A stretch of DNA of 64,000 nucleotides, taken from Nitrosomonas sp. JL21. Its GTDB lineage: Bacteria > Pseudomonadota > Gammaproteobacteria > Burkholderiales > Nitrosomonadaceae. Where the stretch lies: assembly GCF_009833095.1 (NCBI RefSeq), contig NZ_QRCB01000023.1, forward strand, positions 1 to 64,000, given 5' to 3'. A program made the translations under genes and the position numbers. A model generated the notes under the pieces. It searched no databases. It saw only the letters and a list, made by a program, of their open reading frames with translations, and was not told the DNA's origin. This document shows, piece by piece, positions 1 to 64,000 of this stretch (the stretch's first letter is position 1; each line of letters starts with the position of its first letter).

Positions 1-291
1 AAAAGGATTCTTCAGGGACGACAAGCTAGAGGGATGCAACGGGAGAGCGCAGCGTCTCCCTTGCCAAGCTGCGTTGGACGAAAAATGGAACATTTGTAGT
101 ACAACGCACAGCTTGCGCGTAGCGGGAGGAGGTGTAAGACGGAATTGACGAGGCGTCATACAAAAGTGATTGGGCGTATCTGTAGCTCAGTGAATATCTT
201 TCAGAGAGTTTTGATGAATGTACTATGAGATTAAATATTCGCGATTGCATTCTAAATTTGTTCGCAATCAACGAATATGACTTTACCTACA
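1..291. other. Left edge, no gene recognised
   Basis: Lies downstream of qatD. I read both strands and found no coding region with a credible start, ribosome binding site or recognisable protein. The first 180 bases are more GC-rich than the following AT-rich stretch and may be the tail of a feature cut by the window edge. Confidence 0.4.
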
Positions 292-1047
292 TTATAGAAT
301 TTCATCCCTTCCAGATAAAGATATCAAACGCTTGAAGTTCATTGAAAATATGTCTTCAATTTCAGCGGAAGAAATTGACAAGATGGTTTCGAGTTGTGAA
401 TTTACACCTATTGCATCCCAAGGGAATAATTTCTTTTGATTGATTTTCGCAAGCGGTCCGTCCGTTTCTGGTAGAACACGATCTAATGGTATTTTTTTTG
501 CTACCTTACGACCTGTTTCTGATCTCAGCATGGCGGGACCAACCGAAAACCAACAGCCCATTTCAACTGCTCGAGAAATTTCTTTTTCTGTTCCTAAAAA
601 CCAATGTAGTATAGGTCGTCCAGCTAAGGGTTCGTATTCAATTATATCTAATAATGGTTTTACAGCACCACGACTGTGAAGTGATATCGTCTTACCGCCC
701 GCTGCGGCACATAAGCTTAAGATAGTGGTAAGTATTGCTCCCTGACGATCAAGCGTATCTCTATGCTGCCGGGAACCATCTAAGCCAACTTCTCCGACAT
801 AAGCCGTAGATGGCAAAAGCTTTTCGAATAGAGAAAGTTCATTCTCCCTTGCCACAGCGATCTCGGGATGTAGACCCAAGGCTGTTCGGATTCGACTATT
901 CGGAGGGGCCAGTGCCTTTGTGCCAAGAAATGCACTTGGAGTTGTTGTCACCGAGAGAACATAGATGCCGCGCCGTGTTGCTTCCTGAGCGACGCGATGC
1001 GGATCGGAGAATAAGTCTAGGTGACAGTGGAAGTCTATTAAAGCCAT
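292..1047 (-). CDS. qatD: QatD, TatD-family metal-dependent hydrolase of the Qat system
   Basis: A 251-residue TatD-like hydrolase. The amino terminus has the paired metal-binding histidines (DFHCHLD, H7 and H9), a central GEVGLDG strand supplies the bridging Glu, an ILHWF segment follows, and the late ETDGP supplies the catalytic Asp. TatD proteins are metal-dependent nucleases or deoxyribonucleases of the amidohydrolase superfamily. It is the last gene of a tightly overlapping minus-strand operon; its start overlaps the end of qatC by 10 bases. The order KAP ATPase, QatB, QueC-like protein, TatD defines the Qat (qatABCD) anti-phage system, in which QatD is the likely nuclease effector. On its own this would be called a TatD hydrolase; the context gives the specific name. 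Confidence 0.9.
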   Translation of the reverse strand: MALIDFHCHLDLFSDPHRVAQEATRRGIYVLSVTTTPSAFLGTKALAPPNSRIRTALGLHPEIAVARENELSLFEKLLPSTAYVGEVGLDGSRQHRDTLDRQGAILTTILSLCAAAGGKTISLHSRGAVKPLLDIIEYEPLAGRPILHWFLGTEKEISRAVEMGCWFSVGPAMLRSETGRKVAKKIPLDRVLPETDGPLAKINQKKLFPWDAIGVNSQLETILSISSAEIEDIFSMNFKRLISLSGRDEIL

Positions 1048-2300
1048 CTTACTCCATCGAGAAAACCAGCCAACTCTGCAAATCCTCTTTCCACGCCGTC
1101 CGTTATATTCTTTCTGCGAAAAATATCCATGGGGAGCGGCCCCGCCTTTCCGGCCCAGCGTGCGATATCCTCTGATGAAAGGCGTGCCACACGAGTGGTA
1201 GCCAGTCTGGCCGCGAGAACATCGTCATGTTGGGCGGAACCGGATAGATTCATAACCTTGTACTTTGTTCGATCTGTCAATCCAGCTGCTTGGAACGAGG
1301 CGCGCCGAATGAGACATGGTATACATCTGCCGCACTGCATATTAATTCGCTTTCCTTTTCCACACGAATAAGACTCGGCAGCGAGTGTCTCGATGTCGCT
1401 GCGACTGCTTCCAGCCAGCATCTCTCCCTTAGTCATTCCTTCGAATAGATTCGTAAGCGCAATGTCTAATCCTACTGCGCGCAACACTACTTCCAGCTCT
1501 TCAAGAAAGTAAGGATGCGTTGTTCGCGTGCTTAGGGAACCAAAGCGTCGTGCCGTAAAGGGAGGGTTTATCGCAATAAGCCCATTCTCAGGGATGAACA
1601 GTTCATTCAAACCATGTGAGGAAGCGGCGACAATCCCATATGCGAAGAATATTATGGATCGGCTACGAGTCGATCCCTCATAGGGAGGGTGCCATTTTTC
1701 GGTAACGCGACCATCAAACCGATAACTATCTAATTTCAAGGCATTTGCGAGATACTTCTGCGGTGAAATTTCCTTTGGTGAGCCTTGACTCACCAAAAAA
1801 GGATGTTTGCCATCATTAAGGAGTTTAATAGCCCCCAGAAGGCTATCAAGGCCACCAGAAAATAAGCAGATTGCATCGCGATCAGTCATTCGGGGAGAAA
1901 ATGTGGGAGGCGAAATCCCGCCGCTACGCAAAGATAGCTGCCATATATCTCCTGTTAGGAATCGGAGAGTAGCAGCAAGTCTTTTTAAGTGCGGTATCCA
2001 AGGGACGGGGTTAGAAACCGCGACATCAAGTGCAATGACCCTGGTCCACCCATCTTCTGCGTTGGCTCTCAAAACGAATCGATCAGCTGCGAAAACAGCA
2101 AGTGCTATTGATAAAAAATCCCAAGCCTCCACTGATGGAGGTTGGGGAAGCTGTTTTACTACTGACTGAGATAAGTTGCTTCCCAGGCCCGGAAGCTGAG
2201 TTGTACCGGCGTGGTAAAGTGCAACACCGATGTTTCCCTTTCGCATTGCGGTCATGGCATCGGAATCGTTAGGGGTGGCAATAACGCGTGTCGCTACCAT
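1038..2300 (-). CDS. qatC: QatC, QueC-like PP-loop ATPase of the Qat system
   Basis: A 420-residue protein related to QueC (7-cyano-7-deazaguanine synthase). The PP-loop SGGLDS sits at residues 148-153. A zinc-type cysteine cluster is seen at C313, C323, C326 and C329 (QCGRCIPC). About 140 residues precede the PP-loop, which housekeeping QueC (about 230 residues) lacks; this extension is typical of QatC. The gene overlaps qatB upstream by 7 bases and qatD downstream by 10, so the four genes are probably co-translated. No other queuosine genes are nearby, which argues against a housekeeping role. The family's biochemical role in defence is not settled; nucleobase chemistry or protein modification are both possible. 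Confidence 0.9.
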   Translation of the reverse strand: MVATRVIATPNDSDAMTAMRKGNIGVALYHAGTTQLPGLGSNLSQSVVKQLPQPPSVEAWDFLSIALAVFAADRFVLRANAEDGWTRVIALDVAVSNPVPWIPHLKRLAATLRFLTGDIWQLSLRSGGISPPTFSPRMTDRDAICLFSGGLDSLLGAIKLLNDGKHPFLVSQGSPKEISPQKYLANALKLDSYRFDGRVTEKWHPPYEGSTRSRSIIFFAYGIVAASSHGLNELFIPENGLIAINPPFTARRFGSLSTRTTHPYFLEELEVVLRAVGLDIALTNLFEGMTKGEMLAGSSRSDIETLAAESYSCGKGKRINMQCGRCIPCLIRRASFQAAGLTDRTKYKVMNLSGSAQHDDVLAARLATTRVARLSSEDIARWAGKAGPLPMDIFRRKNITDGVERGFAELAGFLDGVRWL

Positions 2301-3100
2301 TTCGACATTTCCCCGAACACAGTTTCGACGATTGAATGAATTAGTCCTTCAACCTGAGTCTGGCTCAATGATGAACCCGCCTGCTGTAATGCTGGGGTTG
2401 CCTTCGCGTCTGTTACCTCGCAAACTAGGATCCGCAGATCGTTTTCACGGATTACTGCTTCCTGTGGTGATACGCTGCCTACTGATTGTCCCTGATCAGC
2501 GGAAATCGAGCTGAACACCATCTCGGCGATGAAAGCTCGTGTGGCAACTACTACAGCGTGATCATCTAATGCGGCCAAATCAAATTTGTCCAAACCATCA
2601 AGTGCTTCAACTAGCGCTTCACCGATGGATGCTCTCAAGATGTCCTCATCAATGATCCCTGGAGGGCAGAATGCATCGACGATCTCATTGATTGCATCTT
2701 GGACGGGCCGGCCGGTGAGGCTGGCGAGGTCAAATCCGTTTGACGCAACGGTGTTGCCAGCGACGGCATTCGAGAGGGCAGATATAACTCCTCCACCCAC
2801 TTTCGACGCTCTCGCCATTCGTTGAGCGCCACCTGACCCACTGCCTGCTGATCCTCTTGAATAATGTCCAAGTGCTCGCCTCGCGTCGTCTCGATTTCCA
2901 GATCGCATGAATTGCTTTAGTGCCCGGCGAAAGTTGGCGTGCCGTCTTGGTGGGATGATCTCATCCGGTTGTTGCGTCTCATCTGCGGGAGGCAGTTGGG
3001 GTAGATTTGCTGCATCTGCAGGAGGTGGATCTGCTGCTGCCCAAGACGGAACCAAGGGACTTCCAGGTCTTGCCGACGGCTTGGATTGTGATGTTCCCAT
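2294..3100 (-). CDS. qatB: QatB, Qat system protein of unknown activity
   Basis: A 268-residue soluble protein. The first 60 residues are Pro/Ala/Ser-rich and probably disordered. They are followed by a Gly/Ser/Arg-rich stretch (YSRGSAGSGSGG) and a more ordered carboxyl half. A MGTSQSK start preceded by AAGGAGAG is clear, and the ATG overlaps the qatA stop by one base (TAATG). No catalytic motif is visible. The identity rests on position between the KAP ATPase and the QueC-like gene, and on the Gly-rich amino-terminal architecture that I associate with QatB. In the Qat system all four genes are reported to be needed for phage protection. Confidence 0.85.
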   Translation of the reverse strand: MGTSQSKPSARPGSPLVPSWAAADPPPADAANLPQLPPADETQQPDEIIPPRRHANFRRALKQFMRSGNRDDARRALGHYSRGSAGSGSGGAQRMARASKVGGGVISALSNAVAGNTVASNGFDLASLTGRPVQDAINEIVDAFCPPGIIDEDILRASIGEALVEALDGLDKFDLAALDDHAVVVATRAFIAEMVFSSISADQGQSVGSVSPQEAVIRENDLRILVCEVTDAKATPALQQAGSSLSQTQVEGLIHSIVETVFGEMSKW

Positions 3101-4860
3101 TATTTCTCTCCTTCTATTATCTTTGCATTTTCGAGCAGATATTTTGTCGCTTTGTGCATATTGGAGATGGTAAGCCCACCGACAAAAGTTTTTAGCTCTG
3201 CTTGGGCGTCGGTTGACGACTGAGCGAGAATAATTGCCCCGTGAATACCTGATGGGGATTTGGAGAAATCTTGCTCTCTTAGGTGAGCAACGATTTCTCC
3301 CATTACTACTCTTCTATCAGTTGGAGGCAAGTCTTCAGCAAGTTTTTTTCCTTGAGGTGAGTTGACACTGTTTACCAAAAGCAACGCAGCCAATGTGTTC
3401 ATTGCCGTATCTGAGAGACTTGTTCTGGCGAAGGAAGGTGCCATGACATCGCGGCTAAGGAATGCAGCTGGCCGTAACGACTTGGCGTCTTCAAAAGCAG
3501 GTTCCATTTCGCGCCAGCTCGTGATGAATTCCTCATAACCTTTCCACTCGACAGGCAATTCGGGACGCTTATCCTTTAGCTTTGCGTCTGGACACAGCAA
3601 CAAGCCGCCCTTGTCGTCCTCCATTACGAGGCGATACAGTGCGCTGGCGGCTTTGCCATCGGTGCTTCTTTCGAACACGGCTAATTTGGCCAAAGTTGCC
3701 AGGTCAACGTTCATTCCTCTGCTGCGTGCAAGTGATTGGCGAAGGGTGATCGCATTTAGCAAACGCTTCACGATACGAGGATTCCCGCCAATCGTCGGAG
3801 CGGTTGTCAAAATGGACGCAAGCCTATCGCATACTGAAAGTGAATCGAGGAGATCTGTCGGGCTCCCAGCAAGGCTGTTAATTTCAGCTTTTGAGAATGT
3901 TTTACCAGACCAGCTATTCTGAAGTGCATCAAGCAAGTACTTCTGTACATCCGCAAGTCTGCTAGGTGCATGTAGTTCGACGAACAAAGAATACATATAT
4001 GCGCGAACATCCTCATTACTGACCTGAGGAACACGCATCGGCACCTGTATGACCTTATCCAAATAGTCGTTCACGTGTCGTGAATTTATGTCTTTGAAAT
4101 GCTTGCTTACAGAATGCCGAACCATGTCCTCATCAGCTGCAATGACGAATGCAGTTCCTTGGATAAAGAGGAAAAGCCGAATTGCTTCCAAAGTGCCAAT
4201 AGCGACATCAGGCAGGCAACGATCAAGGTTGTCTATGAAAAGTACAAGTGGACGTTCGAGTCCTTCAATAATCTCGCCGAACTCCTGCCGAAAGGCGTCG
4301 ATTTCTTTTGGCGGAGTTCGCTCTTTTTTAGGGCCGACGAGTTCTGACCATGTCGCTCCAACGGTTTTTCGAGCGTCTTTGAGCGCTTCAGCATCATCTG
4401 CTCCGCCCGTGCCGGCAATAAGTGAAGTTATTGCGCCGCCTGCCTTAGTTAGAAGACCGGGGGGCACACCAAACGCCATGCCTATGCCAAAATCGGCGGC
4501 CATCCCGAGTGCTCGAAAGTAGTTTACACGTTCTGCGAAACCCTTAGCTTTCTGATATAGAGTGTCTTTCGCGGCAGTTTCATTCAATAGACGATCAGCA
4601 ACCACTTCCATGAGTGCAGCTTTGGCGTCATCGAATCCCTGATAAAGCCATGCATCAAATTTGATTATGATGGGATCCAGACCGGATATAAGCAAGCGCT
4701 TCTCTGCGAGCGCCAAGACCGTAGATTTACCTGTCCCCCAAGTGCCGAACACACCAATAGATACAGGAAGCAGCTGTGGGCTGGTAGCCAGCGTTGCAAT
4801 CTGATCTGCAAGCTCGGTGAAGTTCAGAAAATCCTGATCGCTTTCACTATCGCGCCACAT
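3100..4860 (-). CDS. qatA: QatA, KAP-family P-loop ATPase of the Qat system
   Basis: A 586-residue KAP P-loop NTPase. Walker A is at residues 39-46 (GTWGTGKS) and Walker B at about 205-215 (LVLFIDNLDRC). The hydrophobic, Gly-rich insertion between them (about 120-152) is the position of the membrane segments usual for KAP ATPases. It is the first gene of the Qat operon; GGGGAGGAA lies 5 bases before the ATG. The carboxyl part (350-586) is helical with no known motif. Upstream, 140 bases hold the promoter and an 18-bp perfect palindrome. With the three following genes it forms a complete, apparently intact anti-phage system. Confidence 0.9.
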   Translation of the reverse strand: MWRDSESDQDFLNFTELADQIATLATSPQLLPVSIGVFGTWGTGKSTVLALAEKRLLISGLDPIIIKFDAWLYQGFDDAKAALMEVVADRLLNETAAKDTLYQKAKGFAERVNYFRALGMAADFGIGMAFGVPPGLLTKAGGAITSLIAGTGGADDAEALKDARKTVGATWSELVGPKKERTPPKEIDAFRQEFGEIIEGLERPLVLFIDNLDRCLPDVAIGTLEAIRLFLFIQGTAFVIAADEDMVRHSVSKHFKDINSRHVNDYLDKVIQVPMRVPQVSNEDVRAYMYSLFVELHAPSRLADVQKYLLDALQNSWSGKTFSKAEINSLAGSPTDLLDSLSVCDRLASILTTAPTIGGNPRIVKRLLNAITLRQSLARSRGMNVDLATLAKLAVFERSTDGKAASALYRLVMEDDKGGLLLCPDAKLKDKRPELPVEWKGYEEFITSWREMEPAFEDAKSLRPAAFLSRDVMAPSFARTSLSDTAMNTLAALLLVNSVNSPQGKKLAEDLPPTDRRVVMGEIVAHLREQDFSKSPSGIHGAIILAQSSTDAQAELKTFVGGLTISNMHKATKYLLENAKIIEGEK

Positions 4861-4955
4861 ATACTTCCTCCCCTATGAACAAATAATACCTAAATGTGCC
4901 GTCTTGCAAGATAGGTAATATAATTTTCGGAACTTGATAAATGATCCCATTTAGC

Positions 4956-4973
4956 CTTGCATGCGCATGCAAG
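4956..4973. promoter_or_regulatory. Perfect 18-bp palindrome upstream of qatA
   Basis: CTTGCATGC is followed directly by its reverse complement GCATGCAAG. The site lies 95 bases upstream of qatA and just past the 3' end of the serine recombinase gene. It could be an operator for the Qat operon or a recombinase or nucleoid-protein site. No T-tract follows on either side, so a terminator is less likely. Confidence 0.45.
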
Positions 4974-4999
4974 TGTGATAACAGTAAGTTTCGTTCTGG

Positions 5000-5632
5000 T
5001 TATCTGGTGCTGGTCATCAATTTTTCCTTTATATGAGAAAATTGGGACAGAGCGCGGTAGATCGTACGCGGAGAAACGTTGAATTGACCTGCAATCTGTA
5101 CGGGAGTCATATTAGGCTGATATTGTAGCAGGCTTTGCATACGGGCAATCTGGCAACGAGACAGCTTCTTCGGCCTGCCAAGATGCGCTCCGCGTTGCCG
5201 CGCGGCCTCCATTCCCGCCTTGGTACGCTCGCGAATGAGATTGCGTTCCAGCTCCGAAAACGCATGACGGATCTGGTACATGCATTTTCCCATTGGTGTG
5301 GTCGTATCGATGTCTTCGGTCAGGCACCGAAATTCAATCGCCCGATTTTCAAATTCCTCCAGAATGTTCAGCGCATTTTTAAGCGAGCGAAAGGCACGAT
5401 CCATTTTCCACACCACCAGAACATCACCCGCCTGCAAATGGGATAGCGCTTTTTCAAAGCCAGGTCGCCGCTTGGCAGTGGCCGATACGCCACGGTCTTC
5501 AAAAATGGCGCTGCACCCGGCCAGCTTCAAAGCATTGATCTGAAGATCAAGATGCTGGTCTTCCGTCGAAACGCGGGCATAACCGATGATGCAGCCAAAA
5601 TTTTTGATAGCGTGATTGTGCTCTTTGTACAT
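5000..5632 (-). CDS. Small serine recombinase (resolvase/invertase family)
   Basis: A 210-residue serine recombinase. The catalytic domain starts GYARVSTEDQ with nucleophile Ser22. The RPGFEKAL and VWKMDRAFRS segments carry the usual active-site arginines, and ELERNLIRERTKAG begins the long E-helix. A carboxyl helix-turn-helix (about 165-195, PVQIAGQFNVSPRTIYRAL) binds DNA. Length and domain order match Tn3-type resolvases and Hin-type invertases, not large integrases. No transposase accompanies it, so it is either a plasmid multimer resolution enzyme or a relic of a transposon. The 150 bases upstream contain paired imperfect palindromes that look like its recombination site. Confidence 0.88.
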   Translation of the reverse strand: MYKEHNHAIKNFGCIIGYARVSTEDQHLDLQINALKLAGCSAIFEDRGVSATAKRRPGFEKALSHLQAGDVLVVWKMDRAFRSLKNALNILEEFENRAIEFRCLTEDIDTTTPMGKCMYQIRHAFSELERNLIRERTKAGMEAARQRGAHLGRPKKLSRCQIARMQSLLQYQPNMTPVQIAGQFNVSPRTIYRALSQFSHIKEKLMTSTR

Positions 5633-5650
5633 TTCATTTCCTTAACGATA

Positions 5651-5798
5651 GACAAAAAGGAACCCTTTTGACTTATCCTCATAACCGCCTCCCGTCAATT
5701 CAAAATGGAACAATCGTGTCAAAAAGCCTGCAAGATCGGCTGCTTTTCGCTCAATAAAAAGATATGCAAATTGTGACAAAATGGTTCCCTTTTGTCAC
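5651..5798. repeat. Res-like recombination site of the serine recombinase
   Basis: Two related inverted repeats flank a 100-base spacer. The left one (5651-5672) has arms GACAAAAAGG and CCTTTTGAC; the right one (5773-5798) has arms GTGACAAAA and TTTTGTCAC. A middle segment (5701-5725) has CAAAATGGAAC and GTGTCAAAA half-sites in direct orientation. The 150-bp extent, the position directly upstream of the recombinase gene and the shared half-site (GACAAAA) are what a three-subsite resolvase res region shows. That the recombinase acts here is an inference. Confidence 0.55.
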
Positions 5799-6247
5799 AG
5801 CGAAAGATATCGATAGGTCAAAGACTTATCGGTAAATGGGTGATGATTGGCATCCTGTTCGTAGGTGTTGGCAGCAATGCTGCGTCTGCGCAGGAAACGT
5901 TGTTATCAGCCAAGGAAGATTACATTACCTGCTGGAAACAGCCGTGTGTGCTTGTTGCCGGAAGTGAATGGTCTGAGAAGAATCCGAATGGCGTAGGGAT
6001 TTCTGTGCGAATGGGAACCCAGTCGGGTGTAACGGACGATCAGATTAAAACTGTGCTGACCAGAGATTTCAAGAAGCATGGCATGACGAATATCAAGTTT
6101 TTCTTTGAGCAAAACGATGCGCCTGCCGCCGGTATTTCGTTTCATGTTCGAGGAGGAACGCAAGGATTATTTTTTATAGATAACGTGCGTGAAAAGGTTG
6201 CGGTCATTGCCAAACGAGCAGCTAATACGAACCCGGTATTCCAGTAG
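5792..6247 (+). CDS. Small secreted protein of unknown function
   Basis: Unrecognised 151-residue protein. A basic start followed by a hydrophobic stretch and SNAASAQE looks like a Sec signal peptide cleaved after about residue 34. The mature part has two close cysteines (CWKQPC), which could form a disulfide in the periplasm. The TTG start used here lies inside the right res-like palindrome and has no good ribosome site; an ATG at 5843 (MIGILFVG) is the alternative, but it would leave a very short signal peptide. The stop is one base before the end of the convergent neighbour. Confidence 0.6.
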   Translation: MSQRKISIGQRLIGKWVMIGILFVGVGSNAASAQETLLSAKEDYITCWKQPCVLVAGSEWSEKNPNGVGISVRMGTQSGVTDDQIKTVLTRDFKKHGMTNIKFFFEQNDAPAAGISFHVRGGTQGLFFIDNVREKVAVIAKRAANTNPVFQ

Positions 6248-6248
6248 C

Positions 6249-7052
6249 TTACGACATAAACTTTAAAACGGCATCGGAAGGGCGTGTCTGTGAAAGCTCT
6301 TCATCATGCTGACTGTCCCAATCATCACGAACAGATGCTTTTGTATCCAAATTGTTAAAAAGACGATCTGCAAAAACCATTTCTTGGTTATCTCCACGCT
6401 GTTTCATTTCATCGAGGAGTTGTGACTTGCGCTGCGGGCTGGTATAGTCATCATCCAGTTCAGCAACAATCGCTTTGGCGCTGGTGAGGTGAAATTGTTT
6501 CTGCGCCCATTCTGCGTAGTCGCTATATTTCGGATCGTTTTTGTATTTGTCCTTGATCGTACCGTCCGGGTTGAGCATTTCGTCAATCAGGTGGCGTTCC
6601 AGCCGCTTGCGGTAGGCTTGAATACTTTCACCCACTTCTTGTTGCGGGATTGCATCCGCATCCAGAATCTTAAGCGCCAGTTTTTCACGCCACGCATCCC
6701 CGTCGCGTTTCTCGAATAAGGCGGTCAGTTTTTTGATATCGGCTTCCATCCGTTCGATGGATGCGCGGAGTTGCGCGGCTATCTCAACAAATTGAGAGGT
6801 CTGGCGCTCCTTGGTTTTACGTTCTTCTTCAGCTTGCCTGGATGAATTTCTGCTGGCGACAGAACCGCGCTCAATCATGCCTGTGACTGTACCTGAAAGC
6901 TGACCAACCAGCAGTTGGTTGTCTTTTTCGATAAATTCCATATGACGCAGACGATTGAAATCGTCGTCTGACAGACAGGTATCACAATCGAGAAAAACAC
7001 TGGTCAATCCACCTGAAGTCCGCAGTTCTTCATCAGTCGACTTATTAACCAT
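6249..7052 (-). CDS. Charged coiled-coil protein of unknown function
   Basis: Unrecognised 267-residue cytoplasmic protein without signal peptide or membrane segment. Residues about 70-125 are rich in Glu, Lys, Arg and Gln with heptad-like spacing (RQAEEERKTKERQ, then IERMEADIKKLTALFEK) and probably form a coiled coil. A DCDTCLSDDDF segment near residue 22 holds two cysteines. The start has GGAG 6 bases upstream, and that site falls within the first of three inverted repeats in the leader. It is convergent with the secreted protein gene and downstream of the ankyrin gene on the same strand. A structural or plasmid-accessory role is possible, but nothing identifies it. Confidence 0.65.
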   Translation of the reverse strand: MVNKSTDEELRTSGGLTSVFLDCDTCLSDDDFNRLRHMEFIEKDNQLLVGQLSGTVTGMIERGSVASRNSSRQAEEERKTKERQTSQFVEIAAQLRASIERMEADIKKLTALFEKRDGDAWREKLALKILDADAIPQQEVGESIQAYRKRLERHLIDEMLNPDGTIKDKYKNDPKYSDYAEWAQKQFHLTSAKAIVAELDDDYTSPQRKSQLLDEMKQRGDNQEMVFADRLFNNLDTKASVRDDWDSQHDEELSQTRPSDAVLKFMS

Positions 7053-7054
7053 TG

Positions 7055-7140
7055 GCGGCTCCGTCGCAGAGCCATAAGGTCAGAGTGGCGCGGTATGCTA
7101 CCGCATACCAAATATTCAGAATAACTACGTTATTCTGAAT
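7055..7140 (-). promoter_or_regulatory. Three consecutive inverted repeats in the leader of the coiled-coil gene
   Basis: Directly upstream of the start at 7052 lie three separate stem-loops. The first has arms GGCTC and GAGCC (7057-7061, 7069-7073). The second has GGTATGC and GCATACC (7092-7098, 7103-7109). The third has ATTCAGAATAAC and GTTATTCTGAAT with a 3-base loop (7114-7125, 7129-7140). The ribosome site overlaps the first. They could be operators, a structured leader, or in the third case a bidirectional terminator for the ankyrin operon arriving from the right. Confidence 0.5.
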
Positions 7141-7423
7141 CACTGTCGATGAAATTCCAGGCACAATATTCCCCATTATCCCTGCTTCCCGGTTAATATC
7201 AAATTGTGCAAGGCACAACATTGCCTATAAAAATCGCCTTTTTACATTAACAGGAACGGGTTAATAAGTGGTTAATTGCGATCATAACCATTTTCTTTTG
7301 TATTCAATAGGGATTGAAAAAAAATAAAGAAATGTAGGACAAGTCGAAATCGAAAGATTGTGATATAAGTGTCTGATTGATAGTTTGCCTTAGAATATCA
7401 ACTTAAAATGAAGAGTAAAAAAT
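7141..7423. other. AT-rich intergenic stretch after the ankyrin gene
   Basis: No gene. It contains one short hairpin, TTGTGC and GCACAA around AAG (7204-7218), and otherwise AT-rich DNA between the end of the ankyrin operon and the leader repeats of the next gene. Confidence 0.4.
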
Positions 7424-9511
7424 CTAATTTTCAACACCATACTCAATCAATAGTTCGATTATTGTTGTGTGTCCGTTCGCTCTAGCAATTGATAAAGCCG
7501 TTTGTCCTTCATTATAAAATACGTCAAATTTGATCTTTCGATCCAATAGCGATTTAACAACTTCAATATGGTTACGTAGACACGCCCAAATAAGTGCTGT
7601 TTGACCCTCGTTGTCAGCGATATGAATATTCGCTCCTTTATCAATCAATAACCTGATCGCTTCAGTGTGTCCGTTGTCGCTAGCCCAGATAAGCGCCGTA
7701 CGATCCTCATTGTCGGCAAAATCAATATTTGCTCCCTCATCAAGCAAGATTCTGACCGCTTCAGTATGACCATTGCCACTGGCCCAGATAAGCGCTGTAC
7801 GGTTCTCGATATCCGTAAATTCAATATTTGCTCCTTTCGCGATCAGGATTTTGACTGTTTCAGTATGACCGTTGCCACTGGCCCAGATAAGTGCTGTACA
7901 ACCTATATTGTTTGCGGCATCAATATTTGCTCCTTTATCGAGTAGCAGTTTCACTACTTCAATGTAACCGTTGCCGCTGGCCAAAATAAGTGCCGTACAA
8001 TCCTCGTCATCAGTAACATCTGTCTTTGCTTCTCTATTCAGAAGCAGTCTGACTACATCCATATGACCGTTGAGGCTGGACCAGGCAAGTGCCGTACTAC
8101 CCCCATTATCGGTGGCATCAATATTTGCTCCTTTATCGAGCAAGATTCTAACTGTTTCATAATGACCGTAGCGGCTGGCGCTAATAAGTGCTGTATTACC
8201 CTCATTATCGATAAAATCAATCATTGCTCCCCTATCGAGCAAAATCCCTACTGCTTCAGTATGACCGTTGGCACTGGCCCAGATAAGTGCCGTACAATTA
8301 TCCTTGTCGGCAAAATTAATCGCTGCTCCTTTGTCGAGTAAAATTCTCACTGTTGCAGCATGGCCATTGTCGCTAGCCCAGATAAGCGCTGTGCGACCCT
8401 TCTTATCGGTAGCATCTATCTCTGCTCCTTTTTCGAGCAACAGCTTAACAATTTCACAGTGACCATCTTCGCTGGCTAGTATTAGCGATGTTCGATCCCC
8501 TATAGCATCAACATCAATCTTTGCTGCCTTATCAAGCAACAACTTAACCATTTCTGTATGACCGCTGATTGAAGCAGACATAAGTGAGATTGGACTTGCT
8601 TCAGCGCTATTTTTAAGTAGTAATTTGAATATTTCCATGTTCCCACTAACAATAGCCCAAGTAAGTGCCGTAAGACTTTTTTTATCTGGGATTTCACTAT
8701 TTGCTCCTCTCTCAAGAAGTAATCTGACCGCTTCAATGTGCCCGTTAACGCTAGCACAGAAAAGTGCCGTGCGACCATCTTTGTCAGTAGTATTAATATC
8801 TGCTCCTTTGTTGAGCAGCAATCTGATTAATTTAGTATGTCCTTTGCCACTAGCCCAGATTAGTGCCGTTAGACCTTTGTTATCAATGGCATGTAAGTTT
8901 GCTCCTACATTTAGTAAGTACTTTGCAGTTTTAATATCTCCCTTCATGCACGCAATCATGATCGAATTCATACCGTTGTCGAGCACTGCGTCCTTGTTGA
9001 TTCCACCATAATTAATCAGTCCATATATAAATTTATTAAACCCATTAAAACTTGCGATGATGAGTAGCGTTTCTCCGCTAAATTCCTTTGATAAGTAAAA
9101 ATAAAGCAATGAAAAGATTTCCTTAGAGATTAAGGCTGGGATTTTTATAAACTTGTGCATTAATTCGAAGTGAAGAATGTAGTAGTGTACAGATGCTGCA
9201 TTAAAATCTTCGCCAATAATCTGATAAAAGACAACGGGATCGATTTTATTGAATAAAGAAACTATTTCTTCTTTTTCAGAGAACTGATCTTGTAATGCAT
9301 CAACGATATCTAAAATCCCAGCGGTTACCGCCCACTCAATAGGCTTAGCTATTCCAAAATCTGATGGATTCATAAAATTGAAAAGCGTATGCCACAGCGC
9401 TCGCGTTTCTTTCAGACTCTGGTCATCGTTAAGTAAGTTCCGTGTTAAACGTTGGATGAAAGCAATAAATTCCGCGGCATCTTCTGTTTGCGTGGCTTCA
9501 ACTCCCGCCAT
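7424..9511 (-). CDS. Large ankyrin-repeat protein
   Basis: A 695-residue protein. The first 150 residues are helical and unlike the rest. From about residue 152 to the end I count 17 tandem ankyrin repeats of about 33 residues. The consensus is TALIWASxNGH followed by EAVRILLDKGANID; repeats 13-15 are nearly identical. No signal peptide or membrane segment is seen. Ankyrin arrays bind protein partners. The start lies 6 bases after the stop of the upstream STAND-like ATPase gene, so the two are probably co-expressed; the array may serve as the ligand-sensing module that in many STAND proteins is fused to the ATPase. The high repeat identity suggests recent expansion by unequal recombination. 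Confidence 0.9.
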   Translation of the reverse strand: MAGVEATQTEDAAEFIAFIQRLTRNLLNDDQSLKETRALWHTLFNFMNPSDFGIAKPIEWAVTAGILDIVDALQDQFSEKEEIVSLFNKIDPVVFYQIIGEDFNAASVHYYILHFELMHKFIKIPALISKEIFSLLYFYLSKEFSGETLLIIASFNGFNKFIYGLINYGGINKDAVLDNGMNSIMIACMKGDIKTAKYLLNVGANLHAIDNKGLTALIWASGKGHTKLIRLLLNKGADINTTDKDGRTALFCASVNGHIEAVRLLLERGANSEIPDKKSLTALTWAIVSGNMEIFKLLLKNSAEASPISLMSASISGHTEMVKLLLDKAAKIDVDAIGDRTSLILASEDGHCEIVKLLLEKGAEIDATDKKGRTALIWASDNGHAATVRILLDKGAAINFADKDNCTALIWASANGHTEAVGILLDRGAMIDFIDNEGNTALISASRYGHYETVRILLDKGANIDATDNGGSTALAWSSLNGHMDVVRLLLNREAKTDVTDDEDCTALILASGNGYIEVVKLLLDKGANIDAANNIGCTALIWASGNGHTETVKILIAKGANIEFTDIENRTALIWASGNGHTEAVRILLDEGANIDFADNEDRTALIWASDNGHTEAIRLLIDKGANIHIADNEGQTALIWACLRNHIEVVKSLLDRKIKFDVFYNEGQTALSIARANGHTTIIELLIEYGVEN

Positions 9512-9517
9512 GAATAC

Positions 9518-11155
9518 CTAGCGAAATTCAACTTGATATTTGGGGGAGTCTTCGAGAAATCGGAGAAATTTCAGAAAGAAACTTTCACCAAGGATATCGG
9601 GCTCAAAAGGTTTTAAAATTTCTGTATTGTTATCTGCAACAACTTTCTGACAAATTTCTTTCACTCCGTCAAAATGCTCAGGAGAGGGGGTGTAATTGCC
9701 CGCCGCCTCGATAAGATTACTATAGTGCATCCCTCGCCGTGCCGTCGCTACCGCAATAAAGTGTGATGCCCATCGCCCTATATCATCTCCACGTTTCCAA
9801 GGTAGACGATTATCGCCTGAAAGATAGTAATTGATCAGTTCACGGCGATTCCATATCTTGAAATCATTGCCTGACTTAATTATTGCATCACCTACGAGCG
9901 CTGCGAAAAGTGGGTGATATGCGCCTTGTGTTTCTTGAAGATATTTGTGAGCTATATCAACTTGATCACTTTTTTTATCAAACCCAGAACGATGTGCAAT
10001 GACAGATTTGATGATTTCTTCTTGATCCTGTGTGTGTATAAGATCAAGCGGCTTTAAATCAAAAAAATATTTCTCATTACGGTTAAGGCTCGATCCATCG
10101 CCGGAAAATCCCCAGCGTTTGTCGCTGTGCAATGGTTCTGAAAATACATGATCGATAAGGAGTAGTCTTATTTTTGGTACATCAGATTCTAGGCGGTGAT
10201 GCATTAATTTCTGAATCACTGCTTCAAAACCGTACATATAATCGATGATGAGCAATGTCGGTTTATCAGGTATCCAGTTCGACCATTTCTCAGGTTCGGT
10301 TCGATCCTCTTTATGCAGAAAGCGGCGATTCCAATCTTTCAGTGCAGCCGACTCATATGCCCATTGGGAAGCCAGTCGCGTTTTTCCAGCACCGGAAGGG
10401 CCTACAATGGCCCAAATTTTGAATTGACCGTCATCTTTGATAAATTTGTCGAGTGATTTACGCTCATCGTCTCGGCCTTCAAGAGGAAGCGCATCAAAGT
10501 TATAGGGATCAAGCCATTTTTCTCTATCATTAACACGATCAATCCCATGTCCACTTTCTGTGGTTGTTTGTTCAGATGGTTGCTCTTGATGATCCTGTGC
10601 AATGAGTTGCGCTGATTCTGATTCCAGTTGCCTTACCAGTTTAGGAGCTTCACGAAGAAAATCTTCTATGGTGCCCTTATATTCAGAATGTAATAAAAGC
10701 TGTATTTTTTTACTTTCACAATCTTTAAGGAATTCAGCCAGTAAATGGATAAGCTCTACATCTAAAAATTCGGCAGCAGTCTGAATTCCAATTTTTATTC
10801 GTCCAGATTTTATGTTTCTATTTCTTCCTAAACGAAAAACTTCAGCTAGCCCAGCGGCTCTTTTATTTAATTCATTTCGAAAATCTTGTCTGCGTTCTTT
10901 TTCCCTCGCTTCACTCACCGGTTTACGATGCTTCCCTTGACTTACCCAATCAATTAAAAAGCCATGGAGATGTATGAAATCAAGCCGTGAGTAGGATGGA
11001 TCGATGGGGTGCTTAAGATCGGGAATATTTTTCCCATCCTTTTCTACCCAATCACGGATACCGCATTTTAAGATTTCTTCAAAAAGATCTCGGTATTTCT
11101 GAGCTTCGATAGATTCTGCTTTGTATTTATTAATTTCCTTTTTTTTGTTTTCCAC
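9518..11155 (-). CDS. STAND-like P-loop ATPase with unassigned N-terminal domain
   Basis: A 545-residue protein. Residues 1-200 are helical and charged, with no motif I recognise. A single P-loop ATPase domain follows: Walker A at 252-259 (GPSGAGKT), Walker B at about 300-306 (TLLIIDY), then a helical region ending in an EPDILGESFF segment (about 522-531). That late acidic LGE motif is seen in STAND-type NTPases joined to repeat sensors. Here no repeat is fused, but the next gene encodes 17 ankyrin repeats. The start is GTG with AGGAAAGTAGGT just upstream. A regulatory or defence ATPase is the best inference; the specific function is unknown. Confidence 0.8.
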   Translation of the reverse strand: MENKKKEINKYKAESIEAQKYRDLFEEILKCGIRDWVEKDGKNIPDLKHPIDPSYSRLDFIHLHGFLIDWVSQGKHRKPVSEAREKERRQDFRNELNKRAAGLAEVFRLGRNRNIKSGRIKIGIQTAAEFLDVELIHLLAEFLKDCESKKIQLLLHSEYKGTIEDFLREAPKLVRQLESESAQLIAQDHQEQPSEQTTTESGHGIDRVNDREKWLDPYNFDALPLEGRDDERKSLDKFIKDDGQFKIWAIVGPSGAGKTRLASQWAYESAALKDWNRRFLHKEDRTEPEKWSNWIPDKPTLLIIDYMYGFEAVIQKLMHHRLESDVPKIRLLLIDHVFSEPLHSDKRWGFSGDGSSLNRNEKYFFDLKPLDLIHTQDQEEIIKSVIAHRSGFDKKSDQVDIAHKYLQETQGAYHPLFAALVGDAIIKSGNDFKIWNRRELINYYLSGDNRLPWKRGDDIGRWASHFIAVATARRGMHYSNLIEAAGNYTPSPEHFDGVKEICQKVVADNNTEILKPFEPDILGESFFLKFLRFLEDSPKYQVEFR

Positions 11156-11248
11156 ACCTACTTTCCTAAATGATTTCGGATAGTAGTTTAAACAAAAAAA
11201 CGGATGAACATACTTTTCATCTAATTTCTCCAGATTGGAAAAATAAAA

Positions 11249-11569
11249 TTATTTGGGTTCACCTATATCAGGATTACCAGTGCCAGATGAATATTTCCCA
11301 GATTTATCAGCTTCAGCCAGCCTTTCACACAAGTTCATAAATTCATCAAAGCTTTCTTGTGAAGGAGATATTTCCATGAGTTTGAGCTTTAGCGCATCCT
11401 GCATGTGATTAGCGACTGGAATGTTACGGTCTTCAGCATGAAGGGCTACTGCGATTAATAATTTGGTACATATGTAATCCCAGTTTTGCGCATTAAATGT
11501 GATGGTGACTTTGTCATCCTTGACTTTGATCTTTAATGAGTCTGAGCCATGTGATCTTTTCCGTGTCAC
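11249..11569 (-). CDS. Small protein heading the ATPase-ankyrin operon
   Basis: Unrecognised 106-residue protein, no signal peptide. It begins with a basic strand-forming stretch (KIKVKDDKVTITFNAQ), continues with helical segments, and ends with a Gly/Ser-rich tail. The start is GTG; an in-frame stop lies two codons upstream, so this is the only start. It reads toward the ATPase gene 93 bases away on the same strand and is the first gene after the divergent promoter region, hence probably part of the same transcription unit. It could be a regulator or an accessory subunit. Confidence 0.6.
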   Translation of the reverse strand: MTRKRSHGSDSLKIKVKDDKVTITFNAQNWDYICTKLLIAVALHAEDRNIPVANHMQDALKLKLMEISPSQESFDEFMNLCERLAEADKSGKYSSGTGNPDIGEPK

Positions 11570-11824
11570 TGCTCATTTTCCCTTCCTATAGCGTTTCAGC
11601 CTGCCTTCAGGTTCTGCATTTCCATAGCATGAGACATTTCCTACACGCAAGAGATTTTATCAACATACTGATTATATATATTAATTTATCGAATCTGCAC
11701 CGCGGCTAACCGGAATATTGCGTGTGCGCCGTACAAAAACGCGTACGTATCTACGAACATCTCGTACGCAAAATTCCCCCTAAAATTGAATTGTTTTTTG
11801 AAAATTTAATTCGGAAGCACGGCC
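11570..11824. promoter_or_regulatory. Divergent promoter region with inverted CGTACG motifs
   Basis: Separates the minus-strand ATPase-ankyrin operon from the plus-strand conjugation-type block. GCGTACG (11741-11747) and CGTACGC (11763-11769) form an inverted repeat with 15 bases between, and further GTAC/TACG motifs lie around it (GCCGTAC, CTACGAAC). This looks like a multi-site operator. No gene is visible in the stretch. Confidence 0.45.
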
Positions 11825-11878
11825 ATGAGTACCGGAAAGCCCACCAGTTTTTCAAGATTCTACATACGGGAGAAAAAC

Positions 11879-12193
11879 ATGAAAACCCCAGAAAATTTTA
11901 ATCCTACGCCATCATCTATTGAAACGGCTATTCAGGAAATTAAAGAAAGCCTCGCGGATCTTTATCCGCCGGGCGATGCACAATACATCCAGCTTTATCA
12001 ATCGCTTGCGTCTGAGCATCAGCAAGCTTTGCAAGCGAAACAGCAGGAAATAGACGATTTAACACGGCGTGTCATGACCAATGTTCACTTGATTCTATCT
12101 CTTGACTATCCGGACGATCATTCTTCCGTCATCTCAGCCTCAGCCCCGCCAACCATTCGCGCTTTGATCCAGCGCCACGATGGGGAGGAATAG
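11879..12193 (+). CDS. Small soluble protein opening the VirD4-VWA block
   Basis: Unrecognised protein of 104 residues from the ATG at 11879, which has GGGAG 6 bases upstream. An in-frame ATG at 11825 would add 18 basic residues. The sequence has two likely helices (IETAIQEIKESLADL and a Gln-rich SEHQQALQAKQQEIDDL) that suggest a short coiled coil. It overlaps the start region of the next membrane protein gene, whose ribosome site lies inside its last codons. First gene of a co-directional series leading to the coupling protein. Confidence 0.6.
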   Translation: MKTPENFNPTPSSIETAIQEIKESLADLYPPGDAQYIQLYQSLASEHQQALQAKQQEIDDLTRRVMTNVHLILSLDYPDDHSSVISASAPPTIRALIQRHDGEE

Positions 12194-12197
12194 CACT

Positions 12198-13178
12198 ATG
12201 AATGGATCAAAACCTTGCGTCGCGATAACCGAACATCAATTTGCTATCGTGGTGATCACCATAAACAAGCTCAAACGGGAGGCCATTCAATGTTTGTGGA
12301 AACTGGTTCCCTTGATCTTCTCGATAGTTATTTTCCTGAGTGCCACCGGGGTGGAAGTGGCAATTGCCTACGGGGTATTCAGTGGATTGCTGGCTGGCAT
12401 CGAAGATCCAATCGTGCAGCATTCGGCTGGACTGCTCTCGATGACAGCGGTCATCGCCATGCTGACCTATCACTGGATCAGCGAGAACAACCCCGATGCG
12501 TGGTCGGTGCGATTGATCAAAAATTTAAGCACAGTGTTCGCGCCGCTGTATGTTTTCGCTGGCGGTCTGTTCCTCGGCATAATACTTTTCCCCGGCGTGA
12601 TAGCCGTCACCACCAGCGGAACCCTCGATACGATCTTTGGTTTGCCGGTAGAGCAAGTCAACGCCGACAATGTAGGACAAGCCCTCATCACCTGGCTGCA
12701 AGACAATCTGATACTTGCTGCTCCTTTGTTTCTCGCTGGAGTGATGGGAATTTCCGTGATGAGCCTTTTCGTGGGCGGTCAATGCATCAATGTGATCAGC
12801 ACGAATGCATACGCCATTTTCCGCGCCCTGTCGAAATATCTTGTCTCTCGAAGGGCTGGTTTGCAGATGCAACTCGACATCAAAGCATCTCGCAAAATGA
12901 CCTCTGAGCTTGCCCAGCTCGAAAAGCGTAACGATAGTTTTTACAGAAATCATGCGGCCATTGTGGCAGCCGGTCTGGTCGATCAGTACGTGCGGCGTGC
13001 CGAGGCGGCCATCGAAGCCAATCCCGCCTTGTTTACCCGCATAGACGAGCCGGATTCAGCGGTAAGCCGCTTGTTCGGCAAACAGCCTGACTTATCCGTT
13101 ATCCAGGCCCGCATCGATGTTCTCAGAACCCAAAATGTCAAGCATATCCGCAGCGTCATCGACCGCATTCTTAAATAG
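12198..13178 (+). CDS. Multi-pass inner membrane protein of the VirD4-VWA block
   Basis: A protein of 326 residues from the ATG at 12198, which has GGGGAGGAA about 9 bases upstream; an in-frame ATG at 12180 has none. Four hydrophobic segments are visible: around LWKLVPLIFSIVIFLSATG, then SAGLLSMTAVIAMLTY, YVFAGGLFLGIILFPGVIA, and ILAAPLFLAGVMGISVMSLF. The last 110 residues are soluble, helical and charged. No family is recognised. The position before a secreted VWA protein and a VirD4 ATPase suggests part of a transfer or surface complex. Confidence 0.7.
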   Translation: MNGSKPCVAITEHQFAIVVITINKLKREAIQCLWKLVPLIFSIVIFLSATGVEVAIAYGVFSGLLAGIEDPIVQHSAGLLSMTAVIAMLTYHWISENNPDAWSVRLIKNLSTVFAPLYVFAGGLFLGIILFPGVIAVTTSGTLDTIFGLPVEQVNADNVGQALITWLQDNLILAAPLFLAGVMGISVMSLFVGGQCINVISTNAYAIFRALSKYLVSRRAGLQMQLDIKASRKMTSELAQLEKRNDSFYRNHAAIVAAGLVDQYVRRAEAAIEANPALFTRIDEPDSAVSRLFGKQPDLSVIQARIDVLRTQNVKHIRSVIDRILK

Positions 13179-13192
13179 AGGAGATATAACAA

Positions 13193-13846
13193 ATGAAACT
13201 GACGACTTTACTCTTATTCACTGCCTTGAGCGGTGTCGCATATGCCCAGAAACCGACACATATAACTTTCGTACTGGATCAATCGTCATCCAACCCCAAT
13301 GAAGTAGAAGCTTTTCGCAATACTGCCGGAAGACATGCCAAGAACACAGTGACTGAGCTCAACATGGGCGACAGCGTTGCTGTGATGACGTTTGGCGACG
13401 GCGGTCTGAGTAATTTCCAATTAACCAAGCGCGTAAAACTATCGATGCGCATGCGGCCCTCGCAAGTGGGGCTGGCGCTGGAGAAGGCCATTACCGCAAA
13501 GGCCGAAGAAGCTGCCAAGAATCCACAGAATGAAACGCGCTTGATGTCTTTTTTCGAGGACTCTTACCGGGAATTCCAGTGTGGGTCCGGCAATGCGAAG
13601 GTGATCGTTTTTACCGACGGTGTCGAACATTCGGCTGAAATATCGGCCAAGCAGTTTGTTGTCGATAAAAAACAATTACCTAACCCAACGCCCGATATTT
13701 TGAAGGGATGCCATGTCGAGTTTATCGGGGTCGGGATAGGAGCCAAAGGATCGTTGCAACGGCTTGAGAAAAAACACATCACCGATGCATGGTCGGCATG
13801 GATGAAAAAAGCCGGAGCCACGTTCGAAGCGCGTTCCAATCTTTAA
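13193..13846 (+). CDS. Secreted von Willebrand factor A domain protein
   Basis: A 217-residue protein with a clean Sec signal peptide (MKLTTLLLFTALSG, cleavage after VAYA). The mature part is a single VWA-like fold. HITFVLDQSSS is the MIDAS DxSxS motif, GDSVAVMTFGDGG is the second strand, and KVIVFTDGVEH supplies the late Asp. VWA domains bind metal and protein ligands. The start has GAGGAG 8 bases upstream. It sits between the membrane protein and the VirD4-type ATPase. A periplasmic adhesion or assembly role is likely; no specific homologue is known to me. Confidence 0.8.
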   Translation: MKLTTLLLFTALSGVAYAQKPTHITFVLDQSSSNPNEVEAFRNTAGRHAKNTVTELNMGDSVAVMTFGDGGLSNFQLTKRVKLSMRMRPSQVGLALEKAITAKAEEAAKNPQNETRLMSFFEDSYREFQCGSGNAKVIVFTDGVEHSAEISAKQFVVDKKQLPNPTPDILKGCHVEFIGVGIGAKGSLQRLEKKHITDAWSAWMKKAGATFEARSNL

Positions 13847-13874
13847 GATTGGATAACTTCCAGCCCTCATTATC

Positions 13875-15629
13875 ATGAGCCACTACTCCAACAATCAACA
13901 TCCTACCAGCCTACTTACACTTTTGTGCGTTACCGTATTGTTGGTGGGCTGGTCAAATAGTCTACCCCTGCCGATGATGGCGGGTCGCGTAGTAGACTGG
14001 TTTTCTGCGCTCATCCACTTCATGGCAGGGCTATTTTGCCTACACACCGCAATCCGGCTGCTCGAAAATCTCTCGCACTATATCGACCTTTTCGGCAGCC
14101 GCAAGGTATCGGGACAGAAGGGAACTTCCGCATGGGCTAAAGTCAAGGAATACAAAGACGCATTGACCAAAGATAGGCGCGGCCCATTCTGGGGGTGCGC
14201 TTTGGATGGCCCCCGGCCTGCCTTGTTTTTTGATTTCGCCAGTAACGCGATGACAGTCGCACCAGCAGGTTCCGGCAAAGGCATTTATAACGTTGTTCCC
14301 AACATCATGAGCACCAGGAAAAGCAAGGTAGTGGCTGATTTCAAAGGAGAATTATCTTGCTTGTGTAAATCTGCGTTGGAAGCACGTGGCGAAATTGTTC
14401 GAGTACTCAATCCTGGGAATTTATGGTCAGAAATTATTGGAAAAAGTGACTCGTATAATCCGCTCGATATTATTGCCGACGATCTGACGCGTCCTGGAGG
14501 TTTGCGGGACATTAATGACGATCTACGTGAACTGGGAATGCAAATTCAACCAGAGCCGGGAGAGAAAGAGACGGATAATTCCTACTTCCGTGAAGGCGGC
14601 CGTTTCTTGATTGGCTTGGGAAGTTTGTCCGAGTGTATGGTGGATTTGCACGATGCCACGCTTTCATCGGTTGCATTGCTGCTAGAGAACCCTCAACGCT
14701 TGGAAGATACTGCAAGATGGCTAGCGGGCGTAGATATGGAAGGCAAACCACATCCGGATGGACCTTTCCCCATCGAGCATACCGAATGGGCAAAGGTACA
14801 TGACCCACGGGATGTCGCAGAATTCGCGAAGTTGGTCAGAGCCAAAGCACACAACCTCATTACATTGATTTCAGACAGTGATAAAAAAACTTATCTAAGT
14901 TTCGTAACGGGTGCTCAACAAAGTTTGAGTGTGTTCGCTTTCGGGCGATTAGCGCTTGCCATGGGCCGCTCGACCTTTAGCATGAACGATCTCAAGGAAG
15001 GCGACAAACCGACTACGCTTTTCATCGTGGCTGACGCCAGCCGTATGGAGGCATACAAGGCGTATGTCGGCTTGATGCAATGGTGTTGTCTGACTGCAAT
15101 GAAACGTCATCCGAATAAAGAACGTCCCCTATATTGTATTCTGGATGAGGCAAGCAACTATAAAATCAATGGCTTAGAGAGCCTGCTGACATGGGGTAGA
15201 TCGTATGGGCTTCGCCTTCATCTTATCTTTCAAGATCTTGCGGCCTTTGAACGAGTATACGGCAAGACAGCTCTCGATACGCTGATGAGTGAAACCGAGA
15301 TCAAACAATTTCTTCCCGGTCAGCGTTCGCCCAAAACACTGGAAATGATCTCCAAGCAAATGCTCGGCGAGCAATCGGTCATGGCGATGAGTGGCAACCG
15401 ATCCATCGAGCATCTCGGGTTAAACGAAACCATCAGCGAAGTGGGCCGTCTGCTTGCAACCCCTGATGAAATACGGCGCATGAAGGAAGGTATTTTATTC
15501 GTGCGTCAACACCGCCCGATTTTGTTTGAACCTGTATCGTACGCCGAGATCGAGCCTTGGCGCTCGCAAGTAGGCATCAATCCATTTCACGGCAAACCAT
15601 TTCGTAAAAAAATCAAACTGCGTCTCTAG
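13875..15629 (+). CDS. VirD4/TraG-type coupling ATPase
   Basis: A 584-residue type IV coupling protein. Two amino-terminal hydrophobic segments (about 13-35 and 40-62) anchor it in the inner membrane. Walker A is at 129-137 (APAGSGKGI), and the late CILDEAS is Walker B, followed by SYGLRLHLIFQDLAAF, a diagnostic VirD4 segment. Coupling proteins feed relaxase-DNA complexes into a type IV secretion channel. No relaxase is encoded nearby, and the trb channel genes lie 38 kb away on the other strand. Both may belong to the same plasmid transfer system, or this may be a separate mobile element's own coupling protein. Confidence 0.9.
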   Translation: MSHYSNNQHPTSLLTLLCVTVLLVGWSNSLPLPMMAGRVVDWFSALIHFMAGLFCLHTAIRLLENLSHYIDLFGSRKVSGQKGTSAWAKVKEYKDALTKDRRGPFWGCALDGPRPALFFDFASNAMTVAPAGSGKGIYNVVPNIMSTRKSKVVADFKGELSCLCKSALEARGEIVRVLNPGNLWSEIIGKSDSYNPLDIIADDLTRPGGLRDINDDLRELGMQIQPEPGEKETDNSYFREGGRFLIGLGSLSECMVDLHDATLSSVALLLENPQRLEDTARWLAGVDMEGKPHPDGPFPIEHTEWAKVHDPRDVAEFAKLVRAKAHNLITLISDSDKKTYLSFVTGAQQSLSVFAFGRLALAMGRSTFSMNDLKEGDKPTTLFIVADASRMEAYKAYVGLMQWCCLTAMKRHPNKERPLYCILDEASNYKINGLESLLTWGRSYGLRLHLIFQDLAAFERVYGKTALDTLMSETEIKQFLPGQRSPKTLEMISKQMLGEQSVMAMSGNRSIEHLGLNETISEVGRLLATPDEIRRMKEGILFVRQHRPILFEPVSYAEIEPWRSQVGINPFHGKPFRKKIKLRL

Positions 15630-15638
15630 GAGTAAATA

Positions 15639-15920
15639 ATGAAAATGTATTCACCTCAAAAATTTCGCTCTTTCTCATGGCTATCAGTGCTGCTCCGAAG
15701 CTTGGCTTATCTGTTGCGTCACTGGTTTTTGCTATTGATTGCCGCACTGATGATCTCGCCAATCGGCCCACATTTGCTCGTGTGGTACTCATATAAAGAT
15801 TACGGGGCATACAGAGATTACAACGATTGCCTCTATCTAGGGGGCGGCGGGTTGCTTGAACGCGATTTTGGCGATGACTGTCCGGTAATCGTGATCATCG
15901 ATAAACGAGACAAGCAGTAA
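15639..15920 (+). CDS. Small single-pass membrane protein
   Basis: Unrecognised 93-residue protein with GGAG 9 bases before the ATG. A basic start is followed by one or two hydrophobic stretches (residues 15-45, YLLRHWFLLLIAALM), then a tyrosine-rich segment with one Cys (YKDYGAYRDYNDC) and an acidic tail. It starts 9 bases after the coupling protein gene, so the two are surely co-transcribed; it may be a small partner of the VirD4 protein in the membrane. Confidence 0.65.
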   Translation: MKMYSPQKFRSFSWLSVLLRSLAYLLRHWFLLLIAALMISPIGPHLLVWYSYKDYGAYRDYNDCLYLGGGGLLERDFGDDCPVIVIIDKRDKQ

Positions 15921-15948
15921 ATTTTAATCACAACGACAGGAGAAAAAA

Positions 15949-16257
15949 ATGAGCAACAGAACCTCAAATGATGCACCGAATGAAGGCACTCAATCGCATA
16001 CGGGACGCAAACCCGATCAAATTGCTTACACGGTGCGCGAAACAAGCGATGGCAAGGAATACTGGAATCGGATCGGCGCGATGTGGAAACACAAGGACGG
16101 GCGCGGTTCTGAGTTGGTACTGGACAGCATTCCGATAGACGGTCGAATTACGCTTCGCGAGCAACGCGAACAGCGCATGCAGGACTATGAGGAAGAACGT
16201 GCCAATCGGCAGCCGGTGAACAACACCCGAACCCGCGATTATGGCCGGGAACGTTGA
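15949..16257 (+). CDS. Hydrophilic Arg/Glu-rich protein, first of a related pair
   Basis: Unrecognised 102-residue hydrophilic protein, no signal peptide. The start has GGAG 9 bases upstream. The middle (KEYWNRIGAMWKHKDGRGSE) followed by IPIDGRITLREQREQRMQ and a charged tail recurs in weaker form in the next gene, which also has GRGSE and LREQREAR. The two thus appear to be diverged tandem paralogues. The charge pattern suggests DNA binding or a flexible partner of the coupling protein. Its end overlaps the next start by 17 bases. Confidence 0.6.
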   Translation: MSNRTSNDAPNEGTQSHTGRKPDQIAYTVRETSDGKEYWNRIGAMWKHKDGRGSELVLDSIPIDGRITLREQREQRMQDYEEERANRQPVNNTRTRDYGRER

Positions 16258-16696
16258 CAAGAACTATGACGGGGAGCTGCCATCGCGAACGACCAGCTTC
16301 TCCGGCAAGCATCCACAACTGGGGAGCGATACCCCGGCAAGCTTTCAAAGAGCACCGTCATCCCGCCGGGAATTCGATCAGGTACGCGATCCATACTATG
16401 CCAGGCAAATGAAAGTGATGGAGCTGACCGAAGCACAGCGGCGCGGGGACAGCGAACGCACGGGACGCGGCTCCGAGATGGTGAAACTGAACAAACCGTT
16501 TCCAGAGCTGCGCCCGAAATCCGAGCAGATTCCCATTCGTGAAACATTTAACCGCGCATGGCTGCGTGAACAACGTGAGGCACGGCTCAATGATCTGGAG
16601 CGGCAACGGGCAAAGCAGCAATTCGAGCGATCCGACCGCTCCATGCACGAGGATTGGGAGGAAAAAAGGCAGCAACAGCGTGGACTGGAACGCTAA
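16241..16696 (+). CDS. Hydrophilic Arg/Glu-rich protein, second of the pair
   Basis: Unrecognised 151-residue, very charged protein with no hydrophobic segment. It shares GRGSE, the IPIR stretch and LREQREAR with the preceding protein, but has 70 extra amino-terminal residues. The last 50 residues are almost entirely Arg, Gln, Glu and Leu (LNDLERQRAKQQFERS), a probable single long helix. It is translationally coupled to the preceding gene by a 17-base overlap in another frame. A 166-base gap without other genes follows. Confidence 0.6.
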   Translation: MAGNVDKNYDGELPSRTTSFSGKHPQLGSDTPASFQRAPSSRREFDQVRDPYYARQMKVMELTEAQRRGDSERTGRGSEMVKLNKPFPELRPKSEQIPIRETFNRAWLREQREARLNDLERQRAKQQFERSDRSMHEDWEEKRQQQRGLER

Positions 16697-16862
16697 ATAG
16701 TTTTGGAAATTGAATGCACGAGGTACGTTTTTTATTGCCAGCTTTAAAAGAATATGTTCTCTTTTTGTTCGTGTTGAATATTTTTTAAACGACGAAGAGG
16801 GACACGAAACGATGAATGAATAACTTTCAAGGCAGGGCCTTGAACAAATCAGGGAGACGAAG

Positions 16863-17174
16863 ATGAATAACAATGCGACAGAACAGAACGAAAATAAACG
16901 GGAAGCCATTCCCGTCCCCACACTGGATTATGATATATACCGTGGAGATTTGGCGGATCTGAAACTGACCGCCGCGCAGGAGAATGAATTACTGACTATT
17001 CTCTGGGATATCATGCGTATGATGGTAGATCTCAATCTGGATATGGATGCCGTGCATGTACTCATGCCGCCTTCATTGTGCAAGGCATTCAATGAGGATG
17101 GAGAAGACGATGAAGCAGAGCAAAAACGCAATCGAAGCGCTGGTACACAAAACGAAAGGAGTCGGAATGGATAA
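16863..17174 (+). CDS. Small acidic protein preceding the large serine recombinase
   Basis: Unrecognised 103-residue protein with GGGAG 8 bases before the ATG. An acidic helical core (LKLTAAQENELLTILWDIMRM) is followed by an acidic patch (NEDGEDDEAEQ). Its last 8 bases overlap the start of the recombinase, a coupling that suggests it modulates the recombinase, for example as a directionality factor or partner. That role is inferred from position only. Confidence 0.6.
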   Translation: MNNNATEQNENKREAIPVPTLDYDIYRGDLADLKLTAAQENELLTILWDIMRMMVDLNLDMDAVHVLMPPSLCKAFNEDGEDDEAEQKRNRSAGTQNERSRNG

Positions 17175-18678
17175 GGCTGTGATTTATTGCCGGGTATCTA
17201 CCAAGCGGCAGACGAAAGAAGGCGATGGATTAGCCTCGCAAGCGACGCGCTGCCGCGAGTTTGCCCGCTACCGCAATCTGGAAGTGGTCGAAGTGTTTCA
17301 GGATTCCCAATCCGGTTCGCTCATTGACCGGCCCGGCATGCAGGCAATGCTTAAATACTTGAGGTCGCACCGCAGAGACAATCTGACGGTGATCATCGAC
17401 GATCTGAGCAGGCTTGCGCGGGGGGTGGAAGCGCATATCCATCTGCGCACAGCAATTTCCAGCGTAGGGGCGAAACTGGCTTCGCCCAGCATCGAATTCG
17501 GCGAAGATTCGGATTCGGTGCTGGTCGAGCATCTGCTTGCCAGCGTGTCGCAACATCATCGCCAGAAGAATGCCGAACAAACCCGCAACAGAAGACGGGC
17601 GCGAATGCTGAACGGCTATTGGGTGCATTTTGCGCCGATTGGCTATAAGTACGCCTCAAAGCCGGGCCATGGCAAAGTTCTAGTGAGAGATGAGCCGCTC
17701 GCCAGTATCGTGGCCGAAGGATTGGAAGGCTATGCCAGCGGGCGCTTCCAAATCAGGGCAGAGGTAAAACGATTCTTTGAGCAGTTTCCCGAGTTTCCCA
17801 CAGACGCCAAGGGCGAAGTCAGCAACGAACATGTCAACCGAATTTTAAGCCGGGTGATTTATGCCGGCCACATCCAATCGGACATCATGAATGTGTCGTT
17901 GCGCCCGGCACACAACGAACCGTTAATCTCGCTGGAAACCTTCCAAAAAATCCAGCAACGCATGCAGGAGAAACCCAAAATAGCCGCACGGAAAGATTTG
18001 AATGAAGATTTCCCACTACGTGGTGCCGTGCGTTGTAGCGATTGCGACAATCCTTTGACTGCCTGCTGGACGAAGGGGCGTAGCAAATATTATCCGTATT
18101 ATTACTGCTTCGCCAAAGGCTGTGAAAGCTACGGCAAGGCCATCAACCGCGAAAAGCTCGAAGGCGAATTTGTAAGCTTGCTACACAAGCTGGAACCTTC
18201 ACCGCCGCTATTCAAAGTCGCGACCAAGATGTTCGAAACATGGTGGCGTTACCGGCAGGCGCAGATTACGCAGCGCGGGCAGTCAATGGTGCGCGAGGTA
18301 CGCAAACTGGATGAGAAAATCGAGCAATTGATGGATAGATTGGTTGAGGCGGACAGCCAAACGATGGTCAAGGCGTATGAAAAGCGGGTCAAGCAACTGG
18401 AAACCGATAAGGCCGTGCTGGTCGAAAAATCCGGCCAATCCATGCGTCCAATGCGCTCGTTCGATGCGGCACTTAGAACCGCCCTGGATTTTATCTCGAA
18501 CCCACATAAGCTCTGGGATTCCGGGCGATTGTGCGATCGCCGCGCCGTGCTGAAACTGGCTTTTCCGGGTGGGTTCCAATATCACCGAAAAACAGGACTT
18601 AGAACCGCTGAAACCCCATTACCCTTCAAGGTGTTAGGAGAGCTTATGAGTAAGAAAATTCAAATGGCGGGGCATTAA
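17167..18678 (+). CDS. Large serine recombinase (integrase type)
   Basis: A protein of 503 residues from the ATG at 17167, which has AAAGGAG just upstream; longer in-frame starts have no ribosome site and would overlap the previous gene. The serine recombinase domain starts VIYCRVSTKRQ with nucleophile Ser11. The recombinase domain (about 170-290) is followed by a zinc ribbon (RCSDCDNPLTACW then YYYCFAKGCESYG) and a coiled-coil segment (about 390-460). This is the layout of large serine integrases that insert elements at one site. The final codons and stop lie in sequence that reads, in another frame, as the ArdC-like target gene, so the 3' end appears to be an integration junction. Confidence 0.9.
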   Translation: MDKAVIYCRVSTKRQTKEGDGLASQATRCREFARYRNLEVVEVFQDSQSGSLIDRPGMQAMLKYLRSHRRDNLTVIIDDLSRLARGVEAHIHLRTAISSVGAKLASPSIEFGEDSDSVLVEHLLASVSQHHRQKNAEQTRNRRRARMLNGYWVHFAPIGYKYASKPGHGKVLVRDEPLASIVAEGLEGYASGRFQIRAEVKRFFEQFPEFPTDAKGEVSNEHVNRILSRVIYAGHIQSDIMNVSLRPAHNEPLISLETFQKIQQRMQEKPKIAARKDLNEDFPLRGAVRCSDCDNPLTACWTKGRSKYYPYYYCFAKGCESYGKAINREKLEGEFVSLLHKLEPSPPLFKVATKMFETWWRYRQAQITQRGQSMVREVRKLDEKIEQLMDRLVEADSQTMVKAYEKRVKQLETDKAVLVEKSGQSMRPMRSFDAALRTALDFISNPHKLWDSGRLCDRRAVLKLAFPGGFQYHRKTGLRTAETPLPFKVLGELMSKKIQMAGH

Positions 18679-18682
18679 TAGT

Positions 18683-20830
18683 TTGAACCTGATCAGCCGG
18701 GGATACACTGATCCACGCTGGCTGACCTATAAACAGGCAGAGGGGGTAGGGGCACAGGTGCGAAAAGGAGAAAAAAGCACACCCGTGCAGTACTGGCTAT
18801 TTACTGAAGAACGGATAAAAACCGATGAGCAGGGCGTGCCGATCCTGAACAGTGATGCCCAGCCCATCAAAGAGCACGTCAAACTTGAGCGTCCCAAAGT
18901 ATTTTATGCCGCTGTATTTAACGCGGAGCAAATCGATAACCTGCCAGAATTGGTTATTAAGGCTCCTGACTGGGATCCACTCGAGCGGTCAGAAGATTTA
19001 TTGGAACGCTCTCAAGCCATTATCCATCACGGTGAGATCGATGGCGCATTTTATCGGCCATCGACCGACAGCATTCATCTGCCGTACAAACATCAATTTC
19101 CCACAGCGGCTGGTTATTACCAAACAGCCCTGCATGAACTAGGCCACTGGAGTGGTCACGAATCACGCTTGAATCGTGATCTTTCCCATCCATTCGGCAG
19201 TGAAGGATATAGCCGTGAAGAACTGCGCGCCGAGATTGCAAGCATGATATTAGGCGCAGAACTGGGCATTGGCCATGATCCTGCGCAGCACGTGGCTTAT
19301 GTAGGGTCATGGATCAAAACCCTGCAGGATGATCCCCTCGAGATATTCCGTACTGCAGCTGATGCAGAAAAAATCCGGGAATTTGTGCTCGCATTAGCAC
19401 ATCAACAAGAAAGGGAAGTTAGGGAGACCATCAACACACATCCAGTTAATCAATCCTATGAGCATGATAAACCCATGCTGCAGCAATCCGACAAGCAAGA
19501 GGAGGGGAGTATGCGCCAATATTTGATTGTGCCTTATAAAGACAAAGAATTTGCCAAGCTTGCCGGAGCACGTTGGGATAAATCAGCTAAAGCCTGGTAT
19601 GTGGGGCCCGATGCCGACATCGAAGCTCTGCAACCCTGGTTACCCGATAACGTAGTTCTGCGGCCAGAACCGGCTATAGATCCAATAGTTGAGTTTGCCG
19701 AGTTATTACATGCGCAAGGTTGCCAAGTGGACGGCAATCACCCGATGATGGACGGCCAGACTCACAGAATCAAAGTAACAGGAGACAAGCGAAATGAAAA
19801 ATCCGGATTTTATGTAGCCCATCTGGACGGCCGCCCAGCAGGGTATTTCAAGAACAATCGAACTGGTGTTGAGACACGCTGGAAAGCGAAAGGATATTCT
19901 TTAACGGATGAGCAAAAAGCAGAACTCATTGCCCAGGCCGCGATCAAATTGCAAATCAGAGAAGCCGAGCATCATGCCCAGCACATCAAAATTGCGCAAG
20001 CCATTCAAGAATTGCTCGCTATCGCACCCCTTGCCGATGCCAGTCATCCATATTTAGCTCAAAAGCACGCTAGGGCAGGGGATTTAAAGGTCGTGCCTCA
20101 GAATGCGGATCATTTACCAGCTGATTCGATCATCAAAATTGCCAGCAATTGGCACGAAGCCAAACAATTGCGTGAAGATCATCCTGAGTGTCTGGTATTG
20201 ACCGTCGGTGATTTATTACTGTCTGCTCAGGGTGTTGATGGTTCGATCTGGAGCGTGCAAACGATACAAGCCAATGGTACGAAGCTTTTTGCGGCCGGAA
20301 GCAAAAAGGAGCACACCTTTCATATTGCAGGGAACAATGGTTTGGCATGGGATAAAACTATCGACACAGCCTCTGCCATTATCATTGCCGAAGGCTATGC
20401 CACAGCGGATACGTTGTCTCAGGCGTTGGAAATGCCTGTCATCGCAGCGTTTGATTCCGGCAATCTGCCCAAAGTAGCGCAAGATCTACATGATGCCTAT
20501 CCAGATAAGCCCATCATCATTGCAGGAGATGATGATCGTCACCTGGAGTCAACCCAGAACAAAAACCCAGGCAGAGAGAAAGCATCAGAAGCGGCACAGC
20601 TCGTGGATGGGGTAGCGGTATTTCCTCTATTTGCACCAGGTGAGCAAATAGAATTTAATTTCAGTGACTTCAATGATCTGGCTAACCGAAGTGTGCTTGA
20701 GCTCGAAGCGGTCAAGCGACAAGTCGGATCCGTTGTGGAGCGCGTGCTACGAAATACACGTGTGGAAAATCTTCAGACTCCGACCAAGTTAAGGCAGGAA
20801 ACTGCACAAAAACGCGCATTGGTCAGATAA
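18683..20830 (+). CDS. ArdC / metallopeptidase / Toprim polyvalent protein, 5' truncated
   Basis: A 715-residue open frame with several domains. First comes an ArdC-type ssDNA-binding domain (GYTDPRWLTYKQAEGVGAQV). A zincin metallopeptidase follows (HELGHWSGHESRLNRD, H151, E152, H155), then a DUF5710-like domain (LAGARWDKSAKAWYV, about 285-305), and a Toprim primase-like domain with the acidic motifs IIAEG and AGDDD. ArdC proteins protect incoming plasmid DNA and act early in conjugation. The usual 50-60 residue start is missing. Homology (WRGINSLNL) continues upstream of the TTG in frame to about 18662, inside the recombinase 3' end, and a stop lies at 18647. It is probably disrupted by insertion; any translation would begin at TTG 18683 without a ribosome site. 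Confidence 0.8.
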   Translation: MNLISRGYTDPRWLTYKQAEGVGAQVRKGEKSTPVQYWLFTEERIKTDEQGVPILNSDAQPIKEHVKLERPKVFYAAVFNAEQIDNLPELVIKAPDWDPLERSEDLLERSQAIIHHGEIDGAFYRPSTDSIHLPYKHQFPTAAGYYQTALHELGHWSGHESRLNRDLSHPFGSEGYSREELRAEIASMILGAELGIGHDPAQHVAYVGSWIKTLQDDPLEIFRTAADAEKIREFVLALAHQQEREVRETINTHPVNQSYEHDKPMLQQSDKQEEGSMRQYLIVPYKDKEFAKLAGARWDKSAKAWYVGPDADIEALQPWLPDNVVLRPEPAIDPIVEFAELLHAQGCQVDGNHPMMDGQTHRIKVTGDKRNEKSGFYVAHLDGRPAGYFKNNRTGVETRWKAKGYSLTDEQKAELIAQAAIKLQIREAEHHAQHIKIAQAIQELLAIAPLADASHPYLAQKHARAGDLKVVPQNADHLPADSIIKIASNWHEAKQLREDHPECLVLTVGDLLLSAQGVDGSIWSVQTIQANGTKLFAAGSKKEHTFHIAGNNGLAWDKTIDTASAIIIAEGYATADTLSQALEMPVIAAFDSGNLPKVAQDLHDAYPDKPIIIAGDDDRHLESTQNKNPGREKASEAAQLVDGVAVFPLFAPGEQIEFNFSDFNDLANRSVLELEAVKRQVGSVVERVLRNTRVENLQTPTKLRQETAQKRALVR

Positions 20831-20942
20831 TCCAGGGAGATCAGCAGTTGCTACCGGAAACCGAGAAGTTTTATGACGGAAAATGATGGAATAATTAAAT
20901 CAAAAGGCAGGGGTGTTCGGCTCTAATAGGTTGTGATGAAGG

Positions 20943-20977
20943 TTATCCACAAAAATAGTGGATGAAGATGTGGATAA
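20943..20977. promoter_or_regulatory. Pair of inverted consensus DnaA boxes
   Basis: TTATCCACA (20943-20951) and its exact reverse complement TGTGGATAA (20969-20977) lie 17 bases apart in the 224-base gap between the ArdC-like gene and the SRAP-like gene. Each matches the DnaA box consensus. This may be a DnaA-controlled promoter for the damage-response genes, a titration site, or part of an origin. No iterons or AT-rich unwinding element are seen next to it. Confidence 0.55.
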
Positions 20978-21054
20978 GTGCTTTAAATTGAGCATGGGTG
21001 ATGATGATTTCAGATGCTTAAAAATTAACCTTCAAGTTTCCTGACATTTTTAAA

Positions 21055-21465
21055 ATGTGCGGCGGTATTCAATATCAAGATCATAAAATCTACTTTCCTC
21101 AGCCTGATGCAAGGTTACCAATAAAACTACGGGGAGGAGGGGTCACGTGGATTACCTGGGGCAGGCGCCAGAAAGAAGCCATCGGTAAATTCCCCAATGG
21201 CGGTTGGGCGAGATTGGATTCCATCAAAATGGGCAAATGGAAGCCTTGGCATCCGAAGCCTGTACTAATCCCCATCGAGAGCTTTCTGGAAAAAGATCAC
21301 AATAAGCAATCCCATTGGATCACGCTTGCTACAAACATGTTTCTGCAAGGATTAGTTGCTGAAAGAAACGGTGAGCAAAGAGTTTATATTGTCACAGAAG
21401 AGACACCGCCAGAATATCACTGGATCCATGACCGCTGGCCCAGGTTGATCAAAGTATCAGGCTGA
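21055..21465 (+). CDS. Short SRAP/YedK-like protein
   Basis: A 136-residue protein that begins MCGG, so Cys2 becomes the amino-terminal nucleophile after Met removal, as in SRAP (YedK/HMCES) proteins that crosslink to abasic sites in ssDNA. The carboxyl end has HWIHDRWPRLI, matching the conserved HDRMP region. The family is usually about 200-220 residues; here the centre is shortened, and the conserved Asn of the active site looks replaced (ARLDSI). It precedes umuD and umuC, and SRAP proteins are linked with the SOS response. The start has no strong ribosome site. Confidence 0.7.
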   Translation: MCGGIQYQDHKIYFPQPDARLPIKLRGGGVTWITWGRRQKEAIGKFPNGGWARLDSIKMGKWKPWHPKPVLIPIESFLEKDHNKQSHWITLATNMFLQGLVAERNGEQRVYIVTEETPPEYHWIHDRWPRLIKVSG

Positions 21466-21488
21466 AGATTTTACTTACTGCTACGCGG

Positions 21489-21535
21489 TTGACATCATTT
21501 AGGATGGTATGCTTGAATATAGTACACTATTCAAG
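21489..21535 (+). promoter_or_regulatory. Promoter with LexA-like palindrome for umuDC
   Basis: A consensus -35 hexamer TTGACA (21489-21494) is followed by a long inverted repeat with arms CTTGAATA (21512-21519) and TATTCAAG (21528-21535), with GTAC at the centre. The palindrome covers the expected -10 region and lies 14 bases upstream of umuD. An SOS-type repressor site is the natural reading, although the sequence is not the E. coli CTGT-N8-ACAG form; the UmuD-like protein or a host LexA could be the ligand. Confidence 0.55.
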
Positions 21536-21549
21536 ATGGAGCTTTTGAT

Positions 21550-22167
21550 ATGTCAACTCATGGCGGAAAACGCGAAAAAGCAGGTCGGCCGAGCGGCCAG
21601 GGCACTTTTGGTGAACCCACAAAAATCATGCGCATACCAGAGAGTCAGACGGGGGTCGTCAGGAATTTCCTGGAAGCCTTGCAACGCAAACGGTCGAAGG
21701 CAGAAAGCGAGTTGGCGGATACAGAAATCAATGTGGAAGAGTTTTTCAGCCCCATTATTAATGAGCAACCCACCCATCTTCCCCTGTTTTCAACAAAAGT
21801 TGCCGCAGGATTTCCGAGCCCTGCCGACGATTACGTCGAGAAAAGCCTTGATGTCAGCGAATTTTTGATCGATCACGCTGCATCCACTTTCTTTGTCACA
21901 ATCAAAGGGGAATCGATGATCGATGTAGGCTTGCTCCCAGGCGATAAGGTTGTCGTCGATCGTTCAAAAACACCGGCGCTTGGCGATATCGTATTGGCCG
22001 TGGTCGATCGGGAGTTTACGATCAAAATTTATGATCATGGCGCAAACAAAATGCCAAGGCTCATGCCCGCTAATTCATCCGGAGCTTATCGGCCCCTTTA
22101 TATCCGCCCGGATATGCAATTTGAGATCTTCGGCGTAATTATTGGATCGTTCCGACGATTCAAATAA
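21550..22167 (+). CDS. umuD: UmuD-like S24 peptidase
   Basis: A 205-residue UmuD-type protein. The peptidase core has the Ala-Gly cleavage site at 86-87 (VAAGFPSP), nucleophile Ser122 (KGESMID), and general base Lys159 (REFTIKIYD). E. coli UmuD has 139 residues; the extra 65 here form a Lys/Arg-rich amino-terminal extension (GGKREKAGRP) that may contact DNA. The start has GGAG 9 bases upstream. RecA-stimulated self-cleavage would produce UmuD' for polymerase V with the UmuC encoded 59 bases downstream. Confidence 0.92.
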   Translation: MSTHGGKREKAGRPSGQGTFGEPTKIMRIPESQTGVVRNFLEALQRKRSKAESELADTEINVEEFFSPIINEQPTHLPLFSTKVAAGFPSPADDYVEKSLDVSEFLIDHAASTFFVTIKGESMIDVGLLPGDKVVVDRSKTPALGDIVLAVVDREFTIKIYDHGANKMPRLMPANSSGAYRPLYIRPDMQFEIFGVIIGSFRRFK

Positions 22168-22226
22168 GAATCTTAATATTTTTCCGTCAGTCAGGTTCGC
22201 TTAGTCATTGATTAGCAGGATAAACT

Positions 22227-23498
22227 ATGTCCCGCCGTGCTATCGCGCTCATCGATGTCAATAATTTTTACGTCAGCTGTGAGCGTATTTTCAACCCGCA
22301 TCTGGAAGGCAAACCAGTGGTAGTGCTATCCAACAACGATGGTTGTGCTGTAGCTAGAAGTAATGAAGTCAAGGCGCTGGGCGTCAAAATGGGACAGCCC
22401 TGGTTCCAACTCAAAGATCTGGCCCGTAAACATAACATCATCGCTTACTCATCCAATTACACGTTATATGCTGACATGAGTCATCGAGTGATGACTATTT
22501 TGAACATGTTCAGTCCCCGGCAAGAAATTTATTCGATTGACGAATGTTTCTTAGATTTAACTGGATTTTCGAATCTAGCGCAGTATGGCCAGGACATTCG
22601 GCAGACAATAAAACAATGGACGGGTTTGCCAGTTTGTGTGGGGATCGCTGCTACTAAAACACAGGCCAAATTGTCTAACCATATCGCTAAAAAATTCCCA
22701 CAGCTCGATGGGGTATGTGATTTCACCGCCATGTCAGCCTTCGAACAAGATATCTGGTATAAAAGAATCGAAGTAGGGGAGATCTGGGGGATAGGCAGGC
22801 GTCTCGCGCCTAAGCTTCATCAGTATGGGATCCAGAACGTTTATGACCTCAAATGTGCCTCTCCAATCATCATGAGGAATAAATTCTCTGTCGTGATGGA
22901 AAAAATCATCCGGGAACTCAATGGCACTTCATGCATTGAATTGGAGGAGGTAACACCAAAAAAGGAAATCGTCTGTTCGCGATCGTTTGGAGTGAGGGTC
23001 ACGCAATTATCGGAATTAGAGGAAGCTGTATCCCTTTATATGCGCCGTGCTTCAGAAAAACTGCGCCGCCAGCGCTCATATGCCGGTGCAGTATCCGTAT
23101 TCATCAATACCAGCCGGTTCAACAAACCGCAAGAGAATTATTGGAATGAGACGACAATCCCTCTGCCAACCCACACTGACAGCACGATACTTCTGACCAA
23201 AACCGCACTGTGGGGCTTGAGAAGAATATATCGTCGGGGGTTCGAGTATCAAAAAGCAGGGGTTAGGCTATCAGGACTGGTGAATGCTCAAACAAGGCAA
23301 ACTGATCTTTTTGGACTGCTACCAAAAGGCTATACCTCTCAAGAATTAATTGAAGTCGTAGACCACATCAATCACCGGATGGGTACTGGCACGATTCGCC
23401 TTACATCCGAGGGCATGCAGCAGGGCTGGATGATGAAGCGAGAAAAGATCAGTCAGGAATATACAACCAATTGGGATGAATTGCTTTGTGTACCATAG
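22227..23498 (+). CDS. umuC: UmuC, Y-family DNA polymerase subunit
   Basis: A 423-residue Y-family polymerase of the usual UmuC length. It begins with the metal-binding [14 protein letters not shown] (D10) and has the catalytic [10 protein letters not shown] motif (D105, E106). The helix-hairpin-helix and little-finger regions are complete ([11 protein letters not shown], then [10 protein letters not shown]). With UmuD' it makes polymerase V for translesion synthesis. Plasmid-borne umuDC operons (for example mucAB, rumAB) are well known. No frameshift is seen, and the gene looks functional. Confidence 0.95.
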
Positions 23499-23712
23499 TT
23501 ATCTAATATTTATTTTTCATACAGGATGTTATATTTTGATACAACAGTGCCCGCTATTTCAGTGATTTCCTGATCTCCCAGTGGGAATAGTCAGTCATTG
23601 TATCTAGGCCTAAATACCTGCAATAGGATATTGACAGGTATAGTCATAAAGTCCGTGTAAACCTAAAACCTGGCCTGCTTATAAAGCGGTAAGTGACCAG
23701 TGTGGTTAGCAC

Positions 23713-23880
23713 GAAGAGCGTTGGGTTAAGAAAGCGGCAAATCGGTATTTGATTATAAGCAGCATGCAGTAGTAGATAACAATGGTTTGGTGCTGGCGGT
23801 TTAAACCACCGCAACCAATTGCCATGGCAACAAGCAGCTGCTGGGCCTGCTCGACAAAGCCAATATTCAGGCGGGAATTT
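23713..23880 (+). pseudogene. IS5-family transposase remnant
   Basis: Read with one frameshift and one in-frame stop, this stretch gives EERWVKKA, then GKSVFDYKQHAVVDNNGLVL, then NKQLLGLLDKANIQAGI. This is the central DDE region of an IS5-family transposase. The start and end of the gene are absent, and the following 200 bases (23881-24084) no longer align by eye and contain no gene. It marks an old insertion beside the first WGR gene. Confidence 0.7.
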
Positions 23881-24084
23881 CTTTTAGAAAAGATGATATT
23901 TTGCATGATATGAGCCTCATCCTTATCCAAGGCCTTATAGTAATATTTGTTATCAGTATCTGCCAAAAATTAAAAGTTACTTACACCAAGGACAGACTCG
24001 CTCATATTAATGCTAAATCTTTTGATAATGCCATGAACGGCAAGGAAGCTAAGAGCGATGTCAAGCCATGATTGAGACCGTAAA

Positions 24085-24417
24085 ATGCTTGATTCAATAT
24101 TATTGGAAGCCTGTAACCCTGAACTAAATATCTGGCGGTCCTACCGTATAACCTTCGGACAAGACTTATTCGGTAGCTGGATAGTTGAACTGAGTTATGG
24201 CCGTATCGGCTCAAAGGGTCGAAGCAGAACTATCTTAGCTGAAAACGAAACCCAAGCTATGGGCTATGTTGAGCAGTGCCTTAAAAAAAGACAATCTGCC
24301 CCGAAGCGTATCGGGGCGAGCTATAGAATTAAGCAATTACCCAGAGAATGGGAAGAAAATACAAATAAGCTGCTGTCAAAAATTAGCGGTGAATTCCAGT
24401 CGTCGAATGAAGATTGA
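24085..24417 (+). CDS. WGR-domain protein, copy 1
   Basis: A 110-residue protein with a WGR-type fold. NIWRSYRITFGQDLFGSWIV then ELSYGRIGSKGRS carries the WxxxxGRIG core, and the carboxyl tail is charged. WGR domains bind nucleic acid ends in PARPs and occur alone in bacterial plasmids. A nearly identical gene lies on the opposite strand at 50713-51039; the two differ at a handful of residues in the first 90 and more in the tail. The shared sequence extends a dozen bases upstream of the ATG (ATTGAG-CCGTAAAATG). A perfect hairpin follows the stop. Confidence 0.75.
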   Translation: MLDSILLEACNPELNIWRSYRITFGQDLFGSWIVELSYGRIGSKGRSRTILAENETQAMGYVEQCLKKRQSAPKRIGASYRIKQLPREWEENTNKLLSKISGEFQSSNED

Positions 24418-24421
24418 TTTG

Positions 24422-24470
24422 GGGGCTGTAGTAGATTAGCTTAGTTGTTAAGCTAATCTACTACAGCCCC
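24422..24470 (+). terminator. Perfect 22-bp stem hairpin
   Basis: GGGGCTGTAGTAGATTAG and four more bases (24422-24443) pair perfectly with 24449-24470 around the loop GTTGT. It starts 4 bases after the WGR gene stop. The stem is far longer than typical terminators and only TTAAG follows, so it could instead be the end of a small mobile element or a site for a structural DNA-binding protein. The WGR copy at 50.7 kb has no such hairpin. Confidence 0.6.
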
Positions 24471-24625
24471 TTAAGTAATTGTTTAACGATTCGCTTAATA
24501 TTTTAGGCCATTGCGGTCATCAAGCATCATACTCACTACCAAGCACTTTATAGACACAATAGCTCAGATAGGAATTTGCACTGCTAAAATTAATCTCTCT
24601 CTATAAAAATCCTCTTGTAATTAAT

Positions 24626-24712
24626 TTATCTCAAACTTTGTCCAACAATCACTGACACAACCAAAAATACTCCTATCGCAATTAAGAAATACTCAGCTAT
24701 ATCTGTACTCAT
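24626..24712 (-). CDS. 28-residue single-span membrane microprotein
   Basis: A short frame beginning MSTDIAEYFLIAIG, followed by VFLVVSVIVGQSLR and a stop: one hydrophobic span with a polar start and a basic end. GAGGAG lies 5 bases before the ATG, an ideal ribosome site, which is the main reason for calling it. No neighbour is on the same strand. Small proteins of this type serve as subunits of respiratory or transport complexes, but the partner cannot be named. Confidence 0.45.
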   Translation of the reverse strand: MSTDIAEYFLIAIGVFLVVSVIVGQSLR

Positions 24713-25043
24713 AGAAACTCCTCGAAGTCAATCAAGTAAAAACATTTCTTAAAAACATAGTTTGCGGCTACGAACGAAATTTTTACCTTTTGATAAAAGG
24801 AAGAAATTCAGTGCAATTCATCGGCAAGTTATGTATTGGTAAGATTTGAAAGCGAACTGCTTTAGGTATGATCCTTTTCCAATAAATTTGTCAGAAACGC
24901 TTATGTCTATTGCTCTATGTATGATTGAGGAGTAAAACTAACAAAGCCTTTTAACAATTAGCATTAAGATCTGTCAGAAATAAAGAATAGAATTGAACAT
25001 ATAAACATAAGTTATCCTGAATTGTGAAATGAGGAGGTACAGC
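24713..25043. other. Intergenic region before the alkylphenol cluster
   Basis: AT-rich stretch that should hold the promoter of the wrbA-led operon and that of the divergent microprotein. AAATTTTTACC and GATAAAAGGAAG stretches occur, but I cannot assign -35 and -10 boxes with confidence. GGAGG at 25031-25037 serves wrbA. Confidence 0.35.
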
Positions 25044-25643
25044 ATGACTAAAATTCTCGTTCTTTACTACAGCATGTATGGGCATATCGAAATGATGGCC
25101 TATGCTGTCGCTGAAGGTGCTAGAAGCGCGGAAAATACTGAGGTTGTCGTTAAACGTGTTCCAGAGCTCATGTCTGATGAAGTAGCACAGAGAGTAGGAG
25201 CCAAGCTCAATCAGGAAGCACCTATTGCTACTGTTGATGAGTTAGCAAGTTATGACGCTATTATTTTTGGTACGCCTACGCGCTTCGGCAATATGTGCGC
25301 ACAAATGCGAAATTTTCTCGATCAGACAGGGAAGTTATGGCTTAACGGTGGTCTGATTGGCAAAGTAGGCAGCGTATTTACGTCCACGGGAACCCAGCAT
25401 GGTGGGCAAGAAACTACAATAACTTCGTTTCATACCACTTTACTCCATCACGGCATGATCATCGTAGGAGTCCCATATTCGTGCCAGGAAATCATGAATA
25501 TGAATGAAATAACTGGTGGCTCTCCATATGGAGCTGGAACGCTTGCTGGTGGGGATGGCAGTAGGCAGCCCTCAGATAATGAATTAAAAATTGCTCGTTT
25601 TCAAGGCTCTCATGTAGCAACCATAACTCAGAAATTAACCTGA
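25044..25643 (+). CDS. wrbA: WrbA-type NAD(P)H:quinone oxidoreductase
   Basis: A flavodoxin-like protein of 199 residues from the ATG at 25044, which has GAGGAGG 6 bases upstream. It has the FMN phosphate loop ([11 protein letters not shown]), the [10 protein letters not shown] segment, and the [12 protein letters not shown] loop typical of WrbA. WrbA reduces quinones by two electrons, avoiding semiquinone radicals. As first gene of a catabolic cluster for phenols it probably protects against, or recycles, quinones formed from catechols. The next gene starts 24 bases downstream. Confidence 0.92.
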
Positions 25644-25667
25644 GCAGTTGCTAAGGAGGATGAGTAT

Positions 25668-26489
25668 ATGGATAGTCCATCATCAAAAAAACTTTCATCG
25701 GTTATATATATACCGCATGGTGGAGGGCCATTGCCGATTCTAGGAGATAAAGCTCATGAGAAAATGGTTACTTTTCTTAAAGAGATAGTCCAAGATTTGG
25801 ATCAGCCCTCAGCAATACTTGTTATTAGCGCGCATTGGGAAGAAGATCAGGCAACGACTACGGGCGGCAACTGCCCTGGATTGATTTATGATTATTACGG
25901 CTTCCCTGAGGAGGCGTATCGACTTCAATATTCAGCAACAGGTCAGCCTCAGCTCGCTAAAGAAATCTTTGAATTGCTAGCAACCCACGGAATTCCAGCA
26001 AAAGTGAGCGAGCAACGAGGCTTTGATCACGGCATGTATATTCCTCTTATGCTGATGTATCCAGCTGCAAACATTCCCTGTGTTCAGTTATCTCTTCTTA
26101 AGAATTTAGACCCGAAACAGCACATTAATATCGGAAAAGCCCTCAGATCTTTGCGAGGCAAAAATATTCTGATTGTGGGCTCAGGAATGTCATTTCACAA
26201 TTTAAAGCGGTTCTTTTCAAAAGGTAATGATGGTGATAAAGAAAACCATGAGTTCGATAGCTGGTTAATAGAAACTTGTACAGACAAAGAGTTATCTACA
26301 GATGAGCGTGAGCAAAGATTAATCGAATGGCAAAAAGCTCCCTCTGCACGCTACTGCCACCCTCGAGAAGACCATTTATTACCGTTGCATGTTTGCTACG
26401 GTATTGCCTGTGCCGAGACCCCAATAGCGAAAGTTGTGTTTAATCAGGACATCATGGGCAAGAAAGTAACCAGTCTTTTGTGGCAGTAA
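25668..26489 (+). CDS. Class III extradiol dioxygenase (LigB/DODA family)
   Basis: A 273-residue protein of the LigB superfamily, similar to 4,5-DOPA dioxygenase-type enzymes (YgiD/DODA). The expected metal histidines are at H17 (YIPHGGGP) and H56 (VISAHWEE), with a late His cluster at H231, H236 and H241 (HPREDHLLPLH); FDHGMYIPLM is also conserved. Such enzymes use non-haem Fe(II) or Zn(II) to cleave catecholic rings. AAGGAGG precedes the start. It lies between wrbA and the cytochrome c gene, so it may open the ring of a catechol made from the alkylphenol. The physiological substrate is unknown. Confidence 0.85.
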   Translation: MDSPSSKKLSSVIYIPHGGGPLPILGDKAHEKMVTFLKEIVQDLDQPSAILVISAHWEEDQATTTGGNCPGLIYDYYGFPEEAYRLQYSATGQPQLAKEIFELLATHGIPAKVSEQRGFDHGMYIPLMLMYPAANIPCVQLSLLKNLDPKQHINIGKALRSLRGKNILIVGSGMSFHNLKRFFSKGNDGDKENHEFDSWLIETCTDKELSTDEREQRLIEWQKAPSARYCHPREDHLLPLHVCYGIACAETPIAKVVFNQDIMGKKVTSLLWQ

Positions 26490-26563
26490 TCGAAAAAATT
26501 ACTTTATTTATAGTAAATACAAAACCTCACTTGTTAATCCCTGAAATTCTTAGGAGGATCAGC

Positions 26564-26896
26564 ATGGAAAGAATAAAAAGCATAAATGTGCGATGGGCCT
26601 TCATGTTAATACTTATCTTTTTTGCAATAAGCAACGCATGGTCAGCGCCAGAAAATGAACCTAATACTGGTTTTGCGTGGAAGGATGGGGAAGAAATATA
26701 TACCAAAATTTGCGCTTATTGTCATGAGGTTCAAGTGGGGCCGCAGATTCGAAATCGTGAACTTCCTGCAGCCTATATTCGCGAAATTGTTCGTAATGGA
26801 AATCGGGCAATGCCTGCCTTCCGCTATGCTGAGATTGACGATGAGTCTCTGGCAAAACTATCAGAATTCATCTCTCAAACCCAATCTAAACATTAA
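26564..26896 (+). CDS. pchC: Cytochrome c subunit of p-cresol methylhydroxylase type
   Basis: A protein of 110 residues from the ATG at 26564, which has TAGGAGG upstream; a longer frame from 26480 overlaps the previous gene and has no ribosome site. A signal peptide (cleavage near SNAWSA) exports it to the periplasm. Haem attachment is CAYCH (C50, C53, H54), with axial Met83 in AMPAF. Size and context match PchC/EhyA, the electron acceptor of the flavoprotein encoded two genes downstream. Electrons then go to another cytochrome or azurin. Confidence 0.85.
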   Translation: MERIKSINVRWAFMLILIFFAISNAWSAPENEPNTGFAWKDGEEIYTKICAYCHEVQVGPQIRNRELPAAYIREIVRNGNRAMPAFRYAEIDDESLAKLSEFISQTQSKH

Positions 26897-26908
26897 GGAG
26901 TTGCATTC

Positions 26909-27853
26909 ATGGATGAAACTCGACGTAGCCTCATTAAAGGCGTGCTTACTGGAGGAACTTTATTGGCTTTGGGTATTCCCGTAATTTCTCAAGCAGCATC
27001 TGTCAATCAAGCGCTTGTAGATAATGTGCGAAATTGCCATCTATTGCTGGGGAATACCCCCATCGACGAAGAATTTGCAAGAGGAGCACAAGCTGCTTGC
27101 TCTCTGTATGGTAATTACCTTGATGGCACATTACCCACTTTTCAACTTGAAGATGAATTATTAATCAGCCCCTTGCACATTGGAGACTTATTAGCACAAT
27201 CATGCAATATGCGTTGGATAGCCATCATGGATTATGCAAACGCCGCTATATTCAATGAACTAATTCGAAATTCTGGGCGACGTCTGCTTGCATTGGGTTC
27301 TCACATATTCACATCCAACAATAAAACCATCCCCTTGCGTCATGTCTGGACTGTTGCCTCACCGGAATACAGCGCAGCCGGATTGCTGGCCTCCACGCTT
27401 AGCCAAAATCAGCACGATTTTTCTATTGTAGAAAATTTTCTGGAACAATCTATTGGAGATGGCGTATTAAAAAATACCTCCTTGGCTGAATTTTCGTCCT
27501 ACTGGCAAACTGATCAACCTGCAACTCACATACATTGCAGCGGTATGTCTCCCGAAGAAGCCAGCCAATTAATCGGCTGGAAAACATCAGAAAAAACGAA
27601 AGCTTTATTCTCTCAAGTGGCAAGTTCTTCTAACTTCTCGAATAGAGTATTAAGTGACGTAGCCATAGATCATCCCCGGTTTGATGATTGGATTGAAGCC
27701 ACTGGCTTTGCGGTTGTAGCAACGGCATTGGGTGTGAAAATGCACCAACAAACTTGTTCCAGCCGCGCATTTGTGTATCGGTCTGATCAGCGCAATCATC
27801 ATAGACACGAACTGTCAGAGAAAAGCTTTGTTTCGTTTGTAATTGACGTGTAG
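26909..27853 (+). CDS. Tat-exported protein of the alkylphenol cluster (PchX position)
   Basis: A 314-residue protein with a twin-arginine signal (TRRSLIKGV, then a hydrophobic stretch ending SQAAS). No catalytic motif is seen; several His and Cys residues occur near the end (KMHQQTCSS, RNHHRHE), which could bind a metal or cofactor. AAGGAG precedes the ATG. In the Pseudomonas p-cresol cluster the order is pchC-pchX-pchF with pchX of unknown role, and this gene takes the same place. Whether it is homologous to PchX I cannot confirm. Folded export suggests it helps assemble or flavinylate the periplasmic enzyme. Confidence 0.65.
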   Translation: MDETRRSLIKGVLTGGTLLALGIPVISQAASVNQALVDNVRNCHLLLGNTPIDEEFARGAQAACSLYGNYLDGTLPTFQLEDELLISPLHIGDLLAQSCNMRWIAIMDYANAAIFNELIRNSGRRLLALGSHIFTSNNKTIPLRHVWTVASPEYSAAGLLASTLSQNQHDFSIVENFLEQSIGDGVLKNTSLAEFSSYWQTDQPATHIHCSGMSPEEASQLIGWKTSEKTKALFSQVASSSNFSNRVLSDVAIDHPRFDDWIEATGFAVVATALGVKMHQQTCSSRAFVYRSDQRNHHRHELSEKSFVSFVIDV

Positions 27854-27865
27854 GGAGAATACCGC

Positions 27866-29410
27866 ATGACCAGTAAATATATCGCATTGCCTAAAGGTGT
27901 ATCGGAAAAAAACTTTGATGCAGCCATTAGTGATTTTCGAAGAGTACTGGGCGATGCTTCTGTACTCACCAGCGCGGAACAGCTTGCCCCTTACATCAAG
28001 ACGATGATGCCGGTTCCTGATGCCGATCATACGCCATCCGCGGCGCTACTGGCCACAACCGTCGAGCAAATCCAGAAAATCGTTGCGATTTGCAATCAAT
28101 ATAAAGTCCCGATCTGGATGATCTCCACTGGCAAAAACCTGGGTTATGGCTCGGCAGCTCCGGCAGAGCGTGGTCAAGTAGTGCTTGATCTCAAACGTAT
28201 GAATCGCATCCTTGAAGTCGATAAAGATTTGGCTTTTGCTTTGGTTGAGCCGGGCGTTACCTATCAGCAGCTCTATGATTACATCAAAGAGCACAAGCTG
28301 GGTTTATGGCTGTCGATGCCTGCACCCTCAGCCATTGCCGGGCCGGTGGGCAATACGCTGGACCGGGGCGTTGGCTATACACCTTATGGCGAACATTTCT
28401 TGTTTGCTTGCGGTATGGAAGTGGTGCTGGCGAATGGCGAAGTATTGCGTACCGGCATGGGCTCGATGCCCAACTCCAATACCTGGCAGGTTTTCAAATG
28501 GGGCTATGGCCCTTATCTGGATGGCATTTTTACGCAATCCAATTATGGCATCGTCACCAAATTCGGTTTTTGGTTGATGCCCGAACCACCGGCATTCAAG
28601 CCGTTCGTTATCCAATATCAACATGAAGAAGACATCGTTGAGATCGTGGAAACGATCCGGCCGCTGCGTATTAGTGGGGTTATTCCGAACGCCGTGGTCA
28701 TTGCTCACGCACTGTATGAAGCACCGGTAAAAGCTAATCGTAGTGATTATGTGTCCGGGCCAGGTTCAATCCCGGATGAAGCAGTCTATCGGATCATGAA
28801 AGATCACAAACTAGGAATTTGGAATGTATACGCGGCGCTCTATGGCACGCAGGAGCAAATTGATGTTAATTGGAAAATCGTTAAACAGGCATTCGGCAAG
28901 TCCGGCAAGGCAAAAATTCTGACGGAGCAGGAAGCGGCGGAGGATCCCGCTTTTATTTATCGCGCCAAGCTCATGCGTGGAGAGATGACCCTTACAGAAT
29001 TTTCGTTGTATAACTGGCGTAAAGGTGGTGGGTCGATGTGGTTCGCACCTGTGTCGCAAGCGCGAGGTAGCGAGACCCTCAAACAAATGGCGCTGACCAA
29101 GCAGATTCTTGCAAAATACGGCCTAGATTATTCAGGCGAATTTATCGTTGGCATGCGTGATATGCATCATATCGTCGACGTGCTGTATGACAAGACTGAT
29201 CCTGAACAGACCAAAGCGGCTTATCAGTGTTTCGATGAATTGTTGACTGAGTTTTCCGCCCGAGGATACGGAACTTATCGCGTCAATACTGCATTCATGG
29301 ATAAAGTTGCTGATACCTATGGCCCAGTGCAGAGAAACATTCATAAAACGCTGAAGAAAGCACTGGACCCCAATGGCATCCTGGCGCCTGGAAAATCAGG
29401 CATACGCTAA
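27866..29410 (+). CDS. pchF: p-Cresol methylhydroxylase-type flavoprotein (4-alkylphenol dehydrogenase)
   Basis: A 514-residue VAO/PCMH-family flavoprotein. The FAD-binding half contains STGKNLGYG and PVGNTLDRGVGYTPYGEH. Tyr382 (SLYNW) aligns by position with PCMH Tyr384, the covalent FAD attachment site. Tyr471-Arg472 (GTYRVNT) aligns with active-site Tyr473-Arg474, and the end DPNGILAPGKSG is conserved. It therefore looks like the Tyr-linked, cytochrome-dependent type, not the His-linked vanillyl-alcohol oxidase. It would oxidise the benzylic carbon of 4-cresol, 4-ethylphenol or eugenol-like compounds with water as oxygen source. It has no signal peptide; in this family export occurs with partners. 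GGGAG precedes the ATG. Confidence 0.9.
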   Translation: MTSKYIALPKGVSEKNFDAAISDFRRVLGDASVLTSAEQLAPYIKTMMPVPDADHTPSAALLATTVEQIQKIVAICNQYKVPIWMISTGKNLGYGSAAPAERGQVVLDLKRMNRILEVDKDLAFALVEPGVTYQQLYDYIKEHKLGLWLSMPAPSAIAGPVGNTLDRGVGYTPYGEHFLFACGMEVVLANGEVLRTGMGSMPNSNTWQVFKWGYGPYLDGIFTQSNYGIVTKFGFWLMPEPPAFKPFVIQYQHEEDIVEIVETIRPLRISGVIPNAVVIAHALYEAPVKANRSDYVSGPGSIPDEAVYRIMKDHKLGIWNVYAALYGTQEQIDVNWKIVKQAFGKSGKAKILTEQEAAEDPAFIYRAKLMRGEMTLTEFSLYNWRKGGGSMWFAPVSQARGSETLKQMALTKQILAKYGLDYSGEFIVGMRDMHHIVDVLYDKTDPEQTKAAYQCFDELLTEFSARGYGTYRVNTAFMDKVADTYGPVQRNIHKTLKKALDPNGILAPGKSGIR

Positions 29411-29440
29411 TTATCCAATAAAAACAAAGCGGAGGTGCAC

Positions 29441-30556
29441 GTGAAAACAATTAGGGCAGCAGTTATCCGCCAGTGTGGCGGGCCTTTCCAGATAGAAGAA
29501 CTATTGCAGGATGAACCACATTTCGATGAAGTACGTGTGCGCATTGTAGCAACAGGAATGTGTCATACCGATATGGTTGCACGCGATCAGCTTTATGATG
29601 TGCCGCTTCCCATTGTGCTGGGACATGAGGGCTCAGGAATAGTTGAGCAAATCGGCAGTAACGTGAAGAAAGTCGGTGTTGGTGATCACGTGGTGTTGAC
29701 ATATATGTGGTGCGGTCATTGTAAACCTTGCTTACATGGTGATTTGACTTATTGCGAGAATTTTTATGCTTTGAATTTCAATGGCGCACGCGAAGACGGC
29801 AGCACGTCAACTTTTACGACAGGAAATACTTCCGAACAGATTCATGATCATTTCTTTGGACAGTCGTCATTTGGCACATTTGCACTCGTGCATGAGCGAA
29901 ATGTTATTAAAGTACCGAAAGATGCGCCCTTGGAGCTGCTTGGACCGCTAGGGTGTGGCATTCAGACTGGCGCCGGGGCCGTTATGAATGCACTCAAGGT
30001 AAGTCCGGGCAGCAGTTTCGCCGCATTTGGCGGTGGCGCAGTAGGACTCAGCGCCGTAATGGCGGCTCGAGCTGCTGGTGCTACGACCATCATCTCAGCA
30101 GACGTAGTGCCTTCACGCTTAGCTCTAGCGATGGAACTCGGTGCAACCCATACCATCAATAGCCGAGAAACCGATCCTGTCGAAGCGGTTCGTAGAATTA
30201 CCGGCAGCGGTGCTGATTTTGCGCTGGAATCAAGTGGACGCCCAGCCGTATTGCGTCAAGCCATTGATGCACTGTCTATTCGGGGAACATGCGGCATAGT
30301 CGGCGCACCGGCTTTAGGTACAGAAGCAAGCTTCGATGTAAATGGGGTGATGACGGCAGGCAAGCGCATTATTGGTATCGTTGAAGGGGATAGCAAACCC
30401 GATCTTTTCATTCCTGCACTGGTTGAGCTTTATCAGCAGGGAAGATTTCCCTTTGATAAGCTGGTGAAGTTTTACACCCTCGACCAGATTAATCAGGCTG
30501 CTGAGGATAGTGAAAAAGGCATTACGATTAAGCCAATCATTCGGTTAGCATCTTAG
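29441..30556 (+). CDS. Zinc-dependent aryl-alcohol dehydrogenase
   Basis: A protein of 371 residues from the GTG at 29441, which has GGAGG 5 bases upstream. It is a medium-chain, zinc-dependent dehydrogenase: catalytic zinc ligands C41 and H62 (GMCHTD, GHEGSG), structural zinc cysteines C91, C94, C97 and C105, and the NAD motif GGGAVGLSA. It resembles benzyl-alcohol dehydrogenases of the XylB type. It follows pchF by 30 bases and would oxidise the hydroxybenzyl or vinyl-type alcohol made by that enzyme to the aldehyde. No aldehyde dehydrogenase is present in the cluster. Confidence 0.88.
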
Positions 30557-30708
30557 CGGAAGCCTGAGCATCTTTCTGTTTTTCGTTGAGCACAGCGAAA
30601 TCATGATCTGTTAACGGATTAAATAATAGATTATGCGAATAGCATTGAAAGATTTTCACATTATTAATACGTTTTACCTTTAGTTATCTCATTCTGAGAA
30701 CCGTCAAT

Positions 30709-31374
30709 ATGAAGACTGATAAACCTTTACATAGTCGCCGTACTATTCTGAAAGCATCGGCAGCGCTATTCGCTGCAGGCATAATACCTCCTACTGGCTC
30801 TGCTTTTGCCCAGATGCTATTGAACAGAACACAAGATCAGATTTTAGGACCTTTTTATCCCATTATGAGCAAGCCTAATCGCACTGGAGATCTAACACGA
30901 GTGCCCGGCGGTTCGGGACGCGCCAAGGGGCAGCTTCTTATTGTTAAGGGACGAGTACTTAATCCCCAAGGTAAACCAGTCGCGGGAGCCGATGTTGAGA
31001 TCTGGCAAGCCAATTCTGTGGGACGCTATGCTCATCCTGACGACACGAACCCGGCACCGCTCGATCCAAATTTTGAAGGATTTGGCGCAATGACAACTGA
31101 TACCGATGGGTATTATCAATTCAAAACTATAAAACCGCCGCCCTATCCCATTACACCTACCAGAACACGGCCAGCACATATTCATTTTGACGTCAGAGGC
31201 CGCCATGACGAACTGATCACCCAAATGTATTTCGAGGGAGATCCGTACCATAAGACGGATCCATTCTTGCAAAGCGCATTCAATCCAGAAGCGTTGATTG
31301 TAAAGCTAAGTCCGCCAACGCCGGAGGAACCCGATTTCATGGTGGCTGAATTCAATATCGTATGTAGAGGTTAA
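30709..31374 (+). CDS. Tat-exported intradiol ring-cleavage dioxygenase
   Basis: A 221-residue protein similar to the beta chain of protocatechuate 3,4-dioxygenase. A twin-arginine signal (SRRTILKAS, cleavage after SAFA) precedes the catalytic domain. The Fe(III) ligands Tyr107 (GRYAHP), a Tyr near 146 (PPPYPI), and H157/H159 (RPAHIHF) are all visible. Intradiol enzymes open catechols between the hydroxyls. Export to the periplasm is unusual for classical PcaGH but known for a family of secreted dioxygenases. A 150-base gap separates it from the upstream operon, so it may have its own promoter. The cluster thus has both intra- and extradiol enzymes. Confidence 0.88.
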   Translation: MKTDKPLHSRRTILKASAALFAAGIIPPTGSAFAQMLLNRTQDQILGPFYPIMSKPNRTGDLTRVPGGSGRAKGQLLIVKGRVLNPQGKPVAGADVEIWQANSVGRYAHPDDTNPAPLDPNFEGFGAMTTDTDGYYQFKTIKPPPYPITPTRTRPAHIHFDVRGRHDELITQMYFEGDPYHKTDPFLQSAFNPEALIVKLSPPTPEEPDFMVAEFNIVCRG

Positions 31375-31424
31375 TTAATACACACACGAGGAATTGATTA
31401 TGGATAATAAAAAAGGTCTTAGGA

Positions 31425-31453
31425 AGTTAAGCACTTATTAAAGTGTGTTAACT
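31425..31453 (+). terminator. Hairpin after the intradiol dioxygenase gene
   Basis: AGTTAA-GCACTT pairs with AAGTGTG-TTAACT around ATTA, with one bulge. There is no T-tract. Just before it, GAGGAA and an ATG at 31400 open a 13-codon frame, possibly the severed start of a lost downstream gene. Confidence 0.45.
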
Positions 31454-31517
31454 TACTGAGATAAATGTTAAAAATAGATATTAATTTCGTTCTCAAATCA
31501 GAGAAGTTAAATTCAGG

Positions 31518-31826
31518 CAACTTATTCGATGTTTTTCGCTGGATTTCACGGCCACTAGCACAGCTCAATTTAATGGTATTTCTAGCCGATCGATCAATAA
31601 CATTATTTCCTTAAAGTACGACAGCGAATTACTCAGTGTTATGAGCTTGAGTTGCCCTTGCAAGGTTCTGCATAAGTTGTGAATCGCACTACGGCGCGCA
31701 ACGTGTTCGAAGCATAAGAGGACGTGGAGCGTATGGCGAAACGATCGTCTTTGGTGTCTTTGAACGCCAAGGAAAGGTTCCTACCGAAATTGTGTCATAT
31801 TGTTCCAAAGCTGTATTTGCATAAAG
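31518..31826 (+). pseudogene. IS1595-family transposase remnant
   Basis: Reading across frameshifts gives LIRCFSLDFTATSTAQFNGI, SSRSINNI, and then YGAQRVRSIRGRGAYGE with TIVFGVFERQGKV. These match the IS1595/IS1016 group, whose transposases carry a YFGARRVRGKRGRGA-type segment. The Asp before YFGA is lost and several stops are present, so it is dead. Downstream of it, up to 32049, nothing else is recognisable. Confidence 0.7.
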
Positions 31827-32049
31827 CCGTGCAGCCTTTAGCCCCTTCTCAGCAATTGGCGACGCGTCATAGCTGTGGATTAAATAATGGAATAACATTG
31901 GGATGAATAGCCCAAGCGTCAGAGCCTGAACAAACCTGGGTTTAGGTCAAAATTGTAAGAGATAGGTCAATTTTAATTTGTCGTTTAAAAAGTCTAGTGG
32001 GTCAAATTCAATTGCCGTTGACCAATAAATAATTAGAGAAATATGATAT

Positions 32050-32949
32050 TTAGGATTTTCCTGCGAGCCAGCGTGCGCATTCGAGTCCCAATTCTTTTAC
32101 TGCGCGGGCTTCATACTGGGCTGAATCCTCCGCAGTTAGGGTATCATTCCAGCGGCCATTCACACCTTTGTTAATGAATACTCTTGCACCTTCATCCCAG
32201 AACGCGCCACCTAGCGGCACACTTCTCGTCGCATTATTTTTCATCCAATCGAATGAGCAATATTCGACTATATATGGCCATCTGTCTTCATTAATAGTAA
32301 TATCCAAAAAGCGTGCAATTCGGCGCATTTCTCCCGACATATCTCGTTTGAGATCATTGAAATGAAGGAGCAAGAGGTTAGGTAATTCTCTAATCTTCCA
32401 CCAGGAGCGAATATTTTCCCAAAATGGCCAGAAAGGGTAACCGTCGTTATCCATCCAGTCATGCCAACATTTGAGAATGTCTGTTGGTAGAGGCGTGAAA
32501 GCAGGCCCGACCAGCCCTGGAGTATCATTTAATGCCGAATACATAGCTTGATTACCGTTAGAATAATGATTATATAAACTCCATAGGACATCTCGTCCAT
32601 CGCGGCCAATGTAAATGTACTTTGCTTTAGGTGAATAAACTAGCGCATCGACAGGCAAGTGCGTTTTTAGAAACCTGCGATGCTTCTGCGCCTCTATTTG
32701 AGGTAATTTTGTTGCTTTGGGAGGAACACGTAGATCAAGCCATGGCGACATTTCCGCTACTTCTAAATCTGGGTCACCACTGAATAATAACTGCCCCACA
32801 ATTTGTTGGGTCCAAGTCGTGCCTGATTTAGCATAGGTTGCAATGATGATATCATCAGATCTGAATTGAATATCATTCCAAATTGTCGAGTCAAAATGAT
32901 TACTATGCAGTTCTCTAGATTTTACCGGCCATTCAATTACGTTATACAT
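32050..32949 (-). CDS. Aryl/steroid-type sulfotransferase
   Basis: A 299-residue cytosolic-type sulfotransferase. The 5'-PAPS loop is at 38-46 (TYAKSGTTW). KYIYIGRDGRDVLWS is the second PAPS-binding region with its conserved Arg, and the late stretch VNGRW closes the domain. Length is normal for the family. It transfers sulfate from PAPS to a hydroxyl. Standing alone between the phenol cluster and the LysR gene, it could sulfate phenolic compounds, but the substrate is not determined by sequence. AAGGAT lies upstream of the ATG. Confidence 0.85.
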   Translation of the reverse strand: MYNVIEWPVKSRELHSNHFDSTIWNDIQFRSDDIIIATYAKSGTTWTQQIVGQLLFSGDPDLEVAEMSPWLDLRVPPKATKLPQIEAQKHRRFLKTHLPVDALVYSPKAKYIYIGRDGRDVLWSLYNHYSNGNQAMYSALNDTPGLVGPAFTPLPTDILKCWHDWMDNDGYPFWPFWENIRSWWKIRELPNLLLLHFNDLKRDMSGEMRRIARFLDITINEDRWPYIVEYCSFDWMKNNATRSVPLGGAFWDEGARVFINKGVNGRWNDTLTAEDSAQYEARAVKELGLECARWLAGKS

Positions 32950-33159
32950 TCTTGCTCATATCCTTTTCAGAAAAAGTATAAATTTAAACATTTGCCTATC
33001 TGCAGTTCGCTAGGTGGTAAAGTAAAGAAAGTACAAAGATCAAATAATTGTGACTTTTAAACCAAGTTGTAAGAAACCTATTTCCACATTATTTAAGGAT
33101 TTGCGCAAATCTAGCTAAAAAATAGATGCTGATTTTTGTTACAGAAAGAATAACAACCA

Positions 33160-33360
33160 TTAATACCAGATGCCATCATCACCTTCTTTCAGGCATGATC
33201 CATTAGCATCCAGTCCGTATGGACATTCTATTTTTTTACCAGCAAGTTTTTTTTCATAATTTTCCCTTTCTCTTTCATTAATCGTCACCGTAGGACGACC
33301 GCACGCCGTTATCAGTGTAACTAGCAAAGCAATAATAACTATATTGATAATACGCTTCAT
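33160..33360 (-). CDS. Small lipoprotein
   Basis: A 66-residue protein with a lipoprotein signal (IIALLVTLITAC, lipobox LITAC, lipidated Cys20). The mature part is charged and has two more cysteines (IECPYG, GSCLKE) that may form a disulfide. AGGGAG precedes the ATG. Unrecognised; expressed as a single gene between the sulfotransferase and the LysR gene. Confidence 0.65.
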   Translation of the reverse strand: MKRIINIVIIALLVTLITACGRPTVTINERERENYEKKLAGKKIECPYGLDANGSCLKEGDDGIWY

Positions 33361-33692
33361 GAAATAACTCCCTAAAAAATTAATAAAAATTTTTCTTTTA
33401 CAGCTGAGATTAATTTGCCCCTATTTGATGGATAAGGTCAGGAAGCTTCGAATATCCTGCAGAATGGAGGCTGGTTCAGCGAAGCATGTGCATTATTTAG
33501 TTCCTCTTGGTGCCGGTGTAATAGAGCCAGCTCCAGGTCAACATGAACCGAATGGTTAATCTTGTGGATGTTTCTCATGCAATTTATCCATGATGATTAC
33601 AACAAATTTTTCATAGTAGAATTATCCAATGCTTCTTATATAGTATAAAGATTGATTTATGGATAAGATTGCTCCACTAATGGAGCAAAGAA
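33361..33692. other. Intergenic region upstream of the LysR gene
   Basis: No intact gene. A short plus-strand frame at about 33488-33559 reads HYLVPLGAGVIEPAPGQHEP and ends in a stop, which might be the tail of a lost gene. Near 33620-33690 an AT-rich stretch probably holds the LysR promoter. Confidence 0.35.
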
Positions 33693-34568
33693 ATGGAATT
33701 TTTGAATGACATGGCCTTGTTTGTGGAAGTTGTCAAGGCTAGAAGTTTTCGCGGGGCTGCCGATATTATCGGGATGCCGAACTCAACCCTATCGCGACGG
33801 ATCAGTGCGCTGGAGAAGACGATCGGATTGCGTCTTTTGCATCGCACAACGCGCAGGATCACATTAACCGAGGCTGGTCAGATTTATTTCGAGCGCTGTA
33901 AGCGCATCGTCGATGAAGCTAAGCTCGCTCACGAACAACTCGGCGAAATGCTCGCACAGCCCAGCGGGGTGCTACGCGCTTCGTTGCCTGTAGACTTTGC
34001 CGTTTCCTATATAACACCTTTGATCGTCGAATTTGCAAGACTCTATCCTGGCATTGTTTTCGATTTAGATCTTACGTCGAGGCGAGCCGATCTGGTGAGT
34101 GAGCCTTTCGATGTGGCAATCCGCATCGGAGAACCTGAGAATTCGCAATTGATCGCACGTCCATTGGCTGTGCTCCCTGTGTACTTTTACGCTTCGCCTC
34201 GTTATCTTGAGCGCTCGGGAGAGCCTGCCGAACCAGCCGATTTAGCGCACCATGAGTGTTTAGGTCTCATGAAGACTGGTACGTGGATACTGCATGATGG
34301 AGAGCACACCGCTAAAATTTCAATTAGTAGCCGGTTCACGCTCAACAGTGTCGGTATGATTTGCCGCTTGGCAACACTCGATATGGGCATCATCATGATG
34401 ATGGAGAAAATCGTCGCTGATGATCTTGCCTCTGGACGATTGCGTCGAATACTTCCCAATTGGCATGGGACTCCGGCCTCCGTCTACGCCGTTACGGAAA
34501 CCCGGTTATTGCCTGCAAAAACACAGCACTTCATTAAGTTCCTGCAGGAACATTTGAACAAGATTTAG
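33693..34568 (+). CDS. LysR-family transcriptional regulator
   Basis: A 291-residue LysR regulator. The winged helix-turn-helix covers residues 1-60 (RSFRGAADIIGMPNSTLSRRI, split by the turn, then RLLHRTTRRITLTEAG). A linker helix follows, then a periplasmic-binding-like co-inducer domain from about 90 with FDVAIRIG. It resembles the DsdC/CrgA-like subgroup that has the RTTR and FDVAIR signatures. The target is unknown; the nearest catabolic operon ends 2.3 kb upstream and the sulfotransferase gene is 0.7 kb away. AAAGAAATGG precedes the start closely. Confidence 0.92.
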   Translation: MEFLNDMALFVEVVKARSFRGAADIIGMPNSTLSRRISALEKTIGLRLLHRTTRRITLTEAGQIYFERCKRIVDEAKLAHEQLGEMLAQPSGVLRASLPVDFAVSYITPLIVEFARLYPGIVFDLDLTSRRADLVSEPFDVAIRIGEPENSQLIARPLAVLPVYFYASPRYLERSGEPAEPADLAHHECLGLMKTGTWILHDGEHTAKISISSRFTLNSVGMICRLATLDMGIIMMMEKIVADDLASGRLRRILPNWHGTPASVYAVTETRLLPAKTQHFIKFLQEHLNKI

Positions 34569-35150
34569 CAGGAAGTCAAAATGAAAGCTCCGCCACCTAG
34601 AATTCCTATCATTTAAAATATTGGATTGCGATTTACTAGCCGAAGGGATTATATCTAATAATCAGTCTTATTTAATTTATGGGCAATATAATTGACCAGT
34701 TGTTCGTTCCGAGAGATTTAATGATATTTTGATACATTTTTCACTATATCACAGGAGCCTTCCCTGAGAACCAATGGTTTGCTGTTCATGTATTTCAATT
34801 CCTTTTATAAAGCTTCTTTTGTTTAAAAAACTCTGCTTTAAGGTTGAATTCAATGGCGGCTTGATTTGAAAAAATATACCCCACTTGTTTATGCTCACCA
34901 ATCTCCATTATCACATCCCATTAAATGTAAAACACGAGTAAGAAAGTTTATACTCTCCTATCTTTATCCAAAATGAGAATTATTCACGTATTTAATTCAT
35001 TGCAAAAAAATATTATAAGCAAGCCCGAAATAACCGATCATAGGCTTTTTTAAATCGATTATGCACTTTTGAGTTTGGGAAAGAAGTTGAAGTAATTCAG
35101 TGCTAATCTGGTACCGAAGCAATAATAATTTTAAATGTAAGGAGTTAGTT
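34569..35150. other. AT-rich region without a gene
   Basis: About 580 bases between the LysR gene and the next small gene. I see no protein, tRNA or repeat. Short runs of T and A suggest promoter DNA near the right end. TAAGGAG (35140-35146) is the ribosome site of the next gene. Confidence 0.4.
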
Positions 35151-35534
35151 ATGTTTGAAGACCAAAAGCAGAGATTTATACACCGCAGTATTGTTGACCG
35201 CAGAAAGAATCCATCGCTGATCGCGCCGCGATGTCCGAAAGGAATTAGCGAAGTAATGCTTCGGAAAATATTTGAAGAAATCGCCTCACATCAAAATTAT
35301 CAAATGGACTTAATACGATTCGAAGAATATTCCGCTTTAACAGGGCAGTATGTCGATTTGACTACGAATGCAGCGTTTCAAATATTTGTCGAAGGAGTTA
35401 ATAAGTGCCTAACTTATCAAGATTATGACCTGCAAAAAAAATTACAGATAGGCGCATGCGCAATAAGTTTGTGTGAAAGTATTTGTCTGATAAAACATAA
35501 CCCTAACTGCCCGGTGACTATTGCAGGGTATTAA
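35151..35534 (+). CDS. Small soluble protein of unknown function
   Basis: A protein of 127 residues from the ATG at 35151, with TAAGGAG directly upstream. It begins with a basic region (QRFIHRSIVDRRKNPSL), has a helical middle, and ends in a Cys-rich tail (GACAISLCESICL, NPNCP). No signal peptide. No family recognised. It lies alone between long AT-rich gaps; metal binding by the cysteines is conceivable given the metal efflux operon 1.3 kb on, but this is a guess. Confidence 0.6.
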   Translation: MFEDQKQRFIHRSIVDRRKNPSLIAPRCPKGISEVMLRKIFEEIASHQNYQMDLIRFEEYSALTGQYVDLTTNAAFQIFVEGVNKCLTYQDYDLQKKLQIGACAISLCESICLIKHNPNCPVTIAGY

Positions 35535-35884
35535 CAAAAACAGATTTTTTAGTTTGAAAATCCGCAAATCAATAGCGATATGCAAATTATAAGATTGATG
35601 TTATTGGTTTGCTATTATATGACTCAACTCGCAATAGCGATACTATCAAGAGCTAGTGCTTATAAAATCATATTATTACAATATGACATCAGTATTTATA
35701 CCAGAATCTGCTTCTAATCCAATTAATAACATTGTGAGATCAATTGGAGAATTAATTACATCAGCAGTGAATATTTGTATAGATGGATTATTATTGATCA
35801 AATTCATCTATTGTGGTTTGATTCGATCTTAAACTTAGTATCAAACAGAAGATGAATAACGAAAGTGATCAAAAGGAGCATAAA
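35535..35884. other. AT-rich region without a gene
   Basis: No coding region recognised. Several GCAATAGCGATA-like near repeats occur (around 35570 and 35625). AAGGAG at 35873-35878 is the ribosome site of the next lipoprotein gene. Confidence 0.35.
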
Positions 35885-36238
35885 ATGAAAGTATTGTTGA
35901 GTTTATTTGCATTAATTACTATTGGGCTGGTGACGGCATGTACACATATGTCTCCAGTTCGGATGGATATGTTTGAGGAAATCAGAAAGGCAAGAACTCC
36001 TGCTGACCATATTTCCCTTGCTAAACATTATGAAGATACTGCAAAAGAGATGCAGTCAAAAGTTGATGAACATAAGAAAATGCTAGCGGAATATGAAGCA
36101 CACAGAGAAACGTATGGTAGACGAGGATTAGATATGGAATCCATGTGCAAGGCTTTGCTTCATGTTTATGGAGAAGCTGTAAACGAAAATATGAATTTGG
36201 CTGATTCTCATCGGAAAATAGCTGCAGAAATAAAATAA
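35885..36238 (+). CDS. Lipoprotein with helical mature domain
   Basis: A protein of 117 residues from the ATG at 35885 (AAGGAG upstream). The lipoprotein signal ends LVTAC with lipidated Cys19. The mature part is helical and rich in His, Glu and Lys (HYEDTAKEMQSKVDEHKKML) with a His-containing end. Proteins of this kind are seen beside metal resistance operons, and this one precedes the CzcI/CusCBA genes by 70 bases. Function unproven; periplasmic metal buffering is a possibility. Confidence 0.65.
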   Translation: MKVLLSLFALITIGLVTACTHMSPVRMDMFEEIRKARTPADHISLAKHYEDTAKEMQSKVDEHKKMLAEYEAHRETYGRRGLDMESMCKALLHVYGEAVNENMNLADSHRKIAAEIK

Positions 36239-36307
36239 TATTTGTGAAGTGAACTAACTTAACTTATTTCAAACAAATTCCTCATACTTATCTAAATTGA
36301 ACAAAAG

Positions 36308-36694
36308 ATGAGATCAAGTGCATACCATTGGTTACTGCTTTTTTTCATGCTATGGCTCCCAGTTCAGGGTGCTGCGGCGGCTGTGCTGTCGGTATGCGCA
36401 GAGGAAAAAAAATTAAACGGTCATCATGGTACAAAATTAGCAATAAATATTAACGACGATCATCATCATGCTGACTGCCATAAGCAAGTAACTGAAAATC
36501 CAATAGATCATGTGCTAGCCAGCATTGCATGTGATGACACCTCTTGTGATGCATACAGCAACACACCGATCGTACCGAACTGTGCAGTATCAATGTCGGT
36601 TTATAAAACTTCTGCCGTGTTTGTTTTGAATTCCGGTCTCATTTCATTCATACCGGAACAACTGCAACGACCTCCCTTGTATCTTTCCTTCTAA
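36308..36694 (+). CDS. CzcI-like periplasmic metal-responsive protein
   Basis: A 128-residue protein with signal peptide (YHWLLLFFMLWLPV, cleavage near GAAAA). The mature part has a His-rich segment (DDHHHADCH) and several Cys (SVCAEE, IACDDTSCDA). Small His/Cys-rich exported proteins of the CzcI type precede czc/cus RND operons and modulate their expression. It precedes cusC by 200 bases; the gap has a hairpin (TCGCTCT, AGAGCGA at about 36744-36764) but no gene. Direct evidence is the composition and position only. Confidence 0.6.
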   Translation: MRSSAYHWLLLFFMLWLPVQGAAAAVLSVCAEEKKLNGHHGTKLAININDDHHHADCHKQVTENPIDHVLASIACDDTSCDAYSNTPIVPNCAVSMSVYKTSAVFVLNSGLISFIPEQLQRPPLYLSF

Positions 36695-36892
36695 AAATCC
36701 GCCTGTAATTTAGGCAAAAAATATCTATTCGCTTACCTTCTGTCGCTCTTTGAAGTAGAGCGATAGATATCGCGCGTATCCGTATCTTCATTTTCAACTA
36801 AGAAAAGACCTTATCAGTCAGGAGATAGGCATGTTCATAATATTCGTCATTTATATTGTTGTTCAACAAAAAGATTCTCTCTGGAGGCTGCA

Positions 36893-38215
36893 ATGATCCG
36901 CGTCAGTTTGAGCGCATTTGCCCTGATTGCGCTTGTGAGTGCAGCTATTGCACAAGGAGAAGATATTACAACAAACACATTTGGCTCAGGTGTGTATTCT
37001 CACTCAGCCAGTTTTCGTAATGAAACTCCGCTACCAAGTTTGGTGGTGGAAGCCCTCGAAAATAATCCAGAAATTCGCGCGGCGCTAAAAGAACGCGAAG
37101 CCGCTCAGCAGCGCATAGCGCCAGCAGAAGCGTTGGACGATCCAATGCTTGAAGCAGGGGTAATCAATGCGCCTCTGGCATCGTCCCCATTTAACCGTGA
37201 AGACATGACAATGAAAATGATTGGTTTGTCTCAACGATTGCCTTTTCCTGGAAAGCGTGGCTTGCGTAAAGAGGTCGCCAGTAAAGATGCTGAAGCTATC
37301 GAACAGGGTTACCATGAAACAGTCAATCGTGTGATGCACGATCTCAAAATATCCTATTTTAATCTTGGGCTAACGCTGGAGATGATCAAACTGGTTGAAA
37401 AAAATAAGCAAACGCTTGAACATTTTCTGCGCATTGCTGAAGGACGCTATCAAGTAGGACAGGGCAATCAGGCGGATGTGCTTAAAGCACAGACACAAGT
37501 ATCAAGAATGCTGGATAGATTGCTGGGCTTGGCCCGCGAGCAACCCATATTCGAAGCGGAAGTAATTCGTGCTCTGGGGCGTAACACTAAGGGTGAGGTT
37601 CCGGTTCCAGCGATATTGCACATTCATGAAGTACCGTTGATTCTCGAATCGATGCAACAAGAGGCAATAGCGCAACGTCCACAACTGCTGGCATTACAAA
37701 GCTTAATTGCACGTAACGAGAAATCCATTGATTTAGCTCGCAGAGCCTATTACCCAGATTTTGATGTACGTCTTTCATACGGACAACGCGACAATATGCT
37801 CGATGGCACTCGACGCGATGACATGGTCAGTATGACGGTGGCTGTTAATTTGCCCGTATGGCGTGGTAATAAGATTGAACCCCGTATCATGGAATTTCAA
37901 GCATTGCGCGACCAAGCAATCAATTTGTATCAAGCACAAAGCAATGAAATCACGGCAAGGTTGCGTCAACAAGTAGCGACCGCTGAGCAAAGCCTGAAAT
38001 CGGTCAAGCTCTATCAGAATGCCATATTACCCCAAGCAAAACTGACAGTTGAGTCCGCACTAGCTGCTTATCAAGTAAACCGCATTGATTTTCTGACCCT
38101 GCTCGATAATCAGATGACCGTATTTGATTATGAAACCAATCTTATCTCCGCAATAGCCAATTACAACAAGGCACTTGCAGAAATCGATTTACTGATCGGC
38201 AAGAAACAACACTAA
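36893..38215 (+). CDS. cusC: CusC/CzcC-type outer membrane efflux protein
   Basis: A 440-residue TolC-family protein. The signal peptide ends near AAIAQG. Two repeated OEP domains show typical segments: LVVEALENNPEIRAALKE, LPFPGKRGLRK, RYQVGQGNQADVLKAQ, and AAYQVNRIDFLTLLDNQ. It provides the outer membrane channel of the tripartite RND pump encoded by the next two genes, 12-24 bases on. GGAGG precedes the ATG. The conserved Cys for lipidation of E. coli CusC is not seen, as in CzcC-type proteins. Confidence 0.92.
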   Translation: MIRVSLSAFALIALVSAAIAQGEDITTNTFGSGVYSHSASFRNETPLPSLVVEALENNPEIRAALKEREAAQQRIAPAEALDDPMLEAGVINAPLASSPFNREDMTMKMIGLSQRLPFPGKRGLRKEVASKDAEAIEQGYHETVNRVMHDLKISYFNLGLTLEMIKLVEKNKQTLEHFLRIAEGRYQVGQGNQADVLKAQTQVSRMLDRLLGLAREQPIFEAEVIRALGRNTKGEVPVPAILHIHEVPLILESMQQEAIAQRPQLLALQSLIARNEKSIDLARRAYYPDFDVRLSYGQRDNMLDGTRRDDMVSMTVAVNLPVWRGNKIEPRIMEFQALRDQAINLYQAQSNEITARLRQQVATAEQSLKSVKLYQNAILPQAKLTVESALAAYQVNRIDFLTLLDNQMTVFDYETNLISAIANYNKALAEIDLLIGKKQH

Positions 38216-38239
38216 CTGATACCGATTATGGAGTTTTCT

Positions 38240-39829
38240 ATGAATACCCTTGCAAAATTTATCGTTGCGGGCATCACAGTGGTAGCCGCGATTTCCGCTG
38301 GTTTCTGGTGGGGTCATAAACAATCCCAGACAGCGACTACAGCTATTTCTCACCAAACAAACAACTTTGATAAAAAGATTCTTTATTATCGTAATCCGAT
38401 GGGACTGCCCGATACGTCTCCCATCCCCAAGAAAGATCCGATGGGAATGGATTATTTGCCTGTTTATGAAGGCGAAGAATCCCAAACTGATAAATCCTTA
38501 ATCAGGATTAGTACAGAAAAAATTCAAAAATTAGGTGTGCGAACTGAAGAAGCATCAATGCGCCAGCTTAACCGCACCGTCAGGGCGGTTGCGACAATAC
38601 AAGTGGATGAACGCAAATTATATACCTTAGTCACTAAATTTGAAGGATGGATTCATCAGCTTTATGTCAATACAACCGGGCAAGCGGTGAAGAAAGGCGA
38701 AATATTGATGGATGTATACAGTCCTGAGCTGATCACAGCGCAACAGGAATATCTCATTGCTGAGAAAGGGTTGCAAGCAGTTGCAAACAGTGATCCAGAT
38801 GTCAAGGCCACTATGAACAGGCTGGCTAAAAGTGCACTCCAACGATTGCGCAATTGGGATATCTCGGAAATTGAATTACAGCGCTTGCAGCGTGAAGGTG
38901 TTGCCAAAGAATATGTCACATTGCGATCTTTAGCCAATGGTGTCGTTTTGGAAAAACCTTCTATTGAAGGAAAGCGCTTTGCACCTGGAGAAGTGCTTTA
39001 TCAAATTGCCGATCTCTCTCATGTGTGGGTGTTAGCTGACGTTTTTGAACAGGATCTAAGCATGATTCATCCTGGGCAGAAGGTAACCATCAGAGTCGAT
39101 GCGTATCCAGAAAAAATATTTACTGGAGACGTTACTTTTATCTACCCTAAAGTAACGTCGGAAACGCGTACAGCCATTGTGCGTATCGTTCTTGACAATC
39201 CCGCCGGTTTGCTCAGGCCGGATATGTATGCCCGCGTAGAATTTGCTTCATTTCATACTGGCAATAAGGTATTAACAATTCCCGATTCGGCAGTGCTTGA
39301 TACCGGAACACGCCGGATGGTGCTGGTTGATCTCGGAGAAGGCCGATATGAACCGCGTATCGTGAAGCTGGGTATGCACGCGGATGGTTTTACTGAAGTA
39401 CTAGGTGGGATTCAAGCCGGTGAATTTGTGGTGGTTAAGGCTAATTTTCTAATTGATGCCGAAAGTAATATGAAAGCGGCGATAAGCAATTTTAGTCATG
39501 CTTCACATAATTTCAGAACAGACGAGCTAATGACCGTCAGTTCCAGTAAGCCTACAGCAAGTACAAATACTGTTCATCAAGCGGGTGGAATCATTAAAGA
39601 AATAGCCTCCTCGCGAAGTGTTATCAAGCTTGCGCATGGCCCAGTCCCTAGCCTTAATTGGCCGTCCATGACTATGGATTTCAGCTTAAAGAATCCTTCA
39701 TTGCTGAGTTCTTTAAAACCTGGACAAAAGGTAATATTTGAATTTATTGAGGAATCTCCTGGAGCATATGTAATTACCCACATATATCCTGCTGCAGGCC
39801 ACAATCTCGGCCCGCTCCAAGAACATTAA
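38240..39829 (+). CDS. cusB: CusB-type membrane fusion protein with C-terminal CusF domain
   Basis: A protein of 529 residues from the ATG at 38240 (GGAG upstream). One amino-terminal membrane anchor is followed by the metal-binding segment YYRNPMGLPD and KKDPMGMDYLPVY (YHS-like heavy metal binding, Met-rich). Lipoyl, hairpin and beta-barrel domains follow. The last 70 residues form a CusF domain (GGIIKEIASSRSVIKLAHGP, then WPSMTMDF) with the Trp-Met-Met Cu(I)/Ag(I) site. CusF is normally a separate chaperone; here it is fused. The metal is thus likely Cu(I) or Ag(I). Confidence 0.92.
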   Translation: MNTLAKFIVAGITVVAAISAGFWWGHKQSQTATTAISHQTNNFDKKILYYRNPMGLPDTSPIPKKDPMGMDYLPVYEGEESQTDKSLIRISTEKIQKLGVRTEEASMRQLNRTVRAVATIQVDERKLYTLVTKFEGWIHQLYVNTTGQAVKKGEILMDVYSPELITAQQEYLIAEKGLQAVANSDPDVKATMNRLAKSALQRLRNWDISEIELQRLQREGVAKEYVTLRSLANGVVLEKPSIEGKRFAPGEVLYQIADLSHVWVLADVFEQDLSMIHPGQKVTIRVDAYPEKIFTGDVTFIYPKVTSETRTAIVRIVLDNPAGLLRPDMYARVEFASFHTGNKVLTIPDSAVLDTGTRRMVLVDLGEGRYEPRIVKLGMHADGFTEVLGGIQAGEFVVVKANFLIDAESNMKAAISNFSHASHNFRTDELMTVSSSKPTASTNTVHQAGGIIKEIASSRSVIKLAHGPVPSLNWPSMTMDFSLKNPSLLSSLKPGQKVIFEFIEESPGAYVITHIYPAAGHNLGPLQEH

Positions 39830-39830
39830 C

Positions 39831-42800
39831 ATGGTTAAGCAAATTATCGAATGGTCAGTACGGCATGTTTTTTTGGTATTACTGGCTACTTTCTCAATCA
39901 TTGCCTGGGGAGTATATGCTGTTTCAAAAACTCCGGTAGATGCAATTCCTGACCTATCCGATGTACAAGTCATCGTCTATACCGAATACCCGGGACAGGC
40001 TCCTCAAGTAGTCGAAGATCAAGTGACTTACCCGCTGACTACAGCGATGCTGAGTGTGCCTAAATCCAAGGTGGTGCGCGGGTTGTCTGCATTTGGGGTA
40101 TCGTTTGTCTATGTCATTTTTGAAGATGGGACTGATATTTACTGGGCTCGCTCACGAGTACTGGAATACCTAAGCTTTGCTGCCAACAAATTGCCGGAAA
40201 ACGTCAGACCCGCGCTCGGCCCGGATGCAACCGGGGTAGGATGGGTTTATCAATATATTGTTACCGCTAAAGACCGCACATTGGATGAATTACGCAGTCT
40301 CCAGGATTGGTTTTTACGTTTTCAATTGGTTGCGGTAGACGGAGTGTCCGAAGTAGCCAGCGTTGGCGGATTCCAGAAAACCTATCAGATCACAGTCGAT
40401 CCGCGACGATTGCAAGCCTATGGCATCTCACTCAGAACGGTAATCAATGTTGTTGCTCAGAGTAATCGTGATGTTGGCGGGCGGGTGATCGAACTCACAG
40501 AAACCGAATACATGGTGCGTGGTAAAGGCTATCTGCGCGGCATCAGCGACTTGGAAACTTTGGTGGTAAAAGCACATGAAGGTATGCCAGTGCTGCTACG
40601 TGATGTGGCTCGCATAGAGTTGGCACCGAATGAGCGGCGCGGGATCACAGAATTCGATGGCGGAGGCGAAGCTGTTTCTGGCATCGCAGTAGCGCGTTAT
40701 GGAGAAAATGCGCTCGATGTCATCCACAATGTAGAAGCAAAAATCGACGAACTCAAACCTGGCTTGCCGGAGGGTGTCGAAATTCAGCCGGTTTACAATC
40801 GCTCCGAATTAATCAAACGAGCTATTGCAACGCTTAATGAAGTATTGATTGAACAAGTCGTTATCGTGGCGCTGATATGCGTGGCATTTCTTATGCATGT
40901 CCGCAGTGCATTGATTGCAATCATTATATTGCCAATTGGCGTAATCATCGCATTTATTGTTATGTTTCATTTGGGTATCAATTCCAATATTATGAGCTTG
41001 GCAGGCATAGCACTGGCTATTGCTGAAATGACCGACGCAGCCATTGTAATGATCGAAAATGCTCACAAGCATCTTTCGAGGCTCGAGCCCCAGGCTCCTG
41101 CTTCTGAGCGCAGGAATGCAATTATCAAAGCATGTCAAGAAGTCGGTCCTACCCTATTTTTCAGTTTGCTGATTATCACTGTGTCATTTCTACCGATATT
41201 TGCACTCGAAGCCCAGGAAGGGCGTATGTTTCAACCGCTCGCTTTTACCAAAACCTTTGCTATGGCGGGCGGGGCTCTACTTTCCATTACTTTGGTTCCA
41301 GCGCTGATGTTGTTATTGCTCCGAGGTCGTATTCCGCGTGAACAGGATAATCCATTGGGAAAGCTGCTGATCCGCTTGTATGAACCGGTCATCCCCTGGA
41401 TTATAAGGAGTAAGAAAAGTATTCTTGTTCTCGCCATTGCAGTATTGGCATTGACTATTTATCCAGCTTTAAAACTCGGAACTGAGTTCATGCCGCCTTT
41501 AAATGAAGGGACCTTGCTTTATATGCCCGTGACACTCCCTGGTGTCTCTATTACAAAAGCAGCAGAATTGTTGCAAACGCAGAACAAGATTATCAAAAAT
41601 TTTCCTGAAGTTGCGTCAGTATTTGGTAAGGCGGGACGTGCAAATACCGCTACTGATCCGGCACCTTTGGAAATGACAGAAACAATTATTAACTTAAAAC
41701 CTGAAAGTGAATGGCGGCCTAATATTTCGCTCGAAAAACTCGTTGCAGAATTAGATCAGGCACTACAAATTCCTGGGGTAGCCAATGCCTGGACTATGCC
41801 TATCAAAAATAGAACGGATATGTTGGCGACCGGTATTCGTACGCCGATTGGTATCAAAGTCTTCGGCAGTGATCTCGGTGAAATAGAAAAGTTAGGCAAA
41901 CAGATTGAGGCGGCTATAAAAACTGTACCCGGCACCACTAGCGCCTTTGCAGAGCGTACAACCGGTGGTTATTACCTCGATATAGAACCCGATCGTATGG
42001 CGCTGGCACGTTATGGATTAGCAATAGGGGATCTGCTCGAAGTCATTACGGTGGCGCTTGGGGGAGAAACGATTACCACAACGGTGGAAGGACGTGAGCG
42101 CTATGGTGTGACTGTGCGCTATCCACGTGAATTTAGAAATGAACCCCAAGCTATCGCTACGCAAGTGCTAGTTCCAACTATGAATGGAGCCATGATCCCG
42201 TTGGGTCAATTGGCTCAAATCAAGTTGATCCAAGGGCCCTCCAGTATTCGTACAGAAAATGCATTGCTAGCTGCTTATATCTTTGTTGATATTCGAGGTA
42301 GAGATATCGGCAGTTATATTGCTGATGCACAAAAGGCTGTGCTCGAACAAGTAGAATTTCCGCCCGGTTATTATGCAACCTGGAGCGGACAATTTGAATA
42401 TATGGAACGTGCAACCGAGAAATTGAAAGTAGTGGTGCCAGTTACGCTTCTCATTGTATTTGTCCTGATCTACTTGAATTTCAATCGACTGACCGAAACC
42501 ATGATCGTTATGCTATCTGTTCCCTTTTCTCTGGTCGGCGGTATCTGGCTGATGTATTGGCTCGACTACAACATCAGTATCGCGGTGGCAGTAGGTTTCA
42601 TAGGTTTGGTTGGCATTGCGGCTGAATCCGGTATGGTGATGCTGGAGTTTCTCGATCAGGCGCTGACTGAGATGCAGAAAAAGCGCCAAGCCACAGGTGA
42701 AAAAGTCACCATTGAAGACCTCTACTTTGCAGTGACTGAGGGCGCTGTAACGCGGATACGCTCTGTCATGATGACTATTGCCGGTAGTATTCTAGGTTTG

Positions 42801-42965
42801 CTGCCCGTTATGCTGAGTAGTGGCACGGGTTCCGAGTTGACTCGGCGGATCGCAGCTCCGATGGTTGGCGGCATGGTTTCGGCGACGATACTGACACTGG
42901 TTATTTTTCCTGCCATTTATGTGCTGGTTAAGGAAATTTCGATCCGACGCTCACTTAAAACGTAA
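39831..42965 (+). CDS. cusA: CusA-type heavy-metal RND efflux pump
   Basis: A 1044-residue RND transporter with 12 membrane segments. It starts VKQIIEWSVRHVFLVLLATF and has TPVDAIPDLSDVQVIV, the HME-RND signature. Transmembrane helix 4 contains AIAEMTDAAIVMIENAH with the proton-relay acidic residues, and the carboxyl half has the matching repeat (LVGIAAESGMVMLEFLDQA). It starts one base after the cusB stop and completes the tripartite pump. The family splits into Cu/Ag (CusA) and Co/Zn/Cd (CzcA); the fused CusF domain next door favours Cu/Ag. Confidence 0.95.
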   Translation: MVKQIIEWSVRHVFLVLLATFSIIAWGVYAVSKTPVDAIPDLSDVQVIVYTEYPGQAPQVVEDQVTYPLTTAMLSVPKSKVVRGLSAFGVSFVYVIFEDGTDIYWARSRVLEYLSFAANKLPENVRPALGPDATGVGWVYQYIVTAKDRTLDELRSLQDWFLRFQLVAVDGVSEVASVGGFQKTYQITVDPRRLQAYGISLRTVINVVAQSNRDVGGRVIELTETEYMVRGKGYLRGISDLETLVVKAHEGMPVLLRDVARIELAPNERRGITEFDGGGEAVSGIAVARYGENALDVIHNVEAKIDELKPGLPEGVEIQPVYNRSELIKRAIATLNEVLIEQVVIVALICVAFLMHVRSALIAIIILPIGVIIAFIVMFHLGINSNIMSLAGIALAIAEMTDAAIVMIENAHKHLSRLEPQAPASERRNAIIKACQEVGPTLFFSLLIITVSFLPIFALEAQEGRMFQPLAFTKTFAMAGGALLSITLVPALMLLLLRGRIPREQDNPLGKLLIRLYEPVIPWIIRSKKSILVLAIAVLALTIYPALKLGTEFMPPLNEGTLLYMPVTLPGVSITKAAELLQTQNKIIKNFPEVASVFGKAGRANTATDPAPLEMTETIINLKPESEWRPNISLEKLVAELDQALQIPGVANAWTMPIKNRTDMLATGIRTPIGIKVFGSDLGEIEKLGKQIEAAIKTVPGTTSAFAERTTGGYYLDIEPDRMALARYGLAIGDLLEVITVALGGETITTTVEGRERYGVTVRYPREFRNEPQAIATQVLVPTMNGAMIPLGQLAQIKLIQGPSSIRTENALLAAYIFVDIRGRDIGSYIADAQKAVLEQVEFPPGYYATWSGQFEYMERATEKLKVVVPVTLLIVFVLIYLNFNRLTETMIVMLSVPFSLVGGIWLMYWLDYNISIAVAVGFIGLVGIAAESGMVMLEFLDQALTEMQKKRQATGEKVTIEDLYFAVTEGAVTRIRSVMMTIAGSILGLLPVMLSSGTGSELTRRIAAPMVGGMVSATILTLVIFPAIYVLVKEISIRRSLKT

Positions 42966-42972
42966 AAATTAG

Positions 42973-43136
42973 GAGATTGGTCGCGATGAAAAAGATCCTC
43001 GCTATATCCCAGCGTTTCATTTTCACTGGCTGACGCGTTGGTATGATCCGGTCATGCGGCACTTATTTCCTGAGGAAGCACTAAAGTCCGCAGTGATTGC
43101 GCAAGCCAGTATTCAACCAGGTCATGAAGTACTAGA
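42973..43136 (+). pseudogene. SAM-dependent methyltransferase remnant
   Basis: In one frame the sequence gives DEKDPRYIPAFHFHWLT, RWYDPVMRHLF, and IQPGHEVLDV, the start of a class I methyltransferase up to its SAM-binding motif. The IS21 end begins exactly there, so only the first 55 codons remain. No continuation is visible to the right of the IS. The reading begins 7 bases after the cusA stop, so it was once part of the efflux operon. Confidence 0.65.
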
Positions 43137-45560
43137 TGTTGATACCGATTCAAAATTGATCACCCATTACGGTTGAAAAATGACCAGGGGGAAACAAATC
43201 GCAGGTTACTACGCTTCTGTGGATAAGTGGACCGGACTGAGTTGGTTTTTGCCTCCTGTTGATTTTTAGTTTAATTTTAATTGACTACAAATTAGCCAGA
43301 TTTTCTTCTGAAGAGTATTTTTCTTTTTCTCGCTGCTGGATTCTAATCTTTGCAGTGACAGCGCTTTGTTTGTATCGGAAAGACTCATTGCCGGTTTCAA
43401 TGATGTGGCAATGGTGCGTGAGTCGATCCAGAAGCGCGGTGGTCATTTTGGCATCGATAAAAACGTTACTCCATTCTGCGAATGCGAGGTTGGTGGTAAT
43501 GATTACGCTGGTGCGTTCATAAAGCCTGGAGAGCAAGTGAAACGATAAAGCACCTCCGGCTTGTGAGAATGGCAGATAGCCCAGTTCATCAAGGATAACC
43601 AGATCAATCTGCAACAGTCGCAGGGCAAGCCTGCCTTGTTTGCCGGTGGATTTTTCCTGCTCCAGACTATTAGCCAGGTCAATGGCGGCTTCCGAATCGC
43701 ACCTTTTTATTGTGATGCTGTATGCCTGAAGTACCAATGGCAATAGCCAGGTGCGTTTTTCCGTACCGGTGCCGCCAACCAGCACAAGATTCTGTGCGGC
43801 GGTGGTAAATTCCATCGTGGCCAATTGATAAATCAGTTATTGATCGACTTTGGACTGACTGAAGTCGAAGCCTTGTAAGTGACGCTGCACATGGAATCTG
43901 GCGGCTTGGGTCTGATAGCGGATGGAACGGATATTGCGCTCGGTTGACTCGGCTTGGAACAGTTGAGACAAAATCTGGTCTGCCGAATCAAGATCAGCCA
44001 TCCGGTCTGGCGTATACTGCTGCCTCAGCTCGGTATAGCAGCTAGCCATGCCATATAATTTCAGCGCCTTGAATTGTGCGGGTATGTCAGACATACGGCA
44101 CCCCCTGCTTGTTCAAGCGGTCATAGCGTGCTGTATCGGCCTGCGGTTCTTCATTGAGCTTAAGTGTCGTTTCGACGGATGCCGGCATGTCGGTTTGTTT
44201 CAGGCGTGCCAATACATTGGAGACATGCTCAGCACTGGGCACACCGGATTCCAACACCAGCTCAACGGCGACTAGCACCGCTTCGAGCCCATGCATTGGT
44301 ACCAGACTTAGTACTTTTGCCATGATTCGATCAGCCTGTTGACGTTCTCTACGTCGCTATGCTGTTTGCAACTGCAACAGGGGCGCCGGTAATTCAGCAA
44401 ATGGCGCGCCGTTGCGCAAGGCGCCCGGTTTCTTCTCAATGACCGGAATATAATGCTGCCAGTCATAACTGACTTGGTCGCTATCCAGCAAACGGGTATG
44501 ACAAGTTGCTACAGCATTGTTATGAACGATCTCAATACGGTCGGCATACTGATGAACGGCTACCATCTGGTTGGCCAGGCGGCAAGGTACGGAATAACGA
44601 TGCGGTGCAATGTGACCAAACACGTGCTGGATACGCGCGCCAATACTTCGATATAGCCATCGAACGGTGCTGGCATCGGCATCAAGTACAATTGTTCCTG
44701 CTCCAGCGCATCGGCTAGGGTAATACCCGCGTAATCCGGATGCTGAATTTCAGACCACAACGCGCGGCAGCATGTCTCAAGCCATCGGTTCAGATCATCG
44801 AATGAACTGAACTGCTGCTGTTTGGTTTCATTCCAAAGGCGGCGGCGCATATCCTGAACATTCTTCTCGACGACACCTTTCTCCCAGCCGGAAGCAACAT
44901 TGCAGAAATCCGGATCAAACAGATAATGCGCCGTCATCGCAAAGAAACGCGTATTGACTACTCGCCCGTTGCCTTTGGACACCTTGTCCACGGCCGTCTT
45001 CATGTTGTCGTAAATGCCGCGTTTCGGCACGCCTCCAAACGCTGAGAATGCACGGGTGTGGGCTTCAAACAACGTCTCGTGGCTTTGTGACGGGTAACCC
45101 GACAACATGAAAGCACGACTGGCGCATAGCTTGATATGGGCTGCCAGCACCTTGCGGTGTAAGCCGCCAATCACCAGCCACTCTTCACTCCAGTCAAACT
45201 GAAAGGCTTCACCCAACGCAAACCGCAACGGCACATACACTGATTTACTCTGACTGCCTTGATTACGCCACCCTCGGATAAAATCGCAAACAATGCTATA
45301 ACCGCCCGTATAGCCTTCGTTCAATATCTCTTTGAACAGCATCAACGCTGTGCGCCGATCCTTCTTCGGACGACGTGCATCCGCTTCTAGCGCCAACAGC
45401 AACCTGGATTCAAATAGTGTCAACTTGCCAGGCTTCTTCGCTCTCTGATATTTAACCGCGCTGTCGTTTGGCGCTTTCAACCACTTCTTTACTCGGAGTA
45501 TATTTAAACTTAGTTTCATACTATCGTCGGAAGTTAAAATGAATCTTCCACCATCAAACA
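43137..45560 (-). mobile_element. IS21-family insertion sequence, decayed
   Basis: A 2424-base element with the istA-istB layout of IS21. The left end reads TGTTGATACCGATTCA, and the right end on the opposite strand reads TGTTTGATGG and then GATTCA a few bases on, which are imperfect inverted ends. TAGA occurs immediately outside both ends (43133-43136 and 45561-45564), consistent with a 4-base target duplication. Both genes contain frameshifts or stops, so it cannot move by itself. It truncates a methyltransferase gene on the left. Confidence 0.8.
43285..44094 (-). pseudogene. istB: istB, ATPase helper of IS21 (broken)
   Basis: The first 85 residues (SDIPAQFKALKLYGMA ... FSQSKVDQ) end in an in-frame TAA at 43837, and the frame continues [18 protein letters not shown]. 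The Walker A then reads GGTGTEKRT instead of GTGKTH because one base of the GGA codon is lost; a second, compensating frameshift restores [11 protein letters not shown] and the Walker B ([12 protein letters not shown]). Original length would be about 265 residues. The protein is non-functional without repair or suppression. Confidence 0.85.
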
Positions 45561-45561
45561 T
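44087..45561 (-). pseudogene. istA: istA, transposase of IS21 (broken)
   Basis: The longest piece (44560-45561) has the DDE integrase core: FQFDWSEEWLVIGG, then GIYDNMKTAVDK and KGVVEKNVQDMRRRLW. A frameshift near 44600 moves the reading to YSVPCRLANQMVAVHQYADRI, and another near 44340 to the carboxyl end MAKVLSLVPMHGLEAVL. The first ATG at 45561 overlaps the IS edge; 45519 is a more natural start. About 480 residues in all before decay. Confidence 0.85.
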
Positions 45562-45717
45562 AGATTAATAGTTCAAATTCTGGTTGTATGTGACTTAAGG
45601 CACATGCGAGTTTTTAGTCCGACAGAGTGGAGCCCGACGCTGTACCCCGTCAGCACAAGTAGGACAAAGCTCTGGAGTATTTAGGAAAAATAAGTCTTTT
45701 TCGCTAAAACTTTTGCA

Positions 45718-45743
45718 TTATCGTACGTTATACCGTACGATAA
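45718..45743. promoter_or_regulatory. Operator palindrome of the yefM-yoeB module
   Basis: TTATCGTACG (45718-45727) and CGTACGATAA (45734-45743) form a perfect 10-bp inverted repeat with 6 bases between. It lies 22 bases before the antitoxin start. Each arm contains the small palindrome CGTACG, similar in layout to the TGTACA-cored operators of YefM/Phd antitoxins, which autoregulate their operons. Confidence 0.7.
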
Positions 45744-45765
45744 CGTGTTAGTGAAAGGAATTATT

Positions 45766-46008
45766 ATGAACATACTTAAAGCCACCGAGGCTCGCACTAA
45801 GTTGTACGCTCTTATTGATGAAGCTGCTGAAACACATCAGCCAATTGTCATTACAGGCAAAAGAAATAATGCAGTATTGATCTCAGAAGAAGATTGGACC
45901 GCGATTAATGAAACGTTGTATTTACTATCGATTCCAGGAATGCGGGCATCAATCAAAGAGAGCATGGAGTCTGGTTTATCTGAATGCGCTAAGGATTTGG
46001 ATTGGTGA
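45766..46008 (+). CDS. yefM: YefM/Phd-family antitoxin
   Basis: A protein of 80 residues from the ATG at 45766 (AAAGGAA upstream). It starts NILKATEARTKLYALIDEA, then QPIVITGKRNNAVLISEEDW, the Phd/YefM DNA-binding fold. The tail (residues 50-80) is acidic and binds the toxin. The stop overlaps the toxin start. It neutralises the YoeB-type toxin and represses the operon through the palindrome upstream. Confidence 0.9.
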   Translation: MNILKATEARTKLYALIDEAAETHQPIVITGKRNNAVLISEEDWTAINETLYLLSIPGMRASIKESMESGLSECAKDLDW

Positions 46009-46268
46009 ATTGGGAAGTCTTGTTCACCAGACAAGCCCAGAAAGATGCAAACAAAATCAGTCAAGCTGGATTGAAGCCTAAAGTGGTTGAATTATTAAAA
46101 TTACTCGAAGAGAATCCATTCCAAAATCCACCACCTTATGAGAAGCTTATTGGTGATTTATCAGGTGCATATTCAAGAAGGATCACTATTCAACATCGTC
46201 TGATATATCAGATATATTCAGAAGATAAGAAGATCAAGGTATTACGAATGTGGACACATTATGAATGA
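46005..46268 (+). CDS. yoeB: YoeB/Txe-family toxin
   Basis: A protein of 87 residues from the GTG at 46005, which overlaps the antitoxin stop (GTGA); a TTG one codon earlier is also possible. It shows NWEVLFTRQAQKDANKI, PPPYEKLIGDLSGAYSRRI, and HRLIYQI, with the end MWTHYE. These match YoeB, a ribosome-dependent mRNA endonuclease, including the late His-Tyr. The complete toxin and antitoxin suggest a functional addiction module. Confidence 0.9.
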   Translation: MNWEVLFTRQAQKDANKISQAGLKPKVVELLKLLEENPFQNPPPYEKLIGDLSGAYSRRITIQHRLIYQIYSEDKKIKVLRMWTHYE

Positions 46269-46292
46269 AAAGAAAGAATCCCTTCGAAAATT

Positions 46293-47252
46293 TTAAATCA
46301 TAATCCTTTCTACTTCATCGAGTGTCATTTCATCGTGGCGTCGGTCATATAGTTGTGTTGTTCGAGTACTCGAATGGTTGGCCATAATTGCTGCTTTTTC
46401 TAAAGTGCCGCCATTTTTCAGGTACGCAGTAATGCCGGTAGCTCTAAAACTGTGATTTCCTACTTTTGTTGCTATGCCTGATTTGATAATGTGCCTTTGT
46501 ATCATGGCATGCGCATTTGCTTGTACTAAAGGGGAGGAGGTTAATTGTCCGGTTCCTCGGCCAATGGTGCGAAATAAGAAACCCTTGGGATCATCACGCA
46601 AATTGGTTTCATTGATATAGGCGCTTAAATATTCTTCCAGATTATGGTGACAGGGCATTTCATGCCTTTTACCACCTTTCTCATGCAAACGAACCCATAA
46701 CCGTCTATTTTGTATATAAACATCCTCAACTTTCATCGCTAAAGCAGCGCCAATTCGTGCAAAGGAATAGACCATCAGTGCAATAAGCGCCCGATCTCTT
46801 AATCCGGAAGGTTTGCTGACATCGATGCTGTTCAATAATTGCCGGGTATCTTCACTATCTAGGATGGGAGTTTTTCCCGTTTTGACTCGATGAGCAGGGC
46901 CTCTGACAGAGGATGCTGGATTGGTTGCTACAATCTGACCGACTACCAACCAGTCAAATAAATGACGTATGGCAGCTAAATGTTGTTTGACACTGGGAGC
47001 GGATAGTCGTCTGGTTTGTAGTTCAATCCATGCGGCCACATGTAATGGCTCAATATCGATCAATGCAGCAACTTGAGCTTCGGTTTGGCACCAATTCAAA
47101 AAATCCAAAACCGCTCGAACATATGCACGGCGAGTATGAGAATTGCGAATGTTGGACGCAAAGAATTCCAGAAATCGAAGTCTGGCTCGTTCACCGGATG
47201 CGGTAACCAGTGACGGGCAGGAAATTTTTGTCAGAGAAATTAAACTGGACAT
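46293..47252 (-). CDS. Tyrosine recombinase / phage-type integrase
   Basis: A 319-residue tyrosine recombinase. The SAM-like amino-terminal domain covers about 20-115 (HTRRAYVRAVLDFLNWC). The catalytic domain has Arg in YSFARIGAAL, Lys in EKGGKRHEMPCH, the HSFRATGIT box, a His in NHSSTRTTQLYDRR, and the Tyr nucleophile in the same box. Stand-alone integrases of this kind move integron-like or small elements on plasmids. It converges on the toxin gene and is divergent from the MazF module. Confidence 0.9.
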   Translation of the reverse strand: MSSLISLTKISCPSLVTASGERARLRFLEFFASNIRNSHTRRAYVRAVLDFLNWCQTEAQVAALIDIEPLHVAAWIELQTRRLSAPSVKQHLAAIRHLFDWLVVGQIVATNPASSVRGPAHRVKTGKTPILDSEDTRQLLNSIDVSKPSGLRDRALIALMVYSFARIGAALAMKVEDVYIQNRRLWVRLHEKGGKRHEMPCHHNLEEYLSAYINETNLRDDPKGFLFRTIGRGTGQLTSSPLVQANAHAMIQRHIIKSGIATKVGNHSFRATGITAYLKNGGTLEKAAIMANHSSTRTTQLYDRRHDEMTLDEVERIMI

Positions 47253-47308
47253 TCTTTGGTTAGGACAAAATGCAATCGGGATGAGTGAATTTTACTATCA
47301 TTCATACA

Positions 47309-47330
47309 TGTGATAAAGGACATTATCACA
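47309..47330. promoter_or_regulatory. Inverted repeat between integrase and MazF module
   Basis: TGTGATAA (47309-47316) and TTATCACA (47323-47330) flank AGGACA. It is placed between the divergent starts of the integrase (47252) and the antitoxin (47422). It could be the autoregulatory operator of the toxin-antitoxin pair or a recombinase core site. Confidence 0.5.
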
Positions 47331-47421
47331 TATTAAATATCATTATTCGAATTGATAGATTGTATTATTGAAACACCTCATAGTATGATTAAAAGATATC
47401 CTTTTTTAATGTGAGAATACT

Positions 47422-47658
47422 ATGACACATCGAACAACCATTACATTGGATGATGAAAGTTTTATCTTTTTAAATAATATTGCTGGTGAAAATCGTAGTG
47501 CATATATCAATGAGCTACTAAAGCAGGAACGAATGAATCATCTTAAGCAAGCTTTGCTAAAAGCAAACCAAGAAGAAGCTGCGGACTCTGAGTATCAGGA
47601 AGAATTAAAAGAATGGGACACAGCTCTATCGGACGGACTCACAAATGACAGAGTTTAA
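47422..47658 (+). CDS. Ribbon-helix-helix antitoxin of a MazF pair
   Basis: A 78-residue protein. The start THRTTITLDDESFIFLN forms the strand of a ribbon-helix-helix domain, and the acidic tail (EEAADSEYQEELKEWD) would wrap the toxin. The last 14 bases overlap the MazF-type toxin gene. It is MazE-like in function but of the CopG/RHH type, not the AbrB type. Confidence 0.8.
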   Translation: MTHRTTITLDDESFIFLNNIAGENRSAYINELLKQERMNHLKQALLKANQEEAADSEYQEELKEWDTALSDGLTNDRV

Positions 47659-47986
47659 GCAACTTGATATTTACTGGATGGATTTGGAATCATCTCTCGG
47701 TGCTGAAACTCAAAAACTGCGACCGTGCGTAATCATTCAAAGCGATCTGGTGAATATACAATCAAAAACTTTGATTGTGGCACCGTTGCTTCCCAATCAT
47801 AAGTCGTGGCCATTTGCAGTAAATTTGACGCCAACAAATGATAATGGATTAGATAAGGATCGTCATATCAATCTCAAACAACTGCGTGCAATTGATATCT
47901 CCCGAATTGGCAAGAAGCAAGGAAAGGTTGAGAATCAATATCTCCAAGTGATCAAACAAGCTTTAACAATTATATTTGATTTGTAG
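47645..47986 (+). CDS. mazF: MazF/PemK-family endoribonuclease toxin
   Basis: A 113-residue MazF-family protein. It begins with LDIYWMDLESSLGAETQKLR, then PCVIIQSDLVN, where the Glu-Thr-Gln-Lys-Leu-Arg-Pro stretch is the usual G-x-E-x-x-K-x-R-P core. QLRAIDISRIGKKQGKVE supplies the later part of the active site. It cleaves mRNA at short sequence motifs. Gene order antitoxin-toxin with overlap supports a functional pair. Confidence 0.88.
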   Translation: MTEFKQLDIYWMDLESSLGAETQKLRPCVIIQSDLVNIQSKTLIVAPLLPNHKSWPFAVNLTPTNDNGLDKDRHINLKQLRAIDISRIGKKQGKVENQYLQVIKQALTIIFDL

Positions 47987-48360
47987 CTATTCTTAAATTC
48001 CCGGCGAATGTGTTTGCGTATACTTCGAATATTCAGAGGATCTATCTGATAGCTGAGCTGAGGGGTTTTAAATAAAAATATAGCTGGAAAAGAATTTCTT
48101 CGTTGTTAATATCGATTGCTATTGATCATTGTAAGCTAGCTGAAACCGACAATTTGGTAATTGGCTAAACTGCGGAAATTATAACTAAACCTGAATGAAG
48201 CATTTATTTGAACAAAATCTTTTCCATGCCACCCATTTTTGAGTGTCTGCTTAACCTCAGTTTTTTAATGCTATAATTCGAGCGGGGATTCAGCAGCCTC
48301 CCCACTCTAAGACAATTTCGTCCAAGGCCTGCTTTTTTTGGATAATTCCAAGGAGAAGCT
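47987..48360 (+). promoter_or_regulatory. chrA promoter and structured leader
   Basis: The first 260 bases hold no gene. A -10 TATAAT (48272-48277) lies near the right end, with TTAACC at 48251-48256 as a weak -35. The leader then holds a hairpin with GGGG and CCCC arms (about 48284-48303). GCAGCCT in its loop can instead pair with AGGCCTGC (one bulge), which is followed directly by seven T (about 48340). These two folds are mutually exclusive, as in an attenuator or riboswitch. AAGGAG (48351-48356) is the ribosome site. Confidence 0.5.
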
Positions 48361-49737
48361 ATGGACGAGTCACATACAAATATTTCTGATAATTCCTCAA
48401 ATCGCGATGTAACTCCGCCTAAAAATGTAACTTTGTCTGAAGCGTTTTGGTATTGGTTAAAGCTCGGGCTTATCAGCTTTGGAGGTCCAGCCGGTCAAAT
48501 CGCAATTATGCATCAAGATCTGGTTGAACGTATGCATTGGATTTCTGAAAGAAGATTTCTCCATGCGCTGAACTATTGCATGTTGTTGCCAGGGCCAGAA
48601 GCTCAACAGCTTGCTATATATGTCGGCTGGTTATTACATCGCACGTGGGGTGGCATTATTGCTGGGGTCTTATTCGTTCTCCCTTCTCTTTTTATCCTAA
48701 TCGCCCTTTCCTGGATATATATTGCATTCGGGGATGTTCCCCTAGTTGCGGGAATATTTTATGGAATCAAGCCTGCAGTAACTGCGATTGTGTTTCAAGC
48801 TGCCTATCGGATCGGATCAAGAACTATCAAGAACAATTTTCTTTTCTTTATCGCTATAGCATCGTTTATCGCAATATTTCTATTTAAAATCCCTTTTCCC
48901 TTCATAGTTGCTACTGCTACTCTAATAGGTTTTATCGGAGGAATATATAGACCACAAATTTTTCGTGTAAATAACTCACATGGGAAAGCTAGTATTTCTT
49001 ACGGTGCAGCCCTAATTGATGACCATACTCCAACTCCAGAACATGCAAAATTTTCTTGGATAAGGCTTAGCTCGATCATCGTAACAGGATTATTGTTATG
49101 GCTAATCCCTATATTATTTTTGACGGTGCTTTATTCATGGAATCATGACTTCACCCAAATGGCGTGGTTCTTTACAAAAGCTGCGTTGTTAACCTTTGGT
49201 GGCGCTTATGCAGTTTTGCCGTACATTTATCAAGGAGCAGTTGAATTTTACGGGTGGCTAACACCTGAGCAAATGATAGATGGGCTAGCACTTGGAGAAG
49301 CAACCCCTGGCCCCTTAATTATGGTAGTGGCTTTTGTGGCTTTTATTGGTGGCTACGCAAAAGAGCTCTTAGGGTCAGATATGCTATTTATGGCAGGTTC
49401 GATGGCTGCCATCATAGTAACTTGGTTCACCTTTTTACCCTCATTTATGTTTATTCTTGCGGGTGGGCCAATAGTCGAATCAACCCACGATAACTTGAGA
49501 TTTACTGCACCGCTAACAGCAATCACAGCAGCCATTGTTGGGGTTATATTAAATTTGGCCATGTTCTTTGGCTATCATGTTCTTTGGCCGCAGGGATTTA
49601 ATGGAGAGTTTGATTGGATATCAGTATCAATTGCAATCATTGCAGCGATTGCGCTATTTCGTTTTAAGAGGAATGTTCTTGAAGTAATAAGCCTTTGTGG
49701 AATAATCGGCTTAGGTGCAAAATTAATTCTTCTTTAA
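48361..49737 (+). CDS. chrA: ChrA chromate ion transporter
   Basis: A 458-residue member of the CHR family with two homologous halves. The first half has LKLGLISFGGPAGQIAIMH and LLPGPEAQQLAIYVGW; the second half repeats FFTKAALLTFGGAYAVLPY and GLALGEATPGPLIM. About 10-12 membrane segments are seen. The family exports chromate in antiport. Length is normal for the bidomain type. No chrB or chrF is next to it; regulation may act through the leader instead. Confidence 0.92.
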   Translation: MDESHTNISDNSSNRDVTPPKNVTLSEAFWYWLKLGLISFGGPAGQIAIMHQDLVERMHWISERRFLHALNYCMLLPGPEAQQLAIYVGWLLHRTWGGIIAGVLFVLPSLFILIALSWIYIAFGDVPLVAGIFYGIKPAVTAIVFQAAYRIGSRTIKNNFLFFIAIASFIAIFLFKIPFPFIVATATLIGFIGGIYRPQIFRVNNSHGKASISYGAALIDDHTPTPEHAKFSWIRLSSIIVTGLLLWLIPILFLTVLYSWNHDFTQMAWFFTKAALLTFGGAYAVLPYIYQGAVEFYGWLTPEQMIDGLALGEATPGPLIMVVAFVAFIGGYAKELLGSDMLFMAGSMAAIIVTWFTFLPSFMFILAGGPIVESTHDNLRFTAPLTAITAAIVGVILNLAMFFGYHVLWPQGFNGEFDWISVSIAIIAAIALFRFKRNVLEVISLCGIIGLGAKLILL

Positions 49738-49858
49738 GAAGCATTTAGCAGAAGGAATAGCCAAATAAATAATCACCGAGCTAGGGTTCGGAATAGCATT
49801 TCGGCTTGCAGCTTATGTCCCTCGCGCCGGTCGACGGTGCGAGCACTGGAATCAAATA

Positions 49859-49942
49859 TTAATGCCTCTTCTCCAACCAATCCGCCCATTTAACAGCCTT
49901 GTCCATCAAGTCTTCCCGACACTTCGCATTATATCCTCTGTC
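49859..49942 (-). pseudogene. 3' fragment of a trbN-like transglycosylase gene
   Basis: On the minus strand this gives RGYNAKCREDLMDKAVKW then ADWLEKRH and a stop, clearly related to the end of the trbN product at 53292 (ATYRADLIAKAIKWAEWLEK). No other part of the gene is present. It shows that a second trb-type locus, or a duplication of it, once lay here. Confidence 0.65.
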
Positions 49943-49971
49943 AAAAATAAATTGGGCAGAGCAATATACTT

Positions 49972-50002
49972 GATAATGTTATCATCAGGTGATAACATTA
50001 TC
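49972..50002. promoter_or_regulatory. Operator palindrome of the tumE-tumA module
   Basis: GATAATGTTATCA (49972-49984) and TGATAACATTATC (49990-50002) form a perfect 13-bp inverted repeat around TCAGG. It ends 5 bases before the tumE ATG, so bound repressor would block transcription and ribosome access. The neighbouring HTH antitoxin is the likely ligand. Confidence 0.7.
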
Positions 50003-50007
50003 CGCGA

Positions 50008-50382
50008 ATGACAGAACCGAAATCAGATTATGGACTGGAAACACTATTAGAGCTTAATGGTGTAATTATGGTTATTGACCCTGCTAATCAGCACTGGGTT
50101 AAATTTGTTGTTCATCGCGTCCCTTATACAGAAGAACGTCCCCACGGGCTGAGTTATTCATTAACTCTGCATGACGGCAAAGGAGAGCGGTTACTTGGGT
50201 TCGATAATGCACATGCTGTTAGTGAGAAACGGGGAATTTCACGAGTTAGGGCTGCCAAACATGACCATATTCATCGAATGAGAACGATTAAGCCCTATGA
50301 ATACACTAATGCAGCAGATTTACTTGCTGATTTCTGGGACGAAGTAGACAGGGTAATGAAGGAAAGAGGAATTACAACATGA
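50008..50382 (+). CDS. tumE: TumE-type toxin (DUF6516)
   Basis: A 124-residue protein of the DUF6516/TumE type. It begins GLETLLELNGVIMVIDPANQ, has HRVPYTEERPHGLSYSLTLH, and ends ADLLADFWDEVDRVMKE. No ribosome site is visible; the ATG is only 5 bases from the palindrome, so initiation may be weak or leaderless. The last 4 bases overlap the start of the helix-turn-helix antitoxin (ATGA). Toxin-before-antitoxin order is normal for this family. Confidence 0.8.
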   Translation: MTEPKSDYGLETLLELNGVIMVIDPANQHWVKFVVHRVPYTEERPHGLSYSLTLHDGKGERLLGFDNAHAVSEKRGISRVRAAKHDHIHRMRTIKPYEYTNAADLLADFWDEVDRVMKERGITT

Positions 50383-50747
50383 AGACTTTAAAAATTGGCA
50401 TTGCCAGTTATGAAGAGATGAAAGAAAGAACTCTTGCTATTGCCCGCGGTGAAATAAAGCCATCTTGCGATGAACCTACAATATGGTTCACATCAATAGA
50501 GAGCCTAGCTCAGGTGCTTTCTAAAAAAAACCGTAAATTGCTTGATATTATTATCGAGCAGCAGCCAAATTCAATAACAGAACTTGAGCATATGTCAGGC
50601 CGGGCAAAATCTAATCTCTCCCGTACCCTTAATAATATGGCTCGTTTTGGGTTAGTAGAACTGACTAAAAATAAAAGCGGAACAATTACCCCGCATGTTC
50701 CGTATGAAAAAATCAATCTTGATTTGCCGATTGGAATTCATCGCTAA
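50379..50747 (+). CDS. tumA: TumA-type helix-turn-helix antitoxin
   Basis: A 122-residue protein with a winged helix-turn-helix in its second half (KLLDIIIEQQPNSITELEHM, then GRAKSNLSRTLNNMARFG), similar to the HVO_A0114-type DNA-binding proteins paired with TumE. The first 45 residues probably contact the toxin. It should bind the palindrome upstream of tumE. Its 3' end overlaps the convergent WGR gene by 35 bases. Confidence 0.8.
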   Translation: MKTLKIGIASYEEMKERTLAIARGEIKPSCDEPTIWFTSIESLAQVLSKKNRKLLDIIIEQQPNSITELEHMSGRAKSNLSRTLNNMARFGLVELTKNKSGTITPHVPYEKINLDLPIGIHR

Positions 50748-51039
50748 TTTTTGACAGCAGCTTACTCGTATTTCCTTGTCTGGATAATTGCTTAATTCTA
50801 TAACTAGCCCCGATACGCTTCGGGGCAGATTGCCTTTTTTTAAGGCATTGTTCAACATAGCCCATAGCCTGGGTTTCGCTTTCAGCTAAGATAGTTCTGC
50901 TTCGGCCTCTTGAGCCGATGCGACCATAGCTCAGTTCAACTATCCAGCTACCGAATAAGTCTTGTCCGAAGGTTATACGGTAGGAACGCCAGATATTTAG
51001 CTCAGGGTTGCAAGCTTCCAATAATATTGAATCAAGCAT
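50713..51039 (-). CDS. WGR-domain protein, copy 2
   Basis: A 108-residue protein almost identical to the one at 24085. Residues 1-45 are the same; differences include R for K in GRIGSRGR, S for N in LAESETQ, and a changed tail (SRQGNTSKLL). It is in the opposite orientation to copy 1. The DNA identity starts just upstream of the ATG and ends near the stop, so the gene itself is the repeated unit. It converges on tumA with a 35-base overlap. Confidence 0.75.
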   Translation of the reverse strand: MLDSILLEACNPELNIWRSYRITFGQDLFGSWIVELSYGRIGSRGRSRTILAESETQAMGYVEQCLKKRQSAPKRIGASYRIKQLSRQGNTSKLLSKISDEFQSANQD

Positions 51040-51167
51040 TTTACGGCCTCAATCTAAATTTTGAATTGTCGCCAGGACTCTATCTAAATCATTTCATATT
51101 ATCAGCTTATCTAAACAATATTTTAAAAGCCTAAAAAATGTGACATAAATTAGTGTCAGAAGTTATT

Positions 51168-51731
51168 ATGAAAATCGGCTATATTCGGGTGTCCACAGAG
51201 GAACAGAACGACGATTTACAAATTGCCGCCTTAAAAGCCATCGGTTGCGAATCATTCTTTAAAGATACGGCCACCGGAGCTAATGCTAAACGCTCACAAC
51301 TACAAAATTGTTTTAAGAGTTTAAACAAAGGCGATACGCTGGCAGTTTATAAACTCGACCGGCTAGGACGATCGCTCGGCGACATCATTTCTCTGCTGGA
51401 TGAATTAAAAGCGCGGGGAATTGCTTTTCAATCGGTTACAGAAGCAATTGACACGACAACACCGACAGGCCGGGCAATGTGGCAGATGCTCGGCATTATG
51501 GCAGAGCTGGAACGCTCGCTAATCGTTGAGCGCACCAAAGCAGGACGGGAGGCGGCCAAAATTCGCGGGGTAGTTATGGGGCGCAAACCAAAATTATCTA
51601 AACAACAGATTGAACATGCTAGAAAGCTGCTAGCAGGGCAGGAGCATATAAGTATCGTAGCTAAATCCCTCAATGTTTCTGTGCGAACCCTTTATAGAGC
51701 AATTGAAAAGGCTCCTGTAATCTCAAATTAG
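51168..51731 (+). CDS. Small serine recombinase (resolvase/invertase), second
   Basis: A protein of 187 residues from the ATG at 51168 (MKIGYIRVSTEEQ, nucleophile Ser9); a GTG at 51153 would add five residues. Typical features are YKLDRLGRSLGDII, ELERSLIVERTKAGREAA, and a carboxyl helix-turn-helix (HISIVAKSLNVSVRTLYRAI). TGACA and TGTCA half-sites (about 51140-51158) overlap the start region. It differs from the enzyme at 5000 (about half the residues match), so the two were acquired separately. No transposase is adjacent. Confidence 0.88.
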   Translation: MKIGYIRVSTEEQNDDLQIAALKAIGCESFFKDTATGANAKRSQLQNCFKSLNKGDTLAVYKLDRLGRSLGDIISLLDELKARGIAFQSVTEAIDTTTPTGRAMWQMLGIMAELERSLIVERTKAGREAAKIRGVVMGRKPKLSKQQIEHARKLLAGQEHISIVAKSLNVSVRTLYRAIEKAPVISN

Positions 51732-51809
51732 GCATTTAAACGCTGCAAGGCAACTCCAGCAAATGGCGGCTGGTGACACAACTGCTTGTTTTACCCCTAT
51801 TTGCTTTAA

Positions 51810-52412
51810 TCATGGAATTTTTCTTATGATCGCATCTTGAATTTCATTAACAAACTTAATGACCCCACCCTTTAGGCGGTGATAATGCATATCCAGTTCA
51901 TCTAGCTTGTTACCTTTTATCCACCCTGGATAACTCGCAAGCGATTTATTAACCTTACCGCTATGTTTTATGCAATTATTAATCAACCTAAGCTCATCGT
52001 ATGAGTTGTAGTTATTGAGCGTAGTTATATCGCATAATTTTTCCTTAAGATTTACATCCCATTCACAAAATTTAAGAAATTTATTGATTTGGTTTTTCGT
52101 AAAAAGCTCACTTGCAATTGCCATTTCTTTTATGGAGATTTCAGATGTCTTAAATAATGCAACGATCATCATCTCTCCTGCAAGTTCTGTCGTAAGGTGA
52201 GCTATGTAGCGTTCATCATCTAAAGAACTAAGTAATTGCTCCTTATCGTCTGGATCGAGCGTATCGTCCGCTTCTATTTCAGCAGCTTGCCGTTGTAAGT
52301 TTTTCATTAATTGATTTCTCATGTTTACTGAAGACTCATAAAGGCCGTCAATTACTTCGTGATAATAGACCGTAGCAAATTTAACGCGGATTTTTTTTAA
52401 GTTTGTTTGCAT
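51810..52412 (-). CDS. Helical protein with HEPN-like motif
   Basis: A 200-residue all-helical protein without signal peptide. AGAGGGAA precedes the ATG. The segment DELRLINNCIKHSGKVN resembles the Asn-x-x-x-Lys-His motif of HEPN-type RNases and their relatives. The remainder has acidic helices (EADDTLDPDDKEQLL). Single HEPN-like proteins occur in defence and toxin systems; no partner nucleotidyltransferase is next to it. The family is not established. Confidence 0.6.
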   Translation of the reverse strand: MQTNLKKIRVKFATVYYHEVIDGLYESSVNMRNQLMKNLQRQAAEIEADDTLDPDDKEQLLSSLDDERYIAHLTTELAGEMMIVALFKTSEISIKEMAIASELFTKNQINKFLKFCEWDVNLKEKLCDITTLNNYNSYDELRLINNCIKHSGKVNKSLASYPGWIKGNKLDELDMHYHRLKGGVIKFVNEIQDAIIRKIP

Positions 52413-52694
52413 ATTTCCCTCTTATCGGAAGGCATTTTATTATGTGCATTTAATTAAAAACGCTTGATAATTTATAGGGTTATCCGATAAAAATCCGGTG
52501 AATTAATCTACTGCACAGAGCGAGCATGGCATAGATGGGAAGCCGGTGAACGCAGAATACATCCAGGATTATGGGAATTGTTTAAATTAAAATCAAAAAT
52601 TGTGGAATGACTGGATTGAAATCTCGCTTTAAGGTTAAACTCAGCTAATCTGGCACCGTATCAAAGCTATGAATTAATAGAAATTAGGCCAATT

Positions 52695-53243
52695 ATGAGC
52701 TTTCTTCGAATTATTAGCTTGACCATAATAATTTTAGTATCTGCTTGTTCTTCAACTCATTAATTTCCTCCAAACATTGAATCATCTGAGTTTTCACTTG
52801 ATGTATACAGTTATAGTTCACGTGGTATAAGTAACTCAGTAGTGGTCTCTGCAATAAATAAAGATACCTGTAAAAATTCTTCTTATGGATCTCTCGTTGG
52901 TAGAAGCGCAGGTTTTTCATATAAGTCAGTCAGAGAAATTCCGCAAATTAAAATATCTGCTCATGAAGTATTTGCTTTTCGATCTGATTATTTCGAAGGT
53001 AGGTCTTTCGAAATGAGAAGCTGTTCAGTTTATGGTTATTTTCAACCTAATCCCGATAGAAAATATAAAACAATTGTAAATATTACCGATGAAGCTGCAA
53101 CGTGTAATATTGTAGTGTATGACGTAACCAATGGAATTAATCAAAAAATAGAATTTGTTCAACCTCAATTCTCGTGTGGGTCTGAGAAAACCCCAAACGG
53201 TAAAAGGGAGGAGACAGAATTCCATATACCTCAATATTTATAA
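52695..53243 (+). pseudogene. Lipoprotein gene interrupted by a stop codon
   Basis: A lipoprotein signal (MSFLRIISLTIIILVSACSS, lipobox VSAC) runs into TAA at 52761-52763 after 22 codons. The same frame then continues FPPNIESSEFSLDVYSYSS and on to a stop at 53241, giving 182 codons in all. The downstream part is beta-rich with Cys pairs (KDTCKNSS, MRSCSVYG). An internal GTG at 52842 could restart translation but without a signal. A single nonsense change seems to have inactivated it; sequencing error is the other option. Confidence 0.6.
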
Positions 53244-53291
53244 ACTCCGAAGATCAACCTAACTGCTTAATAACTTAAGCTAAGCAATTTA

Positions 53292-53711
53292 TCAATCCCT
53301 CTTCTCTAACCATTCCGCCCACTTAATTGCCTTAGCTATCAAGTCAGCCCGATACGTCGCATTATATTTTGGCGTTCGTGAATGATAATTCGCTGCCCTA
53401 GTCCAGACATCCCCTTGATCATTCCTGATATGTAGCCGTATACGCCAAGCGGCCAAGTCAAAAGCATAACAACCCGCAGCTGACACATGATCAGGTTTAA
53501 TGCCATATTTGGATAAATCCTTTAAATATGCTGTATTGAACTGCATCGAGCCGAAATCATACGTACCATTACTGTTTCGCACCCGCTGCCCAGGTTTACC
53601 ACCCTCCTTTTCCGCTATGGCGAGCATGATATTGGCAGGTATCTCATACTTGATAGCAGCAGCGACCGAACAAACTACACGCTCCTGCATGTCCGGAGGC
53701 AAATCCATCAT
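53292..53711 (-). CDS. trbN: TrbN/VirB1-type lytic transglycosylase
   Basis: A 139-residue lysozyme-like transglycosylase. The catalytic Glu is in LAIAEKEGGKPG, and YDFGSMQFNT and AANYHSRTP are the other substrate-cleft motifs. No signal peptide is evident, whereas VirB1 proteins usually have one; RP4 TrbN does have one. The start overlaps the trbL stop (ATGA). It locally opens peptidoglycan for the mating channel. It is the last gene of the trb operon here, and trbM is absent. Confidence 0.85.
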   Translation of the reverse strand: MMDLPPDMQERVVCSVAAAIKYEIPANIMLAIAEKEGGKPGQRVRNSNGTYDFGSMQFNTAYLKDLSKYGIKPDHVSAAGCYAFDLAAWRIRLHIRNDQGDVWTRAANYHSRTPKYNATYRADLIAKAIKWAEWLEKRD

Positions 53712-54805
53712 AAGTCTCTTCCACCCGAAATATTCCCACCTCTTGCTGCCTCATATGCCTGGCCTTTCTCTATGGCATTTCTCAAAGCCTCCGTTCCATA
53801 TCGTGAAGATGTAGCCGCTGCAACCCGACTGACAACCAGTGACCCGCCATAAGAGGCAACCGCTGCCGCAGTCCCTGCCCCTGCTAGGAAATTGCCCCCA
53901 CTATAACCACCAATTCCACCATTCGATCCTATGGAACTGCCCGTAATAATCCCCGCCAATAATGGCGGCAACTTGGATATCAACACAAAAAACGCAATCG
54001 AAAAAATCAGCATCACCGCCAATTCTTCATAATTGAGCACATTCTTGCCCATCTTGGTGTAAAAACTGGTCAACAGATCGCTACCGATACCTACTATCAG
54101 CAGCATTACAAATAACTGAACGCCAATACTCAGCACTGTTTTAAAGTAATTGATGGCAATATCCGTTGTCCAGCGTGCCCCACCAAATCCCAGAAAAAAT
54201 ATCCCCGCATACATCAGTACCCAGGAAGAAATCATCAATAGCAGCATATTGACCGCAATGACGGCCAAAACAACTAGGATGATCAGCGAGATAATCATCG
54301 CGATTAAACTATCTACAGGTTGTAGTAAGGTGAGATTATTTGTGGCCTGAGTCCAGATCAAAACACCGGTATCTATGACACTGGAATGACTTGCACCTTG
54401 AGGTAATCCTGCTGCAGTTCTTCCTAGATCTTCCATCGACAAGATGATTGTACCGGCGATATTGTGTCCTGAAACTGCGTTGGTAAGCAGCCAGAAGTAC
54501 AGTCCCGTAAAAATAATAAAGCGCGTAAACTCAGCAAAGAAATCAGCTATATCCGCTTTGCGTAACAACATCATGCCGAAAGTCCATACCATGGAAATCA
54601 AAACTAGCGTCCAGAATAAACGTTCTGCTGCAGCTTGAATAATGTTCTTCCATGATCTAACTTTTCCGCCAAATTTCTGCACTACCTGATCCAGCACGCT
54701 TTGATTGGATGTTGGATCTATATAAGACAACTCAGCAAATGCGCTTGTTGATAAGCACATAAAGAAAAATAGGATTAAAACGGTGCCTAAATTAAACTTT
54801 TGCAT
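53708..54805 (-). CDS. trbL: TrbL/VirB6-type inner membrane channel protein
   Basis: A 365-residue polytopic protein with a signal-like start (FFMCLSTSAFAE) and at least six hydrophobic segments between 55 and 300. The carboxyl region is Gly/Ser-rich (IGSNGGIGGYSGGNFLAGAG). It matches TrbL, the VirB6-like core of P-type mating channels. Order trbJ-trbK-trbL is that of RP4. The usual TrbL is about 450-530 residues, so this one is short at the carboxyl end. Confidence 0.88.
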   Translation of the reverse strand: MQKFNLGTVLILFFFMCLSTSAFAELSYIDPTSNQSVLDQVVQKFGGKVRSWKNIIQAAAERLFWTLVLISMVWTFGMMLLRKADIADFFAEFTRFIIFTGLYFWLLTNAVSGHNIAGTIILSMEDLGRTAAGLPQGASHSSVIDTGVLIWTQATNNLTLLQPVDSLIAMIISLIILVVLAVIAVNMLLLMISSWVLMYAGIFFLGFGGARWTTDIAINYFKTVLSIGVQLFVMLLIVGIGSDLLTSFYTKMGKNVLNYEELAVMLIFSIAFFVLISKLPPLLAGIITGSSIGSNGGIGGYSGGNFLAGAGTAAAVASYGGSLVVSRVAAATSSRYGTEALRNAIEKGQAYEAARGGNISGGRDL

Positions 54806-54848
54806 TTGTAATCCCCAGGTTGAGTTACATGTAATTGATTACTGCTAT

Positions 54849-55025
54849 TTATTCGCCGAAGCCTTCTGCATCTTTAACAGACCAATTCTTCCTTTCCGGC
54901 ATCTCACTCAACTCCTTCTTAGGCTCTTTCATCTCCAGCTTGCCATCACCATCCTTATAACAACCCGATAACAGCAAAAAAGCCGATAACCCCACCACTG
55001 CAATGCTTAAATCACGTATTTTCAT
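54849..55025 (-). CDS. trbK: TrbK-like small lipoprotein (entry exclusion position)
   Basis: A 58-residue lipoprotein: MKIRDLSIAVVGLSAFLLL then SGC, with lipidated Cys22, followed by a charged mature part (KLEMKEPKKELSEMPERK). AAGGAGAA lies 4 bases before the ATG. It stands between trbJ and trbL, exactly where RP4 has trbK, the entry-exclusion lipoprotein (69 residues). The identification is by position, size and lipobox. Confidence 0.75.
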   Translation of the reverse strand: MKIRDLSIAVVGLSAFLLLSGCYKDGDGKLEMKEPKKELSEMPERKNWSVKDAEGFGE

Positions 55026-55048
55026 TGTCTTCTCCTTGAGCTAATTTA

Positions 55049-55849
55049 TTAAAACCCATCTCTAACCGACCAACTCCTACCCACAGGTAGTATCTCAGGA
55101 CTCAATCGCTTAATCGCCACTCCCCGCGCAGCCTGCTGCATAGCCTTCAGATCCACTTCAGCCTGGGCTTGTGTATTCAGTGCATTGTGCTGCGCAATCA
55201 GCATCTGACGCATCTGTAACAGCTGATTAGCCTGGAATGCCGCGAGTTGATTGGCGTATTGCAGTGCTGCCATCTGCCCTTCGGCTGTTTCAGTTCTCTG
55301 TTGCAATAATTGCAGGTGCGCAGCATCAACCGGCATCTGACTCTGATGCTCACTCAAACCGGTCAGAAGCCCATCATTAGCCTTCTTCTGGGCATCGGTG
55401 CTGGTATTTTGACCGTCCTGCAGTAATTTCCAGGCTGCTTCATTGCATTTTTCCTCGACACTGAAACACGGTGAGCTGCGGTAATACTCGACATTACGAA
55501 ACCGCTGCATATAACCGTCTATCCCTCCATAGGTCTGCTCGTAATAGCGTATCGTGTTGGTCAGGTGGATGAGTTTGTTCATTGCGAACTGGGCCTTCGC
55601 CCAAAGATATGCTGGAGGCGCTAAGGTATTTCTGACCATGTTTTCGTATTGCTCGAGCTGTTTTTTGTATTGATCTATGAGTATAAGGGTTTGATCCACA
55701 CTTTCTGTTGCGGTAACAATGCTTTGAGCGATATTGGCCGCATCGATGACAGGAATCCCCGTTGCACGAGCATTTGATGTAAGCCCTGCATTCATGATGA
55801 CCAGCAGCATCATGATGAATCGAATGGGTTTACTTCCAGCATTTACCAT
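55049..55849 (-). CDS. trbJ: TrbJ, periplasmic mating-pair protein (VirB5-like)
   Basis: A protein of 266 residues from the ATG at 55849 (AGGAG 7 bases upstream); an ATG two codons earlier is too close to that site. The signal peptide ends SNARA. The mature part is helical: LILIDQYKKQLEQYENMV, then TIRYYEQTYGG, and a long Gln/Ala-rich coiled coil (about 190-245). TrbJ has a role similar to VirB5, at the pilus tip or in assembly. It lies between trbI and trbK. Confidence 0.9.
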   Translation of the reverse strand: MVNAGSKPIRFIMMLLVIMNAGLTSNARATGIPVIDAANIAQSIVTATESVDQTLILIDQYKKQLEQYENMVRNTLAPPAYLWAKAQFAMNKLIHLTNTIRYYEQTYGGIDGYMQRFRNVEYYRSSPCFSVEEKCNEAAWKLLQDGQNTSTDAQKKANDGLLTGLSEHQSQMPVDAAHLQLLQQRTETAEGQMAALQYANQLAAFQANQLLQMRQMLIAQHNALNTQAQAEVDLKAMQQAARGVAIKRLSPEILPVGRSWSVRDGF

Positions 55850-55864
55850 TGGCATTCTCCTGTA

Positions 55865-57265
55865 TTAATAATCAAAGGACTGATACGGTTTAGAGAATCT
55901 CAGATCTTTGGTTACTATGATGTTGAATCGATATCCCGGCCTGATCTGGAGCGTTGGTGAGATATTGAGGTTTTTGCGAATCAGATTGGCCGTGACCAGT
56001 CCTAATTGCTGCCCCAGTGCCTGGCTCATGATGCTGCCAGCGTTCTGCCGTCCAAACGTACTTCCCGCATCGCGCTGGCTATAGGTTGAACCCGCCACAA
56101 TCGCCGACATGATCAGTGCTGAGCCAAAGATTCGAAGGTAATGGTTATTCACCTGATCGTTAAATCCGGCATACCCCAGCCCATCAGCACCGGGCATGGC
56201 GCCAATGTCCATCGTCTTGCCATCTGGGAAGATGATGCGCTGCCAGGCAACCAAAACCCTTGCCTGGCCGTATTCCACATCACTGGAGTAGGTGCCAACC
56301 AGCCGGGATCCTTGCGGTATCAAGCGCCAGCGACCCACGGGTGAGTCATAGATGTGTTGACTCACCTGGGCCATGATCTGCCCCGGCAGGCTGGAATTGA
56401 TACCGGAGATCAAGGTGGCCGGAATTACAAATCCTGCTTGTAATACATAGCGCGATGCGGGTTTTTGCACGTCACTATTTAATGTCCAGCGTTTTTCACC
56501 ATCAGTCGAATCAAAGCGTGAATAATCCTGTGCTTGTTTTTTCTGCTCATCATCCACCAAGCGGGGTGCCATATCATCCATAACCTCCTCTCCCCTCCCC
56601 GCTCCCAAGCCTCTCACATCTCCCCTATTTCCATGACCATTCATGCGCAATTTAGCCAAACGCGCCTGATACGCCGTCGTTGGATCCTCACGCAACGTCG
56701 AATCGATCTGATGCCGCACAGAGGCCATCTCAGCGAGCATTTCATCGCGCGTCGGTGTGGTATTGGGTGAGGATGTGCTGCTTCGAGGAGCAACGACATT
56801 GACCTGGGTTTTAGCCTTGATGGCCTCTTCCAGTTGCTGGCGTTTGAGCATGCGGATGTGTGCAAGATCTGGGTTTTGTGCTGGATTGGAAGGTTGGACG
56901 CCTACTCCAGGCGGCAACGGAGGTCGATCCAGATCAGCGGGCCGCTCGATAATGAGCCCCGGCAGGGGCATTTTGGAATCCGGTACTGCCGGTGGGTTTT
57001 TAGGCTCGATCATACCGCCGACATAATCTTTTGCGATGAGTGAGGCAAACGATTGGCTCGATTGCACATCTTGAGTAGTGTCAGGGGGTGGCTGATTGCG
57101 CTCGGCTGCGCGATTCATCGCTACAATCATCATGAGCAGCATAAAAACCAGCATGATTGCGCCAAATATGACGATCGGCAGATTATTGACGCGCCGAACC
57201 CCGGCAGATTTAACAATATTACCCGGTGCGCGGTCTTGAGATAGGAGGTTCGATTGCGTTGACAT
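55865..57265 (-). CDS. trbI: TrbI, VirB10-type channel scaffold
   Basis: A 466-residue VirB10-like protein. A single membrane span (about 28-50, NLPIVIFGAIMLVFMLLMMI) is followed by a Pro-rich periplasmic linker (70-130) and a carboxyl beta-domain with VLQAGFVIPATLISGINSSL and GRWRLIPQGSRLVG. The end FNIIVTKDLRF is typical. It spans the envelope, linking the inner membrane ATPases to the outer membrane TrbG/TrbH core. GGGGG precedes the start. Confidence 0.93.
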   Translation of the reverse strand: MSTQSNLLSQDRAPGNIVKSAGVRRVNNLPIVIFGAIMLVFMLLMMIVAMNRAAERNQPPPDTTQDVQSSQSFASLIAKDYVGGMIEPKNPPAVPDSKMPLPGLIIERPADLDRPPLPPGVGVQPSNPAQNPDLAHIRMLKRQQLEEAIKAKTQVNVVAPRSSTSSPNTTPTRDEMLAEMASVRHQIDSTLREDPTTAYQARLAKLRMNGHGNRGDVRGLGAGRGEEVMDDMAPRLVDDEQKKQAQDYSRFDSTDGEKRWTLNSDVQKPASRYVLQAGFVIPATLISGINSSLPGQIMAQVSQHIYDSPVGRWRLIPQGSRLVGTYSSDVEYGQARVLVAWQRIIFPDGKTMDIGAMPGADGLGYAGFNDQVNNHYLRIFGSALIMSAIVAGSTYSQRDAGSTFGRQNAGSIMSQALGQQLGLVTANLIRKNLNISPTLQIRPGYRFNIIVTKDLRFSKPYQSFDY

Positions 57266-57274
57266 TCTGTCCCC

Positions 57275-57763
57275 CTACTCTTCTTTCTTAACCCATAATC
57301 CGGCGGGATGGATACTGTCGGCGCGGGCCACAAATGCACGCGACAAGCGCGTATCTCCAATCATCAGATTGGCGTGATAGAGATCATCCGATTGATCCAC
57401 GATGTAGCTCAACCGAAGACCGGCTTTGTGTTCTGCATCTAATTGAGGGGCGACAAACAAGAATTGCTCAATCGATGATTCAGGGATTTCCTGCACGGCA
57501 AATCCTGAAACCCGCAGTTTCTCAACCAGCGTTTGCCCAAAAGCATCATTAACTGCATGAGCTATCGAGAATTGCGTCGTGGCAGCCGGATAGAGCCGAT
57601 CAATCTGGGCTGCGGCATCCATTGCCATGGACTGACTAGCTTGCAGCGATGGGTTTTGAATGAAATTGCCATATTGCGTTGTCGCGCATCCTTTCAGCAA
57701 CATGGACGCCAGCAACAGAATCAAGAAGCCGTGAGAATGATTCATTTTTATGTTCATCATCAA
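57275..57763 (-). CDS. trbH: TrbH, outer membrane lipoprotein (VirB7-like role)
   Basis: A 162-residue lipoprotein. The signal (GFLILLLASMLLKGCATT) has its lipobox at LKGC, and the mature domain contains HAVNDAFGQTLVEKLRVSGF. It matches the TrbH family of P-type systems, which stabilises TrbG and TrbI. The start overlaps the trbG stop by 4 bases, and trbI follows after 9 bases. Confidence 0.88.
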   Translation of the reverse strand: MMMNIKMNHSHGFLILLLASMLLKGCATTQYGNFIQNPSLQASQSMAMDAAAQIDRLYPAATTQFSIAHAVNDAFGQTLVEKLRVSGFAVQEIPESSIEQFLFVAPQLDAEHKAGLRLSYIVDQSDDLYHANLMIGDTRLSRAFVARADSIHPAGLWVKKEE

Positions 57764-58686
57764 TTCCCCCGAGAGATCGTCACCCGGCTTTGGTTACTTC
57801 CGACCCCTGCAATCAAAATGGCCCGATCGAACACGGCATCGACGATATAACGATCGCCCTGCAGACGATAATTGACCATCACCGTCTCATCGTCCCGAAA
57901 CAACCCCCCTTCCCTGTTCAGCAATAACAGCGTCGGTGCTTCTGTCTGCGCCATGATGCTTGGCATCTGTATGATGGTTTTCTGGCCATCGTTATAGACT
58001 CTGATCGGCTTCCAGGCCGCACTGCCATTCACCGAATACGCAAAATCGAGATTTCCCAGATATTCCCCGGTTTCAGGCATCGTTCTAGATCGTTTGATAT
58101 CCATCGCATGGCTCTCACGCGATTTGATCGCATCCCATTTGGCTAACGCATCCTCAGGATAGGTAAATCCCACTCTGGGCATGAAATCACGCCGATGGGA
58201 TCGCAGCCGCAAGTGATAGGTGCGCCGGTTGGTCGTCACGACCAATGAAGTCTCTAACCCCACATCGAGCGGTTTTACAATGAGGTGTTGAACTTCTTGG
58301 ACTCCCTGCCCTGTCACGGCCGGTTCAGCGAGCCAGCGGGCCTGATCGCCCAGATGAATCGAATTGACTTGTTCCCCGGCCTGCAATTCGATATCGCAGA
58401 CCTGCAATACCGCACAGACGATGCTCGGTTGCTGCGAGCCAAACAAAAACCGAATGGAGCCATCGGGTCCAGCAACCGGTTTCACGCCAGTAGGGTTGGC
58501 GGCTTGCCATTTCTTGGCCAAGTCGATGGCTGCGCGTTCCTGAGGTGTGAGCTGTGGGCTTTTGTCGGTGAAATACGCTTCAGATAAACCGTTTGCATGA
58601 ATAGGAGTGGCCCATGCAAACGTGATGATAAGCGCGCCCATAGCATTGAAAGAACTGAATACTCGCGAAAACCGTAATGAATTCAT
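57760..58686 (-). CDS. trbG: TrbG, VirB9-type outer membrane core protein
   Basis: A 308-residue VirB9-like protein. The signal peptide is cleaved near PIHA. The mature protein has LIVKPLDVGLETSLVVTTNR and RTYHLRLRS, the two hallmark VirB9 segments, and ends YIVDAVFDRAILIAGVG. It forms the outer membrane core with TrbH and TrbI. It is the first trb structural gene here: trbB-trbF, which precede trbG in RP4, are absent, and a TrbA-like regulator gene lies directly upstream. Confidence 0.92.
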   Translation of the reverse strand: MNSLRFSRVFSSFNAMGALIITFAWATPIHANGLSEAYFTDKSPQLTPQERAAIDLAKKWQAANPTGVKPVAGPDGSIRFLFGSQQPSIVCAVLQVCDIELQAGEQVNSIHLGDQARWLAEPAVTGQGVQEVQHLIVKPLDVGLETSLVVTTNRRTYHLRLRSHRRDFMPRVGFTYPEDALAKWDAIKSRESHAMDIKRSRTMPETGEYLGNLDFAYSVNGSAAWKPIRVYNDGQKTIIQMPSIMAQTEAPTLLLLNREGGLFRDDETVMVNYRLQGDRYIVDAVFDRAILIAGVGSNQSRVTISRGN

Positions 58687-58700
58687 GATGAGCGGTCTCT

Positions 58701-59015
58701 TTAGGTTTGTTTTGACCAGGAGAAATCCTGAATATAAATCCCCAGCGGGTTATTTCTGATCTGCTCTTCCGTCGTACTTGGGGTGGTCGGCTTGTTGTAA
58801 ATTCTGAGATCCGAACTATCAAACAAGAGCGGCAATGGTGTGCCCAGAGCCTTGGCAATAGCTTCAATAATTCTAAGCGATGGATTGGCATTGTCATGAG
58901 TCAGATCATTTAGAAATGAGATGGATACTCCCGCCCTTTCAGACAGCTCCGCCTTGCTTATTTTTTTCTCGCGCAGAATCCTGAGAATGTTAGTGGTCAG
59001 AATTAAATTGTACAT
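58701..59015 (-). CDS. trbA: TrbA/Xre-type helix-turn-helix regulator
   Basis: A 104-residue protein. The helix-turn-helix covers residues 8-62 (ILREKKISKAELSERAGVSI, then NPSLRIIEAIAKALG). The tail (NNPLGIYIQDFSWSKQ) is unlike standard Xre proteins. In RP4, TrbA/KorC-like repressors control the trb and tra operons and lie upstream of trbB. Here the gene precedes trbG by 15 bases on the same strand, so it would be co-transcribed with what it controls. AAGGAT precedes the ATG. Confidence 0.8.
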   Translation of the reverse strand: MYNLILTTNILRILREKKISKAELSERAGVSISFLNDLTHDNANPSLRIIEAIAKALGTPLPLLFDSSDLRIYNKPTTPSTTEEQIRNNPLGIYIQDFSWSKQT

Positions 59016-59409
59016 ATCTTGATCCTTGTATCATTAGCAGTTAAGTATTTGAGTTTTGGTTTATTCCTAATACATATTATGGTATTAAGGTTATAATGAC
59101 CACTTGGAGTAAATGTATACGATTTATTGGCTAGATGATAATCAAAAGCAAACAAAAATGAATGGGTCACGTACTGCTGAATTTTGGTTTTTGAGCAACC
59201 GAAGATCGTTTGAATTTTACAAAATATTTATAAATATCAGAGCAATATACAATAAACTATTTTATTCTTACTGAAATGCGACTATTTTTGCTATGAATAT
59301 TACTAATTTTTCTTACATTTGATGAAATTATCGCAGTGATATATTGCACTTTAAGCGTTGCAAAATTAACTGGTAGAACTACTTCGCATACAAGGTAATC
59401 ATTAAATCA
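59016..59409. promoter_or_regulatory. Divergent promoter region, trbA versus korB/parB
   Basis: A 394-base AT-rich gap. TATAAT occurs at 59092-59097 on the plus strand. Operators for TrbA and KorB would be expected here. No KorB-type inverted site could be assigned by eye, and no gene is present. Confidence 0.4.
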
Positions 59410-60471
59410 ATGGTAAGTAAGAATACTGTAGCTGAACCCAATAAAGCACCTGATGTATTAGGTGCGAGTCAAATTCCACTGGATTTGATTGTTGAAGACC
59501 CAACCCAGCCAAGAAAGATATTTGATCCGGATTCTCTCGCAGAATTAACCGAAACTATTAAAACACGCGGGGTCAAGACGCCTATTTCTGTGCGCCCCAA
59601 TCCTGATAAGTCTGGTACTTATATCATCAATCATGGCGCCAGAAGATTTCGTGCCAGCAAAAGTGCGGGGCTTGTCTCAATTCCTGCCTATATCGATACT
59701 GATTACAGTTTGGCTGACCAGGTCGTTGAAAATCTGCAGCGGGATAATCTAACATCTCGTGAAATTGTAGATTACATCGGCCGCGAAGTTGCCGTTGGTA
59801 AAACTCATGAGCAAATTGCCAAGTTGATCGGCAAGTCCCCATCCTATGTGTCATTACATGCTGCCGCAATGGATTTACCTGATCCCATCGCCGAGCTATT
59901 TAATTCGGGGGTATTAACGGATATCGCAACCATATTCAATTTAAAGAAAACTTTTAAGAGATATCCCCTGGAATTGACTGATTGGTTGAATTACAGCAAA
60001 CCAGAAGACCTTACGCGATCGAAGGTACAACAATTCAGAAAATTTCTCGAATCCAGAGATGATGAGAAAGGCATCATGACTGAATTGACACGTCAGGCCC
60101 CTTATCACCCATCTGACCTCAACGAGAACAGTGTTAAGAATAAATCAGAAAAACGTAAACTTAATGCCGATGACTTGCTTACTTACATTTATGTACGGCT
60201 CAAAAAACGCACGCATCAACCCCAGGATATTATGAAAAAACTATCCAATGCTCAAAAGACAACGATCTCGGAGGCACTTCAGAAATACTATGTAGCTGGT
60301 CAGAAATGCAAAGATTTATTTCATTCAATCCTAAACTCTTTAAAAGAAGGGGAATTTGACGGGGCGGGTCGCGGAGCTTTTAATCTGACGGCTTTCTTTT
60401 TTGGCGTCAATAAAAAAGAGTTTGACTTGGAAATGATCATCCACGAAGTCTCTCTTAATTTAGATAAATGA
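59410..60471 (+). CDS. korB: KorB/ParB-type DNA-binding protein
   Basis: A 353-residue ParB-family protein. The ParB/sulfiredoxin-like domain has IVEDPTQPRKIFDPDSLAEL, GTYIINHGARRFRAS, and ADQVVENLQRDNLTSREI (the CTPase region). A helix-turn-helix follows (KTHEQIAKLIGKSPSYVSLH), and a KorB-like middle domain (about 205-240) and carboxyl domain come after. KorB acts as both partition protein and global repressor on IncP plasmids. ParA is on the opposite strand 2 kb away, not adjacent. It overlaps the next gene by 4 bases (ATGA). Confidence 0.88.
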   Translation: MVSKNTVAEPNKAPDVLGASQIPLDLIVEDPTQPRKIFDPDSLAELTETIKTRGVKTPISVRPNPDKSGTYIINHGARRFRASKSAGLVSIPAYIDTDYSLADQVVENLQRDNLTSREIVDYIGREVAVGKTHEQIAKLIGKSPSYVSLHAAAMDLPDPIAELFNSGVLTDIATIFNLKKTFKRYPLELTDWLNYSKPEDLTRSKVQQFRKFLESRDDEKGIMTELTRQAPYHPSDLNENSVKNKSEKRKLNADDLLTYIYVRLKKRTHQPQDIMKKLSNAQKTTISEALQKYYVAGQKCKDLFHSILNSLKEGEFDGAGRGAFNLTAFFFGVNKKEFDLEMIIHEVSLNLDK

Positions 60472-60830
60472 AACAACGACTCATTGTCATGAATGGCCAC
60501 CGGGCTCTTCAGAATTTAACTGAAAATGGCTGGAAGACTACGGGTTTGATAAAGCCGGTTGAAGAAGGCATTAAACCGGGAATTTACAACCTTTTCATTT
60601 CAAAGGCTGCTGAAACAGAAAAAAGCGTTTATGAGGGATTGCTTCTTTTTGTAGACAAAGAAAAAAGTATAGTCTATCAGCAAGTCAATCAGGATTATAT
60701 TGCACACAAATTGGAGTTATTTGAAAAACCTCCGGTTGCCGGTAAAACCGTTTCTATTCAATACGACAACGAGAAATTAAATCTCAAGAAGATCGATCCT
60801 ATCAGCAAAAAAAGAACACATAGATTATAA
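60468..60830 (+). CDS. kfrB: KfrB-like domain protein
   Basis: A 120-residue protein. It begins KQRLIVMNGHRALQNLTENG, then IKPGIYNLFISKAAETEKS and IVYQQVNQDYIAHKLELFEK. This matches the KfrB domain of IncP plasmids, a small membrane-associated partner of the KfrA coiled-coil protein. It is translationally coupled to korB. No kfrA is seen. The function in plasmid stability is inferred from the family. Confidence 0.82.
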   Translation: MKQRLIVMNGHRALQNLTENGWKTTGLIKPVEEGIKPGIYNLFISKAAETEKSVYEGLLLFVDKEKSIVYQQVNQDYIAHKLELFEKPPVAGKTVSIQYDNEKLNLKKIDPISKKRTHRL

Positions 60831-60896
60831 ACTTGAAAATACTGATTAAACAAATTACGGCTATGCGAATCAAATTGCCGGTTCATCTTCACTACG

Positions 60897-61232
60897 TCAC
60901 GGCATTTGCTGCGCCGTATGTTTCACTCGCAAAACTTCGACGGTACGGCTTTCATCCAGCACACGGTAGAGCACAATGTAATTTCGATGGACGACCAGCT
61001 CGCGCATATAATCCGGCAGGCCAGGCCGTCCAGTACGACCAAGCTCTGGATGATGTGTAAGAGATAAGGTCTTATCACGTAATTCTTGGCCAAAGCTTTG
61101 CGCTTTGGGCGGATTCTCTTTGCCGATGTATCGAACAATGGCACTCAAATCCTCGCGGGCCTTCTGCCGCCATTCAACGCGGTAAGGTTGTTTGTTTTCG
61201 TTTCGGATCAGTCGTCCAAATCGGGACGCCAT
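60897..61232 (-). CDS. ParE/RelE-superfamily toxin
   Basis: A 111-residue ParE/RelE-like protein. YRVEWRQKAREDLSAIVRYI and HPELGRTGRPGL are followed by RELVVHRNYIVLYRVLDESR, a clear ParE/RelE fold. It ends the three-gene GC-rich minus-strand unit, overlapping the preceding gene by 25 bases. ParE proteins inhibit gyrase and RelE proteins cleave mRNA; this sequence looks closer to ParE. The antitoxin is probably encoded two genes upstream. Confidence 0.85.
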   Translation of the reverse strand: MASRFGRLIRNENKQPYRVEWRQKAREDLSAIVRYIGKENPPKAQSFGQELRDKTLSLTHHPELGRTGRPGLPDYMRELVVHRNYIVLYRVLDESRTVEVLRVKHTAQQMP

Positions 61233-61570
61233 GCGTGCACGATGGCCTTGAAGTCGGCTTCATAGCCCAGGCTGTCGGGGTACTTGCTGACGCGGGCGAT
61301 GAAGGCAAACACGATCGCCATGTCGGCCGTTATTGCATCGTCCAGTGCCCATAGCGCGGTAAGGTCGAAGCTGCCGCAACTGCCGGCATTCCACCACGCC
61401 AGCAGGAAATCAGCAACGCGCCGGCTCTGGCCGGTGTGGGCCTTGGCGATGCGGATAAGGCGCTCAAGCGCCGCCCGCTCGGCGTCGGTCATGTTCCTGG
61501 CCGGTTCGGCCGCCAGCGCGGCCAGGATGGCCGGCGGGATGCCCTCGGGCTGGTGCGGTTGCCCCTTCAT
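61208..61570 (-). CDS. Small protein of the GC-rich toxin module (DUF7673-like)
   Basis: A 120-residue helical protein with DAERAALERLIRIAKAHTGQ, RRVADFLLAWWNAGSCGSFD, and KYPDSLGYEADFKAIV. I associate this with a plasmid family of unknown function (DUF7673-like). It overlaps both neighbours (4 and 25 bases), so the three genes are one unit. It may modulate the toxin. GC content is clearly higher than in the surrounding backbone. Confidence 0.65.
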   Translation of the reverse strand: MKGQPHQPEGIPPAILAALAAEPARNMTDAERAALERLIRIAKAHTGQSRRVADFLLAWWNAGSCGSFDLTALWALDDAITADMAIVFAFIARVSKYPDSLGYEADFKAIVHAWRPDLDD

Positions 61571-62031
61571 GCCCGCTTCCTCGCGGCCGGCTTGTGTTCG
61601 GCCATCAGGGCGGCAATGTCGGCATCCATTTCGGCCATGACGTCATCGTGCGAAATGTTCGGCCGGGGGTCGTCGATGGATTCCTGAATCTCGGCGGCCA
61701 GCCACTCCGTATAGGCGGCGGCTTGGTGCGCCTTGCGCATAGCGTCGGCCCGGCCACGGTTGCCGGCGGTTTCCTCTTTCTCGGCCGGGTTCCATTCGCT
61801 GGCGTCGAACTGGCCGATGGTGATGCCCACGTCGCGCAGGACGTTCAAGGCTGCAACGGGATTACCGAATCGGCGCGGCTCGTTGCTGCGGGCCTTCGCC
61901 AGCAAAGCAGTGGATCCGCTACGCGTGGAGATCTGTATAAAGAACGCCCCACCCTGCCCTTTTAGGGTTACACCCTCCACTCCGCCTGCATCACTCGCAG
62001 CACGCAGCTGTTCGATGGTCATGCTTTGCAT
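61567..62031 (-). CDS. Putative antitoxin or regulator of the GC-rich module
   Basis: A 154-residue protein of the plasmid RelB-like type. The first 60 residues contain TLKGQGGAFFIQISTRSGST and a Pro-Arg-Arg-Phe-Gly segment; AEWNPA-type and DDPRPNISHDDVMAEMDADI segments follow, and the Ala/Lys-rich tail ends in KPAARKRA. The last part resembles antitoxin wraps (HDDVMAEM). AAGGAA precedes the first of two close ATGs. It leads the GC-rich unit and is likely its antitoxin. Confidence 0.7.
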   Translation of the reverse strand: MQSMTIEQLRAASDAGGVEGVTLKGQGGAFFIQISTRSGSTALLAKARSNEPRRFGNPVAALNVLRDVGITIGQFDASEWNPAEKEETAGNRGRADAMRKAHQAAAYTEWLAAEIQESIDDPRPNISHDDVMAEMDADIAALMAEHKPAARKRA

Positions 62032-62191
62032 GTTTGTTCCTTAAAGAATTACAACATAAATTAGATTAGTTGTGCATATTTTATAGGATACATGCAAGTT
62101 TTCGCAATGCGTTTTTATCATTTCCATTGTCAATAAAACTTTTTCGATTTTGCACCAATAATTATTTGCTAACTATTAAAATTCTTTTTTC

Positions 62192-62551
62192 TTATTTTTC
62201 TTGAACTATTTCTCTGTAGCGCTTCAATAATTCACTAAGTTCATATTTCTCAATTATTGCGAGAAGAGCTTGTTCAAATGTCGTACGATCATGAAAATCC
62301 AATTCATTACCGATATCTTGAAAAAGCTCTTTCATTTCCTCGCGACACTTAACATTCAATTGTGTTTTATAGGGGGATTGAGGTTTTCTTCTTCGTTGAC
62401 TTTTATGTTTTCTACTTACAAAACCAGATTGCTCAGCGACCCTTTCTAGGGTCTTGGTTTCAATTTCTTGAGTTCTCTCCTTTTTTAAAGGTAAGAATTC
62501 TGACACGTCCAAATCATCGCTTAAATCTAAATGTGCGCGCTCTTTAGCCAT
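62192..62551 (-). CDS. Small partition partner of ParA
   Basis: A 119-residue basic protein: residues 45-65 are rich in Lys, Arg and Gln (SRKHKSQRRRKPQSPY). The carboxyl half is helical (KCREEMKELFQDIGNELDFH, RTTFEQALLAIIEKYEL) and resembles the ribbon-helix-helix region of small ParG/StbC-type partition proteins. The start overlaps the parA stop by 8 bases. It would bind the repeats upstream of parA. Confidence 0.7.
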   Translation of the reverse strand: MAKERAHLDLSDDLDVSEFLPLKKERTQEIETKTLERVAEQSGFVSRKHKSQRRRKPQSPYKTQLNVKCREEMKELFQDIGNELDFHDRTTFEQALLAIIEKYELSELLKRYREIVQEK

Positions 62552-63236
62552 GATTCAGTTCTCTCTCTTTCTTCAAACTCTTAATCTTTTCTATAACTTC
62601 CACTGCTAAGGCATGAGCATTCGATACCGCTTTTTCAACCCCAGAGACCTGAGCTGGATCTAAATCATGAATAGTACCGCCAAAAGATCGGATAGCCCTA
62701 AAAGCCTCCCTATCGATTAGACTCGTCTTGAAAATTTCTACACCAGCGGCATGAAATTCATTCATGATATGTTTTAATGTTCTCGGCGTTATTGCCGGGT
62801 TTGTCCTAGTCATTAAAACAGCATAAGGGATGGCTCGATTTAATACTTTTGCTTGTCGATTGACTAACTTAATTGTTTTTGCGGCTTCATCTGCATCATC
62901 CTGAGAGCCTTGACATAATGTAATAACGAGATCAGCACGGCTTATGGCGCTCGCTACTGCCATGCTCGCTGTTCCTTCTAGATCAACTAACACAAAAGCT
63001 GTTTTTTCCTGAGCTGTGTCAATATCTTCTATTATGGTTTCCTCAGTCGACTTTTCAATTAATTTAATATTTGTTGGACACCCGTCCTTTTGTGCCCATT
63101 TAGCGCTATGCTGATTCGGATCAGCATCAATTAATGTAATAGTTGTATTATGCTGTGATAACTCTGAAGCTAAAACAATTGCCGCAGTTGTTTTCCCCGC
63201 ACCACCTTTAGATGATGCAAATACAATAGTTGGCAA
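62544..63236 (-). CDS. parA: ParA/VirC1-type partition ATPase
   Basis: A 230-residue ParA-like ATPase. The deviant Walker A is KGGAGKTT (residues 10-17), VLVDLEGTAS is the Walker A'-type second motif, and it ends with LIDREAFRAIRSFGG. No helix-turn-helix precedes the ATPase, so it is a type Ib ParA, as in small VirC1/ParA proteins. The start is TTG with GAGGAG 6 bases upstream; a nearby ATG is out of frame. It acts with its small partner on plasmid segregation. Confidence 0.92.
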   Translation of the reverse strand: MPTIVFASSKGGAGKTTAAIVLASELSQHNTTITLIDADPNQHSAKWAQKDGCPTNIKLIEKSTEETIIEDIDTAQEKTAFVLVDLEGTASMAVASAISRADLVITLCQGSQDDADEAAKTIKLVNRQAKVLNRAIPYAVLMTRTNPAITPRTLKHIMNEFHAAGVEIFKTSLIDREAFRAIRSFGGTIHDLDPAQVSGVEKAVSNAHALAVEVIEKIKSLKKERELNHG

Positions 63237-63257
63237 AACATTCTCCTCATAATAATA

Positions 63258-63950
63258 GATAGCTATCTTCCATTTTTCGAAAATGGATAGCTTTAGCTAT
63301 CCTAATTCTGAATTACCTTTCAAATGCCATCATTCGATCATTCGACAGGATAATCTCACCTAATAAATATTTTTAACTCAACATTCAGCAATGTTACATT
63401 TCAGATAGCTAGATAGCTAGCTAAATGAATATTATTTTTGATAGCTATCTATATAGTGTCTAATTTACCAATATTAATATTGTGCTATCAATTATCATAA
63501 ATTGATAGCTAGCTAGCATGCTATCTAATAATATAAATAGCTCGATATTCTTAGTTGTTTTTAATCTCAAATAACAACCTATACCATATAGTCTAAGTAG
63601 CTCAATATTTCAGTACTTAACTGTTATTGATAACAATTACTTAGGTAGATTCTCATTATTTAAAATTGATAGCTATCCATTAAAAATTTAATTTACTTTA
63701 TATCGTTGGCATTTATCTTTGGATAGCTTGCTAGCTATCTACATTTACACTCCAAAATATTTACTTTTACAGTTTAAAAATAACTTTCAGCTTTAATTTA
63801 AATCAATTATCTTCGTTCATCTATTAAATCTCATAATAACTTTATGCTGCATTCTATTTTAACTATATTAATAAAACATCTGATATGACTGAACGAATTA
63901 TAAGATAGCTATCCGGATATCTACAATACACAGATATTTAGATAGCTATC
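63258..63950. repeat. GATAGCTATC palindrome array, probable partition site and/or origin
   Basis: Five perfect GATAGCTATC palindromes occur at 63258, 63440, 63668, 63904 and 63941. Many variants lie between: GATAGC-TTTA-GCTATC (63286), AGATAGCTAGATAGCTAGCT (about 63403), an inverted GCTATCAA/TTGATAGC pair (about 63484-63509), and GGATAGC-TTGCTA-GCTATC (63721). The region is very AT-rich and has no gene. It lies directly upstream of parA, so it is the expected centromere; the AT-rich repeats would equally suit an iteron origin. Confidence 0.75.
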
Positions 63951-64000
63951 TATAAATGGATATCATTCGAAACGATGTGGGTATAAAAAAACAAGGCGCT

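Follow-up and report, generated by a model that had tools for sequence, protein, structure and literature searches.

The closest described relatives of the locus analyzed here are the bacterial STAND anti-phage receptors, among them Avs and bNACHT, in which an N-terminal domain, a STAND ATPase, and a C-terminal repeat sensor form one chain. Apaf-1 and the plant NLRs sense through WD40 or LRR repeats, and Nitrosomonas itself encodes TIR-STAND-TPR proteins (e.g., G019 and L011) that carry, as judged by eye, a TIR effector and a TPR sensor. Type II toxin-antitoxin modules with a ribbon-helix-helix antitoxin comprise a small upstream protein and an operator. In effector-associated-domain (EAD) conflict systems, as presented in PMC8195603, an adaptor principle operates in which the two partners each have a copy of the same domain.

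Here we describe a locus in a 64,000-nucleotide stretch of the Nitrosomonas sp. JL21 genome (the window) that can be compared with each of these. Its relatives have the same one-chain architecture as the Avs/bNACHT-type receptors, and known defense genes lie near several of their loci, but the sensor is an ankyrin array, the N-terminal domain belongs to no known family, and a small companion gene is regularly present. No match named Avs or bNACHT was returned at E ≤ 0.5 by PADLOC, whose library includes models so named. The predicted fold of residues ~200–545 resembles Apaf-1 and the plant NLRs, whereas the protein is bacterial and differs from them in its sensor and N-domain. The small upstream protein, an operator-like site, and a weak structural resemblance recall type II toxin-antitoxin modules, although its partner here, 872 to 1648 residues long where complete, is a STAND receptor with no recognized toxin domain. 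With the EAD systems of PMC8195603 it shares a helical N-terminal module and exchangeable output; in contrast to them, no domain common to the companion and the N-domain was detected with profiles that are shallow. No title or abstract among those found in the literature mentions a small companion of this kind beside a STAND-ankyrin protein.

An in-frame stop interrupts a single-chain gene

Three minus-strand open reading frames (ORFs), at 11,249–11,569 (106 residues), 9518–11,155 (545 residues), and 7424–9511 (695 residues), are separated by 93 and 6 bases, in agreement with the three same-strand genes of an initial annotation of this DNA. That annotation further read the ATPase as lacking sensor repeats and the sensor as split off, a reading that the frame does not support. 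Only one TAG (9518–9520, minus strand) and two codons lie between the ATPase ORF and the ankyrin ORF, which have a common reading frame, and the ankyrin ORF is the same gene continuing past the stop; the ATG at 9511, in this frame, is the third codon after the TAG, and the next 695 codons are open. The readthrough product, a single 1243-codon chain that includes the one internal stop, aligns over its full length with the single-chain relative P0046 at 62% identity, and residues 1–395 of the ankyrin protein align with residues 551–886 of the single-chain P0002 (E 1e-71).

Among 99 proteins examined as plain sequences, 75 cover the ATPase core and 71 reach the place of the stop, and all 71 run through it, with an amino acid in 70 and a gap in one; database proteins contain no internal stops by construction, yet none ends at the place of the window's TAG. 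The remaining four of the 75 end before it. The C-terminal repeat sensor lies within the same chain in 17 of the 18 fetched loci and is cut off by the stop in the window copy. Since the two ORFs share a frame and the relatives run through, a split sensor is ruled out as a family property, and the unit, judged from sequence, is two genes: one for the small protein and one for an N-domain-STAND-ankyrin chain that is interrupted here. A split-sensor design can thus be mimicked by an in-frame stop, which calls for caution. General TAG readthrough in Nitrosomonas sp. JL21 is unlikely because 7 of a further 19 genes checked in the window end in TAG; a scan of the window for tRNA genes, bearing on a possible suppressor, found none.

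Domains of the STAND-ankyrin chain

The front part of the interrupted gene (9518–11,155, minus strand) encodes the N-domain and the STAND ATPase. The STAND/NLR-type P-loop core with its following helices (residues 205–545; 9521–10,543, minus strand) contains the Walker A motif GPSGAGKT at residues 252–259, the Walker B aspartate D305, and a PDILGE motif at residues 519–524. In an alignment of 27 sequences, including that of the window, the motif positions are mostly invariant or nearly so; this holds for G252–T259 and D305, residue 256 being alanine or serine, and confirms the Walker A, Walker B, and late LGE motifs initially annotated. The top structural matches to the predicted fold of residues ~200–545 were NRC3, Apaf-1, and ZAR1, with AAA+ proteins close behind. 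Residues 200–528 are the part really covered in the whole-model search; the alignment to Apaf-1, which could take in a winged-helix domain after the NTPase, extends to residue 545, but residues 447–532 mostly have pLDDT values below 50. By prediction, the ATPase core adopts an NLR/Apaf-1-type fold. The Pfam family nSTAND_NTPase5 (PF25199) matched with 25.3 bits, below its gathering cut-off of 34, and PF25199.2 also appears in the precomputed domain annotation of this ATPase; the P-loop weakly matched the MalT model (E 0.028). Searches with the ATPase gave one weak match in plasmids (31% over 24%), none in phages, and one in viral contigs at 25%. A profile search of 399 genomes of the order with the whole alignment was swamped by ankyrin-only matches and yields no locus count.

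The ankyrin part (7424–9511, minus strand; 695 residues) consists of a linker (~1–147) followed by 17 repeats (Pfam Ank_2, E 2e-145). Sixteen units, nearly all 33 residues long, begin at residue 178, and a further degenerate unit was recognized by eye at ~148–177, in keeping with the initially reported count of 17. Residues 1–150 of this part had been proposed as a possible effector, a role that is ruled out because the sequence they match in single-chain relatives is the linker.

The N-domain (type I; residues ~1–180; 10,616–11,155, minus strand) is predicted in the whole-protein model to be helical with a β-hairpin, at a pLDDT of ~90. No known family was matched in Pfam, NCBIfam, or PDB sequences, so the start of the ATPase shows no housekeeping-family match there, in support of the initial annotation. 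It is possibly the effector half of the system, with indirect backing from the module exchange described below.

The small partner and its probable joint exchange with the N-domain

The small protein (type I; 106 residues; 11,249–11,569, minus strand) has a predicted β-β-α-α-α secondary structure and a weak structural resemblance to ribbon-helix-helix proteins, which suggests that it may be ribbon-helix-helix-like. Searches of Pfam, PADLOC, NCBIfam, and PDB sequences gave no noteworthy family match for it, and it had no match in plasmids. We attribute the weak family and PDB-sequence matches of the N-domain and the small protein (best E 0.0056 to 1) to chance and regard Foldseek matches of the small protein to opioid receptors as noise. 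Compared with each other, the small protein and the N-domain profile gave an E of 0.15 over 21 columns, both profiles being shallow.

All 20 loci have a small ORF ahead of the STAND gene on the same strand, and 18 of these ORFs belong to three recognized types; the small gene and the STAND-ankyrin gene are conserved together in other genomes, in support of the initial annotation. The type-I small gene occurs in 2 of 85 genomes of the genus (G000 and G447). In class II the companion is an HRxDGPA-repeat protein that matches no family, and no catalytic family was found among the small proteins.

The types of N-domain and small protein mostly co-occur. Within one ATPase clade, whose cores are 56–70% identical, the small gene and the N-domain switch types together, and at C26, a second locus of the JL21 genome, a different STAND ATPase is combined with the N-domain, small gene, and operator-like site found in the window. 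The Nitrosomonas TIR-STAND-TPR proteins share their core family with the C26 locus (E 6e-51), and G019 is without a type-I small gene. These patterns suggest that the small partner and the receptor front end are exchanged together as a cassette. The type pairing, the operator-like site, and the mobile-element context were absent from the initial annotation.

An operator-like site upstream of type-I small genes

At 11,723–11,746 on the minus strand, 153 bp upstream of the small gene and between it and the divergent genes, lies an operator-like site, GTACGC-N3-TTTGTACGGCG-N-ACA, with repeated GTACG half-sites. The type-I small genes of the window, C26, L013, and L014 all have this site upstream, and it was not found in the 300–340 bp upstream of the small gene, nor elsewhere in the loci, in L015, L016, and L018. 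The 85 genus genomes contain three matches at ≤1 mismatch, all beside type-I small genes, these loci being the three type-I small genes of those genomes and also the source of the pattern. The pattern gave no match in 100 shuffles of the window, and its reversed control gave 15 matches in the 85 genomes at ≤1 mismatch against three for the real pattern, so the rarity of the site is in itself unremarkable. Seven matches in viral contigs, none with a type-I small gene or STAND core, were taken as chance; several lie inside a DNA polymerase-like reading frame. Rfam returned no matches in 5000–19,000, promoter-like sites (10 against 13.1 in shuffles) were not above expectation, and terminator-like sites (8 against 3.9) were.

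Mobile-element and defense neighbors

Divergent from the system is a type IV coupling protein (T4CP) gene of the VirD4/TraG kind, part of the carrying element (13,875–15,629, plus strand; PF02534, E 1e-37; PF12696, E 3e-21). Of 19 loci, 14 have such a gene in the vicinity of the STAND gene, and three have a relaxase gene directly downstream. The downstream neighbor in the window (6249–7052, minus strand) encodes a 267-residue protein with no Pfam family above cut-off; it is also present in C26, L013, and L014 and was not found in L018, which likewise has a type-I small gene. The Qat anti-phage system named in the initial annotation is complete at 292–4860 (minus strand), where QatD, QatC, QatB, and QatA all match PADLOC models (best E 9e-84, 5e-91, 3e-40, and 1e-171).

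Proposed mechanism and alternatives

We think it probable that the locus is a two-gene, mobile-element-borne, NLR-like conflict switch with a swappable front cassette of operator, small partner, and N-domain. The small partner, with its own operator-like site, is followed by a long protein of class-specific N-domain, STAND ATPase, and ankyrin sensor. We infer that the ankyrin array would bind a product of an invader, either a phage or a competing element, that ADP/ATP exchange in the STAND core would lead the protein to oligomerize, and that the N-domains, once clustered, would give a growth-stopping output in concert with the cognate small protein or in opposition to it. The small protein would then be either an antitoxin-like keeper of the N-domain and autorepressor, which we prefer, or a recruited effector. 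More tentatively, and with less confidence than in the switch itself, the loci may constitute a family, not described before, of NLR-like receptors on mobile elements whose operator, antitoxin-like keeper, and matching N-domain form one swappable cassette beneath a conserved STAND-ankyrin chassis, a cassette that could also be set on unrelated STAND chassis; type I/Ib keepers (perhaps ribbon-helix-helix) and class-II HRxDGPA-repeat keepers would be interchangeable, and both copies in this genome, encoded as separate ATPase and sensor pieces, might be a working two-subunit form. If the conflict-switch reading is correct, these loci would show by what route NLR-like receptors of bacteria alter their output, partner and N-domain being replaced jointly while ATPase and sensor are kept, and both the small partners and the N-domains would count as new effector or regulator families. 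With conjugation genes so close, one could then test whether mobile elements use receptors of this kind to keep rivals, phages, or their own transfer in check.

A DNA-binding small protein could instead serve a STAND-ankyrin protein that regulates the element's own transfer genes (the divergent coupling-protein, VWA, and membrane-protein genes) rather than acting as a defense receptor. The frequent coupling-protein genes and the downstream relaxases fit such a role, as do the placement of the window's site, the weak ribbon-helix-helix resemblance, and the MalT match. We nevertheless regard it as unlikely: the site tracks the type of small gene and not the backbone, L016 having VWA, membrane-protein, and T4CP genes as in the window but no site; nothing in the class-II companions points to DNA binding; and defense genes are among the neighbors. 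It is similarly improbable, in our estimate, that the effector role falls to the small protein, with the N-domain serving only as the adaptor that recruits it. The mostly consistent pairing of types agrees with this, and an adaptor principle is described in PMC8195603; however, that principle rests on a shared domain, whereas the comparison of small protein and N-domain with shallow profiles detected no similarity, and the small proteins include no catalytic family.

A further alternative concerns the window copy only and is compatible with the conflict-switch reading for the family, under which this copy would be either recently damaged or made as two translationally coupled pieces. We put the chances at about even that this copy has no special two-piece design, being either a decayed pseudogene of an ordinary STAND receptor or a gene whose stop arose from an assembly error. 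The uninterrupted relatives speak for this, as does the existence of a single database record (P0001, one member sequence on one contig); other copies are also interrupted elsewhere, L014 and L027 by a change of frame, past the end of the STAND ORF, in which ankyrin repeats were seen by eye to continue, and the TIR-STAND gene of G008 by an in-frame TAG. The long open frame directly after the stop, with its early ATG, speaks against it. So does the C26 locus, where a break close to the corresponding position takes the form of an ATGA stop-start overlap, as is often seen in coupled genes; the division falls 32 residues after PDILAS in C26 and 21 residues after PDILGE in the window.

A single interrupted chain in the window

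On the minus strand of the window, which is contig C23 of a 3.17-Mb genome, the system comprises a small gene (11249-11569), a STAND ATPase ORF (9518-11155), and an ankyrin ORF (7424-9511), whose coordinates, spacing, and motifs all agree with the initial annotation. The sensor had there been regarded as a separate gene, a reading that did not hold up, as the ATPase and ankyrin ORFs have a single reading frame in common, with only one TAG at 9518-9520 and two codons between them, and the chains of relatives run through. Among 99 database relatives examined, 75 span the ATPase core. Four of them end short of the stop column; the other 71 extend to it and show an amino acid there (70) or a gap (1). 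Because predicted proteins lack internal stops by construction, the telling point is that none terminates at the position of the window TAG. Two long database chains are continuous across this place: P0046, of 1213 aa and 62% identical, and P0050, a 1016-aa protein of Nitrosomonas sp. Is24. Residues 1-150 of the "ankyrin protein", earlier suggested as a possible effector, correspond to the linker of single-chain relatives. The chances that the window copy is functional are about even. A 12-pair inverted repeat at 7114-7140, 3' of the ankyrin ORF, was terminator-like in our scan.

Relatives and their companion proteins

A scan of genome contigs returned 22 loci, of which 18 (L013-L030) were retained and the four whose match spanned no more than 45-115 residues (L031-L034) were left out; with the window and a second locus on contig C26 of the same genome, the set numbered 20. 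A same-strand small ORF lies upstream of the STAND gene in all 20 (truncated by the contig end in L017 and in two pieces in L030), and 17 of the 18 fetched loci encode ankyrin units in one chain with the ATPase, L030 being truncated by a contig end. The core is present in 6 of 398 sampled genomes of the phylum, this genome included; within the genus, 2 of 85 genomes encode the type-I small protein. An extra NTPase-like stretch between the N-domain and the STAND core was seen in L015:3261-6032 and in the database proteins P0007 and P0020, for both of which PF24883 is listed.

Profile comparison divided the small proteins into type I (window, C26, L013, L014, and L018, the last at E 6e-7), type Ib (L015, L016), and type II, HRxDGPA-repeat proteins encoded upstream of the STAND gene (L017, L019, L021-L026, L028-L030); those of L020 and L027 were left without a type. 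All 11 type II proteins were recovered on leave-out from the profile (E 4e-10 to 2e-47). Seven of these repeat companions gave no match of note in Pfam; we take them to resemble MORN/YwqK-type repeats. Types I and Ib may be distantly related: among 20 sequences, the type-I profile matched L016 at E 2e-4 and L015 at E 0.002. In most loci, excepting L018 and L020, N-domain types track small-protein types: type I in the window, C26, L013, and L014, type Ib in L015 and L016, and type II in 11 alphaproteobacterial loci. Of the type II N-domains, 8 of 11 were recovered at E <= 2e-5, those of L023 (0.003) and L022 (0.02) weakly, and that of L026 (0.19) not by this profile.

Exchange of the small-gene and N-domain cassette

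In the ATPase tree, the window and L013-L016 form a single clade (100/99) with core identities of 56-70%, and the VWA, membrane-protein, and type IV coupling protein (T4CP) genes beyond the system are common to the window, L014, and L016. Despite the same core clade, L015 and L016 have different N-domains and different small genes. The reverse is seen in C26, which encodes a type-I small protein (105 aa), a STAND protein of 617 aa, and a 667-aa protein combining ankyrin repeats with a TPR-like stretch, and shares with the window its downstream neighbors (a 265-aa protein, a 159-aa protein, and a resolvase, sizes as in C26). Its N-domain is 37% identical to that of the window over 205 aa (E 1e-39), whereas the two ATPase cores show no more than a distant relationship (34% over 87 aa), that of C26 matching TIR-STAND-TPR proteins of the genus. 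Judged from these comparisons, exchange runs both ways, with the same core under another cassette (L015, L016) and the same cassette on another core (C26). Such exchange supports joint action without proving it, since neighboring genes may be exchanged as a unit and yet act independently.

The cassette also includes a 24-bp operator-like site with repeated GTACG half-sites (11723..11746 in the window). It precedes the small gene by 147-153 bp in the window, C26, and L014, and by 218 bp in L013; in L015, L016, and L018 the DNA upstream of that gene showed no such site. Searching the 85 genus genomes for its 17 fixed bases at <=1 mismatch gave three matches, all exact and all at type-I small genes. 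The site tracks the cassette, not the backbone, and the small protein would repress its own gene through this putative operator.

That the window and C26 are both divided at one architectural joint is a coincidence worth noting. In C26 the ATPase/sensor division is a 4-base ATGA overlap, 32 residues past PDILAS, compared with 21 past PDILGE in the window. By eye, the break in two other copies falls within the ankyrin array, the repeats resuming in a different frame past the STAND ORF end (L014:7772-8067, L027:6655-7680), which counts against any special meaning of the shared joint. In a sister species, a TIR-STAND gene (L082, G008:C2:14089-15183) likewise has one in-frame TAG, upstream of Walker A.

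Genomic context and proposed working

System genes have a GC content of 40-41%, compared with 44-53% in 15 neighbors (between 292 and 23498). A T4CP model built from 7 loci matched fetched DNA in 14 of 19 (window, L013-L019, L022-L026, L029), the other 7 positives being detected at E 4e-15 to 2e-203; C26, whose contig ends ~0.5 kb upstream, was left out. No match was found in the fetched DNA of L020, L021, L027, L028, and L030; in four of these five, <3.3 kb lies upstream. Pfam confirmed 7 T4CPs and 3 MobA/VirD2-type relaxases; the relaxase profile used gave no match in the window. The window backbone (11825-15629 and 17047-18678) encodes, besides a T4CP and a large serine recombinase, a small protein, a membrane-type protein of 332 aa, and a VWA protein, and is common to L016 and, without the recombinase end, to L014. 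At 17047-20830, the recombinase end is followed after 5 bases by a reading frame without an evident N-terminus, presumably ArdC/primase-like; this junction is possibly the element's insertion edge.

With such transfer genes alongside, the system might govern the transfer of its own carrying element, which we consider unlikely. Defense genes are neighbors as well: the window contains QatABCD, and of 9 loci in which 10 neighbor genes chosen by eye were checked with PADLOC, 7 gave matches (GajB, PD-Lambda-4, type I restriction, HamB, Aga_TIR in two loci, and a weak PD_DExK nuclease), those chosen in L014 and L026 giving none. We somewhat favor a conflict switch, in which the ankyrins would act as the sensor and bind a ligand, binding would prompt nucleotide exchange and then oligomerization, and the N-domain, controlled by the small partner, would deliver the output, halting invaders with growth as the price; beyond the predicted fold, we infer every step. 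The literature searched, which takes in a minority of subscription-journal papers, gave no description of a STAND-ankyrin family with a small companion, and we file the family as a variant among NLR-like STAND receptors, apparently undescribed there.

Aga_TIR proteins, argonaute-associated by model name, lie near two STAND loci (L005:307-1689, on C26, and L029:14332-15783). In a sister species (L010:2115-5966, genome G010), a PD-Lambda-4 type protein (PADLOC E 0) adjoins a STAND-ankyrin gene on the same element backbone.
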